A stretch of 64,000 bases of DNA, taken from Antarctobacter albus. Its GTDB lineage: Bacteria > Pseudomonadota > Alphaproteobacteria > Rhodobacterales > Rhodobacteraceae. Where the stretch lies: contig NZ_FMZI01000014.1 in the NCBI RefSeq assembly GCF_900101505.1, positions 1-64,000 of the forward strand, read 5' to 3'. Each line of letters starts with the position of its first letter. Position 1 is the stretch's first letter. Below the pieces are notes generated by a model. That model did no database searches. It was not told the DNA's origin and saw only the letters and a list, made by a program, of their open reading frames with translations. The position numbers and the translations under genes were made by a program. This document shows positions 1 through 64,000 of this stretch, in pieces.

Positions 1-104
1 CTCAGGACACGCCGGTCATCAACCCTGGGCTTGCCGTGCGACTTAGGGAAGTAAGGCTCCAGACGCGCCATCTGCGCATCGCTCAACCAGAAAAGATCAG
101 ACAT
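1..104 (-). CDS. IS5-family transposase, N-terminal fragment (cut by window edge)
   Basis: Reading leftward from an ATG at 102-104, the frame is open to the window edge and begins MSDLFWLSDAQMARLEPYFP, followed by KSHGKPRVDDRRVL. This W-L-S-D-x-Q-(M/W)-x-R-(L/I)-x-P-Y/L-F-P start is characteristic of IS5-family (IS427-group) DDE transposases, which cut and paste the insertion sequence. Only about 34 residues are visible, so neither the catalytic residues nor intactness can be judged. A moderate SD-like GAGCGGTGA lies just upstream on the minus strand. Confidence 0.75.
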   Translation of the reverse strand, partial: MSDLFWLSDAQMARLEPYFPKSHGKPRVDDRRVL

Positions 105-167
105 GTTCACCGCTCATTTTCGAACGGTGAATCATGCTCGCCCAACCAAATCAATGGGTCCTGACCC
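1..167 (-). mobile_element. End of an IS5-type insertion sequence, truncated by the window
   Basis: The terminal end and the transposase start of an insertion sequence lie here; the rest runs off the left edge. The outer end appears to be the GGGTC(AG)GACCC element at 156-167, read inward on the minus strand, and is followed outside by TA(G). IS5-family elements of the IS427 type usually insert at TA or CTAG-like targets, which fits the CTAG at 167-170, but the second end and target duplication are not visible. The element abuts the stop codon of the integrase gene at 167-1459. The IS family is assigned from the transposase N-terminus, from memory of that family. Confidence 0.7.
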
Positions 168-1459
168 TAGCCAATCCTCACCACATCAGCCCCAACCCGG
201 TCCTTCCCGGTCAGGTAATCTGCCCAAGCCGTCATCATCGCACGGCGTTTTTCAACCATGTCCCCGCGCCGGTAAGACGCCTCCACGGCATTGCTCACCT
301 TGTGCGCCAAGGCCACCTCGGCCATGTCACCAGGGAAATGCGTGCGCTCGGCCACCCAATCGCGGAAGGTGCTGCGCAGCCCGTGCGGTGCCGCCGGGCG
401 TTTGCTTACCCGGTCCACGAAACCCGGCCCACCTGCATCAACGTCAGCCTTGTGCAGCCGTTTCATGGCCGCGCTCAGGGTCATGTCGGACATTTCGCCT
501 CCACGCGGCGCCGGAAAAACCAGCGGGTTATCCTCGAAACGCGGCAGAGCCTCCAAGAGCGCCACGGCCTCGGGCGTCAACGGCACGCGGTGCTCCCGAT
601 CCATCTTCATGCGCGCCGCCGGAATGACCCAAAGCCCCGCGTCCAGGTCGATTTCCTCCCAGACAGCGCCGCGCACCTCTTTGGAGCGGGAAGCGGTCAG
701 GGCGGCAAATTCCAAGGCGCGTGCGCCCGTGCCATCGCGTTTTCGCAGCGCTGCAAGCCAGCGCGGCGCTTCGTCGATCTGCACAGCCGGTTGATTGTCC
801 TGTTTCGCCACCTTCGCGGCGGCGGGCAGAAGCTCTTTGAGGTTTCCAGCCCAACGGGCGGGATTATCGCCAGAGCGGTGCCCGGCCACTGTGGCCCATG
901 ACAGTACGCTTTCAATCCGTCCGCGCAGGCGGGATGCGGTTTCGGTCTTGCTCTGCCAGATCGGTTCAAGAACGCGCAAAACATCCTGCACCGTGATTTC
1001 ATCCACCAGCATTTTGCCAAGTTCAGGCATGGCGTAGGTCTGCAAGGTGTTCTGCCATTGCTGGCGATGCTTGGCGTTCTTGAAGGCGTCCAGCTTCGCC
1101 GCAAGGTATTTGTCGGTTGCATCCGCAAAGGTCAGCCCGCGCCGCTGCGCCGCCGCCAGTGCGGCCTGCGCTGCCTTGCGTTCCTCCACAGGGTCGATGC
1201 CCTGCCGGATCTTGTCCTTGGCTTCCCGTGCGCGTTCACGGGCTTGCGCAAGGGTTACATCGGGAAAGCCGCCCAAGCCGATTTCGCGGCGCTTGCCTCC
1301 CACGGATACCCGCAGCAGCCATGTGCGCCCGCCGTTCGGGGTGATTTGCAGGTTGAGGCCCGATACCCCACCCACGGCAAAGAGCGCGTTGCTTCCCCTT
1401 CCGGGGTGCTGCAACCTTTTTACATCTAGTGCAGACAGTTCCTTGGCAACACGCGGCAA
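167..1459 (-). CDS. Tyrosine-type site-specific integrase, DUF4102 (P4-like) family
   Basis: This is a 430-residue phage- or island-type integrase that would insert and excise a mobile element at an attachment site. The N-terminus carries the DUF4102 arm-binding region (GGVSGLNLQITPNGGRTWLL, then KRREIGLGGFPDVTLAQAR). A SAM-like core-binding domain follows, then a catalytic domain with Arg about 258 (TASRSKE), His359-x-x-Arg362 (HGLR), His386 and the nucleophile Tyr396 (SYRRGD), so all main catalytic residues are present. The TTG start is chosen because GGAG sits eight bases upstream; a GTG three codons later is possible. The stop TAG shares its last base with the neighbouring insertion sequence, so the last few residues may not be native. 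It probably marks the border of an island extending left. Confidence 0.92.
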   Translation of the reverse strand: MPRVAKELSALDVKRLQHPGRGSNALFAVGGVSGLNLQITPNGGRTWLLRVSVGGKRREIGLGGFPDVTLAQARERAREAKDKIRQGIDPVEERKAAQAALAAAQRRGLTFADATDKYLAAKLDAFKNAKHRQQWQNTLQTYAMPELGKMLVDEITVQDVLRVLEPIWQSKTETASRLRGRIESVLSWATVAGHRSGDNPARWAGNLKELLPAAAKVAKQDNQPAVQIDEAPRWLAALRKRDGTGARALEFAALTASRSKEVRGAVWEEIDLDAGLWVIPAARMKMDREHRVPLTPEAVALLEALPRFEDNPLVFPAPRGGEMSDMTLSAAMKRLHKADVDAGGPGFVDRVSKRPAAPHGLRSTFRDWVAERTHFPGDMAEVALAHKVSNAVEASYRRGDMVEKRRAMMTAWADYLTGKDRVGADVVRIG

Positions 1460-1831
1460 AGGGCCGACTCCAACTTACCCACCTAAAAAGAGTGCGATTT
1501 CTTGCGACGGATTGCAAAGTTTGGCGGGTTGGAATCGCAAATTTTCTCCGTACAAGTCTGTATTGAAACGACGAATTGCGGCGGGGTCCGAAAAGTCGCA
1601 ACCTAACTCTGGCGGTTCCTCGGTCCGCCACTTCCCCCGCCTAGCCCGCTCAACGCGGCACTGGCAGCGGGGAGGTCCCATGCCAGCCACTCTCTCCACT
1701 ACCAGACATAGCAGACGTCGAACCCTACCAAGCGCACCATCTGTCGCACTTTGGCGTCAGTTCCGCCGTTGTCCGGAACGCACATTTGACCTAGCGTGCC
1801 CGCGAATTTGCGTCGCACTGGTAGCCTTCTG
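1460..1831. other. Gene-free spacer beside the integrase, candidate attachment region
   Basis: This stretch of about 370 bases lies between the divergent integrase and CARDB/RTX genes. No open frame here looks like a protein. I also see no tRNA cloverleaf or tRNA 3-prime end that would reveal a classical attachment site. Integrases of this family usually sit with their promoter side facing the attachment site, so the island/chromosome junction may lie here. That is inference, because no repeat partner is visible in the window. Confidence 0.4.
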
Positions 1832-3895
1832 ATGAGTAACACTTTTTCGGCCTCTTCGCAGGTGAAAGCCGGCACGGCCGCCATGCAATCAGCCGCTCAG
1901 CCCTTGCCCGATCTTGTCCTTGCGGATGGCTATGTCGCCGTCGAGGGAGAGGTCGGCCCAACCGGCGGGATGATCTTTCACGGTGATTTCCTGCACTCGG
2001 GCGGAACCATCGCGAACCAGGGGGATGCCGACGCGCCGCCCTTTACCTTTGGCATCTACCTGTCGACCGACCCAGAGGTGACAGTTGATGATCTGCTGAT
2101 CGGATCCTGGACCTATACCGGCTATCAGAACGTCATCGACACCTACCACTTCGAGCATTTCACCGGCCCGCCGATCGAGATCGACTATGATGCCTTGGGC
2201 CTGCAGCCGGGAACCTACTATATCGCCCTCCTGGCCGACCCGGAGAACGAGATCGCCGAGTCGGACGAAACCAACAACGCCTCGACCCCGCGTGAGGTGA
2301 CGGTTCACGAAGACCAGCGGATCACGGATTTCTATGTCGACCTGTCCTTCCTGGCGGGGGACCAGGCTGGGCCGCTTGATTTCGTCGTCTTCGGTGGCAA
2401 CCTGGGCGACCGCCCGATGCAGGCTTTCGAACTGCGGGTCTATGCCTCGGGTGAGGACAGGATGTCACCCGACGCTGCCGAGGTGGCCGTTCTGCCAGGA
2501 GAGGTCGGCGGCGCGCAGATCTATCCCTTCACGTTTTCGCCCGACCAGTTCCGGTCATTCACCGCCGACCTCTATCTGTTCGGGTGGATCGTGCCAGGAC
2601 CGTTCGAGGAGATCATCGACAACAACCTGACAGAGGGGCATTACGTTCAGCACAACTATCACACCGAAGGCACGCGCATGTTCGGCGATGCCGATGACGA
2701 GTACCTGATCGGTTCGGCGTCCGGCAATTACATGAACGGGGCTGCGGGCGACGACCTTGTGACCGGTATGGCCGGGACTGACGTGCTGGTCGGCGGGGCA
2801 GGGGCCGATGTCCTGCGCGGGGGGCTCGATCGCGACTACCTGATCGGGGATGAGCGTGGCCTTTACGGGATCGAGATCTCTGCCCAGATCTATCGCCTGT
2901 ACCTTGCGGTTTTCGGACGAGAGCCGGATGCGAACGGGCACCAGGAATGGCTGACCCGCGTGGCGTCGGGCGCCATGACCCACGAGGCGATCGCCGAAGC
3001 TTTCATGGGGTCGCGCGAGTTTCGCGACACCTACGGCGACATGGATGACCTCGATTTTGTCGGGTTGCTCTATCTCAACGTCTTCAACCGGGTGCCAACC
3101 GAAGAGGATGCCCAGGCCTGGGTGGAGCGGATGGAGGCCGGAATGTCGCGGACGGCGGTGGTCCGGCATTTCGCCGAAAGCCCAGAACATGTGACCCGCA
3201 CGGAGGCGGCGCAGGCGGTCTTCGACGAATTCCACGATCCGACAACCTGGGCGGATGATGTCTATCGCCTGTATCGCGCGGTCTTTGACCGTGACCCGGA
3301 CTACGGTGGTTTCTCGGGCTGGGTCGAGAAACTGTCCAACGGTTGGGATTTCGGCGGAACAGTCGCCTTCTTCGTCGGATCGGCAGAGTTCCAGGCCACC
3401 TATGGCGACACCACGGACGCAGAGTTCGTGACTCTACTTTACAACAACGTGCTGGACCGAAACCCCGATCCCGGCGGTTTTGCGACCTGGGTCGGGCTGC
3501 TGGAAGACGGGGCCAGCCGCGTCGCTGTGGTCCGGCATTTCATGGACAGCCCGGAATTCGTGGAAAACACCGGCCCGGCGCTGCTGGACTTCATGCTTGG
3601 CTATGGCGCCGACGACCGGTTGATCCCCGAAGGCGGCGGCGGGGTTCTGTCCGGCGGCCTGTTTTCGGACACCTTCGTGTTCCAATACGAACAGGGCGGG
3701 CAGCACTGGATCACCGACTGGGAAAGCTGGGACAGGATTGAACTGGTCGGGTTCGATTATGCTGACAGCGCCGAGGCGCTGAGCCATGTCACGCAAGAGG
3801 GGGAGGACGCGGTCTTTTACGACAATGGGGTGAGGATCATCCTCATGGATCGTGACGTGGACAGCCTGACCGAGGATATGTTCACCCTGCTTTAG
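1832..3895 (+). CDS. Secreted RTX protein with CARDB and DUF4214 domains (type I secretion substrate)
   Basis: A 687-residue acidic protein without an N-terminal signal peptide. Residues about 25-160 resemble a CARDB adhesion-type domain (LPDLVLADGYVAVEG ... GTYYIALLADPENEIAESDETNN). A short block of RTX calcium-binding repeats follows (DDLVTGMAGTDVLVGGAGAD). Two DUF4214 units come next (IYRLYLAVFGREPD and VYRLYRAVFDRDPD, each followed by a LLYxNVxxRxP half). The C-terminus is of the haemolysin type (DTFVFQYEQGG ... DSLTEDMFTLL), as expected for export by a type I system, and the exporter genes at 11374-16085 are plausible partners. ATG 1832 is chosen over GTG 1796, but neither has a visible SD sequence, so the start is uncertain. 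It may have lost its native upstream region to the adjacent integration. Confidence 0.82.
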   Translation: MSNTFSASSQVKAGTAAMQSAAQPLPDLVLADGYVAVEGEVGPTGGMIFHGDFLHSGGTIANQGDADAPPFTFGIYLSTDPEVTVDDLLIGSWTYTGYQNVIDTYHFEHFTGPPIEIDYDALGLQPGTYYIALLADPENEIAESDETNNASTPREVTVHEDQRITDFYVDLSFLAGDQAGPLDFVVFGGNLGDRPMQAFELRVYASGEDRMSPDAAEVAVLPGEVGGAQIYPFTFSPDQFRSFTADLYLFGWIVPGPFEEIIDNNLTEGHYVQHNYHTEGTRMFGDADDEYLIGSASGNYMNGAAGDDLVTGMAGTDVLVGGAGADVLRGGLDRDYLIGDERGLYGIEISAQIYRLYLAVFGREPDANGHQEWLTRVASGAMTHEAIAEAFMGSREFRDTYGDMDDLDFVGLLYLNVFNRVPTEEDAQAWVERMEAGMSRTAVVRHFAESPEHVTRTEAAQAVFDEFHDPTTWADDVYRLYRAVFDRDPDYGGFSGWVEKLSNGWDFGGTVAFFVGSAEFQATYGDTTDAEFVTLLYNNVLDRNPDPGGFATWVGLLEDGASRVAVVRHFMDSPEFVENTGPALLDFMLGYGADDRLIPEGGGGVLSGGLFSDTFVFQYEQGGQHWITDWESWDRIELVGFDYADSAEALSHVTQEGEDAVFYDNGVRIILMDRDVDSLTEDMFTLL

Positions 3896-4005
3896 GGGTG
3901 GTTCCGGGCGCGCCGAGATGCGATGCCTGCGGGTGAAGGATTTTTCAGACGGGCGGTCGGCGAGGGGAGACGCAGGGCCGCCCAGTATTTCAGGAGGAGG
4001 CACCC

Positions 4006-4467
4006 GTGCCGGGACAAGGCGAGCAGATAGCCGCCCTGCCGATGCGCAGGGACGCCAAGGACCAGGTCAAGGTCCTTATGGTGACATCACGCGATACCGG
4101 ACGCTGGGTGATGCCCAAGGGCTGGCAGATGGATGGCAAGAAACCCTGGCGTGCGGCAGAGATCGAGGCACTGGAAGAGGCGGGCGCTAAGGGCCATGTC
4201 GGGACCGAGATGATCGGCACATACAGCTATGGCAAGGTCATGGACGATGGCAGCGTCGTGCCCTGCACGGTCGAGGTCTACCCGATGTTTGTGGAAAAGC
4301 TGCTGCGTGACTGGAAAGAGCGCAAGGAACGCAAGCGCAAGTGGTTCACCCCCAAGGCGGCGGCACAGCGCGTCGACGAAGGGGACCTGGCCGAATTGTT
4401 GCTGCGGCTTCAGAAGAAGCCGCACAAGGAGCCCGCCATCCGCAAGCTGATCGACCGCATGGATTGA
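4006..4467 (+). CDS. Nudix hydrolase, diphosphoinositol-polyphosphate-phosphohydrolase-like
   Basis: A 153-residue single-domain Nudix protein. The GTG start follows a strong AGGAGGAGG SD with seven bases of spacing. The Nudix box runs from GWQMDGKKPWR to AAEIEALEEAGAKG at about residues 42-64. The metal-binding glutamates of the REUxEExGU core are kept (E-A-L-E-E), but the usual Arg is Ile and the first Glu of the box is Lys. Bacterial relatives with the PKGW start are grouped with diphosphoinositol polyphosphate or dinucleoside polyphosphate hydrolases; the real substrate is unknown. It converges on the cytochrome c peroxidase gene. Basic C-terminal residues (RKERKRKWF) may bind a polyanion. 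Confidence 0.85.
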   Translation: MPGQGEQIAALPMRRDAKDQVKVLMVTSRDTGRWVMPKGWQMDGKKPWRAAEIEALEEAGAKGHVGTEMIGTYSYGKVMDDGSVVPCTVEVYPMFVEKLLRDWKERKERKRKWFTPKAAAQRVDEGDLAELLLRLQKKPHKEPAIRKLIDRMD

Positions 4468-4492
4468 ATGCGGTCGATGGACCGCGGTCCAT
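4453..4492. terminator. Two overlapping palindromes between convergent genes, possible bidirectional terminator
   Basis: GACCGCAT (4453-4460) pairs with ATGCGGTC (4468-4475) around the Nudix stop codon. It is immediately followed by the perfect palindrome ATGGACCGCGGTCCAT at 4477-4492. The pair sits exactly between convergent gene ends. There is no T-tract, so intrinsic termination is only a possibility. Confidence 0.35.
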
Positions 4493-4508
4493 TCGGGGCC
4501 AAGGGGCG

Positions 4509-5849
4509 TCAGTCCACCGGCAGTCCGCTGGGCACCGTGTCTGGCCGGCCCATCGGGCGTTTCTCTGCGGTTTCGCCGGTCAATGCGTTCAGAAAGGCCT
4601 CGAGCGCGTCGATATCCGCCTCGACCATGTCGACCGGGGAAATATCGAGGTAGGCGACCTGCTGCGCGGTTTCCAGCATGTCGCCGACAAGGGTGAAGTC
4701 GCGATCGTTCAGCCAGGCCACGTCCGGCAGGCGGGCCATGCCGGGGGTCCATTCGTTGCGGGCGGTCAGCGGGTCGCACATGTGGCGGATCATGGCGCGC
4801 AGCGTGGGATAGGCGCCGTTGTGCCCATAGGGCGCGGTCAGGGCCACATTGCGCAGCGAGGGCGTGCGGAACTTGTAGGCGTCCTCTGGGTTGCGGGTGG
4901 TTTCCATCCGTCCCAGGTCATGCGGCATGGTGTCTTCGCCAAAGGGCCGGCCCGGCCCGAACTGCGGGATGCCCACGGCGTAGAAATTCTGATCGGTAAA
5001 GCGTGGCCCGTTGTGGCAGCCGGAACAGCCCGCGTCCCCGAAAAAGAGCTGCCGCCCACGCTCTGCCTCGGGTGAAAGCGGCGTGCCCTCGGTCAACCAC
5101 TTGTCGTAGGGGCTGTCATGGCTTTGCCATTCGGTCCCGATGAAGGCGGCGATGGCATTCACGATCTCGACGATGGTGATGTCGTCGGGATCGTGCACAT
5201 CGGGATAGGTTGCCTTGAACAGGCGCTGGTATTCCGGCACCTCGCGCACACGGTCGGCCAGCATGGCCCAACCCAGGTCGATGCGTTCGGCAAAGGCGGC
5301 GCTGACCGGGTTTTCGTCCGGGTGCCCGGCCATTTCTGTCGGAGAGCTGATCGGGAACAGGGCCTGCGCCGCCAGCAAAGAGTTCAGCCCGGCGGGCGTG
5401 TATTCCTTGGCCGGTGTCTTGAATGCGACATAGCCTGCGCCGATCCGTTCGACCCGACCGTCATGGAACATCTCGCGCACCTCGCTATGTCCGAGGTTCC
5501 AAAGCGCGGGCGCGTTGCGGGGCACCCGTTCGGCGATCCGGTGGGTGCCCTCGCCCGGGGTCCGGTCGGGGCCCAGCCCGGTGCCGCCTTCGCCGATGCC
5601 CAGGCTGATGCCGTCGGCGCCGTGCAGGCTGTGGTGATGGCAGGTCGCGCAGCTGATGTTCTGGTTGCCGGACAGGATCTTGTCATAGAACAGCAGGCGG
5701 CCAAGCTGGGCCTCCTGGGCGTCGAAATCCAGAAAGTCCTGCGCCAGGATCGCATCTGCCCGCGAGGGCGTGGGCATCAAGGTGGCCAGGGTGATCAACA
5801 GGGCAGGGGCCCAAAAGCCGGGGAAAGAGCGATAAAATCTGAGGATCAT
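4509..5849 (-). CDS. Di-haem cytochrome c peroxidase, MauG/CCP family, periplasmic
   Basis: A 446-residue secreted di-haem protein of the bacterial cytochrome c peroxidase superfamily. These proteins reduce hydrogen peroxide with electrons from small cytochromes, or oxidise other substrates as MauG does. The start at 5849 is preferred over an upstream frame opening at 6035 because it opens directly into a signal peptide (MILRFYRSFPGFWAPALLITLATL ending near PSRADA). Haem-binding CATCH lies near residue 67 and CSGCH near residue 260, matching the two-domain layout. The C-terminal SLRNVALTAPYGHNGAYPTL segment is the typical distal loop. Palindromes at 5958-5994 lie in its promoter region and may be operators. 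It is downstream of, and co-oriented with, the flavin reductase gene, but a 213-base gap suggests its own promoter. Confidence 0.9.
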   Translation of the reverse strand: MILRFYRSFPGFWAPALLITLATLMPTPSRADAILAQDFLDFDAQEAQLGRLLFYDKILSGNQNISCATCHHHSLHGADGISLGIGEGGTGLGPDRTPGEGTHRIAERVPRNAPALWNLGHSEVREMFHDGRVERIGAGYVAFKTPAKEYTPAGLNSLLAAQALFPISSPTEMAGHPDENPVSAAFAERIDLGWAMLADRVREVPEYQRLFKATYPDVHDPDDITIVEIVNAIAAFIGTEWQSHDSPYDKWLTEGTPLSPEAERGRQLFFGDAGCSGCHNGPRFTDQNFYAVGIPQFGPGRPFGEDTMPHDLGRMETTRNPEDAYKFRTPSLRNVALTAPYGHNGAYPTLRAMIRHMCDPLTARNEWTPGMARLPDVAWLNDRDFTLVGDMLETAQQVAYLDISPVDMVEADIDALEAFLNALTGETAEKRPMGRPDTVPSGLPVD

Positions 5850-5957
5850 GACGAACCTGTCTTTTGAAATGCCGAGTGCGTCAGCGGATAACAAAACTGT
5901 GAGCAATCCGGGGCCACTTGGCAAGCTTTGGAAAAGACAGAAATTTCCAGATCCCGC

Positions 5958-5994
5958 TTTCGCTAGGGGAAACAAAGGGTTTCCGTAGCGGAAA
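5958..5994. promoter_or_regulatory. Pair of 15-bp palindromes upstream of the peroxidase gene
   Basis: TTTCGCTAGGGGAAA (5958-5972) and the perfect-arm TTTCCGTAGCGGAAA (5980-5994) have centres 22 bases apart, two helical turns, about 110-130 bases before the peroxidase start. A weaker relative (TCTCTGTAGCGAAAG) lies at 6800-6814, upstream of the adhesin gene. The layout is that of a dimeric regulator binding side by side; which regulator is unknown. Confidence 0.5.
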
Positions 5995-6062
5995 TCGTTC
6001 CCGATCCGGGCCGTGACGCCGAATTTTCCCGTCAACGCGGTTTCTTGCGGCGTTCCGGGCGA

Positions 6063-6557
6063 TCAGTCGGCGGAAAAGCTGCCGTAGCGCCCGCCCTGAA
6101 ACAAGAGCGGAGCACCTTCGCGGGAGCTGACCCGTTCCACATGGCCCAGCAGGATCGAGTGGTCGCCGCCGTCATGCGCTGCCACCTGACGGCACTCGAA
6201 ACGTGCCAGGCAGCCCTCGATCAGGGGGACACCTGACGCGCTCCGGCGCCAGTCGAAGGCGTCGAAGGCATCGCCGTCGCGGGCGAATGCGCGGCAGAGA
6301 TCGAATTGGTCGGCGCCCATGACATGTATCGCGAACCGATCTGCCGCCATGAAGAACGGGTAACGCGACGAGGATTTCGCCGGAGCCCAGAGCACCAGTG
6401 GCGGTTCCAGGGAAACCGAGGAAAAGCTGTTGGCGGTGATGCCAAGCGGTCCGGTCGTCGTGGCGCAGGTGATAACTGTCACCCCGGTGCCGAAACGGCC
6501 CAGGGCATCGCGGAAAGCGCGGCCATCGGTCTGTGCGGGATCGAAGTCTTGCGTCAT
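6063..6557 (-). CDS. Flavin reductase family protein (FMN-binding split barrel)
   Basis: A 164-residue protein of the flavin reductase-like domain family. Such proteins reduce FMN or FAD with NAD(P)H, often to feed a two-component monooxygenase. It opens with FRDALGRFGTGVTVITC, the standard start of the fold, followed by GPLGITANSFSSVSLEPPLVLW, the flavin-contacting segment. LLGHVERV and PLLFQGGRYG close the barrel. No monooxygenase gene is adjacent, so the partner is unknown. It is divergent from the adhesin operon across a 340-base regulatory spacer. Confidence 0.88.
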   Translation of the reverse strand: MTQDFDPAQTDGRAFRDALGRFGTGVTVITCATTTGPLGITANSFSSVSLEPPLVLWAPAKSSSRYPFFMAADRFAIHVMGADQFDLCRAFARDGDAFDAFDWRRSASGVPLIEGCLARFECRQVAAHDGGDHSILLGHVERVSSREGAPLLFQGGRYGSFSAD

Positions 6558-6894
6558 CTGGCTCGTATCGCAGCCGGGTCCACCTTGGCCGAGGGTGGAG
6601 AACCGGGCATCCTTTCCTTGCTGGCCGTCGGCACCATCCTAGATGCGCGCCGCCCGGTCCACCCCGTTTCCAGCCGGGAAGGAGGGATGGACAAGCGCAA
6701 TCGCACCCTGTTGGTGGGCGCCACATTTTTGTCACAGCTCATGGCAGATATGGCGCATGGCGCCGCAGTTTCCCCCTCATATCGGGCAAATCGGGAAATT
6801 CTCTGTAGCGAAAGCGATAAAATTAGGTTATTTCGCGATGAGAAATAACAAGCCCGCCATACAAAAAATCAGGCGGGCACAGAGGTAGAGCGGT
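6558..6894. promoter_or_regulatory. Divergent spacer with two tandem hairpins in the adhesin leader
   Basis: There is no gene in this 337-base spacer. Just before the adhesin SD there are two hairpins. GTTATTTC (6827-6834) pairs perfectly with GAAATAAC (6842-6849) around a 7-base loop. GCCCGCC (6852-6858) pairs with GGCGGGC (6872-6878) around an A-rich 13-base loop. The second stem ends two bases before the AGAGGT ribosome-binding sequence at 6881, so folding could affect translation initiation. A weak copy of the peroxidase-promoter palindrome lies at 6800-6814. Confidence 0.5.
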
Positions 6895-9800
6895 GTGATT
6901 ATGAACGCGATTAAATTCGTGACCCGTACCCGTGCGGGCATTTTGGAACGTGGTGAAGTCAACAGCGACGGTCAAGGTTACCTGATCGACGCAACCGGCG
7001 GCCAGGAAATTTCCCTCAACATCAGTCAATCGGATGTGCGCGGCTACGATCGGACCGCGAATGACCTGCTGATCACCCTGGCCGATGGCCGCGTGATCGT
7101 GCTCGAAAATTACTTCGACGGCGGTGACGCGGGCGGCAAGCTGTATCTGAGTGCCTACGGGACCTTGAACGAAGTCACTTTCGTCGAGGCCGAGGGCGGG
7201 GCGCTTTTTGCCCAGTACGGCCCGACCGAGGAATGGGGCAAGTGGAGCCCGACAGACGCGCTCATCTTTATCGACGAACCGACCGTTGTTGCAGAGGCGC
7301 CGGTCCCCGTGGACGAGGGTAACGAGGTCAGCATGCTGGCCGCTGGCCTGATCGGCATGGGTGGCCTCGGCGCCGCAGGCCTGGGCGCGGCCGCGCTGGG
7401 CGGTGCCGCGCTGCTGGGTGGCGGAGACGGCGACAGTGGCGGCGGCGGTGGCGGCGGGGGGCTTGGCTGGACCCCGCCCACCGTGGATGACCCGGACGCG
7501 GATTATACCATCGACGGCGGCGATACGCCCAGTCTCACCATCACCGGCACGGCCAACCCCGGTTCAATCATCGAGATCACTATCGGCGGGATCACCGTCA
7601 CCGGCGAGGCCGATGAGGACGGCATCTGGAAGATCGTCTTCGAAGGTGACAATTTCCCACCCGATGGCAGCTATGCGGACATTCCCGTCAAGGTCACGGA
7701 CCCGGACGGGACCGTGACTTACCTCGATGGTCCCTCTTTCGTGATCGACACCACGCCGCCGCCGGTCGACGTGACCGACGGAACCGTCTCCACCGGCGAT
7801 CTCGTCAACGACGACGACCATCAGGACGGTGTCACCGTGACCGGCGAGGGCGAGCCCGGCTCGACCATCACGATCACAGTGGACGACACCACGCAGACCA
7901 CGGTTGTCGACGAGAACGGCAACTGGTTCTTCGACTTCTCCTCGGCGGTCTTCCCTACGGGCACCTACGGCAAGGACATCACCCTTGTTGCCACCGATGA
8001 TTTCGGCAACAGCACCACGGTCTACGACGTGGTGCAGGTGGACACCGAAAACACCATCAAGCTGACCAACCTGCCGTTGACCGGCGACAACGTTATTTCC
8101 GGGGGAGAGGTCGCCGCAGGCGTGACCTTCACCGGCACGACCGACGCGGGATCGACCGTCACCGTGACCGTCGATGGCGTGACCCACAGCACAACCGCCG
8201 ATGCCGATGGCAACTGGAGCGTGACATTCGCCCAGGGAGACCTGGCCACAGGCACCTATTCCGCCACGGCGCAGATCGTCTCGACCGACCCGGCGGGCAA
8301 TGTCGTCACGACGAGCCATGATTTCGACGTGGACACCGAGACCGCCGTCACCGTGAACACGGCAATTGTCGGTGGGGATGGGGTCATCAACGCGGGCGAG
8401 GCCGACGCAGGTGTCGCCGTGACAGGCACGGCAGAGCCGGGCGCCACGGTTGTCGTCTCGACCAATGGCGAAAGCTATACGACCACGGCCACCGCAACCG
8501 GTGGCTGGTCGGTCGACATCCCCTCTGTCAGCCTGCCGCGCGGCACGATGGCGCTTGAGATCAGCGCCACGGCCACGGACCTGGCCGGCAATACCATGAC
8601 CGCGACCGGCAGCGTCGATATCGACACCGAACTGGCGCTGACGCTCGACACTTCGACCATCGCGGTGGACGGTATCGTCAACAGCACCGAACACGCGGGC
8701 ATGATCTCCTTTTCCGGCACGGGCGAGCCGGGCGCGACGGTCACACTGGAACTGTATGGCGAGACGGCCACCGCCGTCGTCGGCGCCGATGGCACCTGGT
8801 CCATGCCCTTTCCGGCCAGCGTCCTGCCGACAAATGCGGGGCAGGCCGACAGCATCGCGGTCCTGGCCACCGTCACCTCGACCGACCCGGCGGGCAACAT
8901 GGCCTTCGCCTCGGGCGGGTTCGAGATCGACGTGACCAACCATGTCGAGGTTTACACGGCTTCCGTCGAAGGCGACGGGGTGGTGAATGCCGCCGAGCGT
9001 GCCGATGGTGTGCTGTTGACCGGTTACACCGAAGCAACGGGCGCGGGCTCCTCCGTCACCGTCACGGTAAACGGCACTTCCTATGACGCGACGATCAACT
9101 TCGACGGCACCTGGTCCGTAGTCCTGCCGGCGACAGAGATCCCGGAAGGCGAGACCTCGCTTGACGTTCTGGCGACCTCCATCGATGGAGCGGGCAATGT
9201 GGTCACGGCCACCGGCACCATCGCCATCGACACGACAACCAATGTCGCGGTCATGACCAGCGGCGTCGAGGGCGACGGCGTGGTCAATGCCGCCGAACGC
9301 AGCGACGGCGTGACCCTGACCGGCACCGCCGAACCGGGCAGCACCGTCATGGTGACGCTGGGTGCGGTGACTCACCAAGCCACCGTGGCGGCCAGTGGCA
9401 GCTGGACCGTCGATTTCGCCGCGGCCGAGATCCCGGCAGGCGAACGCACGCTGGACGTCACCGCGACCTCGACCGATCCGGCGGGCAACACTGCCACCGC
9501 GAATGGCAGCATCGATGTCGATACACTCGTGCGCAACTTTGCCATCACATCCACCCCGGGCGGGGTGGATGCGGTCATCAACGCCGACGAGGCGGCGCAG
9601 GGCCTTGTCCTGACGGGCACGACGGAACCGGGCGGCAGCGTGCGCATCACGCTGAACGGCCACACCGTGCAGGCCTCGGTGGACGCGGGCGGCAACTGGA
9701 CCGCCAGCTTTGACCCCGCGCAGCTGCCCAGCGGCGAGCAGACCGTCACGCTGACGGCAGTCTCGACCGATCCGGCCGGCAATACCGAGACCATCACCCA

Positions 9801-11286
9801 GCCCGTCACCATCGACACCGATGCGGGCACGCTGACCATCAGCCCCGACCCGGTCGAGGGGGACGATGTGGTGAACCTGGTCGAGGCCTCGGACGGGGTG
9901 ACGATCAAGGGCACCTCGGACCCGGGCCAGGTGGTGAACGTGACGCTGAACGGCGTCACGCACGCGGTGCAGACCGATCCCTCGGGCAACTGGTCGCTGG
10001 ACTTCGCCCCCGGAGAAATCGCACCGGGCACCTATACCGCCGATATTTCCGCCACCATCACCGACAGCGCGGGCAACACCCTGACCCGTACCGACAGCGT
10101 CCAGGTCGATACCGAGGTGCTGAACTTTGCCGCCTCCGGTGCGCCGGTCGAGGGCGACAATGTCATCAACGCCGACGAGGCCAGCGACGGCTTTGTCCTG
10201 ACCGGCACGACAGAGCCGGGCGGCACCGTCTCCGTCACCTTCGAAGGGGTCACCCGTGACGCCACGGTCGATGCCTCCGGCAACTGGAGCGTCGGATTTC
10301 AGGCCGGGGACATTCCCGCCGGAGAAAAGGCCACCTCTGCGGTGATCGACACCACGGATGCGGCGGGCAACACGGCAACGACCTCGGTCGCTTTCGACAT
10401 CGACACAGAGGTCAACCTGCTGGCCATGTCCTCGGACCCGGTCACGCCGGATGGCGTCATCAACGCGGCAGAGGCCCGCCAGGGCGTCACCCTGACCGGC
10501 GTGGTCGAGCAGGGGTCGAGCGTCTCGGTTACCGTGGGTGGCATGGTGCATGTGGCCACGGTCGATGCCTCGGGCAATTGGTCGGTGGACATACCGTCCT
10601 CGGCCATTCCCACAGGCACGCTATCTGCCCCGGTCCTGATCGAGGCCGTGGACGCCGCGGGCAACACCCGCGCCATCACGGAAACGCTGAGCGTGGATAC
10701 CGATGCACCCGGCACTCTGAACTGGACCGGCTATGGCCGCGACGGATCCGGGGTGGACCTGATCCGGACCGAGATCACCGAGGACGATGTTTTCCTTGGC
10801 CAGCTGAGCGATCCTTCGGGAACGCCGGATGTGACGGCGGTTTCCATCGATGCCAGCACGGATATCGAGGCGATCGGCCAGACCTACATCGACCTCGACG
10901 GGTCGGTGGCGGATGGCACGCACCTGGTGCTGGCCTCGACCGATGCGGCGGGCAACACCTCCGGGTCCTACCTCGTCACCGACGATCCCCTGACCAACAC
11001 GGTGCTGATGTCCGACGACATCGCAGAGGCCCTGTCCGACTTCCAGATCGACACCATCGACCTGCACTTCGCCGAGGACAGCAACCTCACCATCACCGAG
11101 GCGCAGATCAAGGCGCTGTCGGAGAACAGCGACACGGTCACCATCCGGGGCGGATCTGACGACAGCGTGACAATCACCGGAGCCACCGCCGAGGGCAACG
11201 ACGGCAACGGGTTCAACGTCTTCAGCCTTGGCGACGCGACCCTGCTGATCGAGGATGACATCACCCAGATCCACGGCGTCACCTGA
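6895..11286 (+). CDS. BapA-like giant adhesin with 11 bacterial Ig-like repeats
   Basis: A 1463-residue, highly acidic surface adhesin of the Bap/BapA type, expected to leave the cell by the type I exporter encoded just downstream and to act in biofilm or surface attachment. Residues 1-150 resemble the BapA prefix domain. A Gly/Ala-rich hydrophobic stretch (about 145-190, with several AAG motifs and a poly-Gly run) follows and may be a membrane-retention plug. Eleven Ig-like repeats of about 98 residues then run from about 197 to 1270, each ending in the DPAGN...(V/I)D(T/I)D pattern. A unique C-terminal segment of about 190 residues must hold the secretion signal; no RTX nonapeptides are present. 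GTG 6895 is eight bases after GAGGT; ATG 6901 is the alternative. Confidence 0.88.
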   Translation: MIMNAIKFVTRTRAGILERGEVNSDGQGYLIDATGGQEISLNISQSDVRGYDRTANDLLITLADGRVIVLENYFDGGDAGGKLYLSAYGTLNEVTFVEAEGGALFAQYGPTEEWGKWSPTDALIFIDEPTVVAEAPVPVDEGNEVSMLAAGLIGMGGLGAAGLGAAALGGAALLGGGDGDSGGGGGGGGLGWTPPTVDDPDADYTIDGGDTPSLTITGTANPGSIIEITIGGITVTGEADEDGIWKIVFEGDNFPPDGSYADIPVKVTDPDGTVTYLDGPSFVIDTTPPPVDVTDGTVSTGDLVNDDDHQDGVTVTGEGEPGSTITITVDDTTQTTVVDENGNWFFDFSSAVFPTGTYGKDITLVATDDFGNSTTVYDVVQVDTENTIKLTNLPLTGDNVISGGEVAAGVTFTGTTDAGSTVTVTVDGVTHSTTADADGNWSVTFAQGDLATGTYSATAQIVSTDPAGNVVTTSHDFDVDTETAVTVNTAIVGGDGVINAGEADAGVAVTGTAEPGATVVVSTNGESYTTTATATGGWSVDIPSVSLPRGTMALEISATATDLAGNTMTATGSVDIDTELALTLDTSTIAVDGIVNSTEHAGMISFSGTGEPGATVTLELYGETATAVVGADGTWSMPFPASVLPTNAGQADSIAVLATVTSTDPAGNMAFASGGFEIDVTNHVEVYTASVEGDGVVNAAERADGVLLTGYTEATGAGSSVTVTVNGTSYDATINFDGTWSVVLPATEIPEGETSLDVLATSIDGAGNVVTATGTIAIDTTTNVAVMTSGVEGDGVVNAAERSDGVTLTGTAEPGSTVMVTLGAVTHQATVAASGSWTVDFAAAEIPAGERTLDVTATSTDPAGNTATANGSIDVDTLVRNFAITSTPGGVDAVINADEAAQGLVLTGTTEPGGSVRITLNGHTVQASVDAGGNWTASFDPAQLPSGEQTVTLTAVSTDPAGNTETITQPVTIDTDAGTLTISPDPVEGDDVVNLVEASDGVTIKGTSDPGQVVNVTLNGVTHAVQTDPSGNWSLDFAPGEIAPGTYTADISATITDSAGNTLTRTDSVQVDTEVLNFAASGAPVEGDNVINADEASDGFVLTGTTEPGGTVSVTFEGVTRDATVDASGNWSVGFQAGDIPAGEKATSAVIDTTDAAGNTATTSVAFDIDTEVNLLAMSSDPVTPDGVINAAEARQGVTLTGVVEQGSSVSVTVGGMVHVATVDASGNWSVDIPSSAIPTGTLSAPVLIEAVDAAGNTRAITETLSVDTDAPGTLNWTGYGRDGSGVDLIRTEITEDDVFLGQLSDPSGTPDVTAVSIDASTDIEAIGQTYIDLDGSVADGTHLVLASTDAAGNTSGSYLVTDDPLTNTVLMSDDIAEALSDFQIDTIDLHFAEDSNLTITEAQIKALSENSDTVTIRGGSDDSVTITGATAEGNDGNGFNVFSLGDATLLIEDDITQIHGVT
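7483..10710 (+). repeat. Tandem array of about 11 Ig-like domain repeats within the adhesin gene
   Basis: Eleven in-frame units of about 290-300 bases encode related Ig-like domains. Landmarks in each unit are a (G)D(G/D)VVNA.E start, a GTTEPG(G/S)(S/T)V turn, a DASGNWSV centre and an STDPAGNT end. Units 6-11 are closest to each other (VEGDGVVNAAER occurs almost identically in units 6 and 7), while units 1 and 2 are the most diverged. The regular composition also creates a very long but meaningless antisense open frame. Confidence 0.85.
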
Positions 11287-11300
11287 CCCGATCAAGACCG

Positions 11301-11332
11301 TCCGCAGGCCCGGCGCAGAACCGGGCCGCGGA
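11301..11332 (+). promoter_or_regulatory. Strong stem-loop between the adhesin and exporter genes
   Basis: TCCGC-A-GGCCCGG (11301-11313) pairs with CCGGGCC-GCGGA (11321-11332) across a 7-base loop, 15 bases after the adhesin stop. There is no T-tract, so it is more likely an RNA-stabilising or partial attenuation element than a full terminator. Such a stem would let the adhesin mRNA be more abundant than that of the exporter. Confidence 0.45.
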
Positions 11333-11373
11333 TCCCGCTTCATAACCATAATCGCGCCGAGACGGGGGCACAC

Positions 11374-12690
11374 ATGAGGATAGGCAGGCACGGCCTGGGC
11401 ATGATCGTGGTGGCGGTCGCGCTCTCGGGCTGCATGAAGGACATGGGCGTGGTGTCCCGTTTCGCAGGTGGCTCCAATCCGCCAGCGGAGGAAACCGTTG
11501 CGCGCGCGGCCAATGCGCCGCGCCCTGATCCCGCGCAGGCCGCACCTGTCATCCATGCCCTGTCTCTGCGTGACACGGTGGTTGAGCCGGGCACGCCCTA
11601 TGCCAGCGTCGCAAACGCGGTCATCGCCTCGGACAACCGGGTGGCGGCTGCGGAACTGCATGTGGCGCAGCTGCGGGCAGATGCGGCCAAATACAACTGG
11701 CTGCCGGCCATTGGGCCGCGCATTTCGTTGAACTCGCTGGGCGATTTTGTGGCCGACCTGGTCATCAACCAGGTGCTCTTCGACAATGGACGCAAGAAGG
11801 CGGAGCGTGACCTGGCCAAGGCGCATGTGGAACTGGCCGCCGTCAAGCTGGTCGAAGACGGCAACGACCGCGTGGACGACGCGCTGAAACTCTATATCCG
11901 GGCCGAGGAAAACCGCGAACTGGCCGCGCACCTGGAACTGGCGCTCAAGGATATGACCCATTTCGAGTGGATCATGAACGAAAGGGTGCGGGGCGGTGTC
12001 TCGGACATGTCCGACCTCAATATCCTGCGACAGAAGCTTGCCAGCATCCGCGCCCGGCGGGGCGAGGCGCTGGAAACCGCGCGCACCGCGCTGGAAGAGC
12101 TCGACGCGATGGCGGGGCGCCCGCTGACAGAGGTGCGAGGTCTTGGTGGGCTGCGCGATGCCTCGGGCGGGGCAGCGCTGGGCGTGCTCAGGGCGCAGGT
12201 CGAACGTGACATCGCCGTGGCCGAGGCGAAAATCGCCCGCGCAAGCCATCTGCCCAGTCTCGTGGCCAGCGGCTCGGTTGGTGACAGCGGGCGGCTGGGC
12301 AGTCTCGACGTCGGGTCGGATTCGCTGTTTTCGCTGGGCACCGTGTCGGACCTGCGGGCCATCGAAGCCAGCAAGGAGGCCGCCGAGCGCCGGATCGGTG
12401 AAGCCCGCGAAACCGCGGATCGCGCCATCCGCAGCCAGTCCAGCCAACTGGCCGCCTATACGCGCCAGGCCAAGGAGGCAGAGCTGCTGACCCGGCAGGC
12501 CAAGCAGAACCTCGACCTGTTCCAGCGCCAGTACGACGGCGGCCAGAGGCAGGTCATGGACGTGGTCGGCGTCTACGAGACCTATGCCGCCGCGCTGGAG
12601 ACGGCCATAGAGCTGAAATACAAGGCCGCGCGCGCCGAACTGGAACTGGCCCGCCTGCGCGGGGCCCTGGCCGAAGGGGCGCAGATGTGA
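11374..12690 (+). CDS. TolC-family outer membrane lipoprotein, type I secretion channel
   Basis: A 438-residue outer membrane channel component for type I export. It starts with a lipoprotein signal (MRIGRHGLGMIVVAVALSGC), with Cys at about residue 20 as the lipidation site. The rest is long amphipathic helix in two TolC-like halves. The first half has VIASDNRVAAAELHVAQLRADAAKYNWLPAIGPRISLNS; the second has VERDIAVAEAKIARASHLPSLVASGSVGD, followed by coiled coil up to QRQVMDVVGVYETYAAALE. The family includes LapE/AggA-type channels that serve large adhesins. Its stop overlaps the ABC exporter start (GTGA), so the two are translationally coupled. Confidence 0.88.
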   Translation: MRIGRHGLGMIVVAVALSGCMKDMGVVSRFAGGSNPPAEETVARAANAPRPDPAQAAPVIHALSLRDTVVEPGTPYASVANAVIASDNRVAAAELHVAQLRADAAKYNWLPAIGPRISLNSLGDFVADLVINQVLFDNGRKKAERDLAKAHVELAAVKLVEDGNDRVDDALKLYIRAEENRELAAHLELALKDMTHFEWIMNERVRGGVSDMSDLNILRQKLASIRARRGEALETARTALEELDAMAGRPLTEVRGLGGLRDASGGAALGVLRAQVERDIAVAEAKIARASHLPSLVASGSVGDSGRLGSLDVGSDSLFSLGTVSDLRAIEASKEAAERRIGEARETADRAIRSQSSQLAAYTRQAKEAELLTRQAKQNLDLFQRQYDGGQRQVMDVVGVYETYAAALETAIELKYKAARAELELARLRGALAEGAQM

Positions 12691-14903
12691 GCAAGGGCAT
12701 GTTCGAGATGGCGGGGAAGGCCGGCAAGGCGATGTTGCGCGCCGTGCCCGCCGGGGCCGCCGCCAATGCCGCCCGCCGCGCCCCTCGTCATACCGACCGC
12801 GCCCGCGCCCGAGCCACGCTGGTCCGCGTGCTGGCCGGGCGGCTTGGGGTCGAGCCCAGGCTCTCGGACATTCTCGAAGCCCTGTCGCCCCGTGCCGGAT
12901 CGGGCGACAGCTATGATGCCGGGGCGCTGCTGGCGGGCCTGCAGGCCGCCGGGCTGATCGCCCATGTCGAAACGCCGGACAGCCTTGTGCCCGGTTTGTG
13001 GCCCGCGCTGGCACTGATGACCAATGGCCAGGCGGTGCTGGTGCTCTCGCAAGAGGGCCACAGCCTGACCATCTACGACGAAACCGCCGCCTCGCGCCGG
13101 TCCGAGGTATCGCTGGGGGAATTCGGCTCGGTCTTTGCCGGGCAACTCCTGCAGGCCGAGGCGCCGGTGCAGGCCCTGTCCGAGGTCCATGCCGCGACCG
13201 ACCGGCAGGCGCATTGGTTCTGGGGCCAGTTCGCGCGCTTTCGCAAGCATTTCGCCGAGGTCGCGCTGGGGTCCTTCGTGGCGAATATCCTCGCGGTTTC
13301 GGTCGCCCTGTTCTCGTTACAGGTCTATGATCGGGTGATCCCGCACCAGTCCGAGGCGACGCTCTGGGTGCTGGCCGCGGGCGCCGTGATCGCTTTGCTG
13401 CTGGAGGCCCTGCTCAAGGTCTCTCGCTCGCAACTCCTCGACGGGGCGGGGCGCCAGATCGAGATGGGCGTCCAGGGCCTGTTGATGAGCCGCCTGCTGG
13501 GGATGCGGTCGGACCTGCCGGGGCGCTCGCCCTCGCAACTGTTTGCCGCCGTGCGCGAGTTCGGCTCGGTGCGTGAGTTCTTTACCGCCTCGACCGTGGG
13601 GGCGCTGGCGGACATCCCCTTCATCTTCGTCTTTCTCCTGCTTGTCTGGTCCATCGCGGGCAGCGTCGTCTGGGTCCTGATCGCGGGCGGCCTGTTGATG
13701 GTCATTCCCGGTTTCTTCCTTCAGAAACGCATGATCCGCCTGACACAGGAAATGCAGGGCGCCAGTGCCCGGCAATCGCGCCTGCTGCAAGAGGCGGTGG
13801 TCGAACTGGACACGATCAAGACCCAGCGTGCCGAGGATCGCTTTGCCCGCGTCTGGGAGGAACTGACCGCCGTTCAGGCGCTGAAATCCTCGGATCAACG
13901 CCGTCTGGCCGCCACGCTGACCTTCTGGAGCCAGGGGGTGCAACAGGCCACCTATGTCGGTGCGGTCATCACCGGAACTTATCTCGTCTTTGCCGGGGAA
14001 TTCACCGTCGGCTCGATCATCGCGGTGGGCATCCTGTCGTCGCGAACGCTGGCGCCGCTGACGCAGCTTGCGGGCATCCTGGCCCGCTGGGGCAACGTCA
14101 AGGCGGCGCTCGACGGGCTGGACGGGATCGCCAATGTGCCCCAGGACCGCGCCGAGGCCCGCCATTACCTGCGCCGCGAACGCCTGCAGGGGCAGTACGA
14201 ACTGCGCGAGGCCAGCTATCGCTACGATCCCGAAAGTGCCGCAGTGCTGGACCTGGACAAGCTGACGATCCAGCCGGGCCAGACCATCGCGGTACTGGGC
14301 GCCAACGGGTCCGGCAAGTCGACACTGCTCAAGCTGTTGTCCGGTCTCTACGCGCCCGCCAGCGGCAAGATCCTGATCGATGGCACGGAAATGGCCCAGA
14401 TCGAGCCGCGCGACCTGCGTCGGTCCATCGGCTACCTGGGGCAGGAGGTCCGGCTGTTTCACGGCACGCTGCGCGACAACCTCAATCTCAGCCTGCTGGA
14501 ACGCGACGACGACCGCCTGCTGGAGGCGCTGGATTTTGCCGGGCTGGGGCAATTCGTGAAATCGCATCCCAAGGGGCTGGACCTCGATATTCGTGACGGC
14601 GGCGAGGGCCTGTCGGTGGGGCAGCGTCAATCCATCGGCTGGGCGCGGCTTTGGCTTCAGGACCCCGATGTCTGCCTGCTGGACGAACCCACGGCCGCGT
14701 TGGACCAGACGCTGGAAAAGACGCTGATCTCGCGGCTGGAGTCCTGGCTGGAGGGGCGCACGGCGGTGATCGCGACGCATCGCGTGCCGATCCTCAGCCT
14801 CGCCTCGCGCACGTTGATCCTGGCGAATGGCCGCATGGCGATCGACGGGCCGCGCGACCAGGTGCTGGATCACCTGCGCACCGTCCAGACGGGGAGCGCG
14901 TAA
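12687..14903 (+). CDS. Type I secretion ABC transporter/permease with degenerate C39-like N-terminal domain
   Basis: A 738-residue half-transporter that powers export of the adhesin across the inner membrane. The N-terminal region (about 35-150) looks like a C39-like peptidase domain without the catalytic cysteine, as in LapB and HlyB-type exporters, where it docks substrate. Membrane helices follow from FVANILAVSVALFSLQVYDRV onward (about 190-430). The ATPase domain has Walker A GANGSGKST (about 535), signature LSVGQRQSIGWAR (about 645), Walker B VCLLDEPTAALD (about 667) and switch His in IATHR. It starts with GTG overlapping the TolC stop and ends directly before the HlyD start. Confidence 0.93.
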   Translation: MSKGMFEMAGKAGKAMLRAVPAGAAANAARRAPRHTDRARARATLVRVLAGRLGVEPRLSDILEALSPRAGSGDSYDAGALLAGLQAAGLIAHVETPDSLVPGLWPALALMTNGQAVLVLSQEGHSLTIYDETAASRRSEVSLGEFGSVFAGQLLQAEAPVQALSEVHAATDRQAHWFWGQFARFRKHFAEVALGSFVANILAVSVALFSLQVYDRVIPHQSEATLWVLAAGAVIALLLEALLKVSRSQLLDGAGRQIEMGVQGLLMSRLLGMRSDLPGRSPSQLFAAVREFGSVREFFTASTVGALADIPFIFVFLLLVWSIAGSVVWVLIAGGLLMVIPGFFLQKRMIRLTQEMQGASARQSRLLQEAVVELDTIKTQRAEDRFARVWEELTAVQALKSSDQRRLAATLTFWSQGVQQATYVGAVITGTYLVFAGEFTVGSIIAVGILSSRTLAPLTQLAGILARWGNVKAALDGLDGIANVPQDRAEARHYLRRERLQGQYELREASYRYDPESAAVLDLDKLTIQPGQTIAVLGANGSGKSTLLKLLSGLYAPASGKILIDGTEMAQIEPRDLRRSIGYLGQEVRLFHGTLRDNLNLSLLERDDDRLLEALDFAGLGQFVKSHPKGLDLDIRDGGEGLSVGQRQSIGWARLWLQDPDVCLLDEPTAALDQTLEKTLISRLESWLEGRTAVIATHRVPILSLASRTLILANGRMAIDGPRDQVLDHLRTVQTGSA

Positions 14904-16085
14904 ATGGCAACCACGGCAACCAATCTTTCCGCGCAACTGTCGAAGGACATCAAGGGGCCATCGCTGACGATCTGGCTTTGCGCCGGGTCGGTCTGGGCCT
15001 TCATCATCTGGGCCAACTTTGCCTGGCTGGACGAAATCGTCCGGGGCGATGGCGAAATCATCTCGTCCTCGCGTCCGCAGATCATCCAGAACCTCGAAGG
15101 CGGTATCCTGTCCGAGCTGATGGTCAAGGAAGGCGATGAGGTCCTGCGTGGCGATGTGCTGGCGCGGCTGCACGGGACACAATTCAGATCCTTGGTCGAT
15201 GACCTGCAGGACCAGATTACCGCGCTGGAAATCCGCCGCCTGCGGCTGGAGGCCGAACTGCAGGGCGCCTCGGTGGTCGAGGTGCCGCGCGACCTGGCGC
15301 AGCGGTCACCGCAGATGGTCGCTTCGGAACAGGCGCTGCTGGCTGCGCGGCAATCGGACTACTTCAAACGACGGCAGGGCGCGGACAGGGTGCTGGAACA
15401 GGCGGCCTCGGAGCTGAAGCTGATGGAGGACCTGCTGGACAAGAAGGTGGTCGCCCTGATCGAGGTGACCCGGGCCCGCAAGGCGCATGCGGATGCTCAG
15501 AAAGCCTATGACGAGATCGTCACCCAGACCGAACTGGTCCGGGCCGAGGAATACTCGGAAACGCTCAAGGAACTGGCGACACTGCAGCAGAACCTCAAGG
15601 CCTCGCAGGATCAGTTGGACCGGACGGTATTGACCTCGCCCATGCATGGTATCGTCAATAAGCTGTCGGTCACGACCATCGGCGGCGTCGTGCGCCCGGG
15701 CGAGGAGATCATGCAGATCATCCCCGTCGACGAAGACCTGTACGTCGAGGCCAAGGTGCGGCCGCAGGACATCGCGGGCATCCGACCGGGGCAGGAGGCG
15801 ACGATCAAGCTGACCGCCTATGACTACACGATCTACGGCACGCTGAAGGGCCGCGTTTCGGTGATCTCGGCCGATACCTTCAAGGACGAGCGCCGCCCCG
15901 AATCGGAGCCGCATTACAAGGTCACGGTACGGGTGGACATGTCGGCCCTGACCGACCGCCAGGTGGCGATGGAAATTCGCCCCGGCATGCAGGCGCAGGC
16001 CGAGCTGCACACGGGGCAGAAAACCGTCCTGCAATACCTGCTGAAACCGCTCTACAAGTCGCGCGAAGCCTTCCGCGAACCGTGA
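14904..16085 (+). CDS. HlyD-family type I secretion periplasmic adaptor
   Basis: A 393-residue membrane-fusion protein linking the ABC exporter to the outer membrane channel. It has one N-terminal transmembrane helix (LTIWLCAGSVWAFIIWANFAW, about 25-45). A split lipoyl/biotinyl-like domain follows (GDGEIISSSRPQIIQNLEGGIL ... VLTSPMHGIVNKLSVTTIGGVV). Between the halves lies a long coiled-coil hairpin (about 95-230). The HlyD C-terminal beta-barrel (YVEAKVRPQDIAGIRPGQEATIKLTAYDYTIYGTLKGRV) completes it. The ATG follows the ABC gene stop with no gap. This is the last gene of the adhesin-export unit. Confidence 0.93.
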   Translation: MATTATNLSAQLSKDIKGPSLTIWLCAGSVWAFIIWANFAWLDEIVRGDGEIISSSRPQIIQNLEGGILSELMVKEGDEVLRGDVLARLHGTQFRSLVDDLQDQITALEIRRLRLEAELQGASVVEVPRDLAQRSPQMVASEQALLAARQSDYFKRRQGADRVLEQAASELKLMEDLLDKKVVALIEVTRARKAHADAQKAYDEIVTQTELVRAEEYSETLKELATLQQNLKASQDQLDRTVLTSPMHGIVNKLSVTTIGGVVRPGEEIMQIIPVDEDLYVEAKVRPQDIAGIRPGQEATIKLTAYDYTIYGTLKGRVSVISADTFKDERRPESEPHYKVTVRVDMSALTDRQVAMEIRPGMQAQAELHTGQKTVLQYLLKPLYKSREAFREP

Positions 16086-16158
16086 TCCGAAGGGGCCGCC
16101 TGCGGCGGCGCTTTGTCTCTCGCCCGCCGCCTTCGGCTCTGGGCTCGGAGTCTTTCGG

Positions 16159-16217
16159 GTATTTGCGCCAAGAAGAAGCCCAAGGACGCGCCATGTGTTT
16201 CTTCTTGGTTCAAATAC
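16159..16217. repeat. Long imperfect inverted repeat, Rhodobacteraceae-type intergenic element
   Basis: GTATTTGCGCCAAGAAGAA (16159-16177) is the reverse complement of TTCTTCTTGGTTCAAATAC (16199-16217) except at two positions. It lies between the convergent HlyD and dtd gene ends, so it may act as a bidirectional 3-prime structure. A single arm of the same family occurs at 38485-38508, also just after a gene end. I recall similar GTATTT...CCAAGAAG elements in other Rhodobacteraceae genomes, but cannot check that here. Confidence 0.6.
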
Positions 16218-16253
16218 TCCCGGGGGTGCGGGGGCTGGCCCCCGCATGGCGAC

Positions 16254-16697
16254 CTATCCGTCCGAATCCATCCAGATGGTCACTGGCCCATCGTTGACGA
16301 GGCTCACAGCCATGTCGGCGCCGAAACGGCCCGTGGCAACGGGCAGGCTCTGCGCCTGTAGCGCGCTGGCGAAATACTCGTAGAGCCTTTCTCCCTCGGC
16401 GGGCGGTGCGGCGGTGGAAAAGCCGGGGCGGTTGCCGCGCGACGTGTCGGCAGCAAGTGTGAACTGGCTGACCACCAGCGCAGCGCCCCCGATGTCGAGG
16501 AGAGATCGGTTCATGCGCCCCTCGTCGTCCTTGAAGATGCGCAGCTTGGCAATCTTGGCGGCGAGCTTGTCGGCCTCTGCCTCGGCATCGCCCTGCATGG
16601 CGCAGATCAGCACCAGCATACCCTGGCCGATTTCTCCGATGGTGGCGCCGCCGACATCGACCTGGGCCGAGGTGACGCGCTGGATCAGGGCCCTCAC
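16254..16697 (-). CDS. dtd: D-aminoacyl-tRNA deacylase
   Basis: A 147-residue enzyme that hydrolyses D-amino acids (and glycine mischarged on tRNA-Ala) from tRNA, protecting translation quality. Family landmarks are the [15 protein letters not shown] start, the active-site [17 protein letters not shown] segment at about 78-95, and [13 protein letters not shown] at the end, which holds the cross-subunit Gly-Pro motif. Length matches the family. Its ATG overlaps the stop of the upstream PfkB kinase gene by four bases, so the two genes form an operon. Confidence 0.96.
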
Positions 16698-17593
16698 AGC
16701 TCGGCCTCCCAGGGGGGATTGGCGCCCGCGCGGCTGACGGTGACGGCTGCGGCGCGGACGCCCAGGTCCGCAGCCTTGGCGAGATCGGTGCCCCAGGCTG
16801 CGGCCAGGGCGGGGCGGGTCAGCAGACCGGCCCGATGCAGGCCGGCAAGGAAGCCTGCGTTGAAGGTGTCGCCAGCGCCCACGGTGTCGACCACCTCGAC
16901 TTTTTGTGCCGGGACGCGTGTCTCGCCCTCGCGGGTGACGACATCGACCCCCTCGGCGCCGCGCGTGACCAGCACCACCGCGGTTCCTTCGCGCAGCAAT
17001 GTGCCGGGGTCGGTGCCGAGCCAGTCCATGTCCTCGTCCGAGAGCTTGACGATATCGGCACGGGACAGCATCCGCGCCAGGCGCGCGCGATAGGCGGTTT
17101 CGTCGGTGATGAAGCCGGGACGGATGTTCGGATCGATCATCACGACACGGTCGCCCGCACCGGCGCAGAGCGTGGCGTAGCTGTTGGCCTGCGGCTCCGA
17201 GACAAGGCTGATGCCGCCGAAGAAGAGCGCCTCTGTGCCAAGGCCGAGGTCCGGCAATTCTGGCTCCGACAGCATCCGCCCGGCGGTGTTCTCGTCGTAG
17301 AAGGCGTATTGCGCCTGCCCGTTCGTGAGGGTGACGAAGGCCAGCGTGGTCGGCCGGGACGAGCGGGGGCAGAGGCTGTAGTCGACCTGCGAGGCGGCCA
17401 GGGCCTCGGCCAGGATCTGGCCGAAGAGATCCTGCGACAGCCCGCCAAGATAGCCGGAGGGCGCACCAAGCCGGCCCAGGGCGATGGCCGTGTTGAAGAC
17501 CGCCCCGCCCGCATAGGGCGCAAAGGCCTGTTCCCCTGTGCCCGTCTCGCGGGGCAACATGTCGATCAGTGCTTCGCCGCAGCAGAGGATCAT
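16694..17593 (-). CDS. PfkB-family carbohydrate kinase (fructokinase-like)
   Basis: A 299-residue ribokinase/PfkB-fold sugar kinase. The N-terminus [16 protein letters not shown] followed by [15 protein letters not shown] is the first PfkB signature. The second, [17 protein letters not shown] at about 245-261, contains the catalytic Asp in GAGD. VDIPN-like [12 protein letters not shown] is also standard. The sequence resembles bacterial fructokinases, but the sugar cannot be fixed from sequence alone, and no sugar transporter is adjacent. A promoter-like pair lies at 17624-17650. Its stop overlaps the dtd start. Confidence 0.88.
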
Positions 17594-17623
17594 GGGCGCT
17601 CTCCCTGTTTTTTGTTTGCGCTA

Positions 17624-17650
17624 ACTATACCGCAGTACGGCCCTGGTCAA
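17624..17650 (-). promoter_or_regulatory. Candidate sigma-70 promoter for the PfkB kinase-dtd operon
   Basis: On the minus strand TTGACC (17645-17650) and TATAGT (17624-17629) each match the sigma-70 consensus in five of six positions. The spacer is 15 bases, which is short. The kinase start lies 31 bases downstream of the -10 element. Confidence 0.45.
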
Positions 17651-17708
17651 AGCCCGAGCGGCGTAGAAAGTGGAAGCGTTCGGTCCGCCAGGGGCAAGGC
17701 GCTGCGAT

Positions 17709-18860
17709 TTACTGGTTCACGGCGATCAGGTAGCCGATGCCGCCGGCGACGATCAGGCCCAGCACCACGGCAAAGGTGATTTTCCAGACCGACCAGGGGC
17801 GTTCGCCGCGCACCCGGCCCGACCGGCCGTTGACCACGAACCGATAGCTTTGGCCGCGGTACTTGTAGGCGGCCATCCAGACCGGCAGCAGGACGTGCTT
17901 GAAGGTGATGTCGCGCATCTCGGTGTCGATGTTGTGCACGCGCTGGCGGTCTCCGCCGATGTCGAATTTCACGTCGCGGTGAATCTGCTGGTCCATCTTG
18001 ACCTTGGCCTCGGCGAAACCTTCGTCGAGGTCGACCTGGTAGCCTTCGGCCCGGAAACCGGCCAGGAATTCCGGCCTGTAAGGCTCCATCGCCGAGAGAT
18101 CCCAAGGCTCCAGCGCGTCGGTGTACCGTTTTGGCAGGGCCTTTGAGGCCAGCACCAGAACGTCGTCGAAGAAGCGTTTGACCCGGCCAGACACGCGGGT
18201 CCAGCGGATCTTTTGCACGCGCTCGGTTTCCATCTTGCCGTCGCGCATGACCTGCCGGGTCTCGTAGTAGACGGTGCCGCGCTCGCCGCGATAGTCCGAG
18301 CTCGTGTCGGCATCGAAGGTCCAGAAGGGGACGTAGATGCCGGTCAGCTTGCGTCCCTTGCGGGCGTATTCCTGCAAGCCGTTGGGCGCGAACCAGAGCT
18401 TGCCCAGCCATTCGTTCATCGCATCGTGTGCAGCGCGTTCGTCCAGTGCGAAGGGCAGCAGCCCGCGCGGCTTGATGTGCCGGTGCGTGCCGGTGTCGGT
18501 GACGACGGGCGTGGCGCAAAACGGGCATTCGGCGGAATGGACGTCGGGATCGAATTCCACCTGCGCGGCGCAGTTCGGGCAGGTCGAAACCCGGGTTTCC
18601 TCCATCTCCTGCAAGGGCAGGAGATTGTTCATCGCGGCTTGGAAATCGAGTTCGCGGATGCCGCCCTCCCAGGGGCCGGTGGCGACATCGACCTCGGACG
18701 TGTTGCCGCAGTGTTCGCAGACCAACATGCCCCTGTCCGGGTCGAACCGGAAATCGGCGCCGCACTGGTCACAGGGAAAGCGGTGCTCGTCCGTGGCGTC
18801 CTTGGACGAGGCCGGTGGCGGCGGGGCGTCGGAGGGGGGAGGTGGGGGCAGATCACTCAT
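17709..18860 (-). CDS. Membrane-anchored double zinc-ribbon protein (TFIIB-type ribbon, YdjG-like)
   Basis: A 383-residue protein with two zinc ribbons near the N-terminus: CDQCGADFRFDPDRGMLVC plus EHCG, and CPNCAAQVEFDPDVHSAEC plus PFC. A conserved central domain (LLPFALDERAAHDAMNEWLGKLWFAPN ... YVPFWTFDADTSSDYRGERG) follows, then a single C-terminal transmembrane helix (TFAVVLGLIVAGGIGYLIA). Such proteins are often misnamed primosomal protein N-prime. The B. subtilis YdjG relative is encoded with an SPFH protein and PspA. The nearby SPFH, TelA and XpaC genes support a membrane-stress role. Start 18860 is chosen because the Pro-rich MSDLPPPPP leader directly precedes the first ribbon; the longer frame to 18947 has no similar feature. 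Confidence 0.8.
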   Translation of the reverse strand: MSDLPPPPPSDAPPPPASSKDATDEHRFPCDQCGADFRFDPDRGMLVCEHCGNTSEVDVATGPWEGGIRELDFQAAMNNLLPLQEMEETRVSTCPNCAAQVEFDPDVHSAECPFCATPVVTDTGTHRHIKPRGLLPFALDERAAHDAMNEWLGKLWFAPNGLQEYARKGRKLTGIYVPFWTFDADTSSDYRGERGTVYYETRQVMRDGKMETERVQKIRWTRVSGRVKRFFDDVLVLASKALPKRYTDALEPWDLSAMEPYRPEFLAGFRAEGYQVDLDEGFAEAKVKMDQQIHRDVKFDIGGDRQRVHNIDTEMRDITFKHVLLPVWMAAYKYRGQSYRFVVNGRSGRVRGERPWSVWKITFAVVLGLIVAGGIGYLIAVNQ

Positions 18861-19003
18861 GTCGAAAAAGGCATCAAGCTGTGGCGTTTGTCCGCATCCT
18901 TGCGCGGATTGGTCCCCGGGGAAAGGGAAAATCCCGGTTGCCTGCACTTGGCGCTGCCCGACGCGGAGGCTAGCGTGGCGGCAGCTGGCAAGGGAGCGTT
19001 CGA

Positions 19004-19537
19004 ATGATGCGAGGTCTGGTCCTGGGATTTGTGTGGCTGGCGGGGGCCGCCCTGGCAGAGCCCGTGACCTATGCCTTTGAATGGACCGGCGGTGGCGGCT
19101 ACTCGGTCAAGGGCGCGCTGCAATATGACAGCGCCGCCATCAGTGGCCCCTTCGTCCTTGCGCAGGATCTGAGCTGTTTCGTGATCGAGGGCAGCAAGGA
19201 GGGAGAGCCGGTGGGCCGCTGGGCGCTAACCATGCTGAACGAGGAAACCAGCTGGCGGCTGCATTTCGACCCTGCGTCGGCTAGTTTCCTTGTGGACGGC
19301 GAAGGCATCTGGATGCCCCAGGCCTGGAATATGAACGGCGAGGGGAATGACTGCGGCCAGGACGGGTTCGGCTTCAACATCGGCAACGCCGCGCAGGACA
19401 TCTGCGTCGACAACCGGTTGATCTTTGAAAGCCAGGTGGCACCGGGCGAGCCCTTTCCGGCGATCAGGGTCGAGGGGTTCGACTTTCCCGGCGATGCCTG
19501 CAATGCTCCGCCGATGCTGAGCCTGCTGACGCGGTGA
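19004..19537 (+). CDS. Secreted protein of unknown function
   Basis: A 177-residue protein with a clear signal peptide (MMRGLVLGFVWLAGAALA, cleavage before EPVTYAFEW). The SD AGGGAG stands seven bases before the tandem ATGATG. The mature part is beta-rich and acidic with four cysteines (in DLSCFVIEG, NDCGQDG, DICVDN and GDACNAPP), suggesting two periplasmic disulfides. I do not recognise a family. It is the only rightward gene inside the zinc-ribbon/TelA neighbourhood and is divergent from the zinc-ribbon gene, with which it may share a promoter region. Confidence 0.75.
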   Translation: MMRGLVLGFVWLAGAALAEPVTYAFEWTGGGGYSVKGALQYDSAAISGPFVLAQDLSCFVIEGSKEGEPVGRWALTMLNEETSWRLHFDPASASFLVDGEGIWMPQAWNMNGEGNDCGQDGFGFNIGNAAQDICVDNRLIFESQVAPGEPFPAIRVEGFDFPGDACNAPPMLSLLTR

Positions 19538-19550
19538 CACCCGCGGGTCG

Positions 19551-20141
19551 TCAGGTGTCTTCGGGTGGCCTGACGGCGGCGTGACGATCCCAAAAGGCAA
19601 CGGCCCTGGCATAGGCGTCGGGGTCGATCTCTTGCCCCGACCCGCCGGCCGCGCGCCCCAGGGCGTTGCGCCATTGCGTGATCGGTGGCATCGGTGGCTC
19701 GACCGGTTCCAGAGTGCCTATGATAGAGACCACGCCCCAGTCACAATCGGGAACGCCCTGTTCCTCTGGGTAGTCGGCGGCCTCGGCCACCAGTTGCGCG
19801 TGGCTATAGAGGATCACATCCAGCCAGCGCGCCACGGGCGCCTCGCCTTCGAACCAGCGTTCCAGAACCGCCATTTCGCCCTCACGGCGTGCGGCGTAGC
19901 CGCTGCGCAGCAGGTGGGCGTTCTCCGGGGTGATGGGGGCAAAGCCGCAACGGGTGGGGGTGTCGTTTTCAAGGAACAGGTGTTTGCAGAAAGGGGCATA
20001 GCCATCGGCCAGCGCCGCGCCTCCCGCAATGGCGGCGTTGCATCGGTCGGTCAGCTCTTCGGGTGAGATACCCTCGATCAGCGTGCCGCTGGCGCGCGGC
20101 TGCCAGTTGCGGCGCGCGAAATCGGTCATGGCGATCTGCAT
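19551..20141 (-). CDS. DUF3228 family protein
   Basis: A 196-residue soluble protein, function unknown. The pattern DWGVVSI ... EPPMPPITQWRNALG ... GGSG ... AVAFW matches my memory of the DUF3228 family. The start is placed at 20141 (MQIAMTDFARRNW); the extra 57 residues of the longer frame are Arg-rich and run through a palindromic repeat at 20178-20198, so they are not coding. It lies 73 bases downstream of the SPFH gene in the same orientation and could be the last gene of the TelA cluster or a separate unit. Confidence 0.72.
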   Translation of the reverse strand: MQIAMTDFARRNWQPRASGTLIEGISPEELTDRCNAAIAGGAALADGYAPFCKHLFLENDTPTRCGFAPITPENAHLLRSGYAARREGEMAVLERWFEGEAPVARWLDVILYSHAQLVAEAADYPEEQGVPDCDWGVVSIIGTLEPVEPPMPPITQWRNALGRAAGGSGQEIDPDAYARAVAFWDRHAAVRPPEDT

Positions 20142-20177
20142 GGGGCGTCCTTGCTCTGCGATGTCTGTGGGCGCGAG

Positions 20178-20198
20178 GTCCCGGGGCAAGCCCGGGAC
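20178..20198. repeat. REP-like palindrome, copy 1 (GTCCCGGG stem)
   Basis: GTCCCGGG (20178-20185) and CCCGGGAC (20191-20198) form a perfect 8-bp stem with a 5-base loop, preceded by CGAG. The same stem with a different loop occurs at 53873-53893. Both copies are intergenic. Elements of this shape are common dispersed palindromes in alphaproteobacterial genomes. Confidence 0.7.
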
Positions 20199-20214
20199 GG
20201 GGGCACGCAGTCGC

Positions 20215-21342
20215 TTACATCGGCGGCGGCGGTGGCGGCATGACGGTGAAGAGCTGTGCAAGCTCCGGCACCTCTCCGGCCCGTTTCCAACCGTCCTGCC
20301 CCTGGGTCCAGGCATGGGTTTCGCGGGTCAATTCACCGCTGGCGACCATCTTGCCCAGGTCCGCCTTGGAGTAGGGGCCGGAAGTCTGCCCGTTCTTGGC
20401 CAGGTGCCAGACATGTTCGACCGGCGGTGGCGGCGGCGCCATCGGCGCAGCGGCGGGCTGCGGGCGTCCCTGCTGCTGGGGCGCTGCGCCCCAGGGGCCT
20501 TGCTGGCCCATCGCATTGGCCATCTGCATCCCCATGCCGGCGCCGAAGCCCATGCCCATCGACTGGTCCATCGCGCCGCCCTGGCCCATTGCCTCGGCGG
20601 CCTTCCATTTCATGTGGTCGTCGAGGTTGCCCGCGATCCCGCGCGAAGTCCGCGCATCCAGCGCCTTTTCCACGGCTTCGGGCAGCGAGATGTTCTCGAT
20701 GTAGAGCTCGGCCAGTTCAAGCCCGTACTGGTGGATCACCGGGTCGATGGCCTTGCGGATCAACTCGGCGACCTCGCCGGTATTGGCGGCCATGTCCAGC
20801 ACCGGGATTCCGCTGGCAGAGATGTCCTTGGAAAACTCCTGCACGATGATGTTGCGGATCTGGAAACTGATCTCGTCCATCGTGAATTCGCCGTCGGTGC
20901 CGACGATTTCGGTCATGAAGAGCGCGGGGTCGGCCACCTTGATCGAATAGGTGCCAAAGGCCCGGATACGGGTCGGCCCGAATTCCGGGTCGCGCAGCAT
21001 GATCGGGTTCTTGGTGCCCCACTTGAGGTTGGTGAAGCGGTTGGTGTTGACGAAATAGACCTCGGACTTGAACGGCGACTGGAACGCATGGTCCCAGTGC
21101 TGCAGCGAGGTCATGATCGGCATGTTGTTGGTCTCGAGCATGTAGAGACCGGGGGTGAAGACATCCGCAAGCTGGCCCTCGTGGACAAAGACCGCGGCCT
21201 GGCCTTCGCGCACCGTCAGCTTGGCGCCGTACTTGATTTCGTGGCCTTCACGTTCGAACCGCCAGACCATCGTGTCGCGGGTGTCGTCCGTCCAGTGGAT
21301 GACGTCGATGAACTGTCCCGAAAGGAAATCCCAGATGCCCAT
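20215..21342 (-). CDS. SPFH-domain (YdjI/virion-core type) protein with C-terminal GYF_2-like domain
   Basis: A 375-residue protein. The N-terminus MGIWDFLSGQFIDVIHW and the segment GAKLTVREGQAAVFVHEGQLADVFTPGLY identify the YdjI-type SPFH family, a flotillin/band 7 relative; B. subtilis YdjI helps recruit PspA to membranes. After the SPFH core a Gly/Met/Gln-rich linker (about 255-310) follows. The tail VWHLAKNGQTSGPYSKADLG, then a Trp-containing AWTQGQDGWKRAGEVPEL segment, looks like a GYF_2 peptide-binding domain, and the protein ends in PPPPPPM. It has good SD AGGGAG. It follows the DUF2927 gene by 15 bases, so it belongs to the TelA/XpaC operon. Confidence 0.9.
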   Translation of the reverse strand: MGIWDFLSGQFIDVIHWTDDTRDTMVWRFEREGHEIKYGAKLTVREGQAAVFVHEGQLADVFTPGLYMLETNNMPIMTSLQHWDHAFQSPFKSEVYFVNTNRFTNLKWGTKNPIMLRDPEFGPTRIRAFGTYSIKVADPALFMTEIVGTDGEFTMDEISFQIRNIIVQEFSKDISASGIPVLDMAANTGEVAELIRKAIDPVIHQYGLELAELYIENISLPEAVEKALDARTSRGIAGNLDDHMKWKAAEAMGQGGAMDQSMGMGFGAGMGMQMANAMGQQGPWGAAPQQQGRPQPAAAPMAPPPPPVEHVWHLAKNGQTSGPYSKADLGKMVASGELTRETHAWTQGQDGWKRAGEVPELAQLFTVMPPPPPPM

Positions 21343-21357
21343 GTTACTCTCCCTAAA

Positions 21358-22326
21358 TCAGCTTGGGCCCGTGGTGCCCATCAATTCTGCGGCTTTCTTC
21401 TGCACGATCGGCAGTGCCTCTTCGGCACTCATCCCCGGTTTCAGACGCGGGTCGTAGAGGATTTTCAGCAGCATCTCGTCATGGCCCGTCAGCAGCGCGA
21501 ATTCATCGTCGTCGTTGAAGATGGACGGTCGGGCGCGGGGGCTGTCATTGCCCAAGCCCATGCCCTGTGCCAGTTCCTCGTGGATGCAGGATCGGCGCAA
21601 GAGCGGCGGATGTTCCGACCGGATCACCGCGATGGCGGTGCCATAGTCATAGCCGCCCGGGCTGCGCGAGAAGGCGACCACGACGCAGTGGATGCCGCGC
21701 GGCAGGTTGTCGAAGATGCGCAACGCGGTCGGGTTCACGTCCGGCACGATCTCGCGGATGCGCGGGGCGATCAGGCCGGCGTCGTCCTCGGACATGAACA
21801 GGACGTGGTAATTGGGGTTGCGGTCGACCATCGAGATCGGATGCCCGGTGACCCGCGACAGGCGTGCCGCGAACGAGGCAACCTGCGCGCGAGACTCCGC
21901 GATCTGATCCTTGGGGACGCCGGGGCCGAACTCGGTGGTCATGCGGACCGGGATCGTCCATTTCTTGATCGCGCTGGGCGCGCCGGACGACGGCCGCAGG
22001 CCGGCGCCGCGTTCGTATTCCTCTTCGAGCGCGATGGCCGCGAAGTTCCGGACCAGCATCGTGTCGGTAAAGGCCGTGTCCGGCCCGCCGCCATCGGTAC
22101 GCAGGAGGCCGCGCGCCAGGAGATCGTTCTGCACGCGGCCATAGTATTGCGTCAGGGCTCGGCTGGCGCGCGAGGGCTCTGCAGCCGGCTTTTCGGCGGG
22201 GGCCAGCGTTGCCGGCCGTGCCGCCGGTTTGACCCCCGTCTTGCGCGGCGCAAGATCAGAGCCGACACACCCCGACAGGATCAGGGCAGCCGAAAGTGCC
22301 AATGCTGTTTTCAGGCCGCCCTTCAT
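21358..22326 (-). CDS. DUF2927 lipoprotein with a metalloprotease-like HEELAQ motif
   Basis: A 322-residue putative lipoprotein: MKGGLKTALALSAALILSGC gives a lipobox with Cys at about residue 20. A Pro/Ala-rich linker and then a DUF2927 domain follow (about 90-310). The conserved segment SCIHEELAQGMGLGND near residue 248 resembles a zincin helix (HExxH), but with Gln in the second His position. It could be a degenerate or variant peptidase; activity is not established. It is encoded nine bases after telA and 15 bases before the SPFH gene, with SD GAGGAAG, so it is an operon member acting outside the inner membrane. Confidence 0.85.
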   Translation of the reverse strand: MKGGLKTALALSAALILSGCVGSDLAPRKTGVKPAARPATLAPAEKPAAEPSRASRALTQYYGRVQNDLLARGLLRTDGGGPDTAFTDTMLVRNFAAIALEEEYERGAGLRPSSGAPSAIKKWTIPVRMTTEFGPGVPKDQIAESRAQVASFAARLSRVTGHPISMVDRNPNYHVLFMSEDDAGLIAPRIREIVPDVNPTALRIFDNLPRGIHCVVVAFSRSPGGYDYGTAIAVIRSEHPPLLRRSCIHEELAQGMGLGNDSPRARPSIFNDDDEFALLTGHDEMLLKILYDPRLKPGMSAEEALPIVQKKAAELMGTTGPS

Positions 22327-22334
22327 GGTCTTCC

Positions 22335-23516
22335 TCAGCCCGGAACCGATCCGGCCGCTTCGCGCCGGGACTTGGCAGAGGCAAGCGTATCGCGCAGTTC
22401 GTGCTCCATCTTCTGCAGTTCCTCCTCGGCCTTGGCGCGGCGCGCCTTGCCCTCGTCGGCGATCTGCAGGCTGTCCTCGATGGTGGCGATCAGGTCGGCG
22501 TTGGCCTGCTTGACGGCCTCGATGTCGAAGACGCCGCGCTCCATCTCTTCGCGGATCATCTTGTTGCTGTCGCGCAGGTTGGCGGCGTTCGAGGTCAGCA
22601 GTTCGTTGGTCAGGTCATTGGCGTCGCGCACGGCGGCGGCCGCCTGTTTCGACCGCTGGATCGTCAGCGCCTGCGCCAGCTGGGTTTCCCAGAGCGGCAC
22701 GGTGTTGACGAGGGTCGAGTTGATCTTGGTGACCAGCGACTTGTCGTTTTCCTGCACCAGCCGGATCGAGGGCAGCGACTGCATGGTGACCTGGCGGGTC
22801 AGCTTGAGATCATGCACCCGGCGTTCCAGGTCGTCGCGGGCGCCGCGCAGGTCACGCAGTTCCTGCGCCTTCATCACCTGTTCGCCCTCGGGTGCGGCCT
22901 GCACCTCGGCCTCCTTGGCGGGGATCACGGTGGTGTCGAGTTCCTCGATCTTGGCCTCGCCAGCCGAGATATACAGGGCCAGCTCATCGTAGAACTGCAG
23001 GGTCTTTTCATACAGCAGGTCGAGCGACTTGATGTCCTTGAGCAGGACATGCTCGTGCTTCAGCAGGTCGTCAGTGACCTTGTCGATCTGGCCCTGCACG
23101 GTCTCGAAACGGGCGGTGAATTTGGCGAAGGGCGCGGCGCGGCCCAACAGTTTCTCCCACCAGCTGCGCTCGCGGCGCACGTCCAGCTCGGACACGGAAA
23201 AACCGCGGATCGTGGTGACGATGTTGCGCAGCGAGTCGCCCGCCGGACCCACGTCCTTGTTGCGCACGTCGGTCAGCATGGCCTGGCTGATTTCCTGCAG
23301 TTCGGCCTGGGCGGCAGAGCCGAAGGAGACGATGGAATTGGTATCCGCCATGTCGAGTTCGTCCATCCGCGAGCGGATCTCGCCGCTGACCTCGGCGGGT
23401 GCATCCTTGAGCGGCACGACGGCGTTTGCCTCGACCGGATCGGGCAGAACAACGGCGTTCACCTCGTCGACCAAGGCCACGGTCTTTTCGGCTTCCTGAC
23501 GTATGTTTTCAGACAT
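22335..23516 (-). CDS. telA: TelA family toxic-anion (tellurite) resistance protein
   Basis: A 393-residue, highly charged, mostly helical cytoplasmic protein of the TelA/KlaA family (B. subtilis YaaN). Diagnostic stretches include FETVQGQIDKVTDDLLKHEH, LLKDIKSLDLLYEKTLQFYDEL and the C-terminal TIQRSKQAAAAVRDANDLTN plus TNELLTSNAANLRDSN. The family is linked to resistance to tellurite and to cell-wall-active compounds and is widely encoded beside XpaC proteins, as here. The exact biochemical activity is unknown. It lies 21 bases after the XpaC gene and nine before the DUF2927 gene, so it is co-transcribed with both. Confidence 0.95.
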   Translation of the reverse strand: MSENIRQEAEKTVALVDEVNAVVLPDPVEANAVVPLKDAPAEVSGEIRSRMDELDMADTNSIVSFGSAAQAELQEISQAMLTDVRNKDVGPAGDSLRNIVTTIRGFSVSELDVRRERSWWEKLLGRAAPFAKFTARFETVQGQIDKVTDDLLKHEHVLLKDIKSLDLLYEKTLQFYDELALYISAGEAKIEELDTTVIPAKEAEVQAAPEGEQVMKAQELRDLRGARDDLERRVHDLKLTRQVTMQSLPSIRLVQENDKSLVTKINSTLVNTVPLWETQLAQALTIQRSKQAAAAVRDANDLTNELLTSNAANLRDSNKMIREEMERGVFDIEAVKQANADLIATIEDSLQIADEGKARRAKAEEELQKMEHELRDTLASAKSRREAAGSVPG

Positions 23517-23537
23517 GGGATCCCCCGTTCAATAAAT

Positions 23538-24440
23538 TCATCTTGGTTCGAGATGGACGCCTTCGCGTTGCAGGCGGTCGCGCAGCACCTCGATTTCCAC
23601 GTTCAAGTCTTCGTTGTTGTCCGCCAGCAGCTTGTCGATCTTCTTGTCGAAGCTTTCTTCGAGATCGGTCAGCAGCATCATGTAATCGCTGCGGGCATCG
23701 CGGTCCTGCTGGCGGGAAAAGATGTCCGCGAATTTCACTGTCGCGTCACGCGCACCCATCAGGTAGACGCCCAGGAACTTGCGCGCACCGGTCAGGTCGC
23801 GGGGATCTTCCTCGACCGTGCGGATCATCTCGCGCACCTTGACGGTAAAGCGGTCCACCCGCGCCTCGACCTGGCGGTCCCCGGCGCGTTTCACGGCGTC
23901 GGTCATGGCGTTGAGATAGCTTTCCGCCTCGTCCACGACCCTGGCGACGCGATCCTGGGTGAAGGTGTCGATCCCCTCCATCCCCTTGTCTTTCAGCGGG
24001 TCGATGCCAAAGGCTCCAATGTGCAGAACGCCTGCGGCGCCGCCGAAAATCAGCGGAGCGACCAGGCCGGGTTCCGACCGCCATGCGGCGATGCCGGCCC
24101 CGATACCACAGAGCACGGCGGCGAAAATCTTGCGGGGGATGGCCGGGCGTCGGGCGATCTTGCGTTCGTGGTAGGCGGATTCGGCGATCAGCCCGTCACG
24201 CAAGAGCCAGGCGCCCAACAGCAGCGCCGCCGCACCGGCAAGGCCTGCGGCCATGCCGATGGCACCGTCATTGATCGACAGGATCGCCAGAATGACGCCG
24301 GGAATGAACAGGACATTTGACCGCGCGCCCGCGGGCGAGACCCGGGCTCCGTGGTAGGCCGGGCGGTCCTCGTGCGGCCGGTCGTCGGGGCCGTCCGAAG
24401 ACCCGTCGGGGCTGAATTTTCCGCCGAACTTTCGGGCCAT
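23538..24440 (-). CDS. XpaC-family membrane protein (5-bromo-4-chloroindolyl phosphate hydrolysis family)
   Basis: A 300-residue membrane protein of the XpaC family. It has two N-terminal hydrophobic hairpins (VLFIPGVILAILSI to LGAWLL, and IFAAVLCGIGAGIAAW to GAAGVLHIGAF), joined by the conserved (R/A)-x-(I/V)PRK motif (RRPAIPRK). A long charged helical cytoplasmic tail follows GIDPLKDKG. In Bacillus, xpaC and yaaN (telA) form an operon. The original name comes from an indicator-dye phenotype, and a real hydrolase activity is doubtful. Its SD lies inside the end of the 29-residue ORF just upstream (stop four bases before its ATG), indicating tight coupling. Confidence 0.85.
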   Translation of the reverse strand: MARKFGGKFSPDGSSDGPDDRPHEDRPAYHGARVSPAGARSNVLFIPGVILAILSINDGAIGMAAGLAGAAALLLGAWLLRDGLIAESAYHERKIARRPAIPRKIFAAVLCGIGAGIAAWRSEPGLVAPLIFGGAAGVLHIGAFGIDPLKDKGMEGIDTFTQDRVARVVDEAESYLNAMTDAVKRAGDRQVEARVDRFTVKVREMIRTVEEDPRDLTGARKFLGVYLMGARDATVKFADIFSRQQDRDARSDYMMLLTDLEESFDKKIDKLLADNNEDLNVEIEVLRDRLQREGVHLEPR

Positions 24441-24444
24441 GCGA

Positions 24445-24534
24445 TCAAAGCCCTCCCAGCCAGCCGGTCGCCACTCCGAAAAGCAGCACGATCAGCAGGA
24501 CGTAGCTCACCTTCTGCAAGGCGTTTCCAGACAT
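24445..24534 (-). CDS. 29-residue single-pass membrane peptide between two XpaC genes
   Basis: The ORF encodes a peptide starting MSGNALQKVSYVLLIVLLFG and ending VATGWLGGL. A short amphipathic start is followed by one transmembrane helix of about 20 residues. GGGGAG stands four bases before the ATG. The stop codon is four bases before the XpaC ATG, and the XpaC SD (GGAGGG) lies inside this ORF. This arrangement favours a real gene over chance. It is too short for family assignment. It probably works with the XpaC/TelA membrane complex. Confidence 0.65.
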   Translation of the reverse strand: MSGNALQKVSYVLLIVLLFGVATGWLGGL

Positions 24535-24632
24535 CGCACTCCCCGGGTATCGGCGCTTTTATCGCGCCTTTCCAAGGCGGAACTTAAGGGCAAAAAGCGG
24601 CGCTTGCTAGGGGGAAGTCCCGGAGCGCCACG

Positions 24633-25475
24633 TCAGGCCGCGGATTCCCGGGGCATCCTGTCGATCAGCTGGTCGGCCTGCCTTTCAAATGCGTCGCGGG
24701 CGCTCCGAATGCCGTTTTGCATGGCAAAGCTTTCAAAGCTGTCGGTCATGATATCGAGCTTGGCAAGAAACCGCCGCCGGGCAAAGACGTGGCCCTGCGC
24801 ATTCCAGGCCGCCTCGAGTCGGTCGGTTTCCTGTTCCATGATCTCCACGACCCTGCGCGCGGGCCGATCAAGCCGCTCGGCTGTCCGGGGATCGCCCGAG
24901 ATCTGCCGCATCGGGGTCAGCACCAGCCGGCGTGCGGCCTCGACCTTGAGCGTCAGCGTGGCATCGTCCAGCGCGGCAACGCGATCAGCCAGCGAGGCAA
25001 GGGCCGCTTCGACACTGTCCAGGGCCGCCTCGCGCCGTGCCCGTCCCGAACTCTTGTTGCGCATCGGGTCCGGACCGAAAGCGGAAAGGGCCAGCCCGGC
25101 GGCCAAGACCCCGGTCAGCGCCGGAATCCACAGGTTGTCGTACTTGTGTCCGGCGAGGATCAGCACGACGAGGCCGATCAAGATGGACCCGATCACCTTG
25201 CGAGGCACCCGCGGGGCACGCGCAACCTCGGCATGGTCGTAGTCATGATGAATCTGCTGCCCGGCCGCGATCAGGCGCAGCGCCAGCGAGTAGACCCAGA
25301 GCAGGGCAATCGCTGTGGCAATGCCGGCAAAGGAATCCTGGAAGACCCAGAGCAAAAGGGGGAAGGCGGCCAGAAAGAGGAAGTTCAGACCGGATTCGAT
25401 CTGCGTCCTTTCGACGGCCAGACCGTCAGTGCCCTCGTCAGGGGCGGATTCCGCGGTATCGTGGATATGGTCCAT
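24633..25475 (-). CDS. Second XpaC-like membrane protein (paralogue)
   Basis: A 280-residue protein with the same plan as the XpaC protein encoded downstream. A hydrophobic hairpin (FLFLAAFPLLLWVFQ to ALLWVYSLALRLI), a charged loop ending in VPRK, a second hairpin (VIGSILIGLVVLILAG to GLALSAF), the junction GPDPMRNK (matching GIDPLKDK in the neighbour) and a long helical charged tail. Overall identity between the two is low, so the duplication is old. It lies 16 bases after the 65-residue gene and is probably operon gene 2. It may be annotated as hypothetical elsewhere. Confidence 0.75.
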   Translation of the reverse strand: MDHIHDTAESAPDEGTDGLAVERTQIESGLNFLFLAAFPLLLWVFQDSFAGIATAIALLWVYSLALRLIAAGQQIHHDYDHAEVARAPRVPRKVIGSILIGLVVLILAGHKYDNLWIPALTGVLAAGLALSAFGPDPMRNKSSGRARREAALDSVEAALASLADRVAALDDATLTLKVEAARRLVLTPMRQISGDPRTAERLDRPARRVVEIMEQETDRLEAAWNAQGHVFARRRFLAKLDIMTDSFESFAMQNGIRSARDAFERQADQLIDRMPRESAA

Positions 25476-25491
25476 CCGCCCCGGCGCCTCC

Positions 25492-25689
25492 TCAGGTGTA
25501 GCTCATGATGAAGATCATCAGCCAGAGTGCGAAATAGGCGATGTGTCTTATCAACTGCCCGTTCTTCCGTGCGCGACGGGTATAGGTGGCCACCGCGTCG
25601 AAGGTGTCGACCGCGACCATGCGCAGGTTCCCAACCACCAGCAGGGCGGAGGCGAGGAGAATCGAAAGGGCTATGAATGTTGTCACCAT
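25492..25689 (-). CDS. 65-residue two-helix membrane protein, first gene of the TelA/XpaC cluster
   Basis: A small protein starting MVTTFIALSILLASALLVVG with a second helix HIAYFALWLMIFIMSYT and a basic loop (YTRRARKNGQLIRH) between them. The family was not recognised. Its start codon sits in the loop of a perfect 10-bp inverted repeat (25675-25702), and no SD is visible upstream, so translation is either poor, controlled by the hairpin, or leaderless. The gene ends 16 bases before the XpaC paralogue. Confidence 0.7.
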   Translation of the reverse strand: MVTTFIALSILLASALLVVGNLRMVAVDTFDAVATYTRRARKNGQLIRHIAYFALWLMIFIMSYT

Positions 25690-25702
25690 GAGGACAACAT
25701 TC
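25675..25702. promoter_or_regulatory. Perfect 10-bp inverted repeat around the start codon of the TelA cluster
   Basis: GAATGTTGTC (25675-25684) and GACAACATTC (25693-25702) are exact reverse complements separated by 8 bases that contain the start codon of the first cluster gene (25687-25689). It could be a repressor operator at a leaderless transcript start, or an RNA hairpin that presents or hides the start codon. Confidence 0.6.
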
Positions 25703-25792
25703 GTGCGAAACGGGGCGAAATCGGGGCAAGCGCCGGGAAAAATAAAGAAAAGTTAACGATGGGTGAAGCGAATGCCGCAGCCGGCCCTGTCG

Positions 25793-26632
25793 TTAACCCT
25801 TTCTCGGCTCCCGCCGGCGGCGTTGAACCTGTCGCTTGCCCGGATGCCCGGGCTTGCCGGGTTTGCCCTGTTTCGCGGGCTTGGCCGTGCCCTCCGGCTC
25901 GGGCTCCAGTCCCAGTTGATCGCGCAGGATCTTGCGGCGGACTTCCTGCACCTCGCCGGGTTTCATCTGGCCCAGCTGGAACGGCCCGTAGGACACGCGG
26001 ATCAGCCGGTTCACGGTCAGGCCGATGTCGGTCATGGCGCGGCGGATCTCGCGGTTCTTGCCCTCGCGCAGGCCAACGGTCAGCCAGGCGTTGGCGCCCT
26101 GCTGGCGGTCCAGGCTGACCTGCATCGGCTGGAATTTCTGCCCGTCGACCTCGATGCCCTCGCGCAGCGGTTTCAGCACCTCGTCCGTCGGGCGGCCGTT
26201 GACGCGGACGCGGTATTTCCGCAGCCACCCGGTCGAGGGCAGTTCCAGCTTGCGCTTGATCGCCCCGTCATTTGTCAGCAGCAGCAATCCCTCGGAGTTG
26301 AGGTCGAGCCGTCCGACGCTCATGACGCGGGGCAGATCCTCGGGCAGATCGTCGTAGATCGTGGGCCGTCCCTGTTCGTCGCGCGTGGTCGTCACCAGCC
26401 CGGTCGGCTTGTGATACAGCCAAAGCCGCGCGGCTTCGGGAGCCTCCAGCGGAGTGCCGTCGACGGTGACCTTGTCCGCATCGGTGACGTTCAGCGCGGC
26501 GCGGTCGATCACCTTGCCGTTCACGGTGACGCGGCCCTCGGCGATCATGCGTTCGGCCTCGCGCCGGCTGGCGCGGCCTGCGCGGGCGATGACCTTGGCG
26601 ATTCGCTCTCCGGGTGGGGTCTTGTTTTCCAT
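25793..26632 (-). CDS. 23S/16S rRNA pseudouridine synthase, RluB/RsuA family with S4 domain
   Basis: A 279-residue enzyme that isomerises a specific rRNA uridine. An N-terminal S4 RNA-binding domain (RIAKVIARAGRASRREAERMIAEGRVTVNG, about 10-60) precedes the RsuA-type catalytic domain with VGRLDLNSEGLLLLTND, holding the catalytic Asp at about residue 113. The C-terminal GKNREIRRAM motif follows. The tail after about 240 is basic and low-complexity, typical of alphaproteobacterial RluB-like proteins. Position 2605 specificity (RluB) is likely but not proven. It is divergent from tadA across a spacer with two palindromes. Confidence 0.9.
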   Translation of the reverse strand: MENKTPPGERIAKVIARAGRASRREAERMIAEGRVTVNGKVIDRAALNVTDADKVTVDGTPLEAPEAARLWLYHKPTGLVTTTRDEQGRPTIYDDLPEDLPRVMSVGRLDLNSEGLLLLTNDGAIKRKLELPSTGWLRKYRVRVNGRPTDEVLKPLREGIEVDGQKFQPMQVSLDRQQGANAWLTVGLREGKNREIRRAMTDIGLTVNRLIRVSYGPFQLGQMKPGEVQEVRRKILRDQLGLEPEPEGTAKPAKQGKPGKPGHPGKRQVQRRRREPRKG

Positions 26633-26665
26633 CCACGTCCTTTAGCGCGGCAGCGGGGCCGGGCG

Positions 26666-26708
26666 AAAGGGCCTTCGAAGGCCCTTTGAAGGTGCTTGCA
26701 AGCGCCTT
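26666..26708. repeat. Two adjacent palindromes between the rluB-like gene and tadA
   Basis: A perfect 22-bp palindrome (26666-26687, core GGGCCTTCGAAGGCCC) is followed one base later by AAGGTGCTTGCAAGCGCCTT (26689-26708), palindromic except for one pair. Together they fill much of the 108-base divergent spacer. They could be stacked operators, a cruciform, or dispersed repeat elements. Confidence 0.6.
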
Positions 26709-26740
26709 TCCCCCACCCTCCACCCGCGCTAACAGGTGGC

Positions 26741-27190
26741 ATGACATTCCGCAGCCACATGGACACCGCCCTGGAAGAGGCGCAGGCCGCCGCCCGGCGC
26801 GGCGAGGTGCCGGTCGGGGCTGTCCTGGTCTCGCCCGGTGGCGAGGTGATCGCGCAGGCAGGCAACCGCACCCGGGAATTGAACGACCCCACCGCCCATG
26901 CCGAGGTGCTGGTGATCCGCGCCGGCTGTTCGATGCTGGGGTCCGAACGGTTGCCGGAGCATGATCTTTACGTCACGCTGGAGCCGTGTCCGATGTGCGC
27001 CGCGGCAATCGGTTTTGCCCGTATCCGGAGGCTGTACTACGGTGCGTCCGATCCGAAATCCGGCGGCGTGGCGCAGGGGCCGCGGGTGTTTTCCCACCCG
27101 CAGTGCCATCACGTGCCGGAAATCTATGATGGCATCGGCGGGGACGCGGCCTCGGGGTTGCTGCGTGACTTCTTTGCGGCGCGGAGGTGA
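26741..27190 (+). CDS. tadA: tRNA-adenosine(34) deaminase
   Basis: A 149-residue cytidine/deoxycytidylate deaminase-fold enzyme that converts A34 to inosine in tRNA-Arg(ACG). The zinc site is complete: HAEV (His and catalytic Glu, about residue 49) and PCPMCAAAI (two Cys, about 81-84). The start at 26741 ([17 protein letters not shown]) is chosen because the longer frame adds only Pro-rich, non-family sequence. It is followed four bases later by the rluE-like gene, so the two are co-transcribed. Confidence 0.94.
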
Positions 27191-27194
27191 GGGC

Positions 27195-27740
27195 ATGGCG
27201 CGCGTGATCCTGTTCAACAAGCCGTTCGGTGTGCTTTCGCAGTTCACCGACAAGGGCAACGCGGACACGCCGCGCGCAACCCTGTCGGATTTCATCGACG
27301 TGCCGGGGGTCTATCCGGCGGGCCGGTTGGACCGCGACAGCGAGGGACTATTGGTGCTGACCGACGACGGGCGGCTGCAGGCACGGATCGCCAGTCCGAA
27401 ATTCAAGCGGCCCAAGACCTACCTCGTGCAGGTCGAGGGCACGCCGGCCACGGATCAGCTTGAGGCGCTGCGCAAGGGCGTCACGCTGAAGGACGGGCCG
27501 ACCCGTCCGGCGCGCTGCGTGGCGATCGATCCGCCAGACCTCTGGCCGCGCATTCCGCCGGTGAGGTTCCGCAAGACGGTGCCCGACGCCTGGCTGGAGA
27601 TGACCATCACCGAGGGGCGCAATCGGCAGGTGCGGCGCATGTGCGCCCATGTCGGCCTGCCATGCCTGCGTCTGGTGCGCTGGTCGGTCGGGGACTGGAC
27701 GCTGGACGGGATCGCGCCGGGAAAATGGCGCGAGGCATGA
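27195..27740 (+). CDS. rluE: 23S rRNA pseudouridine synthase, RluE-like
   Basis: A 181-residue pseudouridine synthase without an S4 domain, as in RluE, which modifies U2457 of 23S rRNA. It starts [19 protein letters not shown], has the catalytic [17 protein letters not shown] segment (Asp at about residue 45) and ends with [26 protein letters not shown] 27195 lies four bases after the tadA stop with GAGGTGAGGG as SD; the frame is open much further upstream inside tadA but without a suitable start. Confidence 0.9.
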
Positions 27741-27786
27741 AGGGCAACCGGCGCAAGGCTCCGGGTCGTGCCCGCCCGGGGCCGGA

Positions 27787-28596
27787 TTACCGGGACGGTG
27801 CCGAAAGGAACTGGATGCGGTCCCAGAGGGCCCGAACCGTGGTATCCGGCAGCACGAGGCCCAGCCTGACGCACAGGACGTTGTGCAGGGCTACGGCGCT
27901 GGTCAGCAACCGTTTCTCGCCCGCTTCGTTCAACTGTCGGTCCAGCAGGCCCAACGGTATATCCCCGTCATAGCCCTTAACCATGAGGTGATGCGGAAAA
28001 GGCGCCTGCGGCCAGTGCGTGCAAAGAAAGTTCCCGGCCTCGATGTCGCTGTCGCTGACATGGGCATCATCGAAGCCGTACAGCGCGAACTCCTCATCGG
28101 GCTTGCGCAGGAAAAGCACCCGCTCGCCGGTTCCGGGATCGTCGCGCAGGATATAGCTGCCGTTGGGGGAGGTCTGGGGGCCATTCTCATGCAGCAAGAG
28201 TGGCTCTAGCGGAGTTGGTCCGCCAAATCCGGCGTCAGCCAGGTAATCGGTGCCATCGATCCGGCAGATCAACAGGAGATGGGTGCGCGCGCCGCCCTGC
28301 GTCGCCCCCTTGCGGACGCGGGCAAGTCGCCGTGTCACGTCGAACCCCAGCGCTTGCAAGGCGTCCTGAAACAGCCGGTTCTGTTCAAAGCAATAGCCGC
28401 CACGGCCCCGGTGCAGGATCTTGTCGGCGACTTCTGCAGAGCCTACGCCGGGGGCTATCCCCAGGAAGGGGTCGATGTCCTCGAAGGGAATGCGCCGGAT
28501 CTGCGCCGATTGCAGCCGGGACAGCCCCTCGACCGTGACCGGCACGTGGCTGATGCGCAGCCGGTCGAGATAGAGGGAGAGGTCGAAACCGCTCAC
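27787..28596 (-). CDS. Arylamine N-acetyltransferase
   Basis: A 269-residue NAT-family enzyme transferring acetyl groups from acetyl-CoA to arylamines and hydrazines, or related acyl groups in biosynthesis. The catalytic triad is visible: Cys in GRGGYCFEQNRLF (about residue 70), His in ARTHLLLI (about 109) and Asp in DAGFGGPT (about 124). The N-terminal DLSLYLDRLRI and RIPFEDIDPFLG segments also fit. It lies just downstream of hemF (10-base gap), so it is likely in the same transcript although functionally unrelated. Confidence 0.92.
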   Translation of the reverse strand: MSGFDLSLYLDRLRISHVPVTVEGLSRLQSAQIRRIPFEDIDPFLGIAPGVGSAEVADKILHRGRGGYCFEQNRLFQDALQALGFDVTRRLARVRKGATQGGARTHLLLICRIDGTDYLADAGFGGPTPLEPLLLHENGPQTSPNGSYILRDDPGTGERVLFLRKPDEEFALYGFDDAHVSDSDIEAGNFLCTHWPQAPFPHHLMVKGYDGDIPLGLLDRQLNEAGEKRLLTSAVALHNVLCVRLGLVLPDTTVRALWDRIQFLSAPSR

Positions 28597-28606
28597 TGTT
28601 CGGCGC

Positions 28607-29488
28607 TCAGACCCATTTCGCCAATGGTGGCAGGCTCATCAGGACGGCATTGGCGTCATGGCCGGTGGCCAACCCGAACTTGGTGCCCCGGTCATAGACC
28701 AGGTTGTATTCGGCATAGAGCCCGCGGTGGATCAGCTGGGTGTCCTTGTCATCCTCGGTGCAGGCCTGCACCCGGCGCTTTTCCACCAGCGGCAGGTAGG
28801 CGGGCAGAAAGGCGCGGCCGATGTCCTGCGTCAGGGCGAAATCGGCCTCCCAGTCGCCGGTGTTGCGATCGTCCATGAAGATGCCGCCGACGCCGCGCGC
28901 CCGGTGGCGGTGGGGGATGTAGAAATACTCGTCCGCCCAGGCCTTCAGCTCGGGGTAGAGCGTGTCTCCGTGCGGATCGAGATGCGCCTTTTGGGTGGCG
29001 TGGAAATGGGCAGTGTCTTCATCGTATTCGATGCAGGGGTTCAGGTCGGACCCGCCGCCGAACCACCAGGCGCCGGGGGTCCAGAACATGCGGGTGTTCA
29101 TGTGGACGGCGGGGCAATGCGGGTTCTGCATGTGGGCGACAAGGCTGATGCCCGAGGCCCAGAAGCGCGGGTCGTTGTCCATGCCGGGCACGCCACGCGC
29201 CGCCATCGCCTTTTGCGCGGCCTCGCCCAGGGTGCCGTAGACGGTCGAGACGTTGACGCCGACCTTTTCAAACACGCGTCCGCCGCGCATGACGCTCATC
29301 AGTCCGCCGCCCGCGTCTGATCCGTCGTCGGAGGCGCGCTTTGTCTCGGTCACCTCGAAGCGGCCCGGTGCCATGTCAGAGAAGGGGCCTTCGGAATGGC
29401 TGTCCTCCAGCCCTTCGAAAGCGGCAACGATCTCGTCGCGCAACTGGCGGAACCAGTTGCTGGCGCGGTCCTTTTCGGTGTCCATCAT
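28607..29488 (-). CDS. hemF: Oxygen-dependent coproporphyrinogen III oxidase
   Basis: A 293-residue enzyme converting coproporphyrinogen III to protoporphyrinogen IX with O2 during haem synthesis. Family marks are GGGLMSVMRGGRVFEKVGVN, CPAVHMNTRMFW with the active-site region, GGGSDLNPCIEYDEDTAHFH and RRVQACTEDDKDTQLIHRG plus GLYAEYNLVYDRGTKFGL near the C-terminus. Its presence fits an aerobic lifestyle; hemC and hemE are about 11-12 kb away. No frame defects. Confidence 0.96.
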   Translation of the reverse strand: MMDTEKDRASNWFRQLRDEIVAAFEGLEDSHSEGPFSDMAPGRFEVTETKRASDDGSDAGGGLMSVMRGGRVFEKVGVNVSTVYGTLGEAAQKAMAARGVPGMDNDPRFWASGISLVAHMQNPHCPAVHMNTRMFWTPGAWWFGGGSDLNPCIEYDEDTAHFHATQKAHLDPHGDTLYPELKAWADEYFYIPHRHRARGVGGIFMDDRNTGDWEADFALTQDIGRAFLPAYLPLVEKRRVQACTEDDKDTQLIHRGLYAEYNLVYDRGTKFGLATGHDANAVLMSLPPLAKWV

Positions 29489-29543
29489 GCGGTGCTCTCC
29501 CTTTTCAGGGATGTCTAGGTCAGCATGGCACGCGCGACAAGCG

Positions 29544-30344
29544 TCAGTGCGCCGGGGCCGCCACCGGGTCCAGCAGGGTGCGCCCGCCGTCGACCGTCAT
29601 GATCTGGCCGGTGACAAAGCCCGCGCCCTCGCAGGAAAGAAACTGCACCGACTCGGCCAGTTCGCGCGGGGCGGCGATGCGGCCCAGCGGCGTGTGGTCC
29701 TCGATGTCAGAGCGATAGCTCTTGTGCTCGCGCAGCGTGTCCTTGAGGCTGGAGGACATGACCGAACCGAAGGCGACCGCGTTCACGCGGATCCGGTGCG
29801 GCGCCAGCGCCACGGCCATCGAGCGGGTCATCTGGTCCAGCGCGGCGCAGGACACGGAATAACCCAGCAGTTCGGGATGCGTGCGGCGCGCGGCGATGGA
29901 CGACAGGTTGACGATGGCGCCCACCTGTCCCTCTTCCTGTCCCGCCGCCTGCTTGATCATCCGGCGCGAGACCAGCTGGGTCATGCGGTAGGCCGTCGTC
30001 AGGTTCTGCGACAGAAGCGTTTCCATCGTGTCATCCTCCAGGTCCAGCGGATCGGAGGTCAGCAGCTGGCGCGAGCCGTTGATCAGGATGTCGACCCGGT
30101 CAAAGGCGTCGAGCGTGGCGGAAAGAAGGTTTGCCATTGTCAGGCGTTCGCGCAGGTCGCCGGCAAAGTAGCGGATCGCGCTGTCGTCGTCGGACCCCTT
30201 GCATTCCTTGACCAGCTGCGGCTCGTCCATGTCGGCGAGCATGACGTTGGCGCCCTTGTTGGCGAAATGCCGGGCGATGGCCAGGCCCACGCCATTGGCG
30301 GCGCCGGTCACGATCGCGGTCTTGCCTTCGATGGAGAAACTCAT
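29544..30344 (-). CDS. SDR-family protein lacking the catalytic lysine
   Basis: A 266-residue Rossmann-fold short-chain dehydrogenase/reductase relative. The cofactor motif TGAANGVGLAIA (about residue 14) is normal, as are NLSS (catalytic Ser) and the C-terminal VTGQIMTVDGG. But the YxxxK active site reads YSVSC, with Cys in place of Lys, and the usual NNAG is INGSR. Classical oxidoreductase chemistry is therefore doubtful; it may bind NAD(P) without this reaction or use another mechanism. The reading frame is clean, so this is not simple decay. It lies between hemF and the rsmC-like gene, all leftward. Confidence 0.88.
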   Translation of the reverse strand: MSFSIEGKTAIVTGAANGVGLAIARHFANKGANVMLADMDEPQLVKECKGSDDDSAIRYFAGDLRERLTMANLLSATLDAFDRVDILINGSRQLLTSDPLDLEDDTMETLLSQNLTTAYRMTQLVSRRMIKQAAGQEEGQVGAIVNLSSIAARRTHPELLGYSVSCAALDQMTRSMAVALAPHRIRVNAVAFGSVMSSSLKDTLREHKSYRSDIEDHTPLGRIAAPRELAESVQFLSCEGAGFVTGQIMTVDGGRTLLDPVAAPAH

Positions 30345-30383
30345 GGGGGCCTCGTGAGGGTTGTCCGGTCAAGCTAACCGGGT

Positions 30384-31373
30384 TCAGCGCCGTTGACGAG
30401 AGGGGCGTGCGGCCTGAAGGATCTTGAACCGGTTGTCGCCGCCGATTTCGGTGGTTTCGCGGAAACTCTCGGCCAGCGTGGCCTCGTAGGGCAGGTGGCG
30501 GTTGGCAACCAGCCAGAGCCGTCCGTGCGGCGCAAGGATGCGGGCGGCAGAGGTGATGAAGGCGCGACCGATGTCCGGATCGGCCTTGCGGCCCTGGTGA
30601 AAGGGCGGGTTCATGATGACACCGTCCAGCGCACTGGCAGGCGTCCAGTCCGTTGCATCGGCCCAGTGGAACTGCGCGCGGGCGTCGGTGACGTTTTCGC
30701 GCGCGCAATCCAGCGCGGCCTTCTCTGCCTCGACGAGGTGCAGTTCGGTGATAGCCTCACGGGCCAGGATCTGGCGCGACAACCAGCCCCAACCGGCGCC
30801 GAGATCGGCAAAACGCCCCTTGAGCGTGGACGGCAAGGCCTTGGCCAGGGCCTGGCTGGCCGGATCGGGGCCGTCGGCGGAAAAGATGCCTGGCGCGGTC
30901 AGGTCGCCAGAGGGCAGGCGCGCGGGATCATGCCGCCAGTCCGCCAGATCGGCGCCGCCTTCGAACCACAGGCATTTGCCATGTGCCTTGGACACCTGGC
31001 CCAGCAGCGTCACGCGGCCGCGCAGGGCCTTGGCCAGGGCCTCGACCCCGTCGGTCTTGGCGCCGTTGACCACCACCAGCCCACCGGGCGCCAAGGCGCT
31101 GGCCCGGGCGATGCGGTCCTCGGCCAGGTCACGGGCGCGGGGTAGGGTCACGATGACCGCGGCATAGGGGCCTTCTGGCTCGGTCTGCACGGCGATGCCG
31201 CGCTGTTGCCAGGCGGTGTGATCGGGAAAGAAGGTCTGGATGACCTCGACGCGGGTCGGGTCAAATCCGTCCAGCGCGGCATCTCCGGGCGCGCCAAAGA
31301 GGGCAATACGCCCGTCGGCAGGCAGCGAAAGGCCGCCGGAGGCGAGGGCGAAGGAAAGACGATCGGACGACAT
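30384..31373 (-). CDS. rsmC: 16S rRNA (guanine-N2) methyltransferase, RsmC/RlmG type
   Basis: A 329-residue two-domain class I SAM methyltransferase. The N-terminal half is a degenerate methyltransferase-like domain. The C-terminal half has the SAM motif FADLGAGWGWLSRQIL (about 188-203), an acidic LVEAEKAALDCARENV and the catalytic NPPFHQG (about 255), as in RsmC, which methylates G1207 of 16S rRNA. RlmG is an alternative assignment. It is encoded 21 bases downstream of clpS. Confidence 0.86.
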   Translation of the reverse strand: MSSDRLSFALASGGLSLPADGRIALFGAPGDAALDGFDPTRVEVIQTFFPDHTAWQQRGIAVQTEPEGPYAAVIVTLPRARDLAEDRIARASALAPGGLVVVNGAKTDGVEALAKALRGRVTLLGQVSKAHGKCLWFEGGADLADWRHDPARLPSGDLTAPGIFSADGPDPASQALAKALPSTLKGRFADLGAGWGWLSRQILAREAITELHLVEAEKAALDCARENVTDARAQFHWADATDWTPASALDGVIMNPPFHQGRKADPDIGRAFITSAARILAPHGRLWLVANRHLPYEATLAESFRETTEIGGDNRFKILQAARPSRQRR

Positions 31374-31394
31374 GGGACGGAAAGGCGCGGGCGC

Positions 31395-31751
31395 CTATTC
31401 CTTCTCCATCGTGCATTGCAGGGGGTGCTGGTGCCGGCGGGCAAAATCCATGACCTGCCCCACCTTGGTCTCGGCGATCTCGTGGCTGAAGACGCCGACC
31501 ACGGCGACACCCTTCTTGTGGACGGTCAGCATGACCTCGAAGGCCTGCGCATGGGTCATGCCAAAGAACCGTTCCAGCACGTGAACGACGAATTCCATCG
31601 GCGTATAATCATCGTTCAGCAGCAGAACCTTGTAGAGCGGCGGGCGCTTGGTCCTGGGCTTGGTCTTCACGGCGATACCGGCGTCGCCCTCGCCGTCATC
31701 GGGCGGGGTGCCGGTCATCATGAACGTCCGTGTGAAGTGGGCGTCTGTCAT
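31395..31751 (-). CDS. clpS: ATP-dependent Clp protease adaptor
   Basis: A 118-residue adaptor that delivers N-end-rule substrates to ClpA/ClpP. The core [32 protein letters not shown] contains the conserved NDDxTPMEFVV and the substrate pocket residues, and [12 protein letters not shown] closes the fold. The N-terminal extension of about 30 residues is flexible and acidic. No clpA follows in this window. It is divergent from the HAD hydrolase gene. Confidence 0.95.
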
Positions 31752-31844
31752 CAGGGCAATCGCGCTTTGGGTTTCCGTCTACGGCCCCTGTATATAGGGT
31801 AGGGGGCGTTGGCGAAAAGGGGGCCGTTCGCGGCTGCATACAGG

Positions 31845-32543
31845 ATGCCGAAAAAACTGCAAACAATCGGTTTCGATGCGGACGATACTCTGTGGCACAA
31901 CGAGCGCTTTTTCGTGCTCACACAAGAGCGATTCGCCGATCTGCTGCGCGACTACGCGGAAAAGGACCACCTGGCCGAACGCCTGATCGAGGCCGAGCGG
32001 CGCAATATCGGCCACTACGGATTCGGGGTGAAGGGCTTTGTCCTGTCGATGATCGAGACCGCCATCGAGGTTACGGAGGGGCGGGTGCCGGCCTCTGTCA
32101 TCTCGGACCTGATGGCGGCGGGGCGCGATATGCTGGCCCATCCGATCGAGCTGTTGCCCCATGCGCAGGAGGCGGTCGAGGCGGTGGCCGATACGCACCG
32201 GGTGCTGCTGATCACCAAGGGCGACCTGCTGCACCAGGAACGCAAGCTGGCTCAATCGGGCCTAGGGGACCTTTTTGACGGGGTCGAGATCGTCTCGGAC
32301 AAGCAGCCCGACACCTATGCGCGCATCTTCGGTGCCCTGCCCGGCGGCGCCGGTGCGGCGATGATGGTGGGCAACTCGATGAAATCGGACGTCGTCCCCG
32401 CCATCGCGGCCGGGGCCTGGGGCGTGCATGTCCCGCATGACCTGGCCTGGGCGCTGGAACATGCCGAGCCCCCCGAAGCGCCGCGATTCCGGACCCTGAT
32501 TGACCTTGGGGACCTTCCCGGCCTCGTTCACGAGATCGGTTGA
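31845..32543 (+). CDS. HAD-superfamily hydrolase
   Basis: A 232-residue HAD phosphatase-like protein. Motif I is GFDADDTLWHNE (nucleophile and acid Asp, about residues 10-12), motif II LLITKGD with Thr, and motifs III/IV K...AAMMVGNSMKSDVVPAIAAGAWGVHVP. The insertion between motifs I and II is an alpha-helical C1 cap. The substrate is unknown; relatives act on small phosphorylated metabolites. ATG 31845 is preferred because motif I then lies at the usual distance from the N-terminus. Confidence 0.87.
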   Translation: MPKKLQTIGFDADDTLWHNERFFVLTQERFADLLRDYAEKDHLAERLIEAERRNIGHYGFGVKGFVLSMIETAIEVTEGRVPASVISDLMAAGRDMLAHPIELLPHAQEAVEAVADTHRVLLITKGDLLHQERKLAQSGLGDLFDGVEIVSDKQPDTYARIFGALPGGAGAAMMVGNSMKSDVVPAIAAGAWGVHVPHDLAWALEHAEPPEAPRFRTLIDLGDLPGLVHEIG

Positions 32544-32812
32544 AAGGGGGGCGACCCGAGTCGCCACATTTCGGCCATATTTCGCCACAGTCCCGCCCCA
32601 ATGGACGGTCTAGGGGGCGGACCTGTCTTGACCCGCTACATCTAGCGCGTTCACAATGATAAAAACCTATGAATATCAGGGCATTGTCCGCTTCTCTTGA
32701 AGCTGTTTTCGTGTTAGCATTCTCTTAACCACGGCTGCGCAAAATGGGGCCGGGACATAAGCAACAACCCCAACCGAAAAATCGGGGGGACGAGGCAGAA
32801 AGGCAGTGTATC

Positions 32813-34354
32813 GTGACGGGACGTCGCAGGCAGTCAGGCCATTGGGGCCTGTATTTCTTCATGTTCGTGTGGCTCATGGTTCTGTTGCCGCTCAGCGTAG
32901 CGGCTGCGCCCTATGCAGCCTTGGTGATGGACGCACGCAACGGCAAGGTGCTGCATGCGCAGAATGCCGACACCCGCCTGCATCCCGCCTCCCTGACCAA
33001 GATGATGACGCTCTATATCGCCTTCGAGGCGGTGCAGAACGGTGAGCTGACGATGGACACGCTGATCACCGTGTCGCGGAAGGCCGCCGCCGAAGAGCCG
33101 TCGAAGCTGGGCCTTCGACCCGGCCAGCAGATCAAGCTACGCTATCTGGTGCGTGCGGCGGCGGTCAAATCCGCCAATGACGCCGCCACGGCCATCGCCG
33201 AGGGGATCGAGGGGTCCGAGGCCGCCTTTGCACGCCGTATGAATCGGACTGCCAAGGCGATGGGCATGACGCGCACCACCTTCAAGAACGCCCACGGCCT
33301 GACCGAAAGCGGGCACCTGTCGACGGCGCGCGACATGACGATCCTGGGGCAGCATGTGATCTACGACTACCCGCAGTACTACAACCTGTTCTCGCGCAAG
33401 ACTGCGGATGCAGGTGTGCGCCGGGTGAATCACACCAACTCGCGGCTGCTGAGTTCGTACCGTGGCGCGGACGGCATCAAGACAGGGTACACCCGCGCGG
33501 CCGGTTTCAACCTCGTTGCCTCGGCCGAGCGTGGCAGCGAACGGGTGATCGCGACCGTCTTTGGCGGTCGGTCCACTGCCACGCGCAACGCACGAGTGGC
33601 CGAACTGCTGGACCTGGGGTTCAAGAAGTCCCCGACCTGGGTGAAAATGCGCACACCGGACCGCCCACCCTACCTTGGCAAGGGGGCTGGCGCTGGTGGT
33701 ATCGTGGTTGCCAATACCTCTGATCCGGCACCGGGCACGCGCGCCAAGTCGATCCGGGTTGCCTCTGCTGCCGTGACCCGCAGCCTGCGGCCCAAGGCGC
33801 GGCCTGGCAGCACGGTAGACCCGGCCAAGGTGGCGCCGCTGGTGGCCTCGGTGGGCAAGGACATCGAGCGCGAGTTGCAGGAGATTGTACTGGCCTCCGA
33901 TACTGCGCCGGACCCCGCGCCCGACGATCCGGACGTGGTTATCTTGGCCGATGTTACCGATGTGGCGGCGCCAGCGGAATCGAAGAAACCGGTGCAGCGG
34001 CCCGCCGCGGTTGCGGCTGCCGCCGCGGTTGCGGCTGCCGCCGCCACGCTCACTTTCAAGGATACGCCGACGCTGGCCCGCAAGGCCGAGGTCGTCACGC
34101 GTCTGTCGACCTCGGGCGGGCGGCATTGGGGCATCAACGTGGGCCGTTTCCCGAACGAGTACCTGGCGCAGAAGATGCTGTTGAAGACCGGGCTCACGGA
34201 AACCGCGACTCTGGATGACGCACTGCGCAAGGTGGTGCGGGGCAAGACCGGCTTTGATGCGATGTTCATGGGAATGACGCGCGACGGGGCGGAACTGGCC
34301 TGTCGCCGGCTTCAGGCACGTCAGATGACCTGCTTCATGGTCGGGCCCAGCTGA
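32813..34354 (+). CDS. D-alanyl-D-alanine carboxypeptidase (peptidase S11) with C-terminal SPOR domain
   Basis: A 513-residue exported penicillin-binding protein that trims the terminal D-Ala of peptidoglycan stem peptides. A signal peptide (GLYFFMFVWLMVLLPLSVAAA) precedes the S11 domain with SLTK (nucleophile Ser, about residue 61), SAND (about 121) and KTGYT (about 224). A long Ala/Pro-rich linker, with a near-homopolymeric Ala run, leads to a C-terminal SPOR-like domain (HWGINVGRFPNEYLAQKML ... CRRLQARQMTCFMVGP), expected to bind glycan strands at the division site. GTG 32813 follows AAAGG; an upstream frame to 32744 is less likely. Confidence 0.92.
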   Translation: MTGRRRQSGHWGLYFFMFVWLMVLLPLSVAAAPYAALVMDARNGKVLHAQNADTRLHPASLTKMMTLYIAFEAVQNGELTMDTLITVSRKAAAEEPSKLGLRPGQQIKLRYLVRAAAVKSANDAATAIAEGIEGSEAAFARRMNRTAKAMGMTRTTFKNAHGLTESGHLSTARDMTILGQHVIYDYPQYYNLFSRKTADAGVRRVNHTNSRLLSSYRGADGIKTGYTRAAGFNLVASAERGSERVIATVFGGRSTATRNARVAELLDLGFKKSPTWVKMRTPDRPPYLGKGAGAGGIVVANTSDPAPGTRAKSIRVASAAVTRSLRPKARPGSTVDPAKVAPLVASVGKDIERELQEIVLASDTAPDPAPDDPDVVILADVTDVAAPAESKKPVQRPAAVAAAAAVAAAAATLTFKDTPTLARKAEVVTRLSTSGGRHWGINVGRFPNEYLAQKMLLKTGLTETATLDDALRKVVRGKTGFDAMFMGMTRDGAELACRRLQARQMTCFMVGPS

Positions 34355-34384
34355 CCCGTCGGGGCGTTAACCGAACAGAAGAAA

Positions 34385-34417
34385 GGCGGCTGCACCGGGA
34401 GGTGCAGCCGCCTTTTT
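34385..34417. terminator. Strong intrinsic terminator, likely bidirectional
   Basis: GGCGGCTGCACC (34385-34396) and GGTGCAGCCGCC (34401-34412) form a perfect 12-bp stem with a GGGA loop, followed by TTTTT. It lies 30 bases after the carboxypeptidase stop and before the convergent DUF900 gene end. Confidence 0.93.
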
Positions 34418-34430
34418 GATGTCCGCAGGT

Positions 34431-36173
34431 TCAGCGGACCGCGTCCAGGATCTGGTCGAGTACACTCATGACCCGTTCGACGCGGCTTTCCTCGGACAGG
34501 AGATCGGCGACGAGGGTGCGCAGTTCGTTGCTGGTCCGCAGGTGGCGGGACTGGGCGTAGGAAATGACGCCAATCAGGTCGTTCGAGGGGCAGACCCCTT
34601 CGCGGTACTCCCAGACGGTGCCGTCGCGCGCAGGACGCGCCTGCAACCCGCAGCGGCGTTCCGGCGGCACGTCGCGCCAGAACAGCGTCATGATGTCGAC
34701 CAAGGCCGAACTGTCGTTCGAAAAGTAGTTGTGCGCCAGCATGTCGTCGCCCAGCGAGGTCATGTCGATGCTGTCGAAGGCCGGGTGTGCCAGGATCACG
34801 TCCCCGCCCAGCCCGGCGCGGGGGGCAGATCCGTGCAGCTTGCCCGAGGAGACCAGCGCCCAGTCCGTGGACGAGGCATAGAGCGTCATGCGCTGTGCCA
34901 GCGGCGCAAAGGTGCCCGCCATCGCGCCGAACAGCTCTGCGTCGACGTCGGGGGCGGCAAACATCACCTGGTCGAGGATCGGCTGGTCGCCGGGTCGGGC
35001 ATCGCGGCGCAGGGCCATGATCTCCAGCGCGTCGGTCAGGGCGCGGTTGCCCATCGAATGCGCGACGACGTTGATCGAGCGCGCGCCGGAGCGCAGCACC
35101 AGGTCTTCGAGAAAGCGGGCGAGGCGGCGGCCAGACAGCCGCACGACGGCGGCGTCGGCGTTATAACCGATGGTCGTGTCGCGCGAGGGCCAGGAATACA
35201 GCACCGGAACCGTGCCGTTGCCCATGTCGTGCACCACCTGGGCCGTGCGCTGGGCGGCATATTCGAAACTGGTGTTGTAGCCATGGATGAAGACCAGCAG
35301 ATCGCGCTGGCCGTCCTCCTCGAACTCGTCCTGCAGGCGGCCATAGAAACTGTCGGGATCGACCGGTTCGACCGATTTCAGCAGGATGTGCTTGGACGGG
35401 TTGGCGCGGAATTCCAGCCGCCAGATCGAGGGTTTCTCGACCTGTCCGGCGACGTGGATGTTGGGGATCGTGACCGTGGCAATCCCAAGTTCCAGCCGGT
35501 CGCCGCGTTCGCCGCCATAGAACCGGGCGGGATGCGAATCGCCACTGCGGGCACGGTCGGTGGCATAATAGACATCGACCGCGTGGAATCCGTCGTCATC
35601 ACCGGCAAACGATGTCTCGAGCGACGGCGAAGCCAGCGCCTCGAGCGCGGCGCGCGCCCGGTCGGCGGCGTCGTCGTCTCCCATCAGTTCCGTCAGTCGC
35701 ACGAGTTCGGCATAGAGATCGCGCAGCACCGCATCGCTGCGGCCGGTTTCCTCCTCGGCGGTGATGGCGGCCTCGATCATCGTGCGGGCCGAGCTGATCG
35801 CGCCCTGCGCCTCGTAGGCTTTGGCGGCCTTGATGAAGGCGGGCACCGGGTCCTCGCCCAGTTCGGTCCGGGCAAAGGCCCGGGTGCGGGCGAGGTCGGC
35901 CCAGGCGTCGGCGGCCTGGACATAGCCCAGCCCGTCCAGCAGGTCGGCCCGCAGCTGCATCAGGTCGACCAGGATGCGGATATTCGGTGGGGTGCCCAGG
36001 ACAATCGGGTCTCTCAGGGCGATATCGACCTGCTGCAGGGCCTGGAACGGATCGGTTCCGGCCAGCGCGTCCAGCGCGATGACCCGGCTGATGTCCTGCG
36101 CCCGGCCAGGTGCCGGCACGGCTGTCAGGCTTGCGAGAAAAGCCAGGAATACGAAACGGGTAAACTGTGTCAT
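34431..36173 (-). CDS. Exported alpha/beta hydrolase, DUF900 family
   Basis: A 580-residue exported protein. A signal peptide (FTRFVFLAFLASLTAVPAPGRA) is followed by a helical repeat-like region (about 50-200), then a DUF900 alpha/beta hydrolase domain. Landmarks are DVYYATDRAR, LLVFIHGYNTSFEYAAQRTAQ (oxyanion region), VLYSWPS and the nucleophile in VVAHSMGNRALTDAL. The C-terminus carries a further FDSIDMTSLGDDMLAHNYF segment with the likely catalytic His. The substrate is unknown; lipase or esterase activity is usually guessed. Start 36173 has SD GAGGGG and opens straight into the signal peptide. Confidence 0.87.
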   Translation of the reverse strand: MTQFTRFVFLAFLASLTAVPAPGRAQDISRVIALDALAGTDPFQALQQVDIALRDPIVLGTPPNIRILVDLMQLRADLLDGLGYVQAADAWADLARTRAFARTELGEDPVPAFIKAAKAYEAQGAISSARTMIEAAITAEEETGRSDAVLRDLYAELVRLTELMGDDDAADRARAALEALASPSLETSFAGDDDGFHAVDVYYATDRARSGDSHPARFYGGERGDRLELGIATVTIPNIHVAGQVEKPSIWRLEFRANPSKHILLKSVEPVDPDSFYGRLQDEFEEDGQRDLLVFIHGYNTSFEYAAQRTAQVVHDMGNGTVPVLYSWPSRDTTIGYNADAAVVRLSGRRLARFLEDLVLRSGARSINVVAHSMGNRALTDALEIMALRRDARPGDQPILDQVMFAAPDVDAELFGAMAGTFAPLAQRMTLYASSTDWALVSSGKLHGSAPRAGLGGDVILAHPAFDSIDMTSLGDDMLAHNYFSNDSSALVDIMTLFWRDVPPERRCGLQARPARDGTVWEYREGVCPSNDLIGVISYAQSRHLRTSNELRTLVADLLSEESRVERVMSVLDQILDAVR

Positions 36174-36292
36174 CGTCCCCTCACGGGCATAGAGAGTCCA
36201 TCTTGCGATGATTATGATGCCTTGGGGGGCTGGAACAAGGTGGGGAATACCCGCGCTTGTCCGTTGCGGACATGAGGCCGTCCCAAAAAGAA

Positions 36293-36319
36293 AACCCCCG
36301 CGAGCGGGTCGCAGGGGTT
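36293..36319 (-). terminator. Intrinsic terminator of rpsU
   Basis: AACCCC-x-GCGA pairs with TCGC-x-GGGGTT with one internal mismatch and a 5-base loop. On the minus strand the stem is followed by TTTTCTTTTT. It lies 26 bases past the rpsU stop codon. Confidence 0.85.
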
Positions 36320-36344
36320 CGTGTCTCAAATTGCGTTCGGTCGC

Positions 36345-36551
36345 TTACAGCAGCCCTTCGCGCTGGGCCTTTTTGCGCGCCAGCTTGCGGGCGCGGCGAA
36401 TCGCCTCGGCCTTTTCACGGGCTTTCTTCTCGGAGGGTTTCTCGAAATGCTGCCGAAGCTTCATTTCGCGGAACACGCCTTCGCGCTGCAGCTTTTTCTT
36501 CAGGGCGCGGAGCGCCTGATCGACATTGTTGTCGCGAACACTGACCTGCAT
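36345..36551 (-). CDS. rpsU: 30S ribosomal protein S21
   Basis: A 68-residue basic ribosomal protein of the small subunit, important for initiation. The sequence [20 protein letters not shown] is the standard alphaproteobacterial S21 start, and the C-terminus is Arg/Lys/Ala-rich helix. The gene has its own promoter (36607-36635) and terminator (36293-36319), making a short single-gene transcript. SD AAAGGTGG precedes the ATG. Confidence 0.97.
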
Positions 36552-36606
36552 GTGGTTGTCACCACCTTTCTAGATTTGAGTTGCAAGGAGAATTGCAGGA
36601 GGTGGC

Positions 36607-36635
36607 CGTATAGCAACCGCTGGCCTAGTTGTCTA
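36607..36635 (-). promoter_or_regulatory. Sigma-70 promoter for rpsU
   Basis: On the minus strand TAGACA (36630-36635) and TATACG (36607-36612) are separated by exactly 17 bases, matching the consensus at five and four of six positions. The predicted transcript start is about 50 bases before the rpsU ATG. Confidence 0.65.
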
Positions 36636-36666
36636 GAGTAACGCCGCAACGAGAGGAACCCGTTCC

Positions 36667-37347
36667 ATGCCCGACACAGCAGACAAGATTCTGGACGCCG
36701 CCTTGATGCACGTGCCCTTCGACGGCTGGTCCGAAACGAGCTTTCGTGCCGCGGTTTCCGACGCCGGGGTGGACCCGGTGGTCGCCCGTGGCCTGTTCCC
36801 GCGCGGAGCGGTGGATCTGGCCGTCGCCTATCACAAGCGCGGCGATGCCGAGATGCTGCAGCGGATCGAGGCGGCAGACCTGGACAAGATGCGATTTCGC
36901 GATCGCGTGGCCTTTGCGGTGCGCGCCCGGATCGAGGCCGCCGAGGACCGCGAGGCGGTGCGGCGGGGGACGACCCTGTTTGCCTTGCCGATCTACGCGC
37001 CCGATGGCGCCCGGCTGATCTGGGGCACGGCGGATGCGATCTGGACCGCGCTGGGGGACACCTCGCGCGATTTCAACTGGTACACCAAGCGGGCGACGCT
37101 CTCGGGCGTCTATTCGTCGACCGTGCTGTACTGGCTGGGCGACGATTCGCTGGACAACGAGGCGACCTGGGCCTTCCTGGATCGCCGGATCGAGGACGTG
37201 ATGCGCTTTGAAAAGGCCAAGGCGCAAGTGCGTGGAAACCGTCTATTGAGTGGTTTGATGGCTGGCCCGGCAAAGATCCTGGAAAGAGTGCAGGCGCCGG
37301 CGCGCGATGGCTCGGACCTGCCGGGGGGACATCCCTTTCCCCGCTGA
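36667..37347 (+). CDS. COQ9 family protein (rpsU-divergent)
   Basis: A 226-residue protein with a TetR-like fold of the COQ9 family, which in mitochondria binds lipids and assists ubiquinone synthesis with COQ7. Landmarks are ILDAALMHVPFDGWSETSF, GLFPRGAVDLAVAYHKRGD and DFNWYTKRATLSGVYSSTVLYWLGD. The position divergent from rpsU is a known conserved arrangement that gave the family an early name. SD GAGAGGA precedes the ATG. Confidence 0.94.
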   Translation: MPDTADKILDAALMHVPFDGWSETSFRAAVSDAGVDPVVARGLFPRGAVDLAVAYHKRGDAEMLQRIEAADLDKMRFRDRVAFAVRARIEAAEDREAVRRGTTLFALPIYAPDGARLIWGTADAIWTALGDTSRDFNWYTKRATLSGVYSSTVLYWLGDDSLDNEATWAFLDRRIEDVMRFEKAKAQVRGNRLLSGLMAGPAKILERVQAPARDGSDLPGGHPFPR

Positions 37348-37379
37348 CCTGGCGGCCCTGCCGCGCGCAATCGGCGCAG

Positions 37380-37410
37380 GGGGTGGCACGGGAAACCGCT
37401 TTGCCACCCC
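37380..37410 (+). other. Compact RNA hairpin between COQ9 and quinone oxidoreductase genes
   Basis: GGGGTGGCA (37380-37388) pairs with TGCCACCCC (37402-37410). The intervening bases form a nested CGG-GAAA-CCG tetraloop hairpin (37389-37398). There is no T-tract, so it may be a Rho-independent-like pause, a processing stem or an attenuator. Confidence 0.45.
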
Positions 37411-37452
37411 GGCCCTGCTTGCTACCAAATCCGCAAACAGGGAGGCTGAACC

Positions 37453-38439
37453 ATGACAGAAACCATGCGCGCGATCGAGATCACCGAGCCGGGCGGGCCG
37501 GAGGTACTGAAACCGACAAGCCGACCTATGCCGCAGCCGGCGGCAGGACAGGTGGTGCTCAAGGTCGCCTATGCCGGGGTCAACCGCCCCGACGCGCTGC
37601 AACGCGCCGGCAGCTACGCGCCGCCTCCCGGCGCCTCGGACCTGCCGGGACTTGAGGCCTCGGGCGAGGTGGTGGCACTGGGCGCAGGTGTTGATTCCCT
37701 CTCGCTTGGCGACAAGGTCTGTGCGTTGCTGCCCGGCGGCGGTTACGCGGAATATGTCGCCACGCCCGCCGCGCATTGCTTGCCGGTGCCGAAGGGTATG
37801 GGCATGAAAGAGGCGGCTTGCCTTCCGGAAACCTTCTTCACCGTCTGGTCGAACGTCTTTCAACGTGGCGGATTGCAGGCTGGCGAGCGGTTCCTCGTCC
37901 ACGGTGGTTCCAGCGGAATCGGGACGACGGCGATCCAGCTTGCCCATCATTTCGGGGCGCGGGTCTTTGCCACCGCTGGGTCCGAGGCCAAGTGCAAGGC
38001 CTGCCTGGACCTGGGCGCGGACCGGGCGATCAACTACCGGGACGAGGATTTCGTATCGGTGATGAAGGAGGAAGGCGGCGCCAACCTGATCCTCGACATG
38101 GTGGGGGGCGACTACCTGCCGCGCAACGTCAAATCGCTGGCCGAGGATGGACGCCTGGTGCAGATCGCCTTTCTGCAGGGCCCCAAGGTCGAGTTGAACT
38201 TTGCCCTTGTCATGGTGCGGCGCCTGACCATCACCGGCAGTACCCTGCGCCCGCAAAGCGACCTGGCCAAGGCGCGTATCGCCGAGAGCCTGCGGGAGAA
38301 GGTCTGGCCCTTGCTGGATGCGGGCAAGGTGGCGCCTGTGATGGACAGCGAGTTTCCGATGGACCAGGCCGCCGAGGCGCACGCGCGAATGGAAAGCTCG
38401 GGCCACATCGGCAAAATCGTGTTGAAGGTGAGCGGGTAA
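37453..38439 (+). CDS. NAD(P)H quinone oxidoreductase, zinc-independent MDR family (PIG3-like)
   Basis: A 328-residue medium-chain dehydrogenase/reductase. The N-terminus MRAIEITEPGGPEVLKPTSRP and the segment GVNRPDALQRAGSY mark the quinone oxidoreductase/PIG3 branch. The cofactor site is VHGGSSGIGTTAIQLAHHFGA (about 145-165). The zinc-ligand cysteine cluster of alcohol dehydrogenases is absent. It should reduce quinones or reactive enones with NADPH. The SD is GGGAGG. It is probably a stress-detoxifying enzyme. Confidence 0.91.
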   Translation: MTETMRAIEITEPGGPEVLKPTSRPMPQPAAGQVVLKVAYAGVNRPDALQRAGSYAPPPGASDLPGLEASGEVVALGAGVDSLSLGDKVCALLPGGGYAEYVATPAAHCLPVPKGMGMKEAACLPETFFTVWSNVFQRGGLQAGERFLVHGGSSGIGTTAIQLAHHFGARVFATAGSEAKCKACLDLGADRAINYRDEDFVSVMKEEGGANLILDMVGGDYLPRNVKSLAEDGRLVQIAFLQGPKVELNFALVMVRRLTITGSTLRPQSDLAKARIAESLREKVWPLLDAGKVAPVMDSEFPMDQAAEAHARMESSGHIGKIVLKVSG

Positions 38440-38484
38440 GGGGGCGCTGCCCCCTCTTGGCCGCTGGCCAATTCACCCCCTGAG

Positions 38485-38508
38485 GTATTTTCGGCCCAAA
38501 GAAGCAGG
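38485..38508 (+). repeat. Half copy of the GTATTT...CCAAGAAG intergenic element
   Basis: GTATTTTCGGCCCAAAGAAG and the following CAGG resemble one arm of the inverted repeat at 16159-16217. It sits 45 bases after the quinone oxidoreductase stop, between convergent gene ends. Confidence 0.5.
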
Positions 38509-38539
38509 GGCGCGGCACTGCTGTGCGCCCCTTTTGGGA

Positions 38540-39391
38540 TCAGGCGACCGCGCGGCGGTATAGGTGCCAGGTGGCGTGGCCCAAGACAGGCAGGACGATC
38601 ACCAGTCCGATCAGGGCGGGAATGCTGCCCACCACCAGGCCCAGGGTCACGATGGCCCCCCAGGTCAGGATCACGCGCGGGTTTTCCCGGGTGACCCGGA
38701 TCGAGGTCAGCACTGCCACGGGCAGGCCCACTGCGCGGTCCAGCAGGAGCGGGAAGGAGACCACGCTGGTGGCCAGGACGGCCAGCGCAAAGACCCCGCC
38801 GATGGCACAGCCCAGGACGATCATCACCAGTCCGGGGCCGGTTGCGAGGCCGCCGAGGAAGGTGCCGATGGAGGCCGGGGCCTCTGGCCCAAGCGTGGCG
38901 CCGTAGAGGTGCCCGGCCACCACCAGCCACAGGCAGAAGATCACCGCCAGGTAGATCCCCATGACAAGGATCGAGGCGAAGCGCGGGCTTTCCACCACCT
39001 TGAGCGCGCCGAGCCAGCCGATTTCCTCGCCCTGTTCACGGCGGCGGCTGATTTCATAGACCCCCACCGCCGAAACCGGCCCCAGCAGCGCAAAGCCGGC
39101 AATCAGCGGAAAGATTAGCGGGACGAGGTCCATGTTGAGTGCGGCTAGCGCCAGGACGATGCCGATGACCGGGTAGAGCAGCACCAGGAACATCACGTCG
39201 GTCCGGCATTGCTGGAAATCGTGCCACCCGGCAGACAGGGCCTCTCGCAGGTCCTGGTTGGTCAACTGGCGGGTGCGGGGCGGGGTGGTATCCTCGCTGC
39301 CGAGGGCCTGGGCCGAGTCCGCCGCGTGGCGTCCGGCGAGGCCGAAGGCACTGGCCAGCCAGGTTCCGGGATTTCCGATGGTCTGAGGCAT
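38540..39391 (-). CDS. DUF2189 integral membrane protein
   Basis: A 283-residue multi-pass membrane protein. The segment LREALSAGWHDFQQCRTDVMF just before the first helix pair and the six predicted helices match the DUF2189 family. One helix pair is VLLYPVIGIVLALAALNMDLVPLIFPLIAGFALLGP; the last is TWGAIVTLGLVVGSIPALIGLVIVLPVLGHATWHLY. The biochemical role is unknown. It is downstream of hemC in the same direction but 136 bases away, so it probably has its own promoter. Confidence 0.87.
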   Translation of the reverse strand: MPQTIGNPGTWLASAFGLAGRHAADSAQALGSEDTTPPRTRQLTNQDLREALSAGWHDFQQCRTDVMFLVLLYPVIGIVLALAALNMDLVPLIFPLIAGFALLGPVSAVGVYEISRRREQGEEIGWLGALKVVESPRFASILVMGIYLAVIFCLWLVVAGHLYGATLGPEAPASIGTFLGGLATGPGLVMIVLGCAIGGVFALAVLATSVVSFPLLLDRAVGLPVAVLTSIRVTRENPRVILTWGAIVTLGLVVGSIPALIGLVIVLPVLGHATWHLYRRAVA

Positions 39392-39527
39392 GAGTCCTCT
39401 CCTCTTGGCGATGATCGCGCCAACCGGAGGGCCCGCCGCGCGGCGACGGGAAGGCCGGCCGAACGCGCTATTGCGTCAAAAGGTAGCACAGTTGCCGTGA
39501 TTTTCCCATCACGGTCACGAGAGGGTG

Positions 39528-40484
39528 TCAGAGTTTGTGGTCGAAGAACCCGTCGCCTGCGCGCGACAGCAGGTCAGCCGCCAAGCTGCGGCCCAGCTCG
39601 GCGCCCTGCGCCACCGGGCCGGTGATCTCGCCCGCGTGGGCCTCGGAGCCGTCGGTCTTCAGGATTTCGCCGCGCAGGCGCAGGCTGTCGCCGTCCAGTT
39701 CCGCCAGCGCCGCGATGGGCGTCTCGCAGGAGCCGTCGAGCGCGGCGAGGAAGGCGCGTTCGGCGTTCAGCCGCAGGGCGGTCGTCGCATCATGGATGGC
39801 CGCCAGCATGTCACGCGCGCGGGTGTCGTCGCTGCGGCGTTCGATGCCGATGGCGCCCTGGGCAACGGCGGGCAGCATGTCCTCGGGGGCGATGGCGGTT
39901 TGCGGCACTTCGGTCATGCCGAGGCGGTTCAGCCCGGCACAGGCCAGGAAGGTGGCGCGCGCCACGCCGTCGTGCAGCTTCTTCAGCCGGGTCTGCAGGT
40001 TGCCGCGGAACTCGACCACGGTCAGGTCGGGGCGGCGGTGCAGCAATTGCGCCCGGCGCCGCAGCGAAGAGGTGCCGACCACGGCGCCTTCGGGCAGGTC
40101 GTGGATCGAGGAGAACTCGGGGCAGATGAAGGCGTCGCGCACGTCCTCGCGCGGCAGGTAGCAGTCCAGCACCAGCCCCTCGGGCTGTTCGGTGGGCATG
40201 TCCTTCATCGAATGCACGGCCAGGTCGATCATGCCCGCCAGCATCGCCTCTTCGATTTCCTTGGTGAACAGGCCCTTGTTGCCGATCTCTTTCAGCGGGC
40301 GGTCGGCATCGATCAGGCTGCGGTCGTCGCCGGTGGTCTTGATGACCACGATTTCAAAGGCGTCCAGCGGCAGATCGAAGGCGGCGGCAAGCCGTTGCTG
40401 GGTCTCATGCGCCTGGGCCAGCGCCAGGGGAGAGCCGCGGGTGCCGAGTTTCAGCGGGGAGTGGGGCGTGGGCAGATCGGTCAT
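39528..40484 (-). CDS. hemC: Hydroxymethylbilane synthase (porphobilinogen deaminase)
   Basis: A 318-residue enzyme that joins four porphobilinogens to hydroxymethylbilane in tetrapyrrole synthesis. Markers are KLGTRGSPLALAQAHE at the N-terminus, VHSMKDMPTEQPEGL, GTSSLRRRAQLL and the dipyrromethane-cofactor cysteine in GSCETPIAALAEL (about residue 248). It is divergent from hemE, a usual pairing in alphaproteobacteria that allows shared control of the pathway. Confidence 0.97.
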   Translation of the reverse strand: MTDLPTPHSPLKLGTRGSPLALAQAHETQQRLAAAFDLPLDAFEIVVIKTTGDDRSLIDADRPLKEIGNKGLFTKEIEEAMLAGMIDLAVHSMKDMPTEQPEGLVLDCYLPREDVRDAFICPEFSSIHDLPEGAVVGTSSLRRRAQLLHRRPDLTVVEFRGNLQTRLKKLHDGVARATFLACAGLNRLGMTEVPQTAIAPEDMLPAVAQGAIGIERRSDDTRARDMLAAIHDATTALRLNAERAFLAALDGSCETPIAALAELDGDSLRLRGEILKTDGSEAHAGEITGPVAQGAELGRSLAADLLSRAGDGFFDHKL

Positions 40485-40629
40485 GGCAAAGGGTTAGCGC
40501 GCTGCGTGAGGAAAGGAAACGGGATTTGCGGGCGCCGGCATGCGTCACGCGCGCCCGCTCCGTCAAGGCGGCTTGACACCGGCGGGCCCGCATCGGACCA
40601 AGGCCCCCGGACCTGGAGGAGCGAAAGCG

Positions 40630-41658
40630 ATGACCAAGACGATCTTGCGTGCCCTTGCGGGCGAGACCCTGCCGACGCCGCCGATCTGGATGATGCGGCA
40701 GGCGGGTCGCTACCTGCCGGAGTACAAGGCGACGCGGGCCGAGGCGGGGGATTTCCTGTCGCTCTGCTACAACCCCGACCTGGCGACCGAGGTGACCTTG
40801 CAGCCGATCCGGCGGTACGGGTTCGATGCGGCGATCCTCTTTGCCGACATCCTGCTGCTGCCGCAGGCGCTGGGTATGGACCTGTGGTTCGTCACCGGCG
40901 AGGGACCGCGCCTGTCGACCATCACCAGCGATGCGGAGTTCGACAAGCTGGGCCGGGGAGAGATGATCCACGACACGCTGAACCCGGTTTACCAAACGGT
41001 GCGGAACCTGTCGTCGGCGCTGCCCTCCGAGACCACGCTGATCGGGTTCGCGGGTGCGCCCTGGACGGTGGCGACCTACATGATCGCGGGCAAGGGCACC
41101 AAGGACCAGGGCCCTGCGCATGCATTGAAGGCCGAGAACCGGGCACTGTTCGAAAAGATCATCGACCGGCTGACCGAGGCGACCATCGACTACCTGTCCG
41201 AGCAGGTGAAAGCCGGGGCCGAGGTGGTCAAGATCTTCGACAGCTGGGCGGGGTCGCTGCAGGGCGAGGATTTCGACCGCTATTGCACCGCGCCCGCGCG
41301 GACCATCACGCAGGAACTGAAAAGCCGTTTCCCGGGGCTGCCAGTCATCGCCTTCCCGCGCCAGGCGGGAGAGAAATATGTCGGGTTCCACGCCGCGACA
41401 GGCGCGGATTGCGTGGCCGTTGACGACAGCGTGACGCCGGAATGGGCGGCGGAAAACGTGCAGGTTTCGGGCTGTGTTCAGGGCAACCTGGCCTCGTCGC
41501 ACATGGTGACGGGCGGTCAGGCGCTGGTGGATGAAACGCGGCGCGTGGTCGAGGCTTTCCGAAAAGGGCCGCATATCTTCAACTTGGGCCACGGGATCAC
41601 GCCGGACGCGGACCCCGAGAACGTGCAGTTGATGATCGACACGGTTCGGGGGATGTAA
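40630..41658 (+). CDS. hemE: Uroporphyrinogen decarboxylase
   Basis: A 342-residue enzyme decarboxylating uroporphyrinogen III to coproporphyrinogen III. The signature [20 protein letters not shown] is at about residues 18-37, and [21 protein letters not shown] is at about 138. The start at 40630 ([12 protein letters not shown]) has SD GGAGGAG; the longer frame to 40540 has no support. It is divergent from hemC across a 145-base spacer. Confidence 0.97.
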
Positions 41659-41676
41659 GGGGCGACTGCGCCTGTC

Positions 41677-42738
41677 TCAGACATGCGCGGGTTGGCCGCG
41701 TCCGCCAAGGATGACGTCCATGCTCATCCCGCCGACCCACATGCAGAACAGCGCCAGCCAGGCGGTGCCGGCAAAGATCGACCCGCCGGACACGCCGGCG
41801 CCGATGGCGCAGCCGCCGGCCAGCATCCCGCCAAACCCCATCAGCACGGCGCCGATCATCGCGTTGCGCATCGGTGTCGGGCCTTCGAATCCCTGGAACT
41901 TCAGCTCTTTGCTGACCAGGGCGGCCAGGAAGGATCCCAGAACCACCCCGGGCACCAGCCCGATGTCGAATTCCAGCACCGAATTGCGGTCGAGGAAGAA
42001 CATCAGCGTGTTGGCCGAAGGGCCGGTGAAGGTCAGGCTTTCGATCTGGACCGGCTCGAAGGCCACCTGGCTCAGCGCATGGGTCAGCCCATAGCCCACG
42101 GCGGCAGCGAACCCGACGCCGGAGGCAAACACCAGTCGCGAAAAGCCGATCCGGTTGCGGCGGCTGAGCTCCAGCGCCAGGAGCGCGATGGCAAGCCCGA
42201 TCACAAGCCCGGCCTCGCGCGGCAGGTGCAGCGCGGCCAGCAGGTCCATGTTGCGGCCGCCGGAGGTGATCCACATCGCGGCCAGCCGGTCGCGCAGGGG
42301 GGCCAGCCAGCCGGTCAGCGACATCTGCGCCACCACGGCAAAGATCAGCCCGGACACGACCGAACGCAGGTTGCCCGTCGCCGCCAGCACCAGCAGGCGC
42401 CCGGAACAGCCTCGCGCCAAGACCATGCCCGCGCCGAACAGCAGCCCGCCGATGATCGCGCCGGACCAGCTGCCCGGAACCGCCATCATGCGCGCCTCTG
42501 ACGTTTCCAGCAGGCCGAGGATCTGCGCCCCCTGTACCCAGACCACGGCGGTGGAAAAGGTCAGCAGCCAGACGGCGACCTTGTCTTTCATCATGCCACG
42601 GGCAAACTCGACCGTGGCCGCCCGCAGGCAGAACCGGGACCGCTGGGCCGCGACGCCGAAGATCACACCGGTGATCAGTCCAAAGAGCGCCGCCGTCGGG
42701 TTCTCTCCGATCCGGTCGATCAGGGGGACGATATCCAT
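41677..42738 (-). CDS. YeeE/YedE family sulfur-type transporter
   Basis: A 353-residue membrane protein with about nine or more helices of the YeeE/YedE (TsuA-like) family; characterised members import thiosulfate. Conserved Cys motifs are present: SRFCLRAATVEFARG (about residue 37), ARGCSGRLLVLAATGN (about 107) and AGGCAIGAGVSGGS near the C-terminus. These relay cysteines are thought to pass the sulfur anion. ATG 42738 has SD GGAGG; a longer frame to 42777 is possible. It is divergent from the cupin gene, so sulfur metabolism is a shared theme if that cupin is a DMSP lyase. Confidence 0.88.
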   Translation of the reverse strand: MDIVPLIDRIGENPTAALFGLITGVIFGVAAQRSRFCLRAATVEFARGMMKDKVAVWLLTFSTAVVWVQGAQILGLLETSEARMMAVPGSWSGAIIGGLLFGAGMVLARGCSGRLLVLAATGNLRSVVSGLIFAVVAQMSLTGWLAPLRDRLAAMWITSGGRNMDLLAALHLPREAGLVIGLAIALLALELSRRNRIGFSRLVFASGVGFAAAVGYGLTHALSQVAFEPVQIESLTFTGPSANTLMFFLDRNSVLEFDIGLVPGVVLGSFLAALVSKELKFQGFEGPTPMRNAMIGAVLMGFGGMLAGGCAIGAGVSGGSIFAGTAWLALFCMWVGGMSMDVILGGRGQPAHV

Positions 42739-42985
42739 GCCAGTGCCTCCGCGCGCGTGATGCGCCGTGTGATGCACCGGAACGGGCCGGAGTTGCCTTG
42801 ATACAGATCATGAAAGTGGAATGTCGCGCGGCGATGGTGGCGGCCGTGCGGGTTGTCCACAGGCGACAGCCCTGTCGCAAACTGGCCTCCCCGTCGCGAC
42901 AGAACGCGGTCGCAGCGGGGACAGCGGCCCCGGGTGCGATTCGGGCATGGTTGATGGCACACCCGTGCGCAAGAGGAGAGGCGTC

Positions 42986-43423
42986 ATGGACTTCGACATG
43001 GATTTCGCCAACGAGATGATGATGGCCGTGGCGAGGCTGCCGGTTGTCGCCAACGCGGACCACGCCCCGCTGGAAGGCGGAGAGGATCCGGCCTTTGGCA
43101 CCGTGCGCTGGCGGACCCTGTTTTCCGCCGACAAGACCTCGACCTCGGGCATGGTGATGGGCGTGGCGGAATTCGGTCCCGCCGGCACCCTGCTGCCGCA
43201 TCGTCACAGCCCCGCCGAGATCTATTTCGGTCTCGAAGGATCGGGCATCGTGACCATCGACGGGGTGCAACATGAATTGACGCCGGGCACCGCGCTTTAT
43301 ATCCCCGAGGACGCCGAGCATGACACCGTTGCCGGGGCTGCGGGGCTGCGGTTCCTCTACGTCTTTGCAAAGGACCGTTTCGCAGAGGTGGAATACCGGT
43401 TCTCGGCGGCGCAGGCGGTCTGA
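42986..43423 (+). CDS. Single-domain cupin, DddK-like (possible DMSP lyase)
   Basis: A 145-residue cupin with complete metal ligands. The first motif PHRHSPAEIYFGLEGSG provides two His and a Glu, and the second, LYIPEDAEH, the third His. The HxHSPAEIY string, the VRW...L..AD start of the domain and the C-terminal F..DRF.EVEY closely resemble what I recall of the marine DMSP lyase DddK, including the candidate catalytic Tyr after PAEI. Many related cupins have no known activity, so a lyase is a hypothesis. ATG 42986 has [10 protein letters not shown]. Neighbours are the divergent YeeE-type sulfur transporter and a downstream MFS transporter. Confidence 0.78.
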   Translation: MDFDMDFANEMMMAVARLPVVANADHAPLEGGEDPAFGTVRWRTLFSADKTSTSGMVMGVAEFGPAGTLLPHRHSPAEIYFGLEGSGIVTIDGVQHELTPGTALYIPEDAEHDTVAGAAGLRFLYVFAKDRFAEVEYRFSAAQAV

Positions 43424-43535
43424 ACCTCACGGGCTGGCCGCCGTCCGGGCCGGTGCCCGGGGCGGCGGTCGCAATGTGCGCCAACGCACCAAACCGGGAC
43501 TCGCCAAGCCCAGTGTGGCGGCTTAAAGCAAAACC

Positions 43536-44765
43536 ATGACCCCGGTTCCCCTTTCAGAAGCGCGCCACCTTCCGGTCTGGCGGCGTCCGATTGCCCTCTT
43601 GGCGCTCATGGCGATTGCCATGCCGCTCAGCTTTGCCACATGGTCGGCTTTGCTCAACAATTTCGTCATCGAGGTGGCCAGTTTCGAGGGCAAGCACATC
43701 GGTTGGCTGCATTCCGTGCGCGAGATCCCCGGGTTTCTGGCAATCGGTGTGATCCTGGTCCTGCTGCTGGTGCGCGAACAGGTGCTGGCGCTGGTGTCGC
43801 TGGCGCTGCTAGGGGTGGCAACGGCGATCACCGCAATGTTTCCCAGCCTCGGCGGATTGCTTTTCGTGACGCTGCTCAGCTCGATCGGGTTCCACTACTA
43901 CGAAACGGTGAACCAGAGCTTGCAGCTCCAGTGGCTGCCCAAGGACCGTGCGCCGCAGATCCTGGGCTGGCTGGTGGCCGTGGGATCGGCCGCGACCTTT
44001 GTCGCCTACGCCTGTATCGTCGTGACCTGGCGGACCTACGATCTGCCCTACGGCCTTGTCTATGCCGTTGCCGGGGTGCTGACGCTGGGCATCACAGCCT
44101 GGTGTGCCCTTGCCTTTCCGCAGTTCGAAAGCCCCAATCCGCAGGTCAAGAAATTCGTCCTGCGCCGCCGCTACTGGCTGTACTACGCGCTGCAGTTCAT
44201 GTCGGGTGCGCGGCGCCAGATCTTCGTTGTCTTCGCCGCCTTCATGATGGTCGAAAGGTTCGGCTATGACGTGCACGAGATCACCTCGCTCTACCTCGTC
44301 ACCCTGGTTCTGAGCATGGTGGCGACACCCATCTTTGGCCAGGTGGTCGCGCGGTTCGGCGAACGCAATGCGCTTACCTTCGAATACATCGGGCTGACGT
44401 TTGTGTTCCTGGCCTACGGCGGGCTGTTCTGGTTCGGCTGGGGCGTGGTGCTGGCGGCGACGCTGTATGTGCTGGACCATATCTTTTTCGGTTTCGCCTT
44501 CGCGCTGAAGACCTATTTCCAGAAGATCGCCGACCCGGGTGACATGGCACCCACCGCCGCGGTGGCCTTTACCATCAACCATATCGCGGCGGTCTTTCTG
44601 CCGGCGGCACTGGGCTATCTCTGGGATTCCTCGCCGGGGTCCGTCTTTGGCCTGGCGGCGGGCATGGCGCTGACCAGCCTTGCGCTGGCACTGATGATCC
44701 CGCGTCACCCGGAACCGGGCAATGAAACCGTCTTTTCCGGGGTCGTTGCGGCCCCGGCGGAATAG
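43536..44765 (+). CDS. MFS transporter
   Basis: A 409-residue major facilitator superfamily membrane protein with about 12 predicted helices. A cytosolic loop (FPQFESPNPQVKKFVLRRRYW) separates the two halves at about residue 200. GQVVARFGERNALTFEYIG is the inter-helix loop motif of the second half. The substrate cannot be assigned. It follows the cupin gene by 112 bases and precedes the MATE gene by two, so MFS and MATE are co-transcribed. No clear SD was seen before the ATG. Confidence 0.86.
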   Translation: MTPVPLSEARHLPVWRRPIALLALMAIAMPLSFATWSALLNNFVIEVASFEGKHIGWLHSVREIPGFLAIGVILVLLLVREQVLALVSLALLGVATAITAMFPSLGGLLFVTLLSSIGFHYYETVNQSLQLQWLPKDRAPQILGWLVAVGSAATFVAYACIVVTWRTYDLPYGLVYAVAGVLTLGITAWCALAFPQFESPNPQVKKFVLRRRYWLYYALQFMSGARRQIFVVFAAFMMVERFGYDVHEITSLYLVTLVLSMVATPIFGQVVARFGERNALTFEYIGLTFVFLAYGGLFWFGWGVVLAATLYVLDHIFFGFAFALKTYFQKIADPGDMAPTAAVAFTINHIAAVFLPAALGYLWDSSPGSVFGLAAGMALTSLALALMIPRHPEPGNETVFSGVVAAPAE

Positions 44766-44767
44766 GC

Positions 44768-46177
44768 GTGGCCGACGAGGCGAGCGGCGCCGGGGGGCGT
44801 TTCCTCACCGGGCCGACCCTGGGGCATGTCGTCCGGATGACGCTCAGCGGCGCGGCGGGCATCACCTTTGTCTTTGTCGTCGATGCGGCCAACCTGTTCT
44901 GGCTGTCGCAACTGGGTGAGCCGATCCTGATGGCGGCTATCGGTTATGCCTTTGCCGTCCAGTTCTTCACCGTTTCCATCGGCGTCGGCCTGATGATCGC
45001 CACCACGGCGCTTGTCTCGCGCAGCATCGGGCGCGGCGAACGGGCGATTGCGCGGGAGCAGGGGGCGGCGGGCATGCTGCTGTGTTTCCTGGTACAGGCG
45101 GCGACGGCAGGGCTGGTGGTGCTGTTCCGGCATGACCTGCTGGCCAGCGCGGGGGCCGAAGGCGAGGCATTGGACCTGGCCGCGCGCTATGTCGCGCTGT
45201 CGATGCCTTCGCTGGCGGTGATGGCCGTGGGTCTCTGCGGTAGCGCGGTCTTGCGCGCCGACGGGCTGGCGCGGCAGGCGATGATGGTGACGATGGGCGG
45301 CGGGCTGATCATGCTGGGGCTGGACCCGCTGCTGATCTATGTGTGGGGTTGGGGACTGGACGGCGCGGCGCTGAGCGTCTGGATCTTTCGCGGCATCATG
45401 GCGGGGCTGGCGATCTGGTTCGCTGCCCACCGGCATGGACTGCTGGCCATGCCACGGCCCGCCTTGCTGTTGCGCCACGGCCCGGGCCTGTTGCGCGTGG
45501 CGCTGCCGGCGATCATCACGCAAATGGCCACGCCTTTCGGAAACTTCCTGCTGACCGGGTTCATCGCGGTGCATGGCGATACCGCCGTGGCGGCCTGGGC
45601 AGTGATCAACCGGCTGACGGTTGTGGCCTTCGGCGGGCTGTTCTCGCTGGCCGGGGCGATCGGGGGCATCTTTGGCCAGAATTTCGGCGCGCGTCAGTTC
45701 GACCGCCTTCGCCAGACCTACCGCGATGCGGTTCTGTTTTGCGTTGTATACGCGGCGGGTGTCTGGCTGATCCTGATGGCATTGACCGGTCCCATTGCGC
45801 GGGGTTTTGGGCTGGATGGAGAGGGCGCAGAGGTCTTGCGGGCCTTCACGCAGTTCGGGGCGCTGTCCTTCACGCTGGGCGGGCTTTTGTTCGTCTCGAA
45901 CGCGGCGTTCAACACGCTGGGCCGACCGCTCTGGGCCTCAGTGCAAAGCTGGCTGCGCGAGGCGGTTCTGATGTGGCCCGTGGCGCTCTGGCTGTCGGGG
46001 GTCTACGCGGCCCAGGGCGTGATCTATGCGCAGGCGCTTGTGGGGGCCGTCATGGGCGTTGTGGCGGGTGTCCTGGGCTGGCGCTATGTCCGCGGGATCG
46101 GTGAGGGGGCCTTGCCCAGGGTCAACCTGCGCGAACGGCGCGCCCTGCGCGACCCGAACCGCTGGCGCCGGCGCTAA
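44768..46177 (+). CDS. MATE-family efflux transporter
   Basis: A 469-residue multidrug and toxin extrusion transporter with 12 helices in two related halves, usually Na+ or H+ coupled. The N-half has ANLFWLSQLGEPILMAAIGYAFAVQFF and the C-half GFIAVHGDTAVAAWAVINRLTVVAFGGLFSLAGAIGGIFGQN, both typical. The GTG start lies two bases after the MFS stop; the SD is weak, suggesting translational coupling. Its stop overlaps the 3-prime end of the convergent 31-residue peptide gene. Confidence 0.92.
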   Translation: MADEASGAGGRFLTGPTLGHVVRMTLSGAAGITFVFVVDAANLFWLSQLGEPILMAAIGYAFAVQFFTVSIGVGLMIATTALVSRSIGRGERAIAREQGAAGMLLCFLVQAATAGLVVLFRHDLLASAGAEGEALDLAARYVALSMPSLAVMAVGLCGSAVLRADGLARQAMMVTMGGGLIMLGLDPLLIYVWGWGLDGAALSVWIFRGIMAGLAIWFAAHRHGLLAMPRPALLLRHGPGLLRVALPAIITQMATPFGNFLLTGFIAVHGDTAVAAWAVINRLTVVAFGGLFSLAGAIGGIFGQNFGARQFDRLRQTYRDAVLFCVVYAAGVWLILMALTGPIARGFGLDGEGAEVLRAFTQFGALSFTLGGLLFVSNAAFNTLGRPLWASVQSWLREAVLMWPVALWLSGVYAAQGVIYAQALVGAVMGVVAGVLGWRYVRGIGEGALPRVNLRERRALRDPNRWRRR

Positions 46178-46269
46178 AGCAAACCGCGCAGGGCAAAGGC
46201 CAGGACGGCCAGCACGATCACGAGGGTCAGGACCCAGAAGGCGCGTGCGATGCGTCCACGGCTAGTCAT
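46174..46269 (-). CDS. 31-residue single-pass membrane peptide overlapping the ferric-reductase-like gene
   Basis: The ORF starts MTSRGRIARAFWVLTLVIVL, followed by AVLAFALRGLL: a basic start and one transmembrane helix. Its ATG overlaps the upstream reductase stop by eight bases (ATGACTAG), and GGAG stands five bases before it, so it would be translated by coupling. A longer frame to 46368 runs through reductase coding sequence and is not supported. The peptide might be an accessory subunit of the reductase. Confidence 0.6.
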   Translation of the reverse strand: MTSRGRIARAFWVLTLVIVLAVLAFALRGLL

Positions 46270-47581
46270 AACTGAACTGCTCCAGCAGGATGTTGCGGGC
46301 AGACACGCCAAGACCCAAGAGCGCGTCCTCGACGGCGTGCAGCATGGGGGGCGGGCCACAAAGGACAAACACCCAGCTTTTCAGGGCCTCCGCGTCGAGG
46401 TGCCGGTTCAGCACCTCGGACGTGACGAAGCCGGTCTCTCCCTGCCAGCCTTCGGGCGGGTCGGACAGGACATGGACCACGCGAAGCGGTCCGGTTTGGG
46501 CACGCCGGTGCAGTTCCTCGCGGCAGGCGATCTGCTCTTCGGCCCGGTTGGCATAGAACAGAACGCGCGGGCGCGGGTCATCGTCGGCATCCAGCTGGCG
46601 CAGATGAGACAGCAGCGGGGCGATGCCCACGCCGCCGGCAATCAGCGCAACGCCGCCGGCCTTGCGATGCCGTTTCAAGGTCAGTGAGCCAAAGGGGGCA
46701 TCGACCCAGGCGCGGGTGCCGGGGGTCACGCGGCCAAGCCGGTTGGTGAAATCACCCAGCTCCTTGATGACGAAGCGCAGCCTGCCGCCTTCGGCCGGGG
46801 CAGAGGCGATGGAAAACGGGTTCTCGTTCAGTGAGACGGCGGGCTTGCCGATGCTGATCCAGGCGAAATGTCCGGGCAGGTAGTGCAGGCCCTTGTGGCC
46901 CTCGGGGTCGAGGCAAAGCTCCCAGGTCCTGTCTGCCAGACGGGTCACGCTGCCGACGCGCCAGGGGCGCCGCGCCTTCATCAGGGGTTTGACCGCGTAG
47001 ACCCAGGCCAGTGAGAGAACGGCAATGGCAAACAGGGCCCACCAGAACCCCCAAAGCGCCGGATCGCCGCTATACCGTCCGGCGCGGGTGGCGTGCAGAA
47101 CACCCAGTCCCGCCATGACCAGCGCCATGATCCCGTGCAACGCGCGCCAGATCTCGTGCCGATACAGCCCGTCTCGGCCCAGTGCCATGACCATAACGGC
47201 GCCCAGCAACAGCCAGGCGACGATCCCGGGCCAGAGGCCGGACCAGTCGAAATTCAGGGCCGTCGATCCGGGGGCCGTCAGGCCGGGGCGCAGGCTTTGT
47301 GGGCCGGAATAGAGAAACGGGTGCAGCAGGATCAGCATTGAGGCGGCGCGGGCCAGCAATTGGTGTAGCCGCATCGTTACATCCATGCCGATCCGCCCCG
47401 AGATCACGCGAAACCGCCCGGATAGGGCAAATTCCACCAGCAGGATCGCCAGCCCGGCCAGGGCCACGCCGGAGGCCAGTTCGTCACGCAAGGGGCGCGG
47501 GGGGTGTCCCTGGAGCGCGGCAAGCGCCAGCGGTGCGCAGGTCAGGGCAAGGTAGAACAGGACGAGGAATGCGGCGGGCAT
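46262..47581 (-). CDS. Ferric-reductase-like transmembrane flavoprotein with FAD/NAD(P)-binding domains
   Basis: A 439-residue electron-transfer membrane protein. About six N-terminal helices form a ferric reductase-like haem domain, with likely ligands in MRLHQLLARAASMLILLHPF and IWRALHGIMALVMAGLGVLHATRAG. A ferredoxin-NADP+ reductase-type FAD domain follows (GHFAWISIGKP, LNENPFSIASAP), then an NAD-binding domain (GGVALIAGGVGIAPLLSHLRQL, VFVLCGPPPML). It passes electrons from NAD(P)H across the membrane to an unknown acceptor such as ferric iron or a repair partner. Start 47581 is taken at ATG; a TTG at 47602 is possible. Confidence 0.88.
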   Translation of the reverse strand: MPAAFLVLFYLALTCAPLALAALQGHPPRPLRDELASGVALAGLAILLVEFALSGRFRVISGRIGMDVTMRLHQLLARAASMLILLHPFLYSGPQSLRPGLTAPGSTALNFDWSGLWPGIVAWLLLGAVMVMALGRDGLYRHEIWRALHGIMALVMAGLGVLHATRAGRYSGDPALWGFWWALFAIAVLSLAWVYAVKPLMKARRPWRVGSVTRLADRTWELCLDPEGHKGLHYLPGHFAWISIGKPAVSLNENPFSIASAPAEGGRLRFVIKELGDFTNRLGRVTPGTRAWVDAPFGSLTLKRHRKAGGVALIAGGVGIAPLLSHLRQLDADDDPRPRVLFYANRAEEQIACREELHRRAQTGPLRVVHVLSDPPEGWQGETGFVTSEVLNRHLDAEALKSWVFVLCGPPPMLHAVEDALLGLGVSARNILLEQFSYD

Positions 47582-47713
47582 GATGTCTTGGCCTAGGGTC
47601 AAATGCCTCTAGCACGGCTGCGTGACGGAATCACGTCAAACGCAGTGCGACTTGCGGCGGTCGGGCTTTCGTGCCACAGCGAATGCGCTTTTTTCCATCA
47701 ATGGATCACCCAC

Positions 47714-48589
47714 ATGCCCAAGACCTGGACCGCCTTCACCAAGCTTGCCGACAAGGACAAAGCCGAGGCCCTGGGCCTTGCACTCGAGGAACTCGATCCC
47801 GAGCCCACGGGTATCGGCGTCTTCGAGATCGAGGACGGTTCTGGCACCTGGGAGATCGGGGGATACTTCACCGAGGCGCCGAACGAGATCGAACTGGCAC
47901 TGCTGGCCGCCGCCTATGACGCCAAGAGCTTTGTCGTCTCCGAGGTGCCGGACACCGACTGGGTCGACAAGGTCCGGCGCGAACTGACACCGGTCGAGGC
48001 CGGGCGCTTTTTCGTCTACGGCAGCCATGATGCCGACAAGATCCCCGAAGGCTCGGAACCGCTGCTGATCGAGGCGGCGATGGCCTTTGGCACGGGCCAC
48101 CACGGCACCACTCAGGGCTGCCTCGAGGCGTTGGACCGGCTGGCCTCGGAGGGCTTTCAGGGCCGCAACGTGGCCGACATCGGCTGTGGCACGGCCGTTT
48201 TGGCGATGGGGGCGGCGCGAATCTGGCCCGATCCCGTGATCGCTTCGGACATCGACGAGGTCGCCGTCGAGGTGGCCGAGGCCAACGTGCGCGCCAATGA
48301 CCTTGGCGACAAGGTCATCTGTGTCGAGGCCGCCGGCTTTGACAACCCCGAACTGCACGCTCGCGCACCCTATGACCTGGTCTTTGCAAACATCCTGAAG
48401 CAACCGCTGATCGACCTGGCGCCCGACATGGAAAAACATCTTGCCCCAGGGGGTTATGCTATCCTTTCGGGTATTCTGACTTGGCAGGCCGATGAGGTGG
48501 TCGAGGTCTACACTGCCCACAGGATGCCGCAATTACGCCGCGATGTGATCGGCGAGTGGGTGACGCTGACGCTCCGGAGAAACCAGTAA
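47714..48589 (+). CDS. prmA: 50S ribosomal protein L11 methyltransferase
   Basis: A 291-residue SAM-dependent enzyme that trimethylates ribosomal protein L11. The catalytic domain has the family-specific AFGTGHHGTTQGCLEAL, SAM motif VADIGCGTAVLAMGAAR, acidic ASDIDEVAVEVAEANV, and FANILKQPLIDLAP (NxxxxxL region). The short N-terminal L11-recognition domain begins MPKTWTAFTKLADKDKAEAL. Start 47714 is taken there; further upstream the frame stays open but holds no family sequence. Confidence 0.94.
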   Translation: MPKTWTAFTKLADKDKAEALGLALEELDPEPTGIGVFEIEDGSGTWEIGGYFTEAPNEIELALLAAAYDAKSFVVSEVPDTDWVDKVRRELTPVEAGRFFVYGSHDADKIPEGSEPLLIEAAMAFGTGHHGTTQGCLEALDRLASEGFQGRNVADIGCGTAVLAMGAARIWPDPVIASDIDEVAVEVAEANVRANDLGDKVICVEAAGFDNPELHARAPYDLVFANILKQPLIDLAPDMEKHLAPGGYAILSGILTWQADEVVEVYTAHRMPQLRRDVIGEWVTLTLRRNQ

Positions 48590-48704
48590 ATAAAGGGTTA
48601 ACCGGGGCAATCGAGGCAAAATTAAATCCAATTGCCCCAATCTTGCCATAAAGTTTGGCTAAAAATTGCCTCATCCGGTGGGGGCCGGTTGAAATGAGGC
48701 TGTC

Positions 48705-49049
48705 ATGGACGACGCTCAGAGAAGTTTTCACAAGCGTGAACAAGCGCTGCGGCGCAAGCACATCCGGATGTCACAAGGGTATGTGACCCGGATGAACCGC
48801 AACGGCGTGATCGAACAGGTCCCCCAGAGCAGGATGAGCGGTTTCGGCCTGCACCTGGTCTTGCGTCTTGCGGTGGCGGTGATGCTGTTCAAGATGGTCG
48901 CCCTGGCATGGCTGGGAGACGGGATTTACACCGGACACGTCGAACGCCTGTCACAGGGCGTTTTCTACGAAAAGGCCGGGGCGTGGATCCTGCAGGTCGA
49001 TCCGGCAACCCGCATGCTGGCCGACTTCCTGACGCCGGTCATGGGGTGA
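48705..49049 (+). CDS. Small membrane-associated protein of unknown function
   Basis: A 114-residue protein. A basic N-terminal region (HKREQALRRKHIRMSQGYVTRMNRNG) is followed by one transmembrane helix (HLVLRLAVAVMLFKMVALAWLG), and then by a probable extracytoplasmic tail ending ADFLTPVMG. SD GAGG lies six bases before the ATG, and a terminator (49075-49108) follows. I do not recognise a named family, but the layout looks like a genuine conserved Rhodobacteraceae gene. Confidence 0.75.
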   Translation: MDDAQRSFHKREQALRRKHIRMSQGYVTRMNRNGVIEQVPQSRMSGFGLHLVLRLAVAVMLFKMVALAWLGDGIYTGHVERLSQGVFYEKAGAWILQVDPATRMLADFLTPVMG

Positions 49050-49074
49050 GGCTCCCCTCACATCACGAGACAAG

Positions 49075-49108
49075 AAAAAACCCGCGCTTCCGATGAAGCG
49101 CGGGTTTT
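49075..49108. terminator. Bidirectional intrinsic terminator
   Basis: AAAAAACCCGCGCTTC (49075-49090) pairs with GAAGCGCGGGTTTT (49095-49108) around a CGAT loop. The A-run on one side and T-run on the other allow termination of both the gene ending at 49049 and the DUF1127 gene ending at 49176. Confidence 0.92.
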
Positions 49109-49175
49109 GCCTTTGCCGTGAGTGGCGATGCGCAGCCGGTCGAGCATCCTGGTCGACCGGCTGCGCGAACTGTCC

Positions 49176-49451
49176 TCAGTAACGACGTGCAACGCTGTCG
49201 ATGTCGCCGCGGTGCAGGCCGATGTCTTCCAGCTCGCGGTCGGTCAGGGCCGACAGGCTGTTGCGGGTCATGCGTGCGTCGTTCCATGCGGCGACCGCAC
49301 CGAAGACAGCGGCGAAGATGCTGCCGATTCGGGCTGCGGTTTCCGATGCATGGTAGGGGCGGGTTGCGCCGAATGCGGAGGTGAAGATGTTACCGATCTG
49401 GGCGGCGGAGCCCGACGCGGCGAAGGGGCGGGAAGTGTCGAATGCGGCCAT
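49176..49451 (-). CDS. DUF1127 domain small protein
   Basis: A 91-residue protein. The C-terminal [26 protein letters not shown] is a clear DUF1127 (YjiS-like) motif, an Arg-rich element that in other alphaproteobacteria mediates RNA-related regulation. The N-terminal half has two similar Ala-rich segments ([22 protein letters not shown] and [22 protein letters not shown]), an internal repeat. SD AAGGAG is strong; much longer upstream frames are not supported. The promoter region holds a direct repeat (49532-49563). Confidence 0.88.
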
Positions 49452-49531
49452 CGCTGGTCTCCTTTTGGATGGGGGGTGTATTCGTTCTGAAACCGCACAT
49501 AGTTTGGGCAATCTGCTGCAACAAGGCGCAT

Positions 49532-49563
49532 TTTCTGCATGGGTCACATGCGATTTCTGCATG
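49532..49563. promoter_or_regulatory. Direct repeat in the DUF1127/ruvC divergent spacer
   Basis: TTTCTGCATG occurs at 49532-49541 and again at 49554-49563, 22 bases apart. An inverted pair CGATTTC (49551-49557) and GAAATCG (49567-49573) overlaps the second copy. The 316-base spacer (49452-49767) otherwise shows no gene. Two-turn spacing suggests tandem regulator sites. Confidence 0.45.
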
Positions 49564-49767
49564 ACGGAAATCGCGGTTAACCCTTCTGATAAACAAGCAA
49601 AAATCCGCTCTACCCAGCGTCGTTTTCCGGCGGTACCGTGCCGGAAACAAATGTCATGTGTCGGGGCTGGGACAATCGGTGTCGCAAACGGCCCTCGCCG
49701 CATTAACCTTGGCTTTTGTTCGCCTTTCGTGCTAGCCGTGTCTGAAAAACAACACGGGCGGGCATCC

Positions 49768-50256
49768 ATGCGGATATTGGGCATTGATCCGGGGCTTCGG
49801 ACCCTTGGATGGGGTGTGATCGAGGTCGAGGGCAGCCGACTCAGGCACGTCGCAAACGGGTTGTGCAAGCCCGGCGGCAAGGAGCTGGCCGAACGACTGC
49901 TCGCATTGCACGAATTGCTCACAGATGTGTTCAACCGGATGATGCCCGACGAGGCGGCCGTGGAACATACCTTCGTCAACCGCGACGGGGCGGGCACGCT
50001 GAAGCTGGGCCAGGCGCGGGCGATCGCCCTGCTGGTCCCGGCGCAGTTCGGATTGCCGATCGGGGAATACGCGCCGAACTCGGTCAAGAAGACGGTCGTT
50101 GGCGTCGGCCATGCCGAGAAACACCAGGTCGAGCACATGGTCAGCCTGCAACTGCCCGGCGCGAAGCCCGCCGGGCCGGACGCGGCGGACGCGCTGGCGG
50201 TGGCGATCTGCCACGCGCATCACATGGGCGCCCGGCGCATGAAGGTGCGGGCATGA
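49768..50256 (+). CDS. ruvC: Holliday junction endodeoxyribonuclease RuvC
   Basis: A 162-residue resolvase that cuts Holliday junctions symmetrically. Catalytic acids are visible: Asp7 in GIDPGLR, Glu in VEHTFVN (about 67) and the Asp pair in [14 protein letters not shown] (about 140). The start at 49768 is fixed by MRILGIDPG; the long upstream frame is not coding. Its stop overlaps the ruvA start by four bases, so ruvCAB is one operon. Confidence 0.97.
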
Positions 50257-50927
50257 TCGGGCGTATCGCGGGGCGGATCGTCTACCACGGCGAGGATCAT
50301 GTGCTGATCGACGTGCAGGGCGTCGGCTACGTCGTCTATTGCAGCGACCGGGTGCGCGTGGGTCTGCCCGGCGCCGGCGAAGCCGCGGCGCTGTATACCG
50401 ATCTGCTGGTGCGTGAGGACCTGCTACAACTGTTCGGCTTTCCGACGCTGGTGGAAAAGGAATGGTTCCGCCTGCTGCTGTCGGTGCAGGGCGTGGGCGC
50501 CAAGGCGGCGTTGGCGATCCTGGGCACGCTTGGTCCAGACGGGGTCAGCCGCGCGCTGGCGCTGGGCGACTGGACGGCGATCAAGGCGGCCAAGGGGATC
50601 GGCCCCAAGACCGCGCAGCGCGTCGTGAACGAGCTGAAGGACAAGGCACCCGCCATCATGGCAATGGGCGTCAGCGACCCCCTCGGGGACGACCCGCAGG
50701 CTGCCTCCGCCGAGGTGATCGAGACGTCGCCTGCTCCCGATGCCCCCCGCAAGGCGCCGCCGCGCCGGTCCAGCGCGCAGGCCGAGGCGCTTTCTGCGCT
50801 CGGCAACCTGGGCTACGGCCCCTCCGAGGCCGCCGGTGCCGTGGCCGAGGCCGCGGGCGCCGAGCCGGAGGCCGACACTGCCGCCCTGATCCGCGCGGCG
50901 TTGAAGCTATTGGCGCCGAAGGGGTAA
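50253..50927 (+). CDS. ruvA: Holliday junction branch migration protein RuvA
   Basis: A 224-residue junction-binding subunit. The N-terminal OB fold starts [30 protein letters not shown]. HhH motifs lie in the centre ([20 protein letters not shown] and [20 protein letters not shown]). The C-terminal RuvB-contact domain ([21 protein letters not shown]) follows an Ala/Pro-rich linker. Overlapping ruvC and spaced three bases from ruvB, it is translationally coupled. Confidence 0.97.
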
Positions 50928-50930
50928 GGG

Positions 50931-51965
50931 ATGGACATGAGCGATCCTGACCCCACCCTGCGCCCCGATCCCCTGCCGGAGGACCGCGACCGCGCGTTGC
51001 GTCCTCAGATGCTGGAGGATTTCATAGGCCAGGCCGAGGCGCGGGCGAACCTGCGTGTCTTCATCCAGAGCGCGCGCTCGCGCGGCGAGGCAATGGACCA
51101 CACGCTGTTCCACGGCCCCCCGGGCCTGGGCAAGACGACGCTGGCGCAGATCATGGCGCGGGAACTTGGGGTCGGCTTTCGCATGACTTCGGGTCCGGTT
51201 CTGGCCAAAGCAGGCGATCTTGCGGCGATCCTGACCAACCTCGAACGCAACGACGTACTGTTCATCGACGAGATTCACAGGATGAATGCCGCCGTCGAGG
51301 AAGTTCTGTACCCGGCGATGGAAGACTACGAGCTGGACCTCGTGATCGGCGAGGGACCGGCGGCGCGCACGGTGAGGATCGAGTTGCAACCCTTCACGCT
51401 TGTCGGTGCAACCACGCGGCTGGGCCTGCTTACCACGCCCCTGCGCGACCGTTTCGGCATCCCGACGCGGCTGAATTTCTACACCATCCCCGAGCTTGAA
51501 ACCATCGTCGCGGGCAATGCGTCCAAGCTGGGCGTGCGGATGGAGGGCGACGGCGCGCTGGAGATCGCGCGCCGGTCACGCGGCACGCCCCGGATCGCCG
51601 GACGGCTGCTCCGTCGCGTGGTGGATTTCGCCGTGGTCGAAGGCGGTGGCGTGGTCAGTCGCGCCCTGGCCGACAATGCGCTGACCCGGCTGGGGGTCGA
51701 CAGCCTGGGGCTGGACGGGGCCGACAGACGTTACCTGATGCTGATGGCCGAGAATTACGGCGGCGGTCCCGTGGGGATCGAGACACTCTCGGCGGCACTG
51801 TCGGAAAGCCGTGACGCGTTGGAGGAGGTCGTGGAACCCTACCTCCTGCAACAGGGTCTCATCAGCCGCACGCCGCGCGGGCGGATGCTGGCGCAGAAGG
51901 CCTGGAAACACCTTGGACTCGCTGCCCCGGTGCCACCGGGACAAAGCGACCTTTTCGAGGGCTGA
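50931..51965 (+). CDS. ruvB: Holliday junction branch migration helicase RuvB
   Basis: A 344-residue AAA+ motor. Walker A is [12 protein letters not shown] (about residue 65), Walker [11 protein letters not shown] (about 113), sensor 1 [19 protein letters not shown] and the arginine finger in the same segment. The C-terminal winged helix includes [31 protein letters not shown]. It completes the ruvCAB set. A hairpin over its stop codon (GGGCTGACG with CGTCAGCCC) spans the convergent junction with the next gene. Confidence 0.97.
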
Positions 51966-51967
51966 CG

Positions 51968-52375
51968 TCAGTCCGTCAGCCCCGCAGCCTCGCGCAGGCG
52001 GGTGGCCAGCTCCCGGACCTCGTCTGCGGTAAAGCCGCCGGTGACCTGCAAGGCCCCGCCTAGGATCGGTTGCGCCACCACCGCGTTCCAGACAGGCTCA
52101 CCGTCCAGTGTCAGTGCGATCTGCTGGCCGACGGCCTCCTTGGTCATGCTGGCAAGGACTGGCGCGCTGTCGGCGCAGAGCGACAGGTTGATCGTGGGCT
52201 GGCCGCTTTGCGTGAAAGAGGGGCTGGCATCGGCAAGGGCGACGACCTCGGTCCGGTCGCCTGCCGCCAGGGCTATGCGACCCGCGTCATTGCTGTTGCA
52301 AATGGCAAGTGCGGGGGTGGCGGCGGCAAAGACGAAGGCGCTCACCAGGCTGAGCATGGTGCGTCGGCTGTGCAT
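51968..52375 (-). CDS. Exported protein with SecDF P1 head-like domain
   Basis: A 135-residue exported protein. The start at MHSRRTMLSLVSAFVFAAATPALA gives a proper signal peptide; the longer frame to 52576 is not credible. The C-terminal half (QQIALTLDGEPVWNAVVAQPILGGALQVTGGFTADEVRELATRL) resembles the P1 head subdomain of SecD, which contacts exported chains in the periplasm. The rest of SecD is absent, so it is a stand-alone domain of unknown role. Two cysteines (AICNSND, SLCADSA) could form a disulfide. Confidence 0.78.
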   Translation of the reverse strand: MHSRRTMLSLVSAFVFAAATPALAICNSNDAGRIALAAGDRTEVVALADASPSFTQSGQPTINLSLCADSAPVLASMTKEAVGQQIALTLDGEPVWNAVVAQPILGGALQVTGGFTADEVRELATRLREAAGLTD

Positions 52376-52541
52376 GGGGTCTCTCCTCTGCGTTCCAATA
52401 TGACATGGGGAGCGGACGCCGGACGGCCAAGCCGCGGGCCGGTCGGGTAAACCCGACCTTGCAGGGGCAGTTTGCCTTTCGGGTCGTTTTCGGGCAGGTC
52501 GCGGCAAAGCGCTATTCCACGACGTGAAAAGGACAGCCGGC

Positions 52542-53189
52542 ATGACCCAGGACATGACCCCCGAAGAGATCGCCACGCTCTTTACGCGGTCGGACGGCAG
52601 CTATCTTTGCGCACGCTGGGGGCGCCCGCTGGCGCCGATCGTCTTTGGTGTCGAAGAGGCGACCCTGCAGGTGGTCAAGGGCGCCTTCGAGGCGGTCTGC
52701 ACGCTGGCCGGGCACAAGATGGCGGAAACCGACCCCGAGCTTGGGGCCAATGTCATGGTCTTCTTCTTCCGCGACTGGGCGGAATTGCTGGAGGTGCCGG
52801 ATCTCGACCGCCTGATCGAGGGGCTGGGTCCGCTGGTCGACCGCCTGCAGGGCGCAGAGGCGAACCAGTACCGGGTGTTCCGGTTCGATGCCGATGGCGG
52901 GATCAAGGCCTGTTTCGTCTTCCTGCGGATGGACGGCGAACTGACCAAGGTTCCGGCAGAGACGCTGGCGCTGAGCCAGGTGGTGCAGACCATCCTCCTG
53001 TGGTCCGACAGGGCCTTTGCCGACCGCTCTCCGCTGGCGCAGGTCGAGGGCGGGCGGGTGATCCTGCGGCCGGATCTGGCGCAGGTGATCCGCGCGGCCT
53101 ATGACCCGGTTCTGCCGGTGGCCGCGACAGACCCGAGCCACGCCCTGCGGCTGGCGGCCCGGATCGCGGCCGGGCGGGGGACGCAATAG
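52542..53189 (+). CDS. Conserved protein of unknown function
   Basis: A 215-residue soluble protein with no signal peptide or membrane helix. ATG 52542 follows AAGGA with eight bases; a GTG at 52524 is less likely. Visible features are EEIATLFTRSDGSYLCARWGRPLAPIVFGVE, VMVFFFRDWAELLEVPDLDRL and VFRFDADGGIKACFVFLRMD. I recall no domain name. Transcribed rightward, divergent from the SecDF-head-like gene. Confidence 0.75.
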   Translation: MTQDMTPEEIATLFTRSDGSYLCARWGRPLAPIVFGVEEATLQVVKGAFEAVCTLAGHKMAETDPELGANVMVFFFRDWAELLEVPDLDRLIEGLGPLVDRLQGAEANQYRVFRFDADGGIKACFVFLRMDGELTKVPAETLALSQVVQTILLWSDRAFADRSPLAQVEGGRVILRPDLAQVIRAAYDPVLPVAATDPSHALRLAARIAAGRGTQ

Positions 53190-53347
53190 GCTGCCCTGAC
53201 GCGGGCAAGGCAGAAGTGCATGAGAAATCAATTTCTTGCGATGTTGGCTTCGCCTTTTGGCAAGAATTGGCCATGATCCGCTTGGCGGATCTGCGCCCTT
53301 GCGAGATGGGGCATCCGGGCGCATCCTGATCCCCGGAGGGGAGCGCC

Positions 53348-53734
53348 ATGACGATAGAATACCAAGAGGATGACGCCACCAAGGTGGTCGAATTCCACAT
53401 CACGGGCCACATCAGCCACGCGGATTATGCGCCGCTGGTGGACAGGCTGCAGGACTTCATCGACCGTAACGGGACTGTGCGGATGATCGAGGTGGTCGAA
53501 CATTTCCCGACCTTCGATCCGTCGATCCTGATCCCGGGGCTGAAATTCGATATCCGCAATATCCGCTACATCACCCATGTCGCCGTCGTGTCGGACATGG
53601 GCTGGATCAGCCCGGTGGTGAAGGCCGCTGGCGCACTGATTTCGACGAAGATCCGGACCTTCGGCATGGCGGAACTGGAGGCGGCGCGGGACTGGGTCCG
53701 CAGCGCCGATCCGGAGGGCGACGCAGCAGGCTGA
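53348..53734 (+). CDS. STAS/SpoIIAA-like protein
   Basis: A 128-residue protein of the SpoIIAA-like (STAS-fold) group. VEFHITGHISHADYAPLVDRLQDFIDR and the later HVAVVSDMGWISPVVKAAGAL followed by ISTKIRTFGMAELEAARDWV match the family pattern. Such proteins bind small hydrophobic ligands or act in signalling; the function is unknown. SD GGAGGGG is strong. It is convergent to trpS and followed by palindromic sites at 53750-53795. Confidence 0.86.
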   Translation: MTIEYQEDDATKVVEFHITGHISHADYAPLVDRLQDFIDRNGTVRMIEVVEHFPTFDPSILIPGLKFDIRNIRYITHVAVVSDMGWISPVVKAAGALISTKIRTFGMAELEAARDWVRSADPEGDAAG

Positions 53735-53749
53735 GCCACCGCGAGATTT

Positions 53750-53795
53750 GTACGTTTTGTACAAAACGTACGGCGAAATCGGCATTTTGTACAAA
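53750..53795. promoter_or_regulatory. Two TTTTGTACAAAA-type palindromes, 30 bp apart
   Basis: A perfect 22-bp palindrome (53750-53771) has the core TTTTGTACAAAA at 53755-53766. A second core, TTTGTACAAA, lies at 53786-53795 with centres 30 bases apart. Downstream on the plus strand come GATATA (53856-53861) and AGGAGG (53861-53866), but no open frame follows. The sites look like a dimeric repressor or activator operator; the regulator is not identified. Confidence 0.5.
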
Positions 53796-53872
53796 CCGGC
53801 AAGGTCCCGTTAACCTTCGCGTCGCGGGATCCTGCTGTCTGGCCGTCAGCCACCCGATATAGGAGGCACGAG

Positions 53873-53893
53873 GTCCCGGGTCAGGCCCGGGAC
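53873..53893. repeat. REP-like palindrome, copy 2 (GTCCCGGG stem)
   Basis: GTCCCGGG (53873-53880) and CCCGGGAC (53886-53893) around TCAGG match the element at 20178-20198, including the preceding CGAG. It lies 21 bases past the trpS stop. Confidence 0.7.
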
Positions 53894-53914
53894 AGGCGGT
53901 TTCGAAATCGGCCC

Positions 53915-54943
53915 TTAGCGGACCATGCCCACGATCTCGTAGGTCTTCTCCATGATCGGCGCGGCGATCTCGCGGGCGCGTTCGGAGCCGTTCCGCAGGA
54001 TCGTGTCGATCTGTGCGGGGTCGGCGGTCAGGCGCTTCATCTCGGAGGAGATCGGTTCCAGCTTGGCCACCGCCAGGTCCGCCAGCGCGGGCTTGAAGGT
54101 GCCGAACTGCTGGCCGCCATGTTCCGCGATCACCTGCTCGACCGAGAGATCGGCGATTGCCGCGTAGATGTTGACCAGGTTGCGCGCCTCGGGACGCTCT
54201 GCCAGCCCCTCGACGCTTTCAGGCAGCGGCTCGGGGTCGGTCCGGGCCTTGCGGATCTTCTGCGCGATGGCATCGGCATCGTCGGTCAGGTTGATGCGGC
54301 TCATGTCCGAAGGATCGGACTTGGACATCTTCTTGGTGCCGTCGCGCAGGCTCATGACCCGGGTGGCGGTGCCTTCGATCACCGGCTCGGTGATCGGGAA
54401 GAAATCGACGCCGAAATCATTGTTGAACTTGATGGCGATGTCGCGGGTCAGTTCCAGGTGCTGTTTCTGGTCCTCGCCCACCGGCACATGGGTGGCGTGG
54501 TAGACAAGGATGTCCGCCGCCATCAGCGCGGGATAGGCGAACAGGCCCAGGGAGGCGTTCTCCTGGTTCTTGCCGGCCTTGTCCTTCCACTGGGTCATGC
54601 GTTTCATCCAGCCCATGCGGGCGACGCAGTTGAAGATCCAGGCCAGTTCGGCGTGGGCCGCGACCTGGCTCTGGTTGAAGAGGATCGACTTTTCCGGATC
54701 GACGCCGGAGGCGATGAAGCCCGCGGTCAGCTCGCGTGTCTGGCGGCGCAGTGCCTCGGGGTCCTGCCAGACGGTGATCGCATGCATGTCGACCATGCAG
54801 AAGATGGACTGGATCCCCGCCGTCTGGCTGTCCGCAAAGCGTTTCAGTGCGCCCAGGTAGTTGCCCAGGTGCAGGTTGCCCGAAGGCTGGATGCCCGAAA
54901 AGACGCGCGGCGTGAAGGCGGCATTGGGCTGAGACTCGGACAT
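53915..54943 (-). CDS. trpS: Tryptophanyl-tRNA synthetase
   Basis: A 342-residue class I aminoacyl-tRNA synthetase charging tRNA-Trp. The HIGH-type motif is [17 protein letters not shown] (about residue 18), and KMSKSDPSD lies near residue 209. [25 protein letters not shown] and the [40 protein letters not shown] region are typical. Length matches the bacterial family. A short GGGGAA SD precedes the ATG. Confidence 0.97.
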
Positions 54944-55017
54944 TGATGTTCCCCTGTGGAAATTCCTGCGCGGCTGGCTTACCCATGCCGCCGGACACCG
55001 TCAAGAAAGAGGTCCCC

Positions 55018-55701
55018 ATGACGCACCCGCATAACGAGGCCCCGGTCAACCCGCTGCCGCCGGTGGTGGCGGCGCTGTTCCTTGTGCTGGCGGGGATCGA
55101 ACTGACCCTTTGGCTGGGCGGACAGGGCATCGTCGGCGGCCCCGGTGCAGTCGGCTGGCGGACCTCGGCGATCGAGACCTATGCTTTTTCGGGGCGGGCT
55201 TTCGACTGGATGCTGGAGACGGGACAATACCCGCCCGAGCACCTGTTGCGGCTGGTGGCCTACCTGTTCCTGCATCCCAGTTTCAGCCACGGGCTGTTCA
55301 GCATGGTGATCCTGCTGGCGATGGGCAAGATCGTGGCGGAATCCGTCGGCTCTCTGGTCTTCGTCGCGGTGTTCTTTGTGTCCGGGATCGTCGGGGCGGT
55401 GGGCTTTGGCCTGTTCAGCGACGATCCCTGGCTGGTGGGCGCCTTTCCCGGTGTCTACGGGCTGATCGGCGGGTTCACCTTCCTGCTCTGGGTGCGGCTG
55501 GGGAAAGAGGGCGCGCCGCAGGTGCGGGCCTTTGCCCTGATCGGGATGCTGCTGGCGGTGCAACTGGTCTTTGGCATGTTGTTCGGGGGCGGCAGCGACT
55601 GGATTGCCGACGTGGTGGGCTTTGCCACCGGGTTCGCTCTGACCGTCGTGCTGGCACCCGGCGGCGTGGCGCGGGTGCTGGAGCGTATCCGGCGCCGCTA
55701 G
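55018..55701 (+). CDS. Rhomboid-family membrane protein lacking the catalytic Ser-His dyad
   Basis: A 227-residue protein with six predicted helices in the rhomboid order. The pocket helix reads LVGAFPGVYGLIGGFTFLLW where active rhomboids have GxSG, so the Ser is missing. The last helix reads IADVVGFATGFALTV, with Asp where the catalytic His should precede the xxGxxxG pattern. It is therefore probably an inactive rhomboid (pseudoprotease) with a regulatory or quality-control role. SD AGAGG precedes ATG 55018. It is divergent from trpS. Confidence 0.82.
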   Translation: MTHPHNEAPVNPLPPVVAALFLVLAGIELTLWLGGQGIVGGPGAVGWRTSAIETYAFSGRAFDWMLETGQYPPEHLLRLVAYLFLHPSFSHGLFSMVILLAMGKIVAESVGSLVFVAVFFVSGIVGAVGFGLFSDDPWLVGAFPGVYGLIGGFTFLLWVRLGKEGAPQVRAFALIGMLLAVQLVFGMLFGGGSDWIADVVGFATGFALTVVLAPGGVARVLERIRRR

Positions 55702-55708
55702 GCGTGGT

Positions 55709-56992
55709 TCAGAACAGGTCGTCGGGCAGCAGGCTGCGACCGGGGGTGCCTGTGGAGACGCGCAGGGCCGGGCCACGTGCGGCCCAGGTGGCGGCGCGGT
55801 CCGGGTCCCCGGACAGGCCGGCGCCCAGGTGGGCCAGCAGGGACCTTGTCAGGCTCTCGTCGCGGACCAGGGCCGCCGCCTCGCTGTTCCAGCGGCAGGC
55901 GCGGCGGGTCAGCGTCTGTGAGCCGATGACGGTGGCGCCGTCCACCAGGCACAGCACGCCCTCGGCCTGCGGATCGGCAACCAGCGCGAGGCGGTCGCCA
56001 TAGGCATGTCGCAGGCGGGTCAGCGCGGCGCCCTGAAGGGCGGCGGCGCGGACATCGTCCCATGTGCCCTGCGTCTCGGGGGGCAGCAGCAGGATCAAGT
56101 GCAGTTCCGGGGGCCGCGCGGCCTGTTCCAGCGCCTGTGTCAGGCCGTCGTGGCAAAGAGCGCCGGTGCGGATCAGGATGCGCCGCTGGGCATGGCTGAA
56201 CAGACGGATCAGGGCCGGTTCGGCGTCGTTGGCAAGCGTGCGGGGGGCAAACCCGCGCGCGGGGCGCGACAGGGTCCGCAGCAGGCGCAGGTCATCGCGG
56301 CTTTGCGGGCGGGAGGGGCTGTCCAGCGCGCTGGCCGGGGCGGCGAGGCTGGCGCCGGTCTTGAGCGCATCGGCCCAGCAATCGGCGAAATGGCCCCGCA
56401 GGGCGCCGCAGAAATCATCGTCCGCGATCTGCAGGCCTATGACAGAGGCGGCATCTGTCCCGAGCTCCGGCCCGCCGATCACGGCATTGGCGCCATCGGC
56501 CAAGGCAAACCCCTGATGGATACCGGCGGGGCGGGGGTTGGCCCCGTCCTGGACAAGGGCGCGCTGGACCGGGGTCAGGCGCGCAGGGTCCTCGGCCCGG
56601 AGTGCGGTCAGTGCGGGGCCAAGGCGGCGGCGCAACAGGGCACCGCGCAGGCCGTGCGCCACATGTCCATGCGGGGCACAAACCAGTTGCGCGCTGCCCT
56701 GCAGGACATCGGCAAGGCCCGAGACCCGGCGCCAGGCGGCGCGGTGGGCCTGCACGGCCAGCAGGGGATCGGGATCGGGTACAAGGATGCGCAGCGACAG
56801 ACCGCGCCGGGACAAGAGCGCCAGCAGGTCGCCCCAGGTCTCGAGCCCGCGTTCGCGCAACTCCGGCAGGACCAGCGGCCTGTCGGGTGCAAGGCGCGGC
56901 AGGCAGAGCAGCAGCTCTGACCGGGTGCTGGCGGCAAGGGTTTCGAGCGCGGCGGCCGTCTCGTCGGCAGAGAGCAGCGCGCGCACTGTCAT
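55709..56992 (-). CDS. Phospholipase D-like protein with degenerate HKD motifs
   Basis: A 427-residue protein with two PLD-type halves. The first half has IHQGFALADGANAVIGGPELG, an HxKxxxxD-like site with Gly instead of Lys. The second has GVLCLVDGATVIGSQTLTRRACRWNSEAAALV, lacking His and Lys but keeping the D...GSxT and N-x-E parts. Typical PLD and cardiolipin synthases need intact HKD pairs, so hydrolysis is doubtful. It overlaps the upstream murJ gene end by four bases and is presumably co-expressed with it. Confidence 0.78.
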   Translation of the reverse strand: MTVRALLSADETAAALETLAASTRSELLLCLPRLAPDRPLVLPELRERGLETWGDLLALLSRRGLSLRILVPDPDPLLAVQAHRAAWRRVSGLADVLQGSAQLVCAPHGHVAHGLRGALLRRRLGPALTALRAEDPARLTPVQRALVQDGANPRPAGIHQGFALADGANAVIGGPELGTDAASVIGLQIADDDFCGALRGHFADCWADALKTGASLAAPASALDSPSRPQSRDDLRLLRTLSRPARGFAPRTLANDAEPALIRLFSHAQRRILIRTGALCHDGLTQALEQAARPPELHLILLLPPETQGTWDDVRAAALQGAALTRLRHAYGDRLALVADPQAEGVLCLVDGATVIGSQTLTRRACRWNSEAAALVRDESLTRSLLAHLGAGLSGDPDRAATWAARGPALRVSTGTPGRSLLPDDLF

Positions 56993-58536
56993 GCGCGGGA
57001 CCGTTTGAACATCGCCTTGATCTCGGCCAGGCGGAAGGCGCCAAGGGCCTGCCCGGCGACGCCGTAGGTGAGGATGCCCATGCCGATCAGCCCGGCAAGC
57101 ACGGCCAGCCGCAGGTAGGGCAGGGCCAGCCAGGGGGTCAGGACGATGTTCAGCCCCCAGAGCACCGCGCCCATGACCAGCGAGGCCGCCACGATGCGCC
57201 AGAGCCTCTGGCGGAAACGGTCATCGAAATGCGCCACCTCGCCCATCGCCTTGGCGCCACGCGCCAGTTGCCAGACCATGACCCAGCCCGCCAGCGTGGT
57301 GGCGATGGCGGGGGCAAGCCAGCCGATCACCGGCGCCAGCCCGATGGCCACGGCTGCGTTGATCACCATAGCCCAGACCGCGAAACGGAACGGGCTGCGC
57401 GTGTCCTCGCGCGCGAAGTAGAGCGGTTGCAGCACCTTCTGCAGCACGAAGGCGGGCAGGCCGAGGCCGTAGATCGCCACCGCCACGGCGATGGCGGCGC
57501 TGTCATTGGCCGTGGTGGCGCCACGTTCGAAGAGGACCGAAACCATCGGCAGCGGTATCGCCACCAGCGCCACGGCGGCGGGCACGGTCAGCGCAAGGCT
57601 CAGTTCGCCCGCGCGGGAAAAGGCGTTGCGCGCGCCGCTGTCGTCCTGCGCTTTCAGGCGGCGCGACAGGTCGGGCAGCAACACGATGCCCACGGCGATG
57701 CCCACCACGCCCAGCGGCAACTGGTACAGCCGGTCGGCGGCATAGAGCCAGCCCACCGCCTTGTCGAAATGGCTGGCGACCTGCTGGCCCACCAGCAGGT
57801 TGATCTGCATCACCCCGCCTGCCAGCGCGGCAGGCACCGCGATCACCACGAGCCGCTTCATGTCCGGTGTCAGGCGCGGGCGCCCGGGACGGATGCGCAC
57901 GCCCGCGCGGTCGGCGGCCACCCAGACCAGCGCCAGCTGCGCCACACCCGCCACGGGCACCGCCCAGATCAGGTATTGCACCACGTCCCCGCCAAGCGCC
58001 GCCCCCATCCCCATCGCCAGGCAGACAAGGATGTTCAGCAGCACGGGCGCGGCGGCGGCAGCGGCGAAATGGCCGGTCGCATTCAGCGCGCCGGAGAACA
58101 GTGCCGCCAGCGAGATCAGCAGGATATAGGGAAAGACCACCCGCCCGAAGCCCACGGTCAGGTCAAAGCGCGCATCCCCGGCAAAGCCGCCCGCGGTGGC
58201 CCAGACCAGCGCCGGCATGAAGATCATCGCCAGCGCGGTCAGCGCCAGCAGCACCGTGGCCAGCCCGTTGAGCGCGTCGCGGGCGAAGATCAGCGGGTCT
58301 TCCTCGCCTTCGTATTTCTTGGAAAACAGCGGCACGAAGGCGGCGTTGAAGGCACCCTCGGCAAAGAAGCGGCGAAAGAGGTTGGGCAGGCGAAAGGCCG
58401 CGACAAAGGCATCCATCACCGGGCCGGGGCCGATCAGGGCGAGGATCATGACCTCGCGGACGACACCCAGAACCCGGCTCATCAGAGTCCAGAAGCCGAC
58501 GGTCATGACACCGGCGACAAGGCGGATGGGTTTCAT
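56989..58536 (-). CDS. murJ: Lipid II flippase MurJ
   Basis: A 515-residue MOP-superfamily membrane protein with about 14 helices that flips lipid II for peptidoglycan synthesis. It has the conserved N-terminus AGVMTVGFWTLMSRVLGVVREVMIL, GPVMDAFVAAFRLPNLFRRFFAEGAFNAAFVPLF and, later, LPLGVVGIAVGIVLLPDLSRRL. Start 58536 (MKPIRLVAG) fits the family; upstream frame to 58710 is not coding. Its stop overlaps the PLD-like start. Confidence 0.95.
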   Translation of the reverse strand: MKPIRLVAGVMTVGFWTLMSRVLGVVREVMILALIGPGPVMDAFVAAFRLPNLFRRFFAEGAFNAAFVPLFSKKYEGEEDPLIFARDALNGLATVLLALTALAMIFMPALVWATAGGFAGDARFDLTVGFGRVVFPYILLISLAALFSGALNATGHFAAAAAAPVLLNILVCLAMGMGAALGGDVVQYLIWAVPVAGVAQLALVWVAADRAGVRIRPGRPRLTPDMKRLVVIAVPAALAGGVMQINLLVGQQVASHFDKAVGWLYAADRLYQLPLGVVGIAVGIVLLPDLSRRLKAQDDSGARNAFSRAGELSLALTVPAAVALVAIPLPMVSVLFERGATTANDSAAIAVAVAIYGLGLPAFVLQKVLQPLYFAREDTRSPFRFAVWAMVINAAVAIGLAPVIGWLAPAIATTLAGWVMVWQLARGAKAMGEVAHFDDRFRQRLWRIVAASLVMGAVLWGLNIVLTPWLALPYLRLAVLAGLIGMGILTYGVAGQALGAFRLAEIKAMFKRSRA

Positions 58537-58604
58537 GGGCGTGCTCGCTTGCTGCTCTGGTCCCTCGCTTAGCCGAAAGGGCCGAAGGGCGGAAGGGGCG
58601 TGGA

Positions 58605-58706
58605 TCAGAGCAGCGTCCGCATCAGCGCGATGGCTATTGCGGCGCCGACGGTCGGGCGGCCGCTGTGATAGCCCTGTGCCGCTTTGTCGTGCGGACCCCC
58701 TGTCAT
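58605..58706 (-). CDS. 33-residue ORF with a strong ribosome-binding site
   Basis: The ORF starts MTGGPHDKAAQGYHSGRPTV and ends GAAIAIALMRTLL. AAGGAGG stands five to six bases before its ATG, as good as any SD in this window, and it lies 68 bases upstream of murJ in the same direction. It has a hydrophilic Gly/His start and a short hydrophobic end, too short to be a confident membrane helix. It is either a real small protein or a leader peptide for murJ. Confidence 0.5.
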   Translation of the reverse strand: MTGGPHDKAAQGYHSGRPTVGAAIAIALMRTLL

Positions 58707-58917
58707 GCAAAGCCTCCTTTTCAATTCACCTTGGTCAATGGGGCCACAGCCCAATTGATGCGGCATCGCAAGTCAACCCCGGACCCTTTCGAGACATCGG
58801 GTCCGGTCATCGGTGAAAAAAGCCAAGGGGAAGCGGGTTGATTTATCGGGTAGAGTTCCGGCAGGATTAATCAACCGGAGTGATGATCCGGTGCTGCCCA
58901 ATATCTCGTGACGGGTG

Positions 58918-59397
58918 ATGTCGCTGGTTGCCCCTGAAGTCACCCCAAAAGGTCGTGTTCGCGTGCCAGTCACTTTCGAGGTCCTGCCCGGGTTCAACCT
59001 GGTACTCGTGCATTTCCGCGGAGAGGTCGGGACCGAAGAGCATATCGAGTCCTTTCTCGAATATGCGGCGCATCCGCTTTACGACCGGCATCAGCACGCT
59101 CTGGTGGACATGGCAGACTGTACGCTGCACGACGCCTATTTCGCGGATATGCAGCGGCTGGCCTACCGGCTGAAGGGCTATTACGCGGAGCGCGATCATG
59201 CCTCGCGCACCTCGGTATATGCGCCGGGCGACGTGGTCTATGGCATGTCGCGGATGTACCAGTCGATCACCGACGGCCTCAGCCCCTGGGAAACCGGGGT
59301 CTTTCGCACTCGGGACGAGGCGATGGCATTCGTGGACGTCGCCCCCGAAAGCCCGCAGGGCGCAAGCCTGCGGGCGATCTGGAACGCGGGCCGTTAG
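58918..59397 (+). CDS. Conserved protein of unknown function
   Basis: A 159-residue soluble protein (MSLVAPEVTPKGRVRVPVTFE start; an adjacent GTG at 58915 is equivalent). FEVLPGFNLVLVHFRGEVGTEEHIESFLEYAAHPLYDR followed by HALVDMADCTLHDAYFADMQRLAYRL suggests an alpha/beta STAS-like fold, but this is only a resemblance. The stop overlaps the convergent glnD stop by three bases. Confidence 0.75.
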   Translation: MSLVAPEVTPKGRVRVPVTFEVLPGFNLVLVHFRGEVGTEEHIESFLEYAAHPLYDRHQHALVDMADCTLHDAYFADMQRLAYRLKGYYAERDHASRTSVYAPGDVVYGMSRMYQSITDGLSPWETGVFRTRDEAMAFVDVAPESPQGASLRAIWNAGR

Positions 59398-62189
59398 CCG
59401 CGCGCGCGCTCGGCGCCTTCCTCGATGGCCGAGCGCAGCTTTTTCTCGATCTGGTCGCGCTTGACCTTCGAGTGCAGTTTCAGCCCGAACATGTCCTTGA
59501 CGTAGAAGGTGTCGACCACCTGTTCGCCATAGGTCGCGATCACGGCGGAGGCGACATAGATGTTCAGCCCCGCCAGCGTGCGGGCCAGGTCGAACAGCAG
59601 GCCCGGGCGGTCTCTGGTGTCGACCTCGATGATGGTGAAGATCTCGGACCCGTCGTTGTCGAAGGTGATGTGGGTCGGAACCTTGAAGGCCTTCTCGCGC
59701 TTCTTGAGCTTGTCCTTGGGCTTCATCGCCTCGCGGGCGACGACCTCTCCCATCAGGGTCTTGCGGATGGTGTCACGCAGGCGCGGGATGCGGGTGTCCT
59801 CGTAGGGCGACCCCTCGGCATCCTGGATCCAGAAGGCGGCGGTGGCGTAGCCGTCCTTGGTGGTGAAGGTGCGCGCATCCACGACATTGGCCCCGGAGAG
59901 CGCCAGTGCGCCGGTCAGGCGAGAGAAGATGCCGGGGTGATCCTGCAGCGCGAAACAGGCGCGGGTGGCGTCGCGGTCCTCGTCGGGGTGGATGTCGATG
60001 GCGATCTCGTTGTCCTTGAGGTCGCGCAGCAGCCGGGCAAAGACCACATGGGCGGTGACATGCAGACCCTGCCAGTAGGGGTCGTAGTGGCGGCTGGTTT
60101 CCGCAGCCAGCGCCAGCGTGTCCCAGTCCGACAGCGCCTCGCGCAGGTTCTCGCGCGCCTCGGTGCCGCGGTTCTCGCGGTTGAGCGCCTCCATCCCGCC
60201 TTCGAGCGCGCGGCGTGTCTGGCGATACAGCGCGCGGATCAGCGCGGCCTTCCAGTTGTTCCAGGTGTCCGGGCCGACGCCGCGGATGTCGCAGACCGTC
60301 AGCACGCAGAGCAGGTCCAGCCGCTCGCGCGTTTGCACCGCCTTGGCAAAGCCGCGCACGGTGCGCGGGTCGGCGATGTCGCGTTTCTGGGCCATGTCCG
60401 ACATCAGCAGGTGATAGCGGACCAGCCATTCGACGGTAGCGCTTTCGGATTTCGACAGGCCCAGGCGCGGCGCGACGGTGCGCGCGATGCGGGCGCCCAG
60501 GATCGAGTGATCCTCGTTCCGTCCCTTGCCGATGTCATGCAGCAAGAGCGCGACGTAAAGCACGCGGCGATTGATGCCTTCCTTGAGGATGGTCGAGGCG
60601 ACGGGCAGTTCCTCGGTCAGGTTGCCGTGCTCGATCTCGGACAGGTTCCAGATGCACTGGATGATGTGTTCGTCCACCGTGTAGTGGTGGTACATGTTGA
60701 ACTGCATCATCGCCACGATGGGTGCGAATTCGGGGATGAAGGCAGACAGCACCCCCAGTTCGTTCATCCGGCGCAGGGCGCGTTCGGGATTGCCGTGTTT
60801 CAGCAGCAGGTCCAGGAACAGGGTCCGGGCCTCGTCATCCTCGCGGAAGGCATTGTCGATCAGGTGCAGGTTGGCCTTGACCAGCCGCATGGCGTCCGGG
60901 TGGATCAGCAGGCCGGTGCGCAGCCCTTCCTCGAAGACCCTGAGCAGGTTCAGCTTGTCGGACAGAAAGGCCGCGTCATCGGTGATGGCCAGCCGGTTGT
61001 GTACGACCTTGTACCCGTCCTTGACCTGGGGCGGACGGTGGAACAGGCGCTGGATCAGCGGCGCGCCCTTGGTGTGATCGGCCTCGAGCGAGGTCAGCAG
61101 GATGCGCGTCAGGTCACCCACCGAGGTGGCATGGCGGAAATAGTCCTGCATGAACCATTCCACGGCGCGGCGTCCGCCGCGATCATTGTAGCCCAAGCGG
61201 CTGGCCACTTCGACCTGCATGTCGAAGCTCAGCAATTCGTTGGCGCGTCCGGCGGCCAGGTGCAGGTGACAGCGTACCGCCCAGAGAAAACGCTCTGCCT
61301 GGACGAAGGTTTCGTATTCCTCGGGCCGGAAGACGCCGGTGGTCACCAGTTGCGAGACATCGTCGGTGTGGTGGACGTATTTGATCATCCAGAACATCGA
61401 CTGCAGGTCGCGCAGCCCGCCCTTGCCCTCCTTGACGTTGGGTTCGACCATGTAGCGCTGGCCCTGCTTGTCGTGGCGGGCGTCGCGTTCGGCCAGTTTC
61501 GCCTCGACGAATTCGCGGGCGGTGGCGTTGAACAGGTCGTTCCACAGGGTGCGGTCCAGGTCCTCGGCCAGGCCGGCGTCGCCGGTCAGGAACCGGCTTT
61601 CCAGCATGGCGGTCCGGATGGTGAAATCCTCGGCCCCCAGCCGCAGGCAGTCGCGCACGGTGCGCGAGCTGTGGCCGACCTTCAGCCGTAGGTCCCAGAG
61701 GATGTAGAGCATCGATTCAATGACGCTCTCGGCCCAGGGGGTGATCTTGTAGGGGGTCAGGAACAGCAGATCGACGTCCGAGAAGGGCGCCATTTCCCCG
61801 CGTCCGTAGCCGCCGACCGACAGCACCGACAGGCGTTCGGATTCCGTCGGGTTGGGCAGGCGGTGAAGCACCTCGGTTGCGACCTCGAAGGCCAGATGCA
61901 CGATGCAGTCGGTGATCCAGGTATAGGACCGCGTGGTGCGGCGCGAGCCGAAGGGTTCGGCGGCAAAGGCTTCTGCCACCTTGACGCGGCCCGCGTCGAA
62001 GGCCGCGCGCAATGTCTTGACCGTGTGCTTGCGCACGTCCGTTTCCGGCGCGCCCTTGGGCATCCCGGCGAAAAGCGTGCCGCGCACCGCCGGCAGATCA
62101 AAGATCTCGGCGGCGGGCGCGATCAGGTTGTCGGGAAGCGTCTCGGTCTCAGAGGCCGCCGCCTGGGAGGCTGCTGGGGGCAGGGTCAA
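59394..62189 (-). CDS. glnD: Bifunctional PII uridylyltransferase/uridylyl-removing enzyme
   Basis: A 931-residue nitrogen sensor that uridylylates PII proteins when glutamine is low and removes UMP when it is high. Domains in order: nucleotidyltransferase with SVGGYGRGEMAPFSDVDLLFL (about 120-145); helical GlnD linker; HD domain with VALLLHDIGKGRNEDHS (about 545); two C-terminal ACT domains (AFDIDEDR-type ARACFALQDHPGIFSRLTGAL and FTIIEVDTRDRPGLLFDLARTL). It starts at a TTG inside the end of the upstream lpoA-like gene (41-base overlap), with GGTGA just upstream. Confidence 0.95.
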   Translation of the reverse strand: MTLPPAASQAAASETETLPDNLIAPAAEIFDLPAVRGTLFAGMPKGAPETDVRKHTVKTLRAAFDAGRVKVAEAFAAEPFGSRRTTRSYTWITDCIVHLAFEVATEVLHRLPNPTESERLSVLSVGGYGRGEMAPFSDVDLLFLTPYKITPWAESVIESMLYILWDLRLKVGHSSRTVRDCLRLGAEDFTIRTAMLESRFLTGDAGLAEDLDRTLWNDLFNATAREFVEAKLAERDARHDKQGQRYMVEPNVKEGKGGLRDLQSMFWMIKYVHHTDDVSQLVTTGVFRPEEYETFVQAERFLWAVRCHLHLAAGRANELLSFDMQVEVASRLGYNDRGGRRAVEWFMQDYFRHATSVGDLTRILLTSLEADHTKGAPLIQRLFHRPPQVKDGYKVVHNRLAITDDAAFLSDKLNLLRVFEEGLRTGLLIHPDAMRLVKANLHLIDNAFREDDEARTLFLDLLLKHGNPERALRRMNELGVLSAFIPEFAPIVAMMQFNMYHHYTVDEHIIQCIWNLSEIEHGNLTEELPVASTILKEGINRRVLYVALLLHDIGKGRNEDHSILGARIARTVAPRLGLSKSESATVEWLVRYHLLMSDMAQKRDIADPRTVRGFAKAVQTRERLDLLCVLTVCDIRGVGPDTWNNWKAALIRALYRQTRRALEGGMEALNRENRGTEARENLREALSDWDTLALAAETSRHYDPYWQGLHVTAHVVFARLLRDLKDNEIAIDIHPDEDRDATRACFALQDHPGIFSRLTGALALSGANVVDARTFTTKDGYATAAFWIQDAEGSPYEDTRIPRLRDTIRKTLMGEVVAREAMKPKDKLKKREKAFKVPTHITFDNDGSEIFTIIEVDTRDRPGLLFDLARTLAGLNIYVASAVIATYGEQVVDTFYVKDMFGLKLHSKVKRDQIEKKLRSAIEEGAERARG

Positions 62190-63336
62190 GGATCACCATC
62201 TGTTTGTCTTTTACCGTGGCGACGGCCAGCGCGCGCTGGTTGGCACCATTGCTCATCAGGCGGAATACACCGCCCGTGCCGGTAAAGCCAGTCGAGGTGA
62301 GCGCCGTGGCCGACAGCGCATCGTTGCGGCCCTGCGCGGCCAGTGTGCCGATGGCGGAAATCCCGTCGTAGGCCAGGCCGGCCAGCGGATGCGGCGCGGT
62401 GCCGTAGGTGCTGTTGTAGCGGCCAGAGAAGCTTTCCAGCCGGGCCACGTTCGGCACCGCGAACCAGGCCCCGTCAGAGGCCGGCAAGCCAAAGAGATCG
62501 GGGCGCACGTCCCAGCGGGTCAGGCCGATGTATTGCACCTTCGCGGGGTCCACCCCGGATCCGGGCAGGCGGTCCAGCAGGATCGGCATGGCCTCGTTGC
62601 TGGCGGCGGTGGTGATAAAGATGCTGTCGGCGGCGCCCGAGGACACCACGCGGCCCGCGGCGCTGGCGGCGGCCGAGACGCCCTCGATCGAGAGCTGGTA
62701 GCCCTGGGTTCCGACGATGTTGACGCCGTATTCCACGGCCGCCTTCTCGATTGCCAGCTTGCCCAGCTGTCCGGCCACGTCCTCGGAGTAGATCACCACC
62801 ATGTTGGATTTGCCGTTGCGGCGGGCATGGGCCATCATCCGGCGGGCGGTGTTGTCAAAGGTCGCGCCCAGGATGAAGACGTTGCCGCCGGCGATGGTGG
62901 GATTGTTGGAAAAGCCCAGGACGTTCACGCCTTCGTCGGCGACGGCGAGACCGGCGGCGTTCACCGCGTCGGCACGCAGCGGGCCCAGGATGATCTTGGC
63001 GCCCTCGTCGACGGCCTTTTGCGCGGCGGCCGCGGCGGCGGGGGCCTGGCCGGCGGTGTCGTAGACGCGCAGGTCGATGGTCACACCCTCGCCCAGGTCG
63101 GCCATCGCCAGCCGGGCGGCATTTTCCAGCGAGGTGGCGATCGGCGCGGCGCCCTGGTCGGACTGCGGCACCAGGAGCGCCACGGGGATCGGTTTGCCGG
63201 TATTGATGCGTGGACCGTCGCCGCCTCCGCCGATATTGGTCAGCGCAGAGGGGTCACAGGCGGCAAGCGCGGCCGCGGCGGCCAGACCGGCCAGCGGGCG
63301 CAGCGCCTTGCGGAAATTGGAAAAAATGGCGAACAT
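62149..63336 (-). CDS. LpoA-like penicillin-binding protein activator, lipoprotein with periplasmic-binding fold
   Basis: A 395-residue outer-membrane lipoprotein with a type I periplasmic-binding fold. The signal peptide ends in the lipobox LAAC (Cys about residue 27). The mature domain starts IPVALLVPQSDQGAAPIATSLENAARLAMADLG, with AAAQKAVDEGAKIILGPLRADAVNAAG and LGFSNNPTIAGGNVFILGAT, as in LpoA/YraM and Leu/Ile/Val-binding proteins. Its position divergent from rsmI mirrors lpoA in other proteobacteria, where LpoA activates PBP1A. It overlaps glnD. Start 63336 gives the signal peptide directly. Confidence 0.87.
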   Translation of the reverse strand: MFAIFSNFRKALRPLAGLAAAAALAACDPSALTNIGGGGDGPRINTGKPIPVALLVPQSDQGAAPIATSLENAARLAMADLGEGVTIDLRVYDTAGQAPAAAAAAQKAVDEGAKIILGPLRADAVNAAGLAVADEGVNVLGFSNNPTIAGGNVFILGATFDNTARRMMAHARRNGKSNMVVIYSEDVAGQLGKLAIEKAAVEYGVNIVGTQGYQLSIEGVSAAASAAGRVVSSGAADSIFITTAASNEAMPILLDRLPGSGVDPAKVQYIGLTRWDVRPDLFGLPASDGAWFAVPNVARLESFSGRYNSTYGTAPHPLAGLAYDGISAIGTLAAQGRNDALSATALTSTGFTGTGGVFRLMSNGANQRALAVATVKDKQMVILDPAPSSLPGGGL

Positions 63337-63435
63337 GGACGGTGGACTCCCTCGTTTCTTGCGCGACATGCGCGGCACGGGCGGCGCGCTGAGCGATTTG
63401 GCGACGATCATAGAGAAGGGCGAAAGGGGGGACCA

Positions 63436-64000
63436 GTGACGAATCCGGAAAGCGCCGGACAGGGCGGCGGATTGACGCCGGGACTGTACCTTGTGGCCAC
63501 ACCCATCGGCAATGCGCGCGACATCACCCTGCGCGCGCTGGACATGCTGGCCACGGCGGACGTCCTGGCGGCAGAGGACACGCGCAGCCTGCGGCGGCTG
63601 ATGGAACTGCATGGCGTGGCGCTGGGGGATCGCCCGCTGGTGGCCTACCACGATCACAACGGCGCGCGGGCGCGTCCGCGCCTGCTGGCAGAGCTGGCGG
63701 CGGGAAAATCGGTGCTTTACGCGTCGGAGGCGGGGACGCCGATGATCTCGGACCCCGGGTTCGACCTGGCGCGCGCCGCCGCCGAAGCGGGGTTCGCGGT
63801 CACCAGCGCACCGGGGGCCAGCGCGGTGGTCACGGCACTGACGCTGGCCGGATTGCCCACGGACAGGTTCCTGTTCGCCGGTTTCCTGCCCAACGCCGGC
63901 GGGCCGCGCAAATCGGCGCTGCGCGACCTGTCGGGCGTGCCGGCGACGCTGGTGTTCTACGAATCGCCCCGGCGCCTGCCGGAGATGCTGCTGGCCGCGC
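63436..64000 (+). CDS. rsmI: 16S rRNA (cytidine(1402)-2-prime-O)-methyltransferase, C-terminus beyond window
   Basis: The frame is open from GTG 63436 to the window edge (188 codons). It encodes GLYLVATPIGNARDITLRAL, AAEDTRSLRRLM, EAGTPMISDPGFDLARAA and APGASAVVTALTLAGLPTDRF, then FLFAGFLP, all diagnostic of RsmI, which 2-prime-O-methylates C1402 of 16S rRNA. The SD GGGGGG is four to five bases before the GTG. The C-terminal third is missing because the window ends. It is divergent from the lpoA-like gene. Confidence 0.95.
   Translation, partial: MTNPESAGQGGGLTPGLYLVATPIGNARDITLRALDMLATADVLAAEDTRSLRRLMELHGVALGDRPLVAYHDHNGARARPRLLAELAAGKSVLYASEAGTPMISDPGFDLARAAAEAGFAVTSAPGASAVVTALTLAGLPTDRFLFAGFLPNAGGPRKSALRDLSGVPATLVFYESPRRLPEMLLAA

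Follow-up and report, generated by a model that had tools for sequence, protein, structure and literature searches.

The closest described systems are found in Bacillus subtilis, where the gene groups pspA-ydjGHI and xpaC-yaaN are both listed in the sigma-W regulon in PMC3498285. According to PMC8581546, the B. subtilis SPFH protein YdjI requires YdjG/H, membrane recruitment of PspA requires YdjI, and YdjH (TPM) is the link between YdjI and PspA. In Listeria, a telA mutant was reported to show a 4-fold increase in nisin susceptibility and a 2-fold increase in tellurite susceptibility (Collins 2010, cited in PMC12791056); PMC12791056 describes how TelA acts in Listeria as unknown. The locus described here lies in a window of 64,000 nt (the whole stretch of DNA that was analysed) and, as the sequence-only reading had proposed, unites in one cluster xpaC-yaaN and a ydjGHI-type module, which Bacillus carries at different sites (Table 1).

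Table 1. Features of the cluster region, with positions in the window.
Feature	Position	Strand	Basis or remark
S65, 65 aa	25492..25689	-	just 5' of XpaC1
XpaC1, XpaC-type membrane protein, 280 aa	24633..25475	-	XpaC2-profile match
Bipartite promoter-like element	24575..24620	-	5' of S29
Upstream block of S65-XpaC1, promoter candidate	25701..25757	-	by-eye similarity
S29, single-TM microprotein, 29 aa	24445..24534	-	4 nt ahead of XpaC2
XpaC2, membrane protein (PF10112), 300 aa	23538..24440	-	Pfam 2.4e-26
TelA (PF05816), 393 aa	22335..23516	-	Pfam 2.6e-107
DUF2927 lipoprotein (PF11150), 322 aa	21358..22326	-	Pfam 3.3e-59
SPFH (Band_7_1, YdjI-type) + GYF_2, 375 aa	20215..21342	-	Pfam 4.5e-99, 1e-21
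DUF3228 protein	19551..20141	-	Pfam 1.1e-59
177-aa protein, opposite strand	19004..19537	+	no family (Pfam, NCBIfam)
ZnR, 383 aa, double zinc ribbon + central domain + C-terminal TM	17709..18860	-	Cys pattern, hydropathy

The named genes were all present where they had been placed, as judged by Pfam, profile searches, cysteine pattern and hydropathy. TelA scored 359.2 bits against a Pfam gathering cut-off of 30 with a match spanning positions 5-331 of 332, while XpaC2 scored 93.3 bits against the PF10112 gathering cut-off of 29.8, and the XpaC2 family profile recovered B. subtilis XpaC (E 1.2e-5). The Band_7_1 match of SPFH reached 330.7 bits (cut-off 24), and neither TelA nor SPFH showed a TM segment by hydropathy. 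For ZnR, the two ribbons were of the form CxxC...CxxC with sub-threshold matches only to Pfam zinc-ribbon families; the eight cysteines were invariant in 47/47 aligned sequences, and the ZnR profile recovered the ZnR of the Enterococcus SPFH-ZnR-TPM triad (E 1.9e-51). The search of the cluster proteins in NCBIfam gave nothing above cut-off, the Rfam scan of positions 17000-26800 gave no family above threshold, and in the solved-structure sequence search TelA and XpaC had only weak matches, with best E values of 0.14 and 0.045, respectively, the majority of them to helical proteins. The intergenic gaps from S65 to DUF3228 were 16, 98, 4, 21, 8, 15 and 73 nt, in agreement with the short spacings claimed earlier.

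Conservation was assessed in 149 genomes of the order, in 71 loci that each represent a different other genus, in 23 named loci and in 28 outgroup loci. TelA was found in 147 of the 149 genomes. The core XpaC-TelA-DUF2927-SPFH/GYF-ZnR is a family-wide unit, with order and strand kept in 71/71 loci among the genes present, so that the conserved gene neighbourhood across Rhodobacteraceae on which the sequence-only reading depended was recovered. All five core genes were present in 59/71 loci, SPFH in 67/71 and ZnR in 62/71, and two loci of this set (L039 and L047) kept XpaC2-TelA-SPFH-ZnR without DUF2927. ZnR and SPFH were on different contigs in genome G007. Elsewhere, SPFH-ZnR pairs were found in Vibrio, Comamonas and Tsukamurella, an SPFH-ZnR-TPM arrangement in Enterococcus and an XpaC-TelA-TPM arrangement in Vescimonas.

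The 29-residue ORF S29 is a conserved gene for a single-TM microprotein and a constant neighbour of XpaC, which goes beyond what the sequence-only reading saw. An S29-type ORF was directly 5' of XpaC in 69/70 cases, as against zero to two cases for any one of the seven further gene starts compared, and its pN/pS was 0.42 in frame and above 1.1 in the other frames. In a held-out check, S29 was beside XpaC in 6/6 genomes of one genus, in all of which XpaC is located away from TelA; a microprotein that stays with a relocated XpaC offers a handle on how XpaC works. No S29-like ORF was found 5' of XpaC in three Firmicute loci. Outside the family, the ORF filter picked up one S29-like ORF in L189 and, in L201, two doubtful ORFs starting with TTG, but nothing ahead of the XpaC matches in L192, L194, L195, L118, L119 and L120. 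The reach of this filter excludes L115-L117, of which L115 and L117 were inspected by eye and L116 has only 77 nt upstream. S29 is apparently a tiny membrane protein not described before, and no description of this cluster or of the microprotein was found in the literature searched, with subscription papers largely outside its scope.

The bipartite element in the 98-nt gap between XpaC1 and S29 consisted of TTCCCCCTAGCAAG followed at a fixed distance by CYTARRTTTC. The strict pattern was present 5' of S29 in 17/69 cases and in 18/23 named loci, occurred twice elsewhere in the 71 loci plus the window stretch, and was the only strong site in the 464 kb searched of the 5.26 Mb own genome. Scans for sigma-70 promoters and terminators showed no excess over shuffles. 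The one operon read earlier from the tight spacing, and with it a single transcript, is doubtful at this gap because of the conserved promoter-like element. The S65-XpaC1 pair is probably under its own promoter, and blocks like the upstream candidate in Table 1 were seen in many of 22 named loci (by eye, no statistics), most clearly in the nearest relatives.

The second XpaC proved to be a real paralogue although it had no Pfam match to PF10112, since XpaC1 was recovered by the XpaC2 profile with an E value of 1.6e-28. The 16 XpaC1 rows formed one clade (100/100) in a tree that does not settle the position of XpaC1 relative to XpaC2. By hydropathy, a single TM segment of S65 was clear, and a further hydrophobic stretch fell short of the threshold used. 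It was found by ORF position in 22/23 named loci and by tblastn in 23/23 named loci and 3/71 genera. The C-terminal half of S65 resembled S29 in a profile-profile comparison that was run after the likeness had been spotted by eye (hhalign score 22.6; 0/200 column permutations as high). The S29 profile at E 10 missed S65 in WIN, L048, L057 and L063, and the kinship rests on the profile-profile comparison. From sequence, S65 is a probable paralogue of S29, and S65 and XpaC1 look like a duplicated microprotein-XpaC pair limited to one set of relatives, a restriction missed before.

The DUF2927 protein carried Cys20 in a lipobox after a hydrophobic segment at residues 8-26 and is thus assigned as a lipoprotein on conservation and hydropathy; Cys20, C214 and C247 were present in 67/67 aligned sequences. 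A canonical zincin, at which the zincin-like motif noted earlier for this protein could hint, was not supported. The motif is HEExxQ..GLxND (H249 98% and E250, E251 and Q254 100% in 67 aligned proteins), in which a near-invariant HEExxQ replaces HExxH and the second histidine is missing. A sequence-profile search of DUF2927 against solved structures gave no relative.

In the window, ZnR is split from SPFH by DUF3228 and the plus-strand gene. DUF3228 had been put forward as a possible cluster member; it was found in 0/71 genera and 5/23 named loci, is a lineage-specific insertion and was dropped as probably no component of the system. The 177-aa gene, present in 2/71 and 14/23 loci and adjoining ZnR in some relatives, is also lineage-specific and was likewise dropped as probably no component. 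The N-terminus of the 177-aa protein appeared signal-peptide-like by eye.

PspA (PF04012) had no match in the own genome (G000) and was absent from 101/149 genomes. A total of 48/149 genomes carried PspA as well as TelA, and TelA is therefore no simple stand-in for PspA. Joint loss was seen in three genomes out of ten picked mostly as exceptions, two of the three keeping DUF2927. TelA, XpaC, ZnR and any SPFH match above cut-off were all missing from G011 and G106, with one weak SPFH match in G011 (E 2.5e-4), while G085 had a degraded TelA with XpaC, SPFH and ZnR missing. In G081, SPFH and ZnR were missing together.

These observations suggest, with about an even chance of being right, that the cluster encodes a Rhodobacterales core membrane-protection (envelope stress) complex in which TelA rather than PspA is the soluble client. 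In such a complex, XpaC with its several TM helices and S29 would anchor soluble TelA to the inner membrane, and the TM-less SPFH-GYF protein, as the scaffold of a YdjI/YdjG-type pair, would be tethered to the membrane by ZnR. The scaffold may collect or assemble TelA on stressed membrane patches, as the B. subtilis YdjI does with PspA. A periplasmic sensor or effector could be provided by the DUF2927 lipoprotein, which this family has added, and S65-XpaC1 could be an alternative anchor in this lineage. The sequences themselves show the gene content, the kept order, the modularity, a limited pattern of joint loss, S29 with its pairing to XpaC and the promoter-like element; we infer all four of the physical complex, the role of PspA for TelA, the stress trigger and the role of DUF2927. 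The joint complex is favoured by the kept gene order, the joint absence in G011 and G106, outgroup adjacency, the B. subtilis sigma-W regulon and the Listeria telA phenotype. The lack of a YdjH counterpart among the cluster proteins, the small number of joint losses, the ZnR and XpaC separations, the DUF2927 losses, the genomes with both PspA and TelA, the regional part of the synteny and plasmids carrying SPFH without detected ZnR count against it. By analogy with the B. subtilis sigma-W regulon and with YdjI, which brings PspA to the membrane, the complex responding to envelope or membrane damage envisaged by the sequence-only reading appears plausible. A less likely extension would make TelA the functional equivalent of PspA across most Rhodobacterales, put onto damaged inner membrane by the SPFH/zinc-ribbon scaffold and by an XpaC anchor with an obligate 27-29-residue TM microprotein, under a dedicated promoter; this would be a near-universal PspA-independent membrane repair centred on a new microprotein family.

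Several other readings were weighed against this membrane-protection complex. The near-universal presence in the order (TelA in 147/149) would also fit a housekeeping inner-membrane complex for the assembly or quality control of specific membrane proteins or lipoproteins, not for stress repair, and SPFH proteins are described as complex-assembly chaperones in PMC11237479 and PMC8581546. This reading is unlikely, as both modules have their B. subtilis relatives in the sigma-W regulon and the phenotype given for the Listeria telA mutant is one of antimicrobial susceptibility. It is rather improbable that XpaC-TelA and SPFH-ZnR are independent modules without joint function, kept side by side through inherited synteny. 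The two were indeed separate blocks in G124 (two contigs) and G110 (~13 kb apart), the SPFH-ZnR gap was ≤150 nt in only 23/55 measured cases, and part of the synteny is regional since unrelated flanking genes are conserved too. However, XpaC2-TelA-DUF2927-SPFH persisted in 9 of the 12 loci for which no upstream flank (pseudouridine synthase, tadA) was detected, the two modules were absent together from G011 and G106 and nearly so from G085, and XpaC-TelA-SPFH adjacency without DUF2927 recurred in 3/28 outgroup loci (L115 and L116 with ZnR, L189 without). The single regulon reported for B. subtilis points the same way.

A tellurite or oxyanion resistance operon, at which the family name TelA hints, is very unlikely. 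TelA relatives were present on 602 plasmid records, and many among those listed were annotated 'toxic anion resistance protein', but these relatives were distant (<60% identity in 596/602 records) and few plasmid records had a detectable SPFH (23, of which 12 without detected ZnR), ZnR (12) or XpaC (2, in a search that misses Firmicute XpaC). In addition, the reported Listeria effect was smaller for tellurite (2-fold) than for nisin (4-fold). The presence of a Vibrio plasmid SPFH-ZnR pair near a TIR-domain gene brought up a role in defence, against phages or in connection with TIR. The probability of such a module is slight, given that PADLOC found no match for six cluster proteins and that the near-universal distribution of the core is unlike that of defence islands.

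The names of TelA and XpaC reflect side phenotypes, tellurite and, from the XpaC family name, X-phosphate hydrolysis. Their near-universal link to a PspA-positioning SPFH/zinc-ribbon module points to a direct, testable role, and the cluster could account for inner-membrane protection in the many Rhodobacterales without PspA.

Compared with B. subtilis pspA-ydjGHI, the cluster shares a YdjI-type SPFH protein without a TM segment and a double zinc-ribbon/TM protein, and its Enterococcus homologues form an SPFH-ZnR-TPM triad with the gene types of ydjI, ydjG and ydjH. ZnR is the YdjG-type counterpart, with homology computed against the Enterococcus ZnR and likeness to B. subtilis YdjG by architecture. 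In contrast to pspA-ydjGHI, the genome has no PspA, TPM is not among the ten cluster-region proteins, TelA, XpaC, the microprotein and DUF2927 are linked here, and the SPFH protein bears GYF_2. As in B. subtilis xpaC-yaaN (TelA), with which Listeria lmo1966-lmo1967 is grouped as a close known system, XpaC is located directly before TelA and both are homologous by profile, although the XpaC of B. subtilis, at 204 aa, is the shorter protein and no SPFH or ZnR was found beside xpaC-yaaN in the stretch examined. KdpF, CydX and AcrZ are short single-TM accessory subunits of ~30-50 aa coupled to a larger membrane protein; S29 resembles these by description (size, one TM helix), its partner being XpaC instead. 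Finally, the cluster is like the PspA/SPFH operons of PMC11237479 (2024) and PMC9239133 (2022), in which band-7 proteins are coupled to envelope-stress clients. The words TelA and XpaC were absent from the main text of both papers in a word search, and unlike in the operons catalogued there, TelA occupies the place of PspA here.

The genes named in the sequence-only reading were all present on the minus strand at 25689-17709, and its interpretation of them as one composite TelA/XpaC/SPFH/zinc-ribbon operon was right in part. The intergenic gaps from S65 to DUF3228 were, in order, 16, 98, 4, 21, 8, 15 and 73 nt. The closest named genome judged by XpaC1 was Mameliella sp. CS4 (88%). An ABC exporter and a HlyD-type membrane fusion protein, resembling a type I secretion pair, are encoded near the cluster at 12687-16085 (+). 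The opposite-strand gene encodes a 177-aa protein without known family; in 14 of the 23 named loci it adjoined ZnR in opposite orientation (ZnR itself was unseen in one, L125), and it was also present in L143, where ZnR is located elsewhere.

Features of the TelA cluster in the window, in order of transcription
Feature	Position	Strand	Placement or basis
S65, 65-aa membrane protein		minus	first gene of the 25689 to 17709 run
XpaC1		minus	3' of S65
Promoter-like element	24575-24620		pattern and weight matrix
S29, 29-aa ORF		minus	between XpaC1 and XpaC2
XpaC2		minus	between S29 and TelA
TelA		minus	between XpaC2 and DUF2927
DUF2927 lipoprotein		minus	between TelA and SPFH-GYF
SPFH-GYF protein		minus	between DUF2927 and DUF3228
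DUF3228		minus	3' of SPFH-GYF
Opposite-strand gene	19004-19537	+	separates DUF3228 from ZnR
ZnR, double zinc ribbon, C-terminal TM segment	ending 17709	minus	last gene of the run

TelA was present in 147 of the 149 genomes sampled from the order, which are all labelled as one family, with one of the 147 being a degraded copy (G085). Outside the family, just 9 of the 113 genomes sampled from the class had it (11 of 115 before two family members were removed). Synteny was compared at one locus per genus in 71 other genera with TelA, and tblastn detected XpaC2 in 69, TelA in 71, DUF2927 in 67, SPFH in 67 and ZnR in 62 of these loci. All five core genes were in canonical order on a single strand in 59 of the 71 loci, and order and strand were maintained in 71/71 among whichever core genes were present. 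With the window counted, the gap was -20 to 50 nt for XpaC2-TelA in 63/70 cases and for TelA-DUF2927 in 64/67, while SPFH and ZnR were within 150 nt in just 23/55. Since flanking genes were conserved as well (pseudouridine synthase in 59/71 loci), part of the cluster conservation is regional synteny; the XpaC2-TelA-DUF2927-SPFH unit was retained in 9 of the 12 loci lacking any detected upstream flank gene. In 15 loci, mostly between SPFH and ZnR, a membrane protein of roughly 177 aa that looks cytochrome b561-like was encoded (L090:13018-13720 and relatives).

S29 candidates were sought with a fixed filter requiring 20-40 aa, a TM-like sequence and a stop -8 to +6 nt from the next start. It recovered one ahead of XpaC2 in 69/70 cases (the window and 69 loci), and the sole miss, L085, showed a longer ORF under a looser scan. 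The same filter returned 0/72, 2/67, 0/67, 2/55, 1/60, 2/50 and 2/33 before seven other gene starts, and 13/1440 and 10/1440 at random ATGs (a true S29 accounts for at least one of the 13). The proteins were alignable (consensus roughly xxLQKLAYxLLxxLxxxVxxGxLGGx), with a pN/pS of 0.42 in frame versus more than 1.1 in both other frames, a pattern alike in 22 members of 29 aa and 20 of 27 aa. At E <0.01 the S29 profile matched only XpaC2-adjoining ORFs in the 71-genus loci and the window (69, the training rows), and it matched the ORF before XpaC2 in 23/23 named loci, some of which are of the same species as training rows. In a held-out genus, probably Paracoccus from its annotated gene order, XpaC was away from TelA in 6/6 genomes, and all six had S29 immediately upstream of XpaC (E from 1.4e-10 to 4.4e-4), which shows that S29 goes with XpaC. 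Under looser, post hoc criteria, single-TM ORFs of 26-47 aa preceded XpaC in L115, L117, L189 and Thiodictyon, and no S29-like ORF was found before XpaC in three Firmicute loci. S29 is a conserved microprotein family, of which no description was found in the literature searched.

The gap of about 100 bases noted earlier between the two XpaC genes was confirmed (98 nt, between XpaC1 and the 29-residue ORF) and was found to hold a bipartite promoter-like element, consisting of the block TTCCCCCTAGCAAG and, at a fixed distance after it, CYTARRTTTC. The strict pattern began 63-95 nt upstream of S29 in 17/69 cases, was within the XpaC1-S29 gap in 18 of the 23 named loci and occurred twice elsewhere in the 71 loci and the window. 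A weight matrix exceeded the control threshold in 34/69 S29 upstreams versus 4/404 control upstreams; 17 of the 34 were training sites and some weaker ones lay at other distances, so half of the S29 cases were without sign of the element. Across the 464 kb searched of its own genome, the window element stood alone as a strong site (score 56, next 6). Because of this element, the gap probably contains the promoter of the ancestral operon, with S65-XpaC1 located upstream of it.

XpaC1 was a paralogue of XpaC2 (profile E 1.6e-28), present besides the window in 3 of the 71 genera and in the 23 named loci (Mameliella, Maliponia, Antarctobacter, Tropicibacter, Pelagimonas, Salipiger and others); the 16 rows tested formed one clade (100/100). 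By ORF position, S65 preceded XpaC1 in 22 of 23 named loci. S65 was missed by the S29 profile alone, and profile-profile comparison of its C-terminal half with S29 gave a score of 22.6 (probability 47%, E 2e-4), the best among 200 column permutations being 15.8. The simplest reading is that S65-XpaC1 would be the product of duplicating a microprotein-XpaC pair. Upstream of S65, at 25701-25757, a second and different block also looked conserved in many of 22 named loci compared.

The zincin-like motif proposed for DUF2927 was not borne out as HExxH, since the segment reads H-E-E-x-x-Q-G-L-G-L-x-N-D, in which Q254 is 100% and H249 98% conserved over 67 aligned sequences; a canonical zincin is therefore unsupported. 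Cys20 at the lipobox position, C214 and C247 were present in all 67, and a metal may be bound by another residue set. The own genome had two further DUF2927 matches (G000:C22:350540-351139 and G000:C21:235781-236302).

Whole-genome searches of ten genomes, chosen for the most part as exceptions, showed that the two genomes without TelA (G011 and G106) also had no XpaC, ZnR or SPFH match over cut-off (a single weak SPFH match in G011, E 2.5e-4), and both retained DUF2927. G085, with degraded TelA, had none of the other core genes. G081 lacked both SPFH and ZnR and retained XpaC-TelA-DUF2927. The XpaC-TelA and SPFH-ZnR blocks were on two contigs in G124 and about 13 kb apart in G110. SPFH and ZnR were on different contigs in G007, which counts against a strict link between them. 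Among 28 outgroup loci, four of which gave no match to the TelA profile used, two from other families of the class (L115, L116) carried XpaC-TelA-SPFH-ZnR without DUF2927 and one from another class of the phylum (L189) carried XpaC-TelA-SPFH. Within what was sampled, DUF2927 is the family's own addition to the XpaC-TelA-SPFH-ZnR unit.

Annotated records showed SPFH-ZnR in Vibrio, Comamonas and Tsukamurella, SPFH-ZnR-TPM in Enterococcus and XpaC-TelA-TPM in Vescimonas. By profile, the family's ZnR matched that of Enterococcus at 1.9e-51, and XpaC2 matched B. subtilis XpaC at 1.2e-5. Of 23 plasmid records matching SPFH, 12 had no detected ZnR. On a Vibrio coralliilyticus plasmid (L242, 2093-8154), an opposite-strand run that includes a TIR-domain gene and two hypothetical genes lay 0.9 kb from the SPFH-ZnR pair, a possible defence context. 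On a Novosphingobium plasmid (L247, 6001-12768), SPFH adjoined DUF4178, DUF350 and polyamine synthesis genes, resembling the polyamine-linked operons described in PMC11237479. Plasmid records with distant TelA relatives numbered 602, of which 551 were predicted conjugative; they came mainly from Acinetobacter (220) and Enterobacter (182). The own genome encodes a distant relative of ZnR at G000:C34:397053-398054 (33% identity).

In B. subtilis, the SPFH protein YdjI is likely soluble and depends on YdjG and YdjH, both membrane proteins, and arrival of PspA at the membrane requires YdjI, according to PMC8581546. The sigma-W regulon of this species lists both xpaC-yaaN and pspA-ydjGHI, as given in PMC3498285, and a Listeria telA mutant was reported to be 4-fold more susceptible to nisin and 2-fold to tellurite (Collins 2010, as cited in PMC12791056). 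PspA had no match in the own genome and was present in 48 of the 149 genomes of the order, all 48 with TelA. By analogy with these systems and from the PspA distribution, TelA is proposed as the client of the SPFH-ZnR scaffold, with XpaC and S29 as its putative anchor. Overall, the cluster is a variant of an already known type of system, to which the S29 microprotein family is added.
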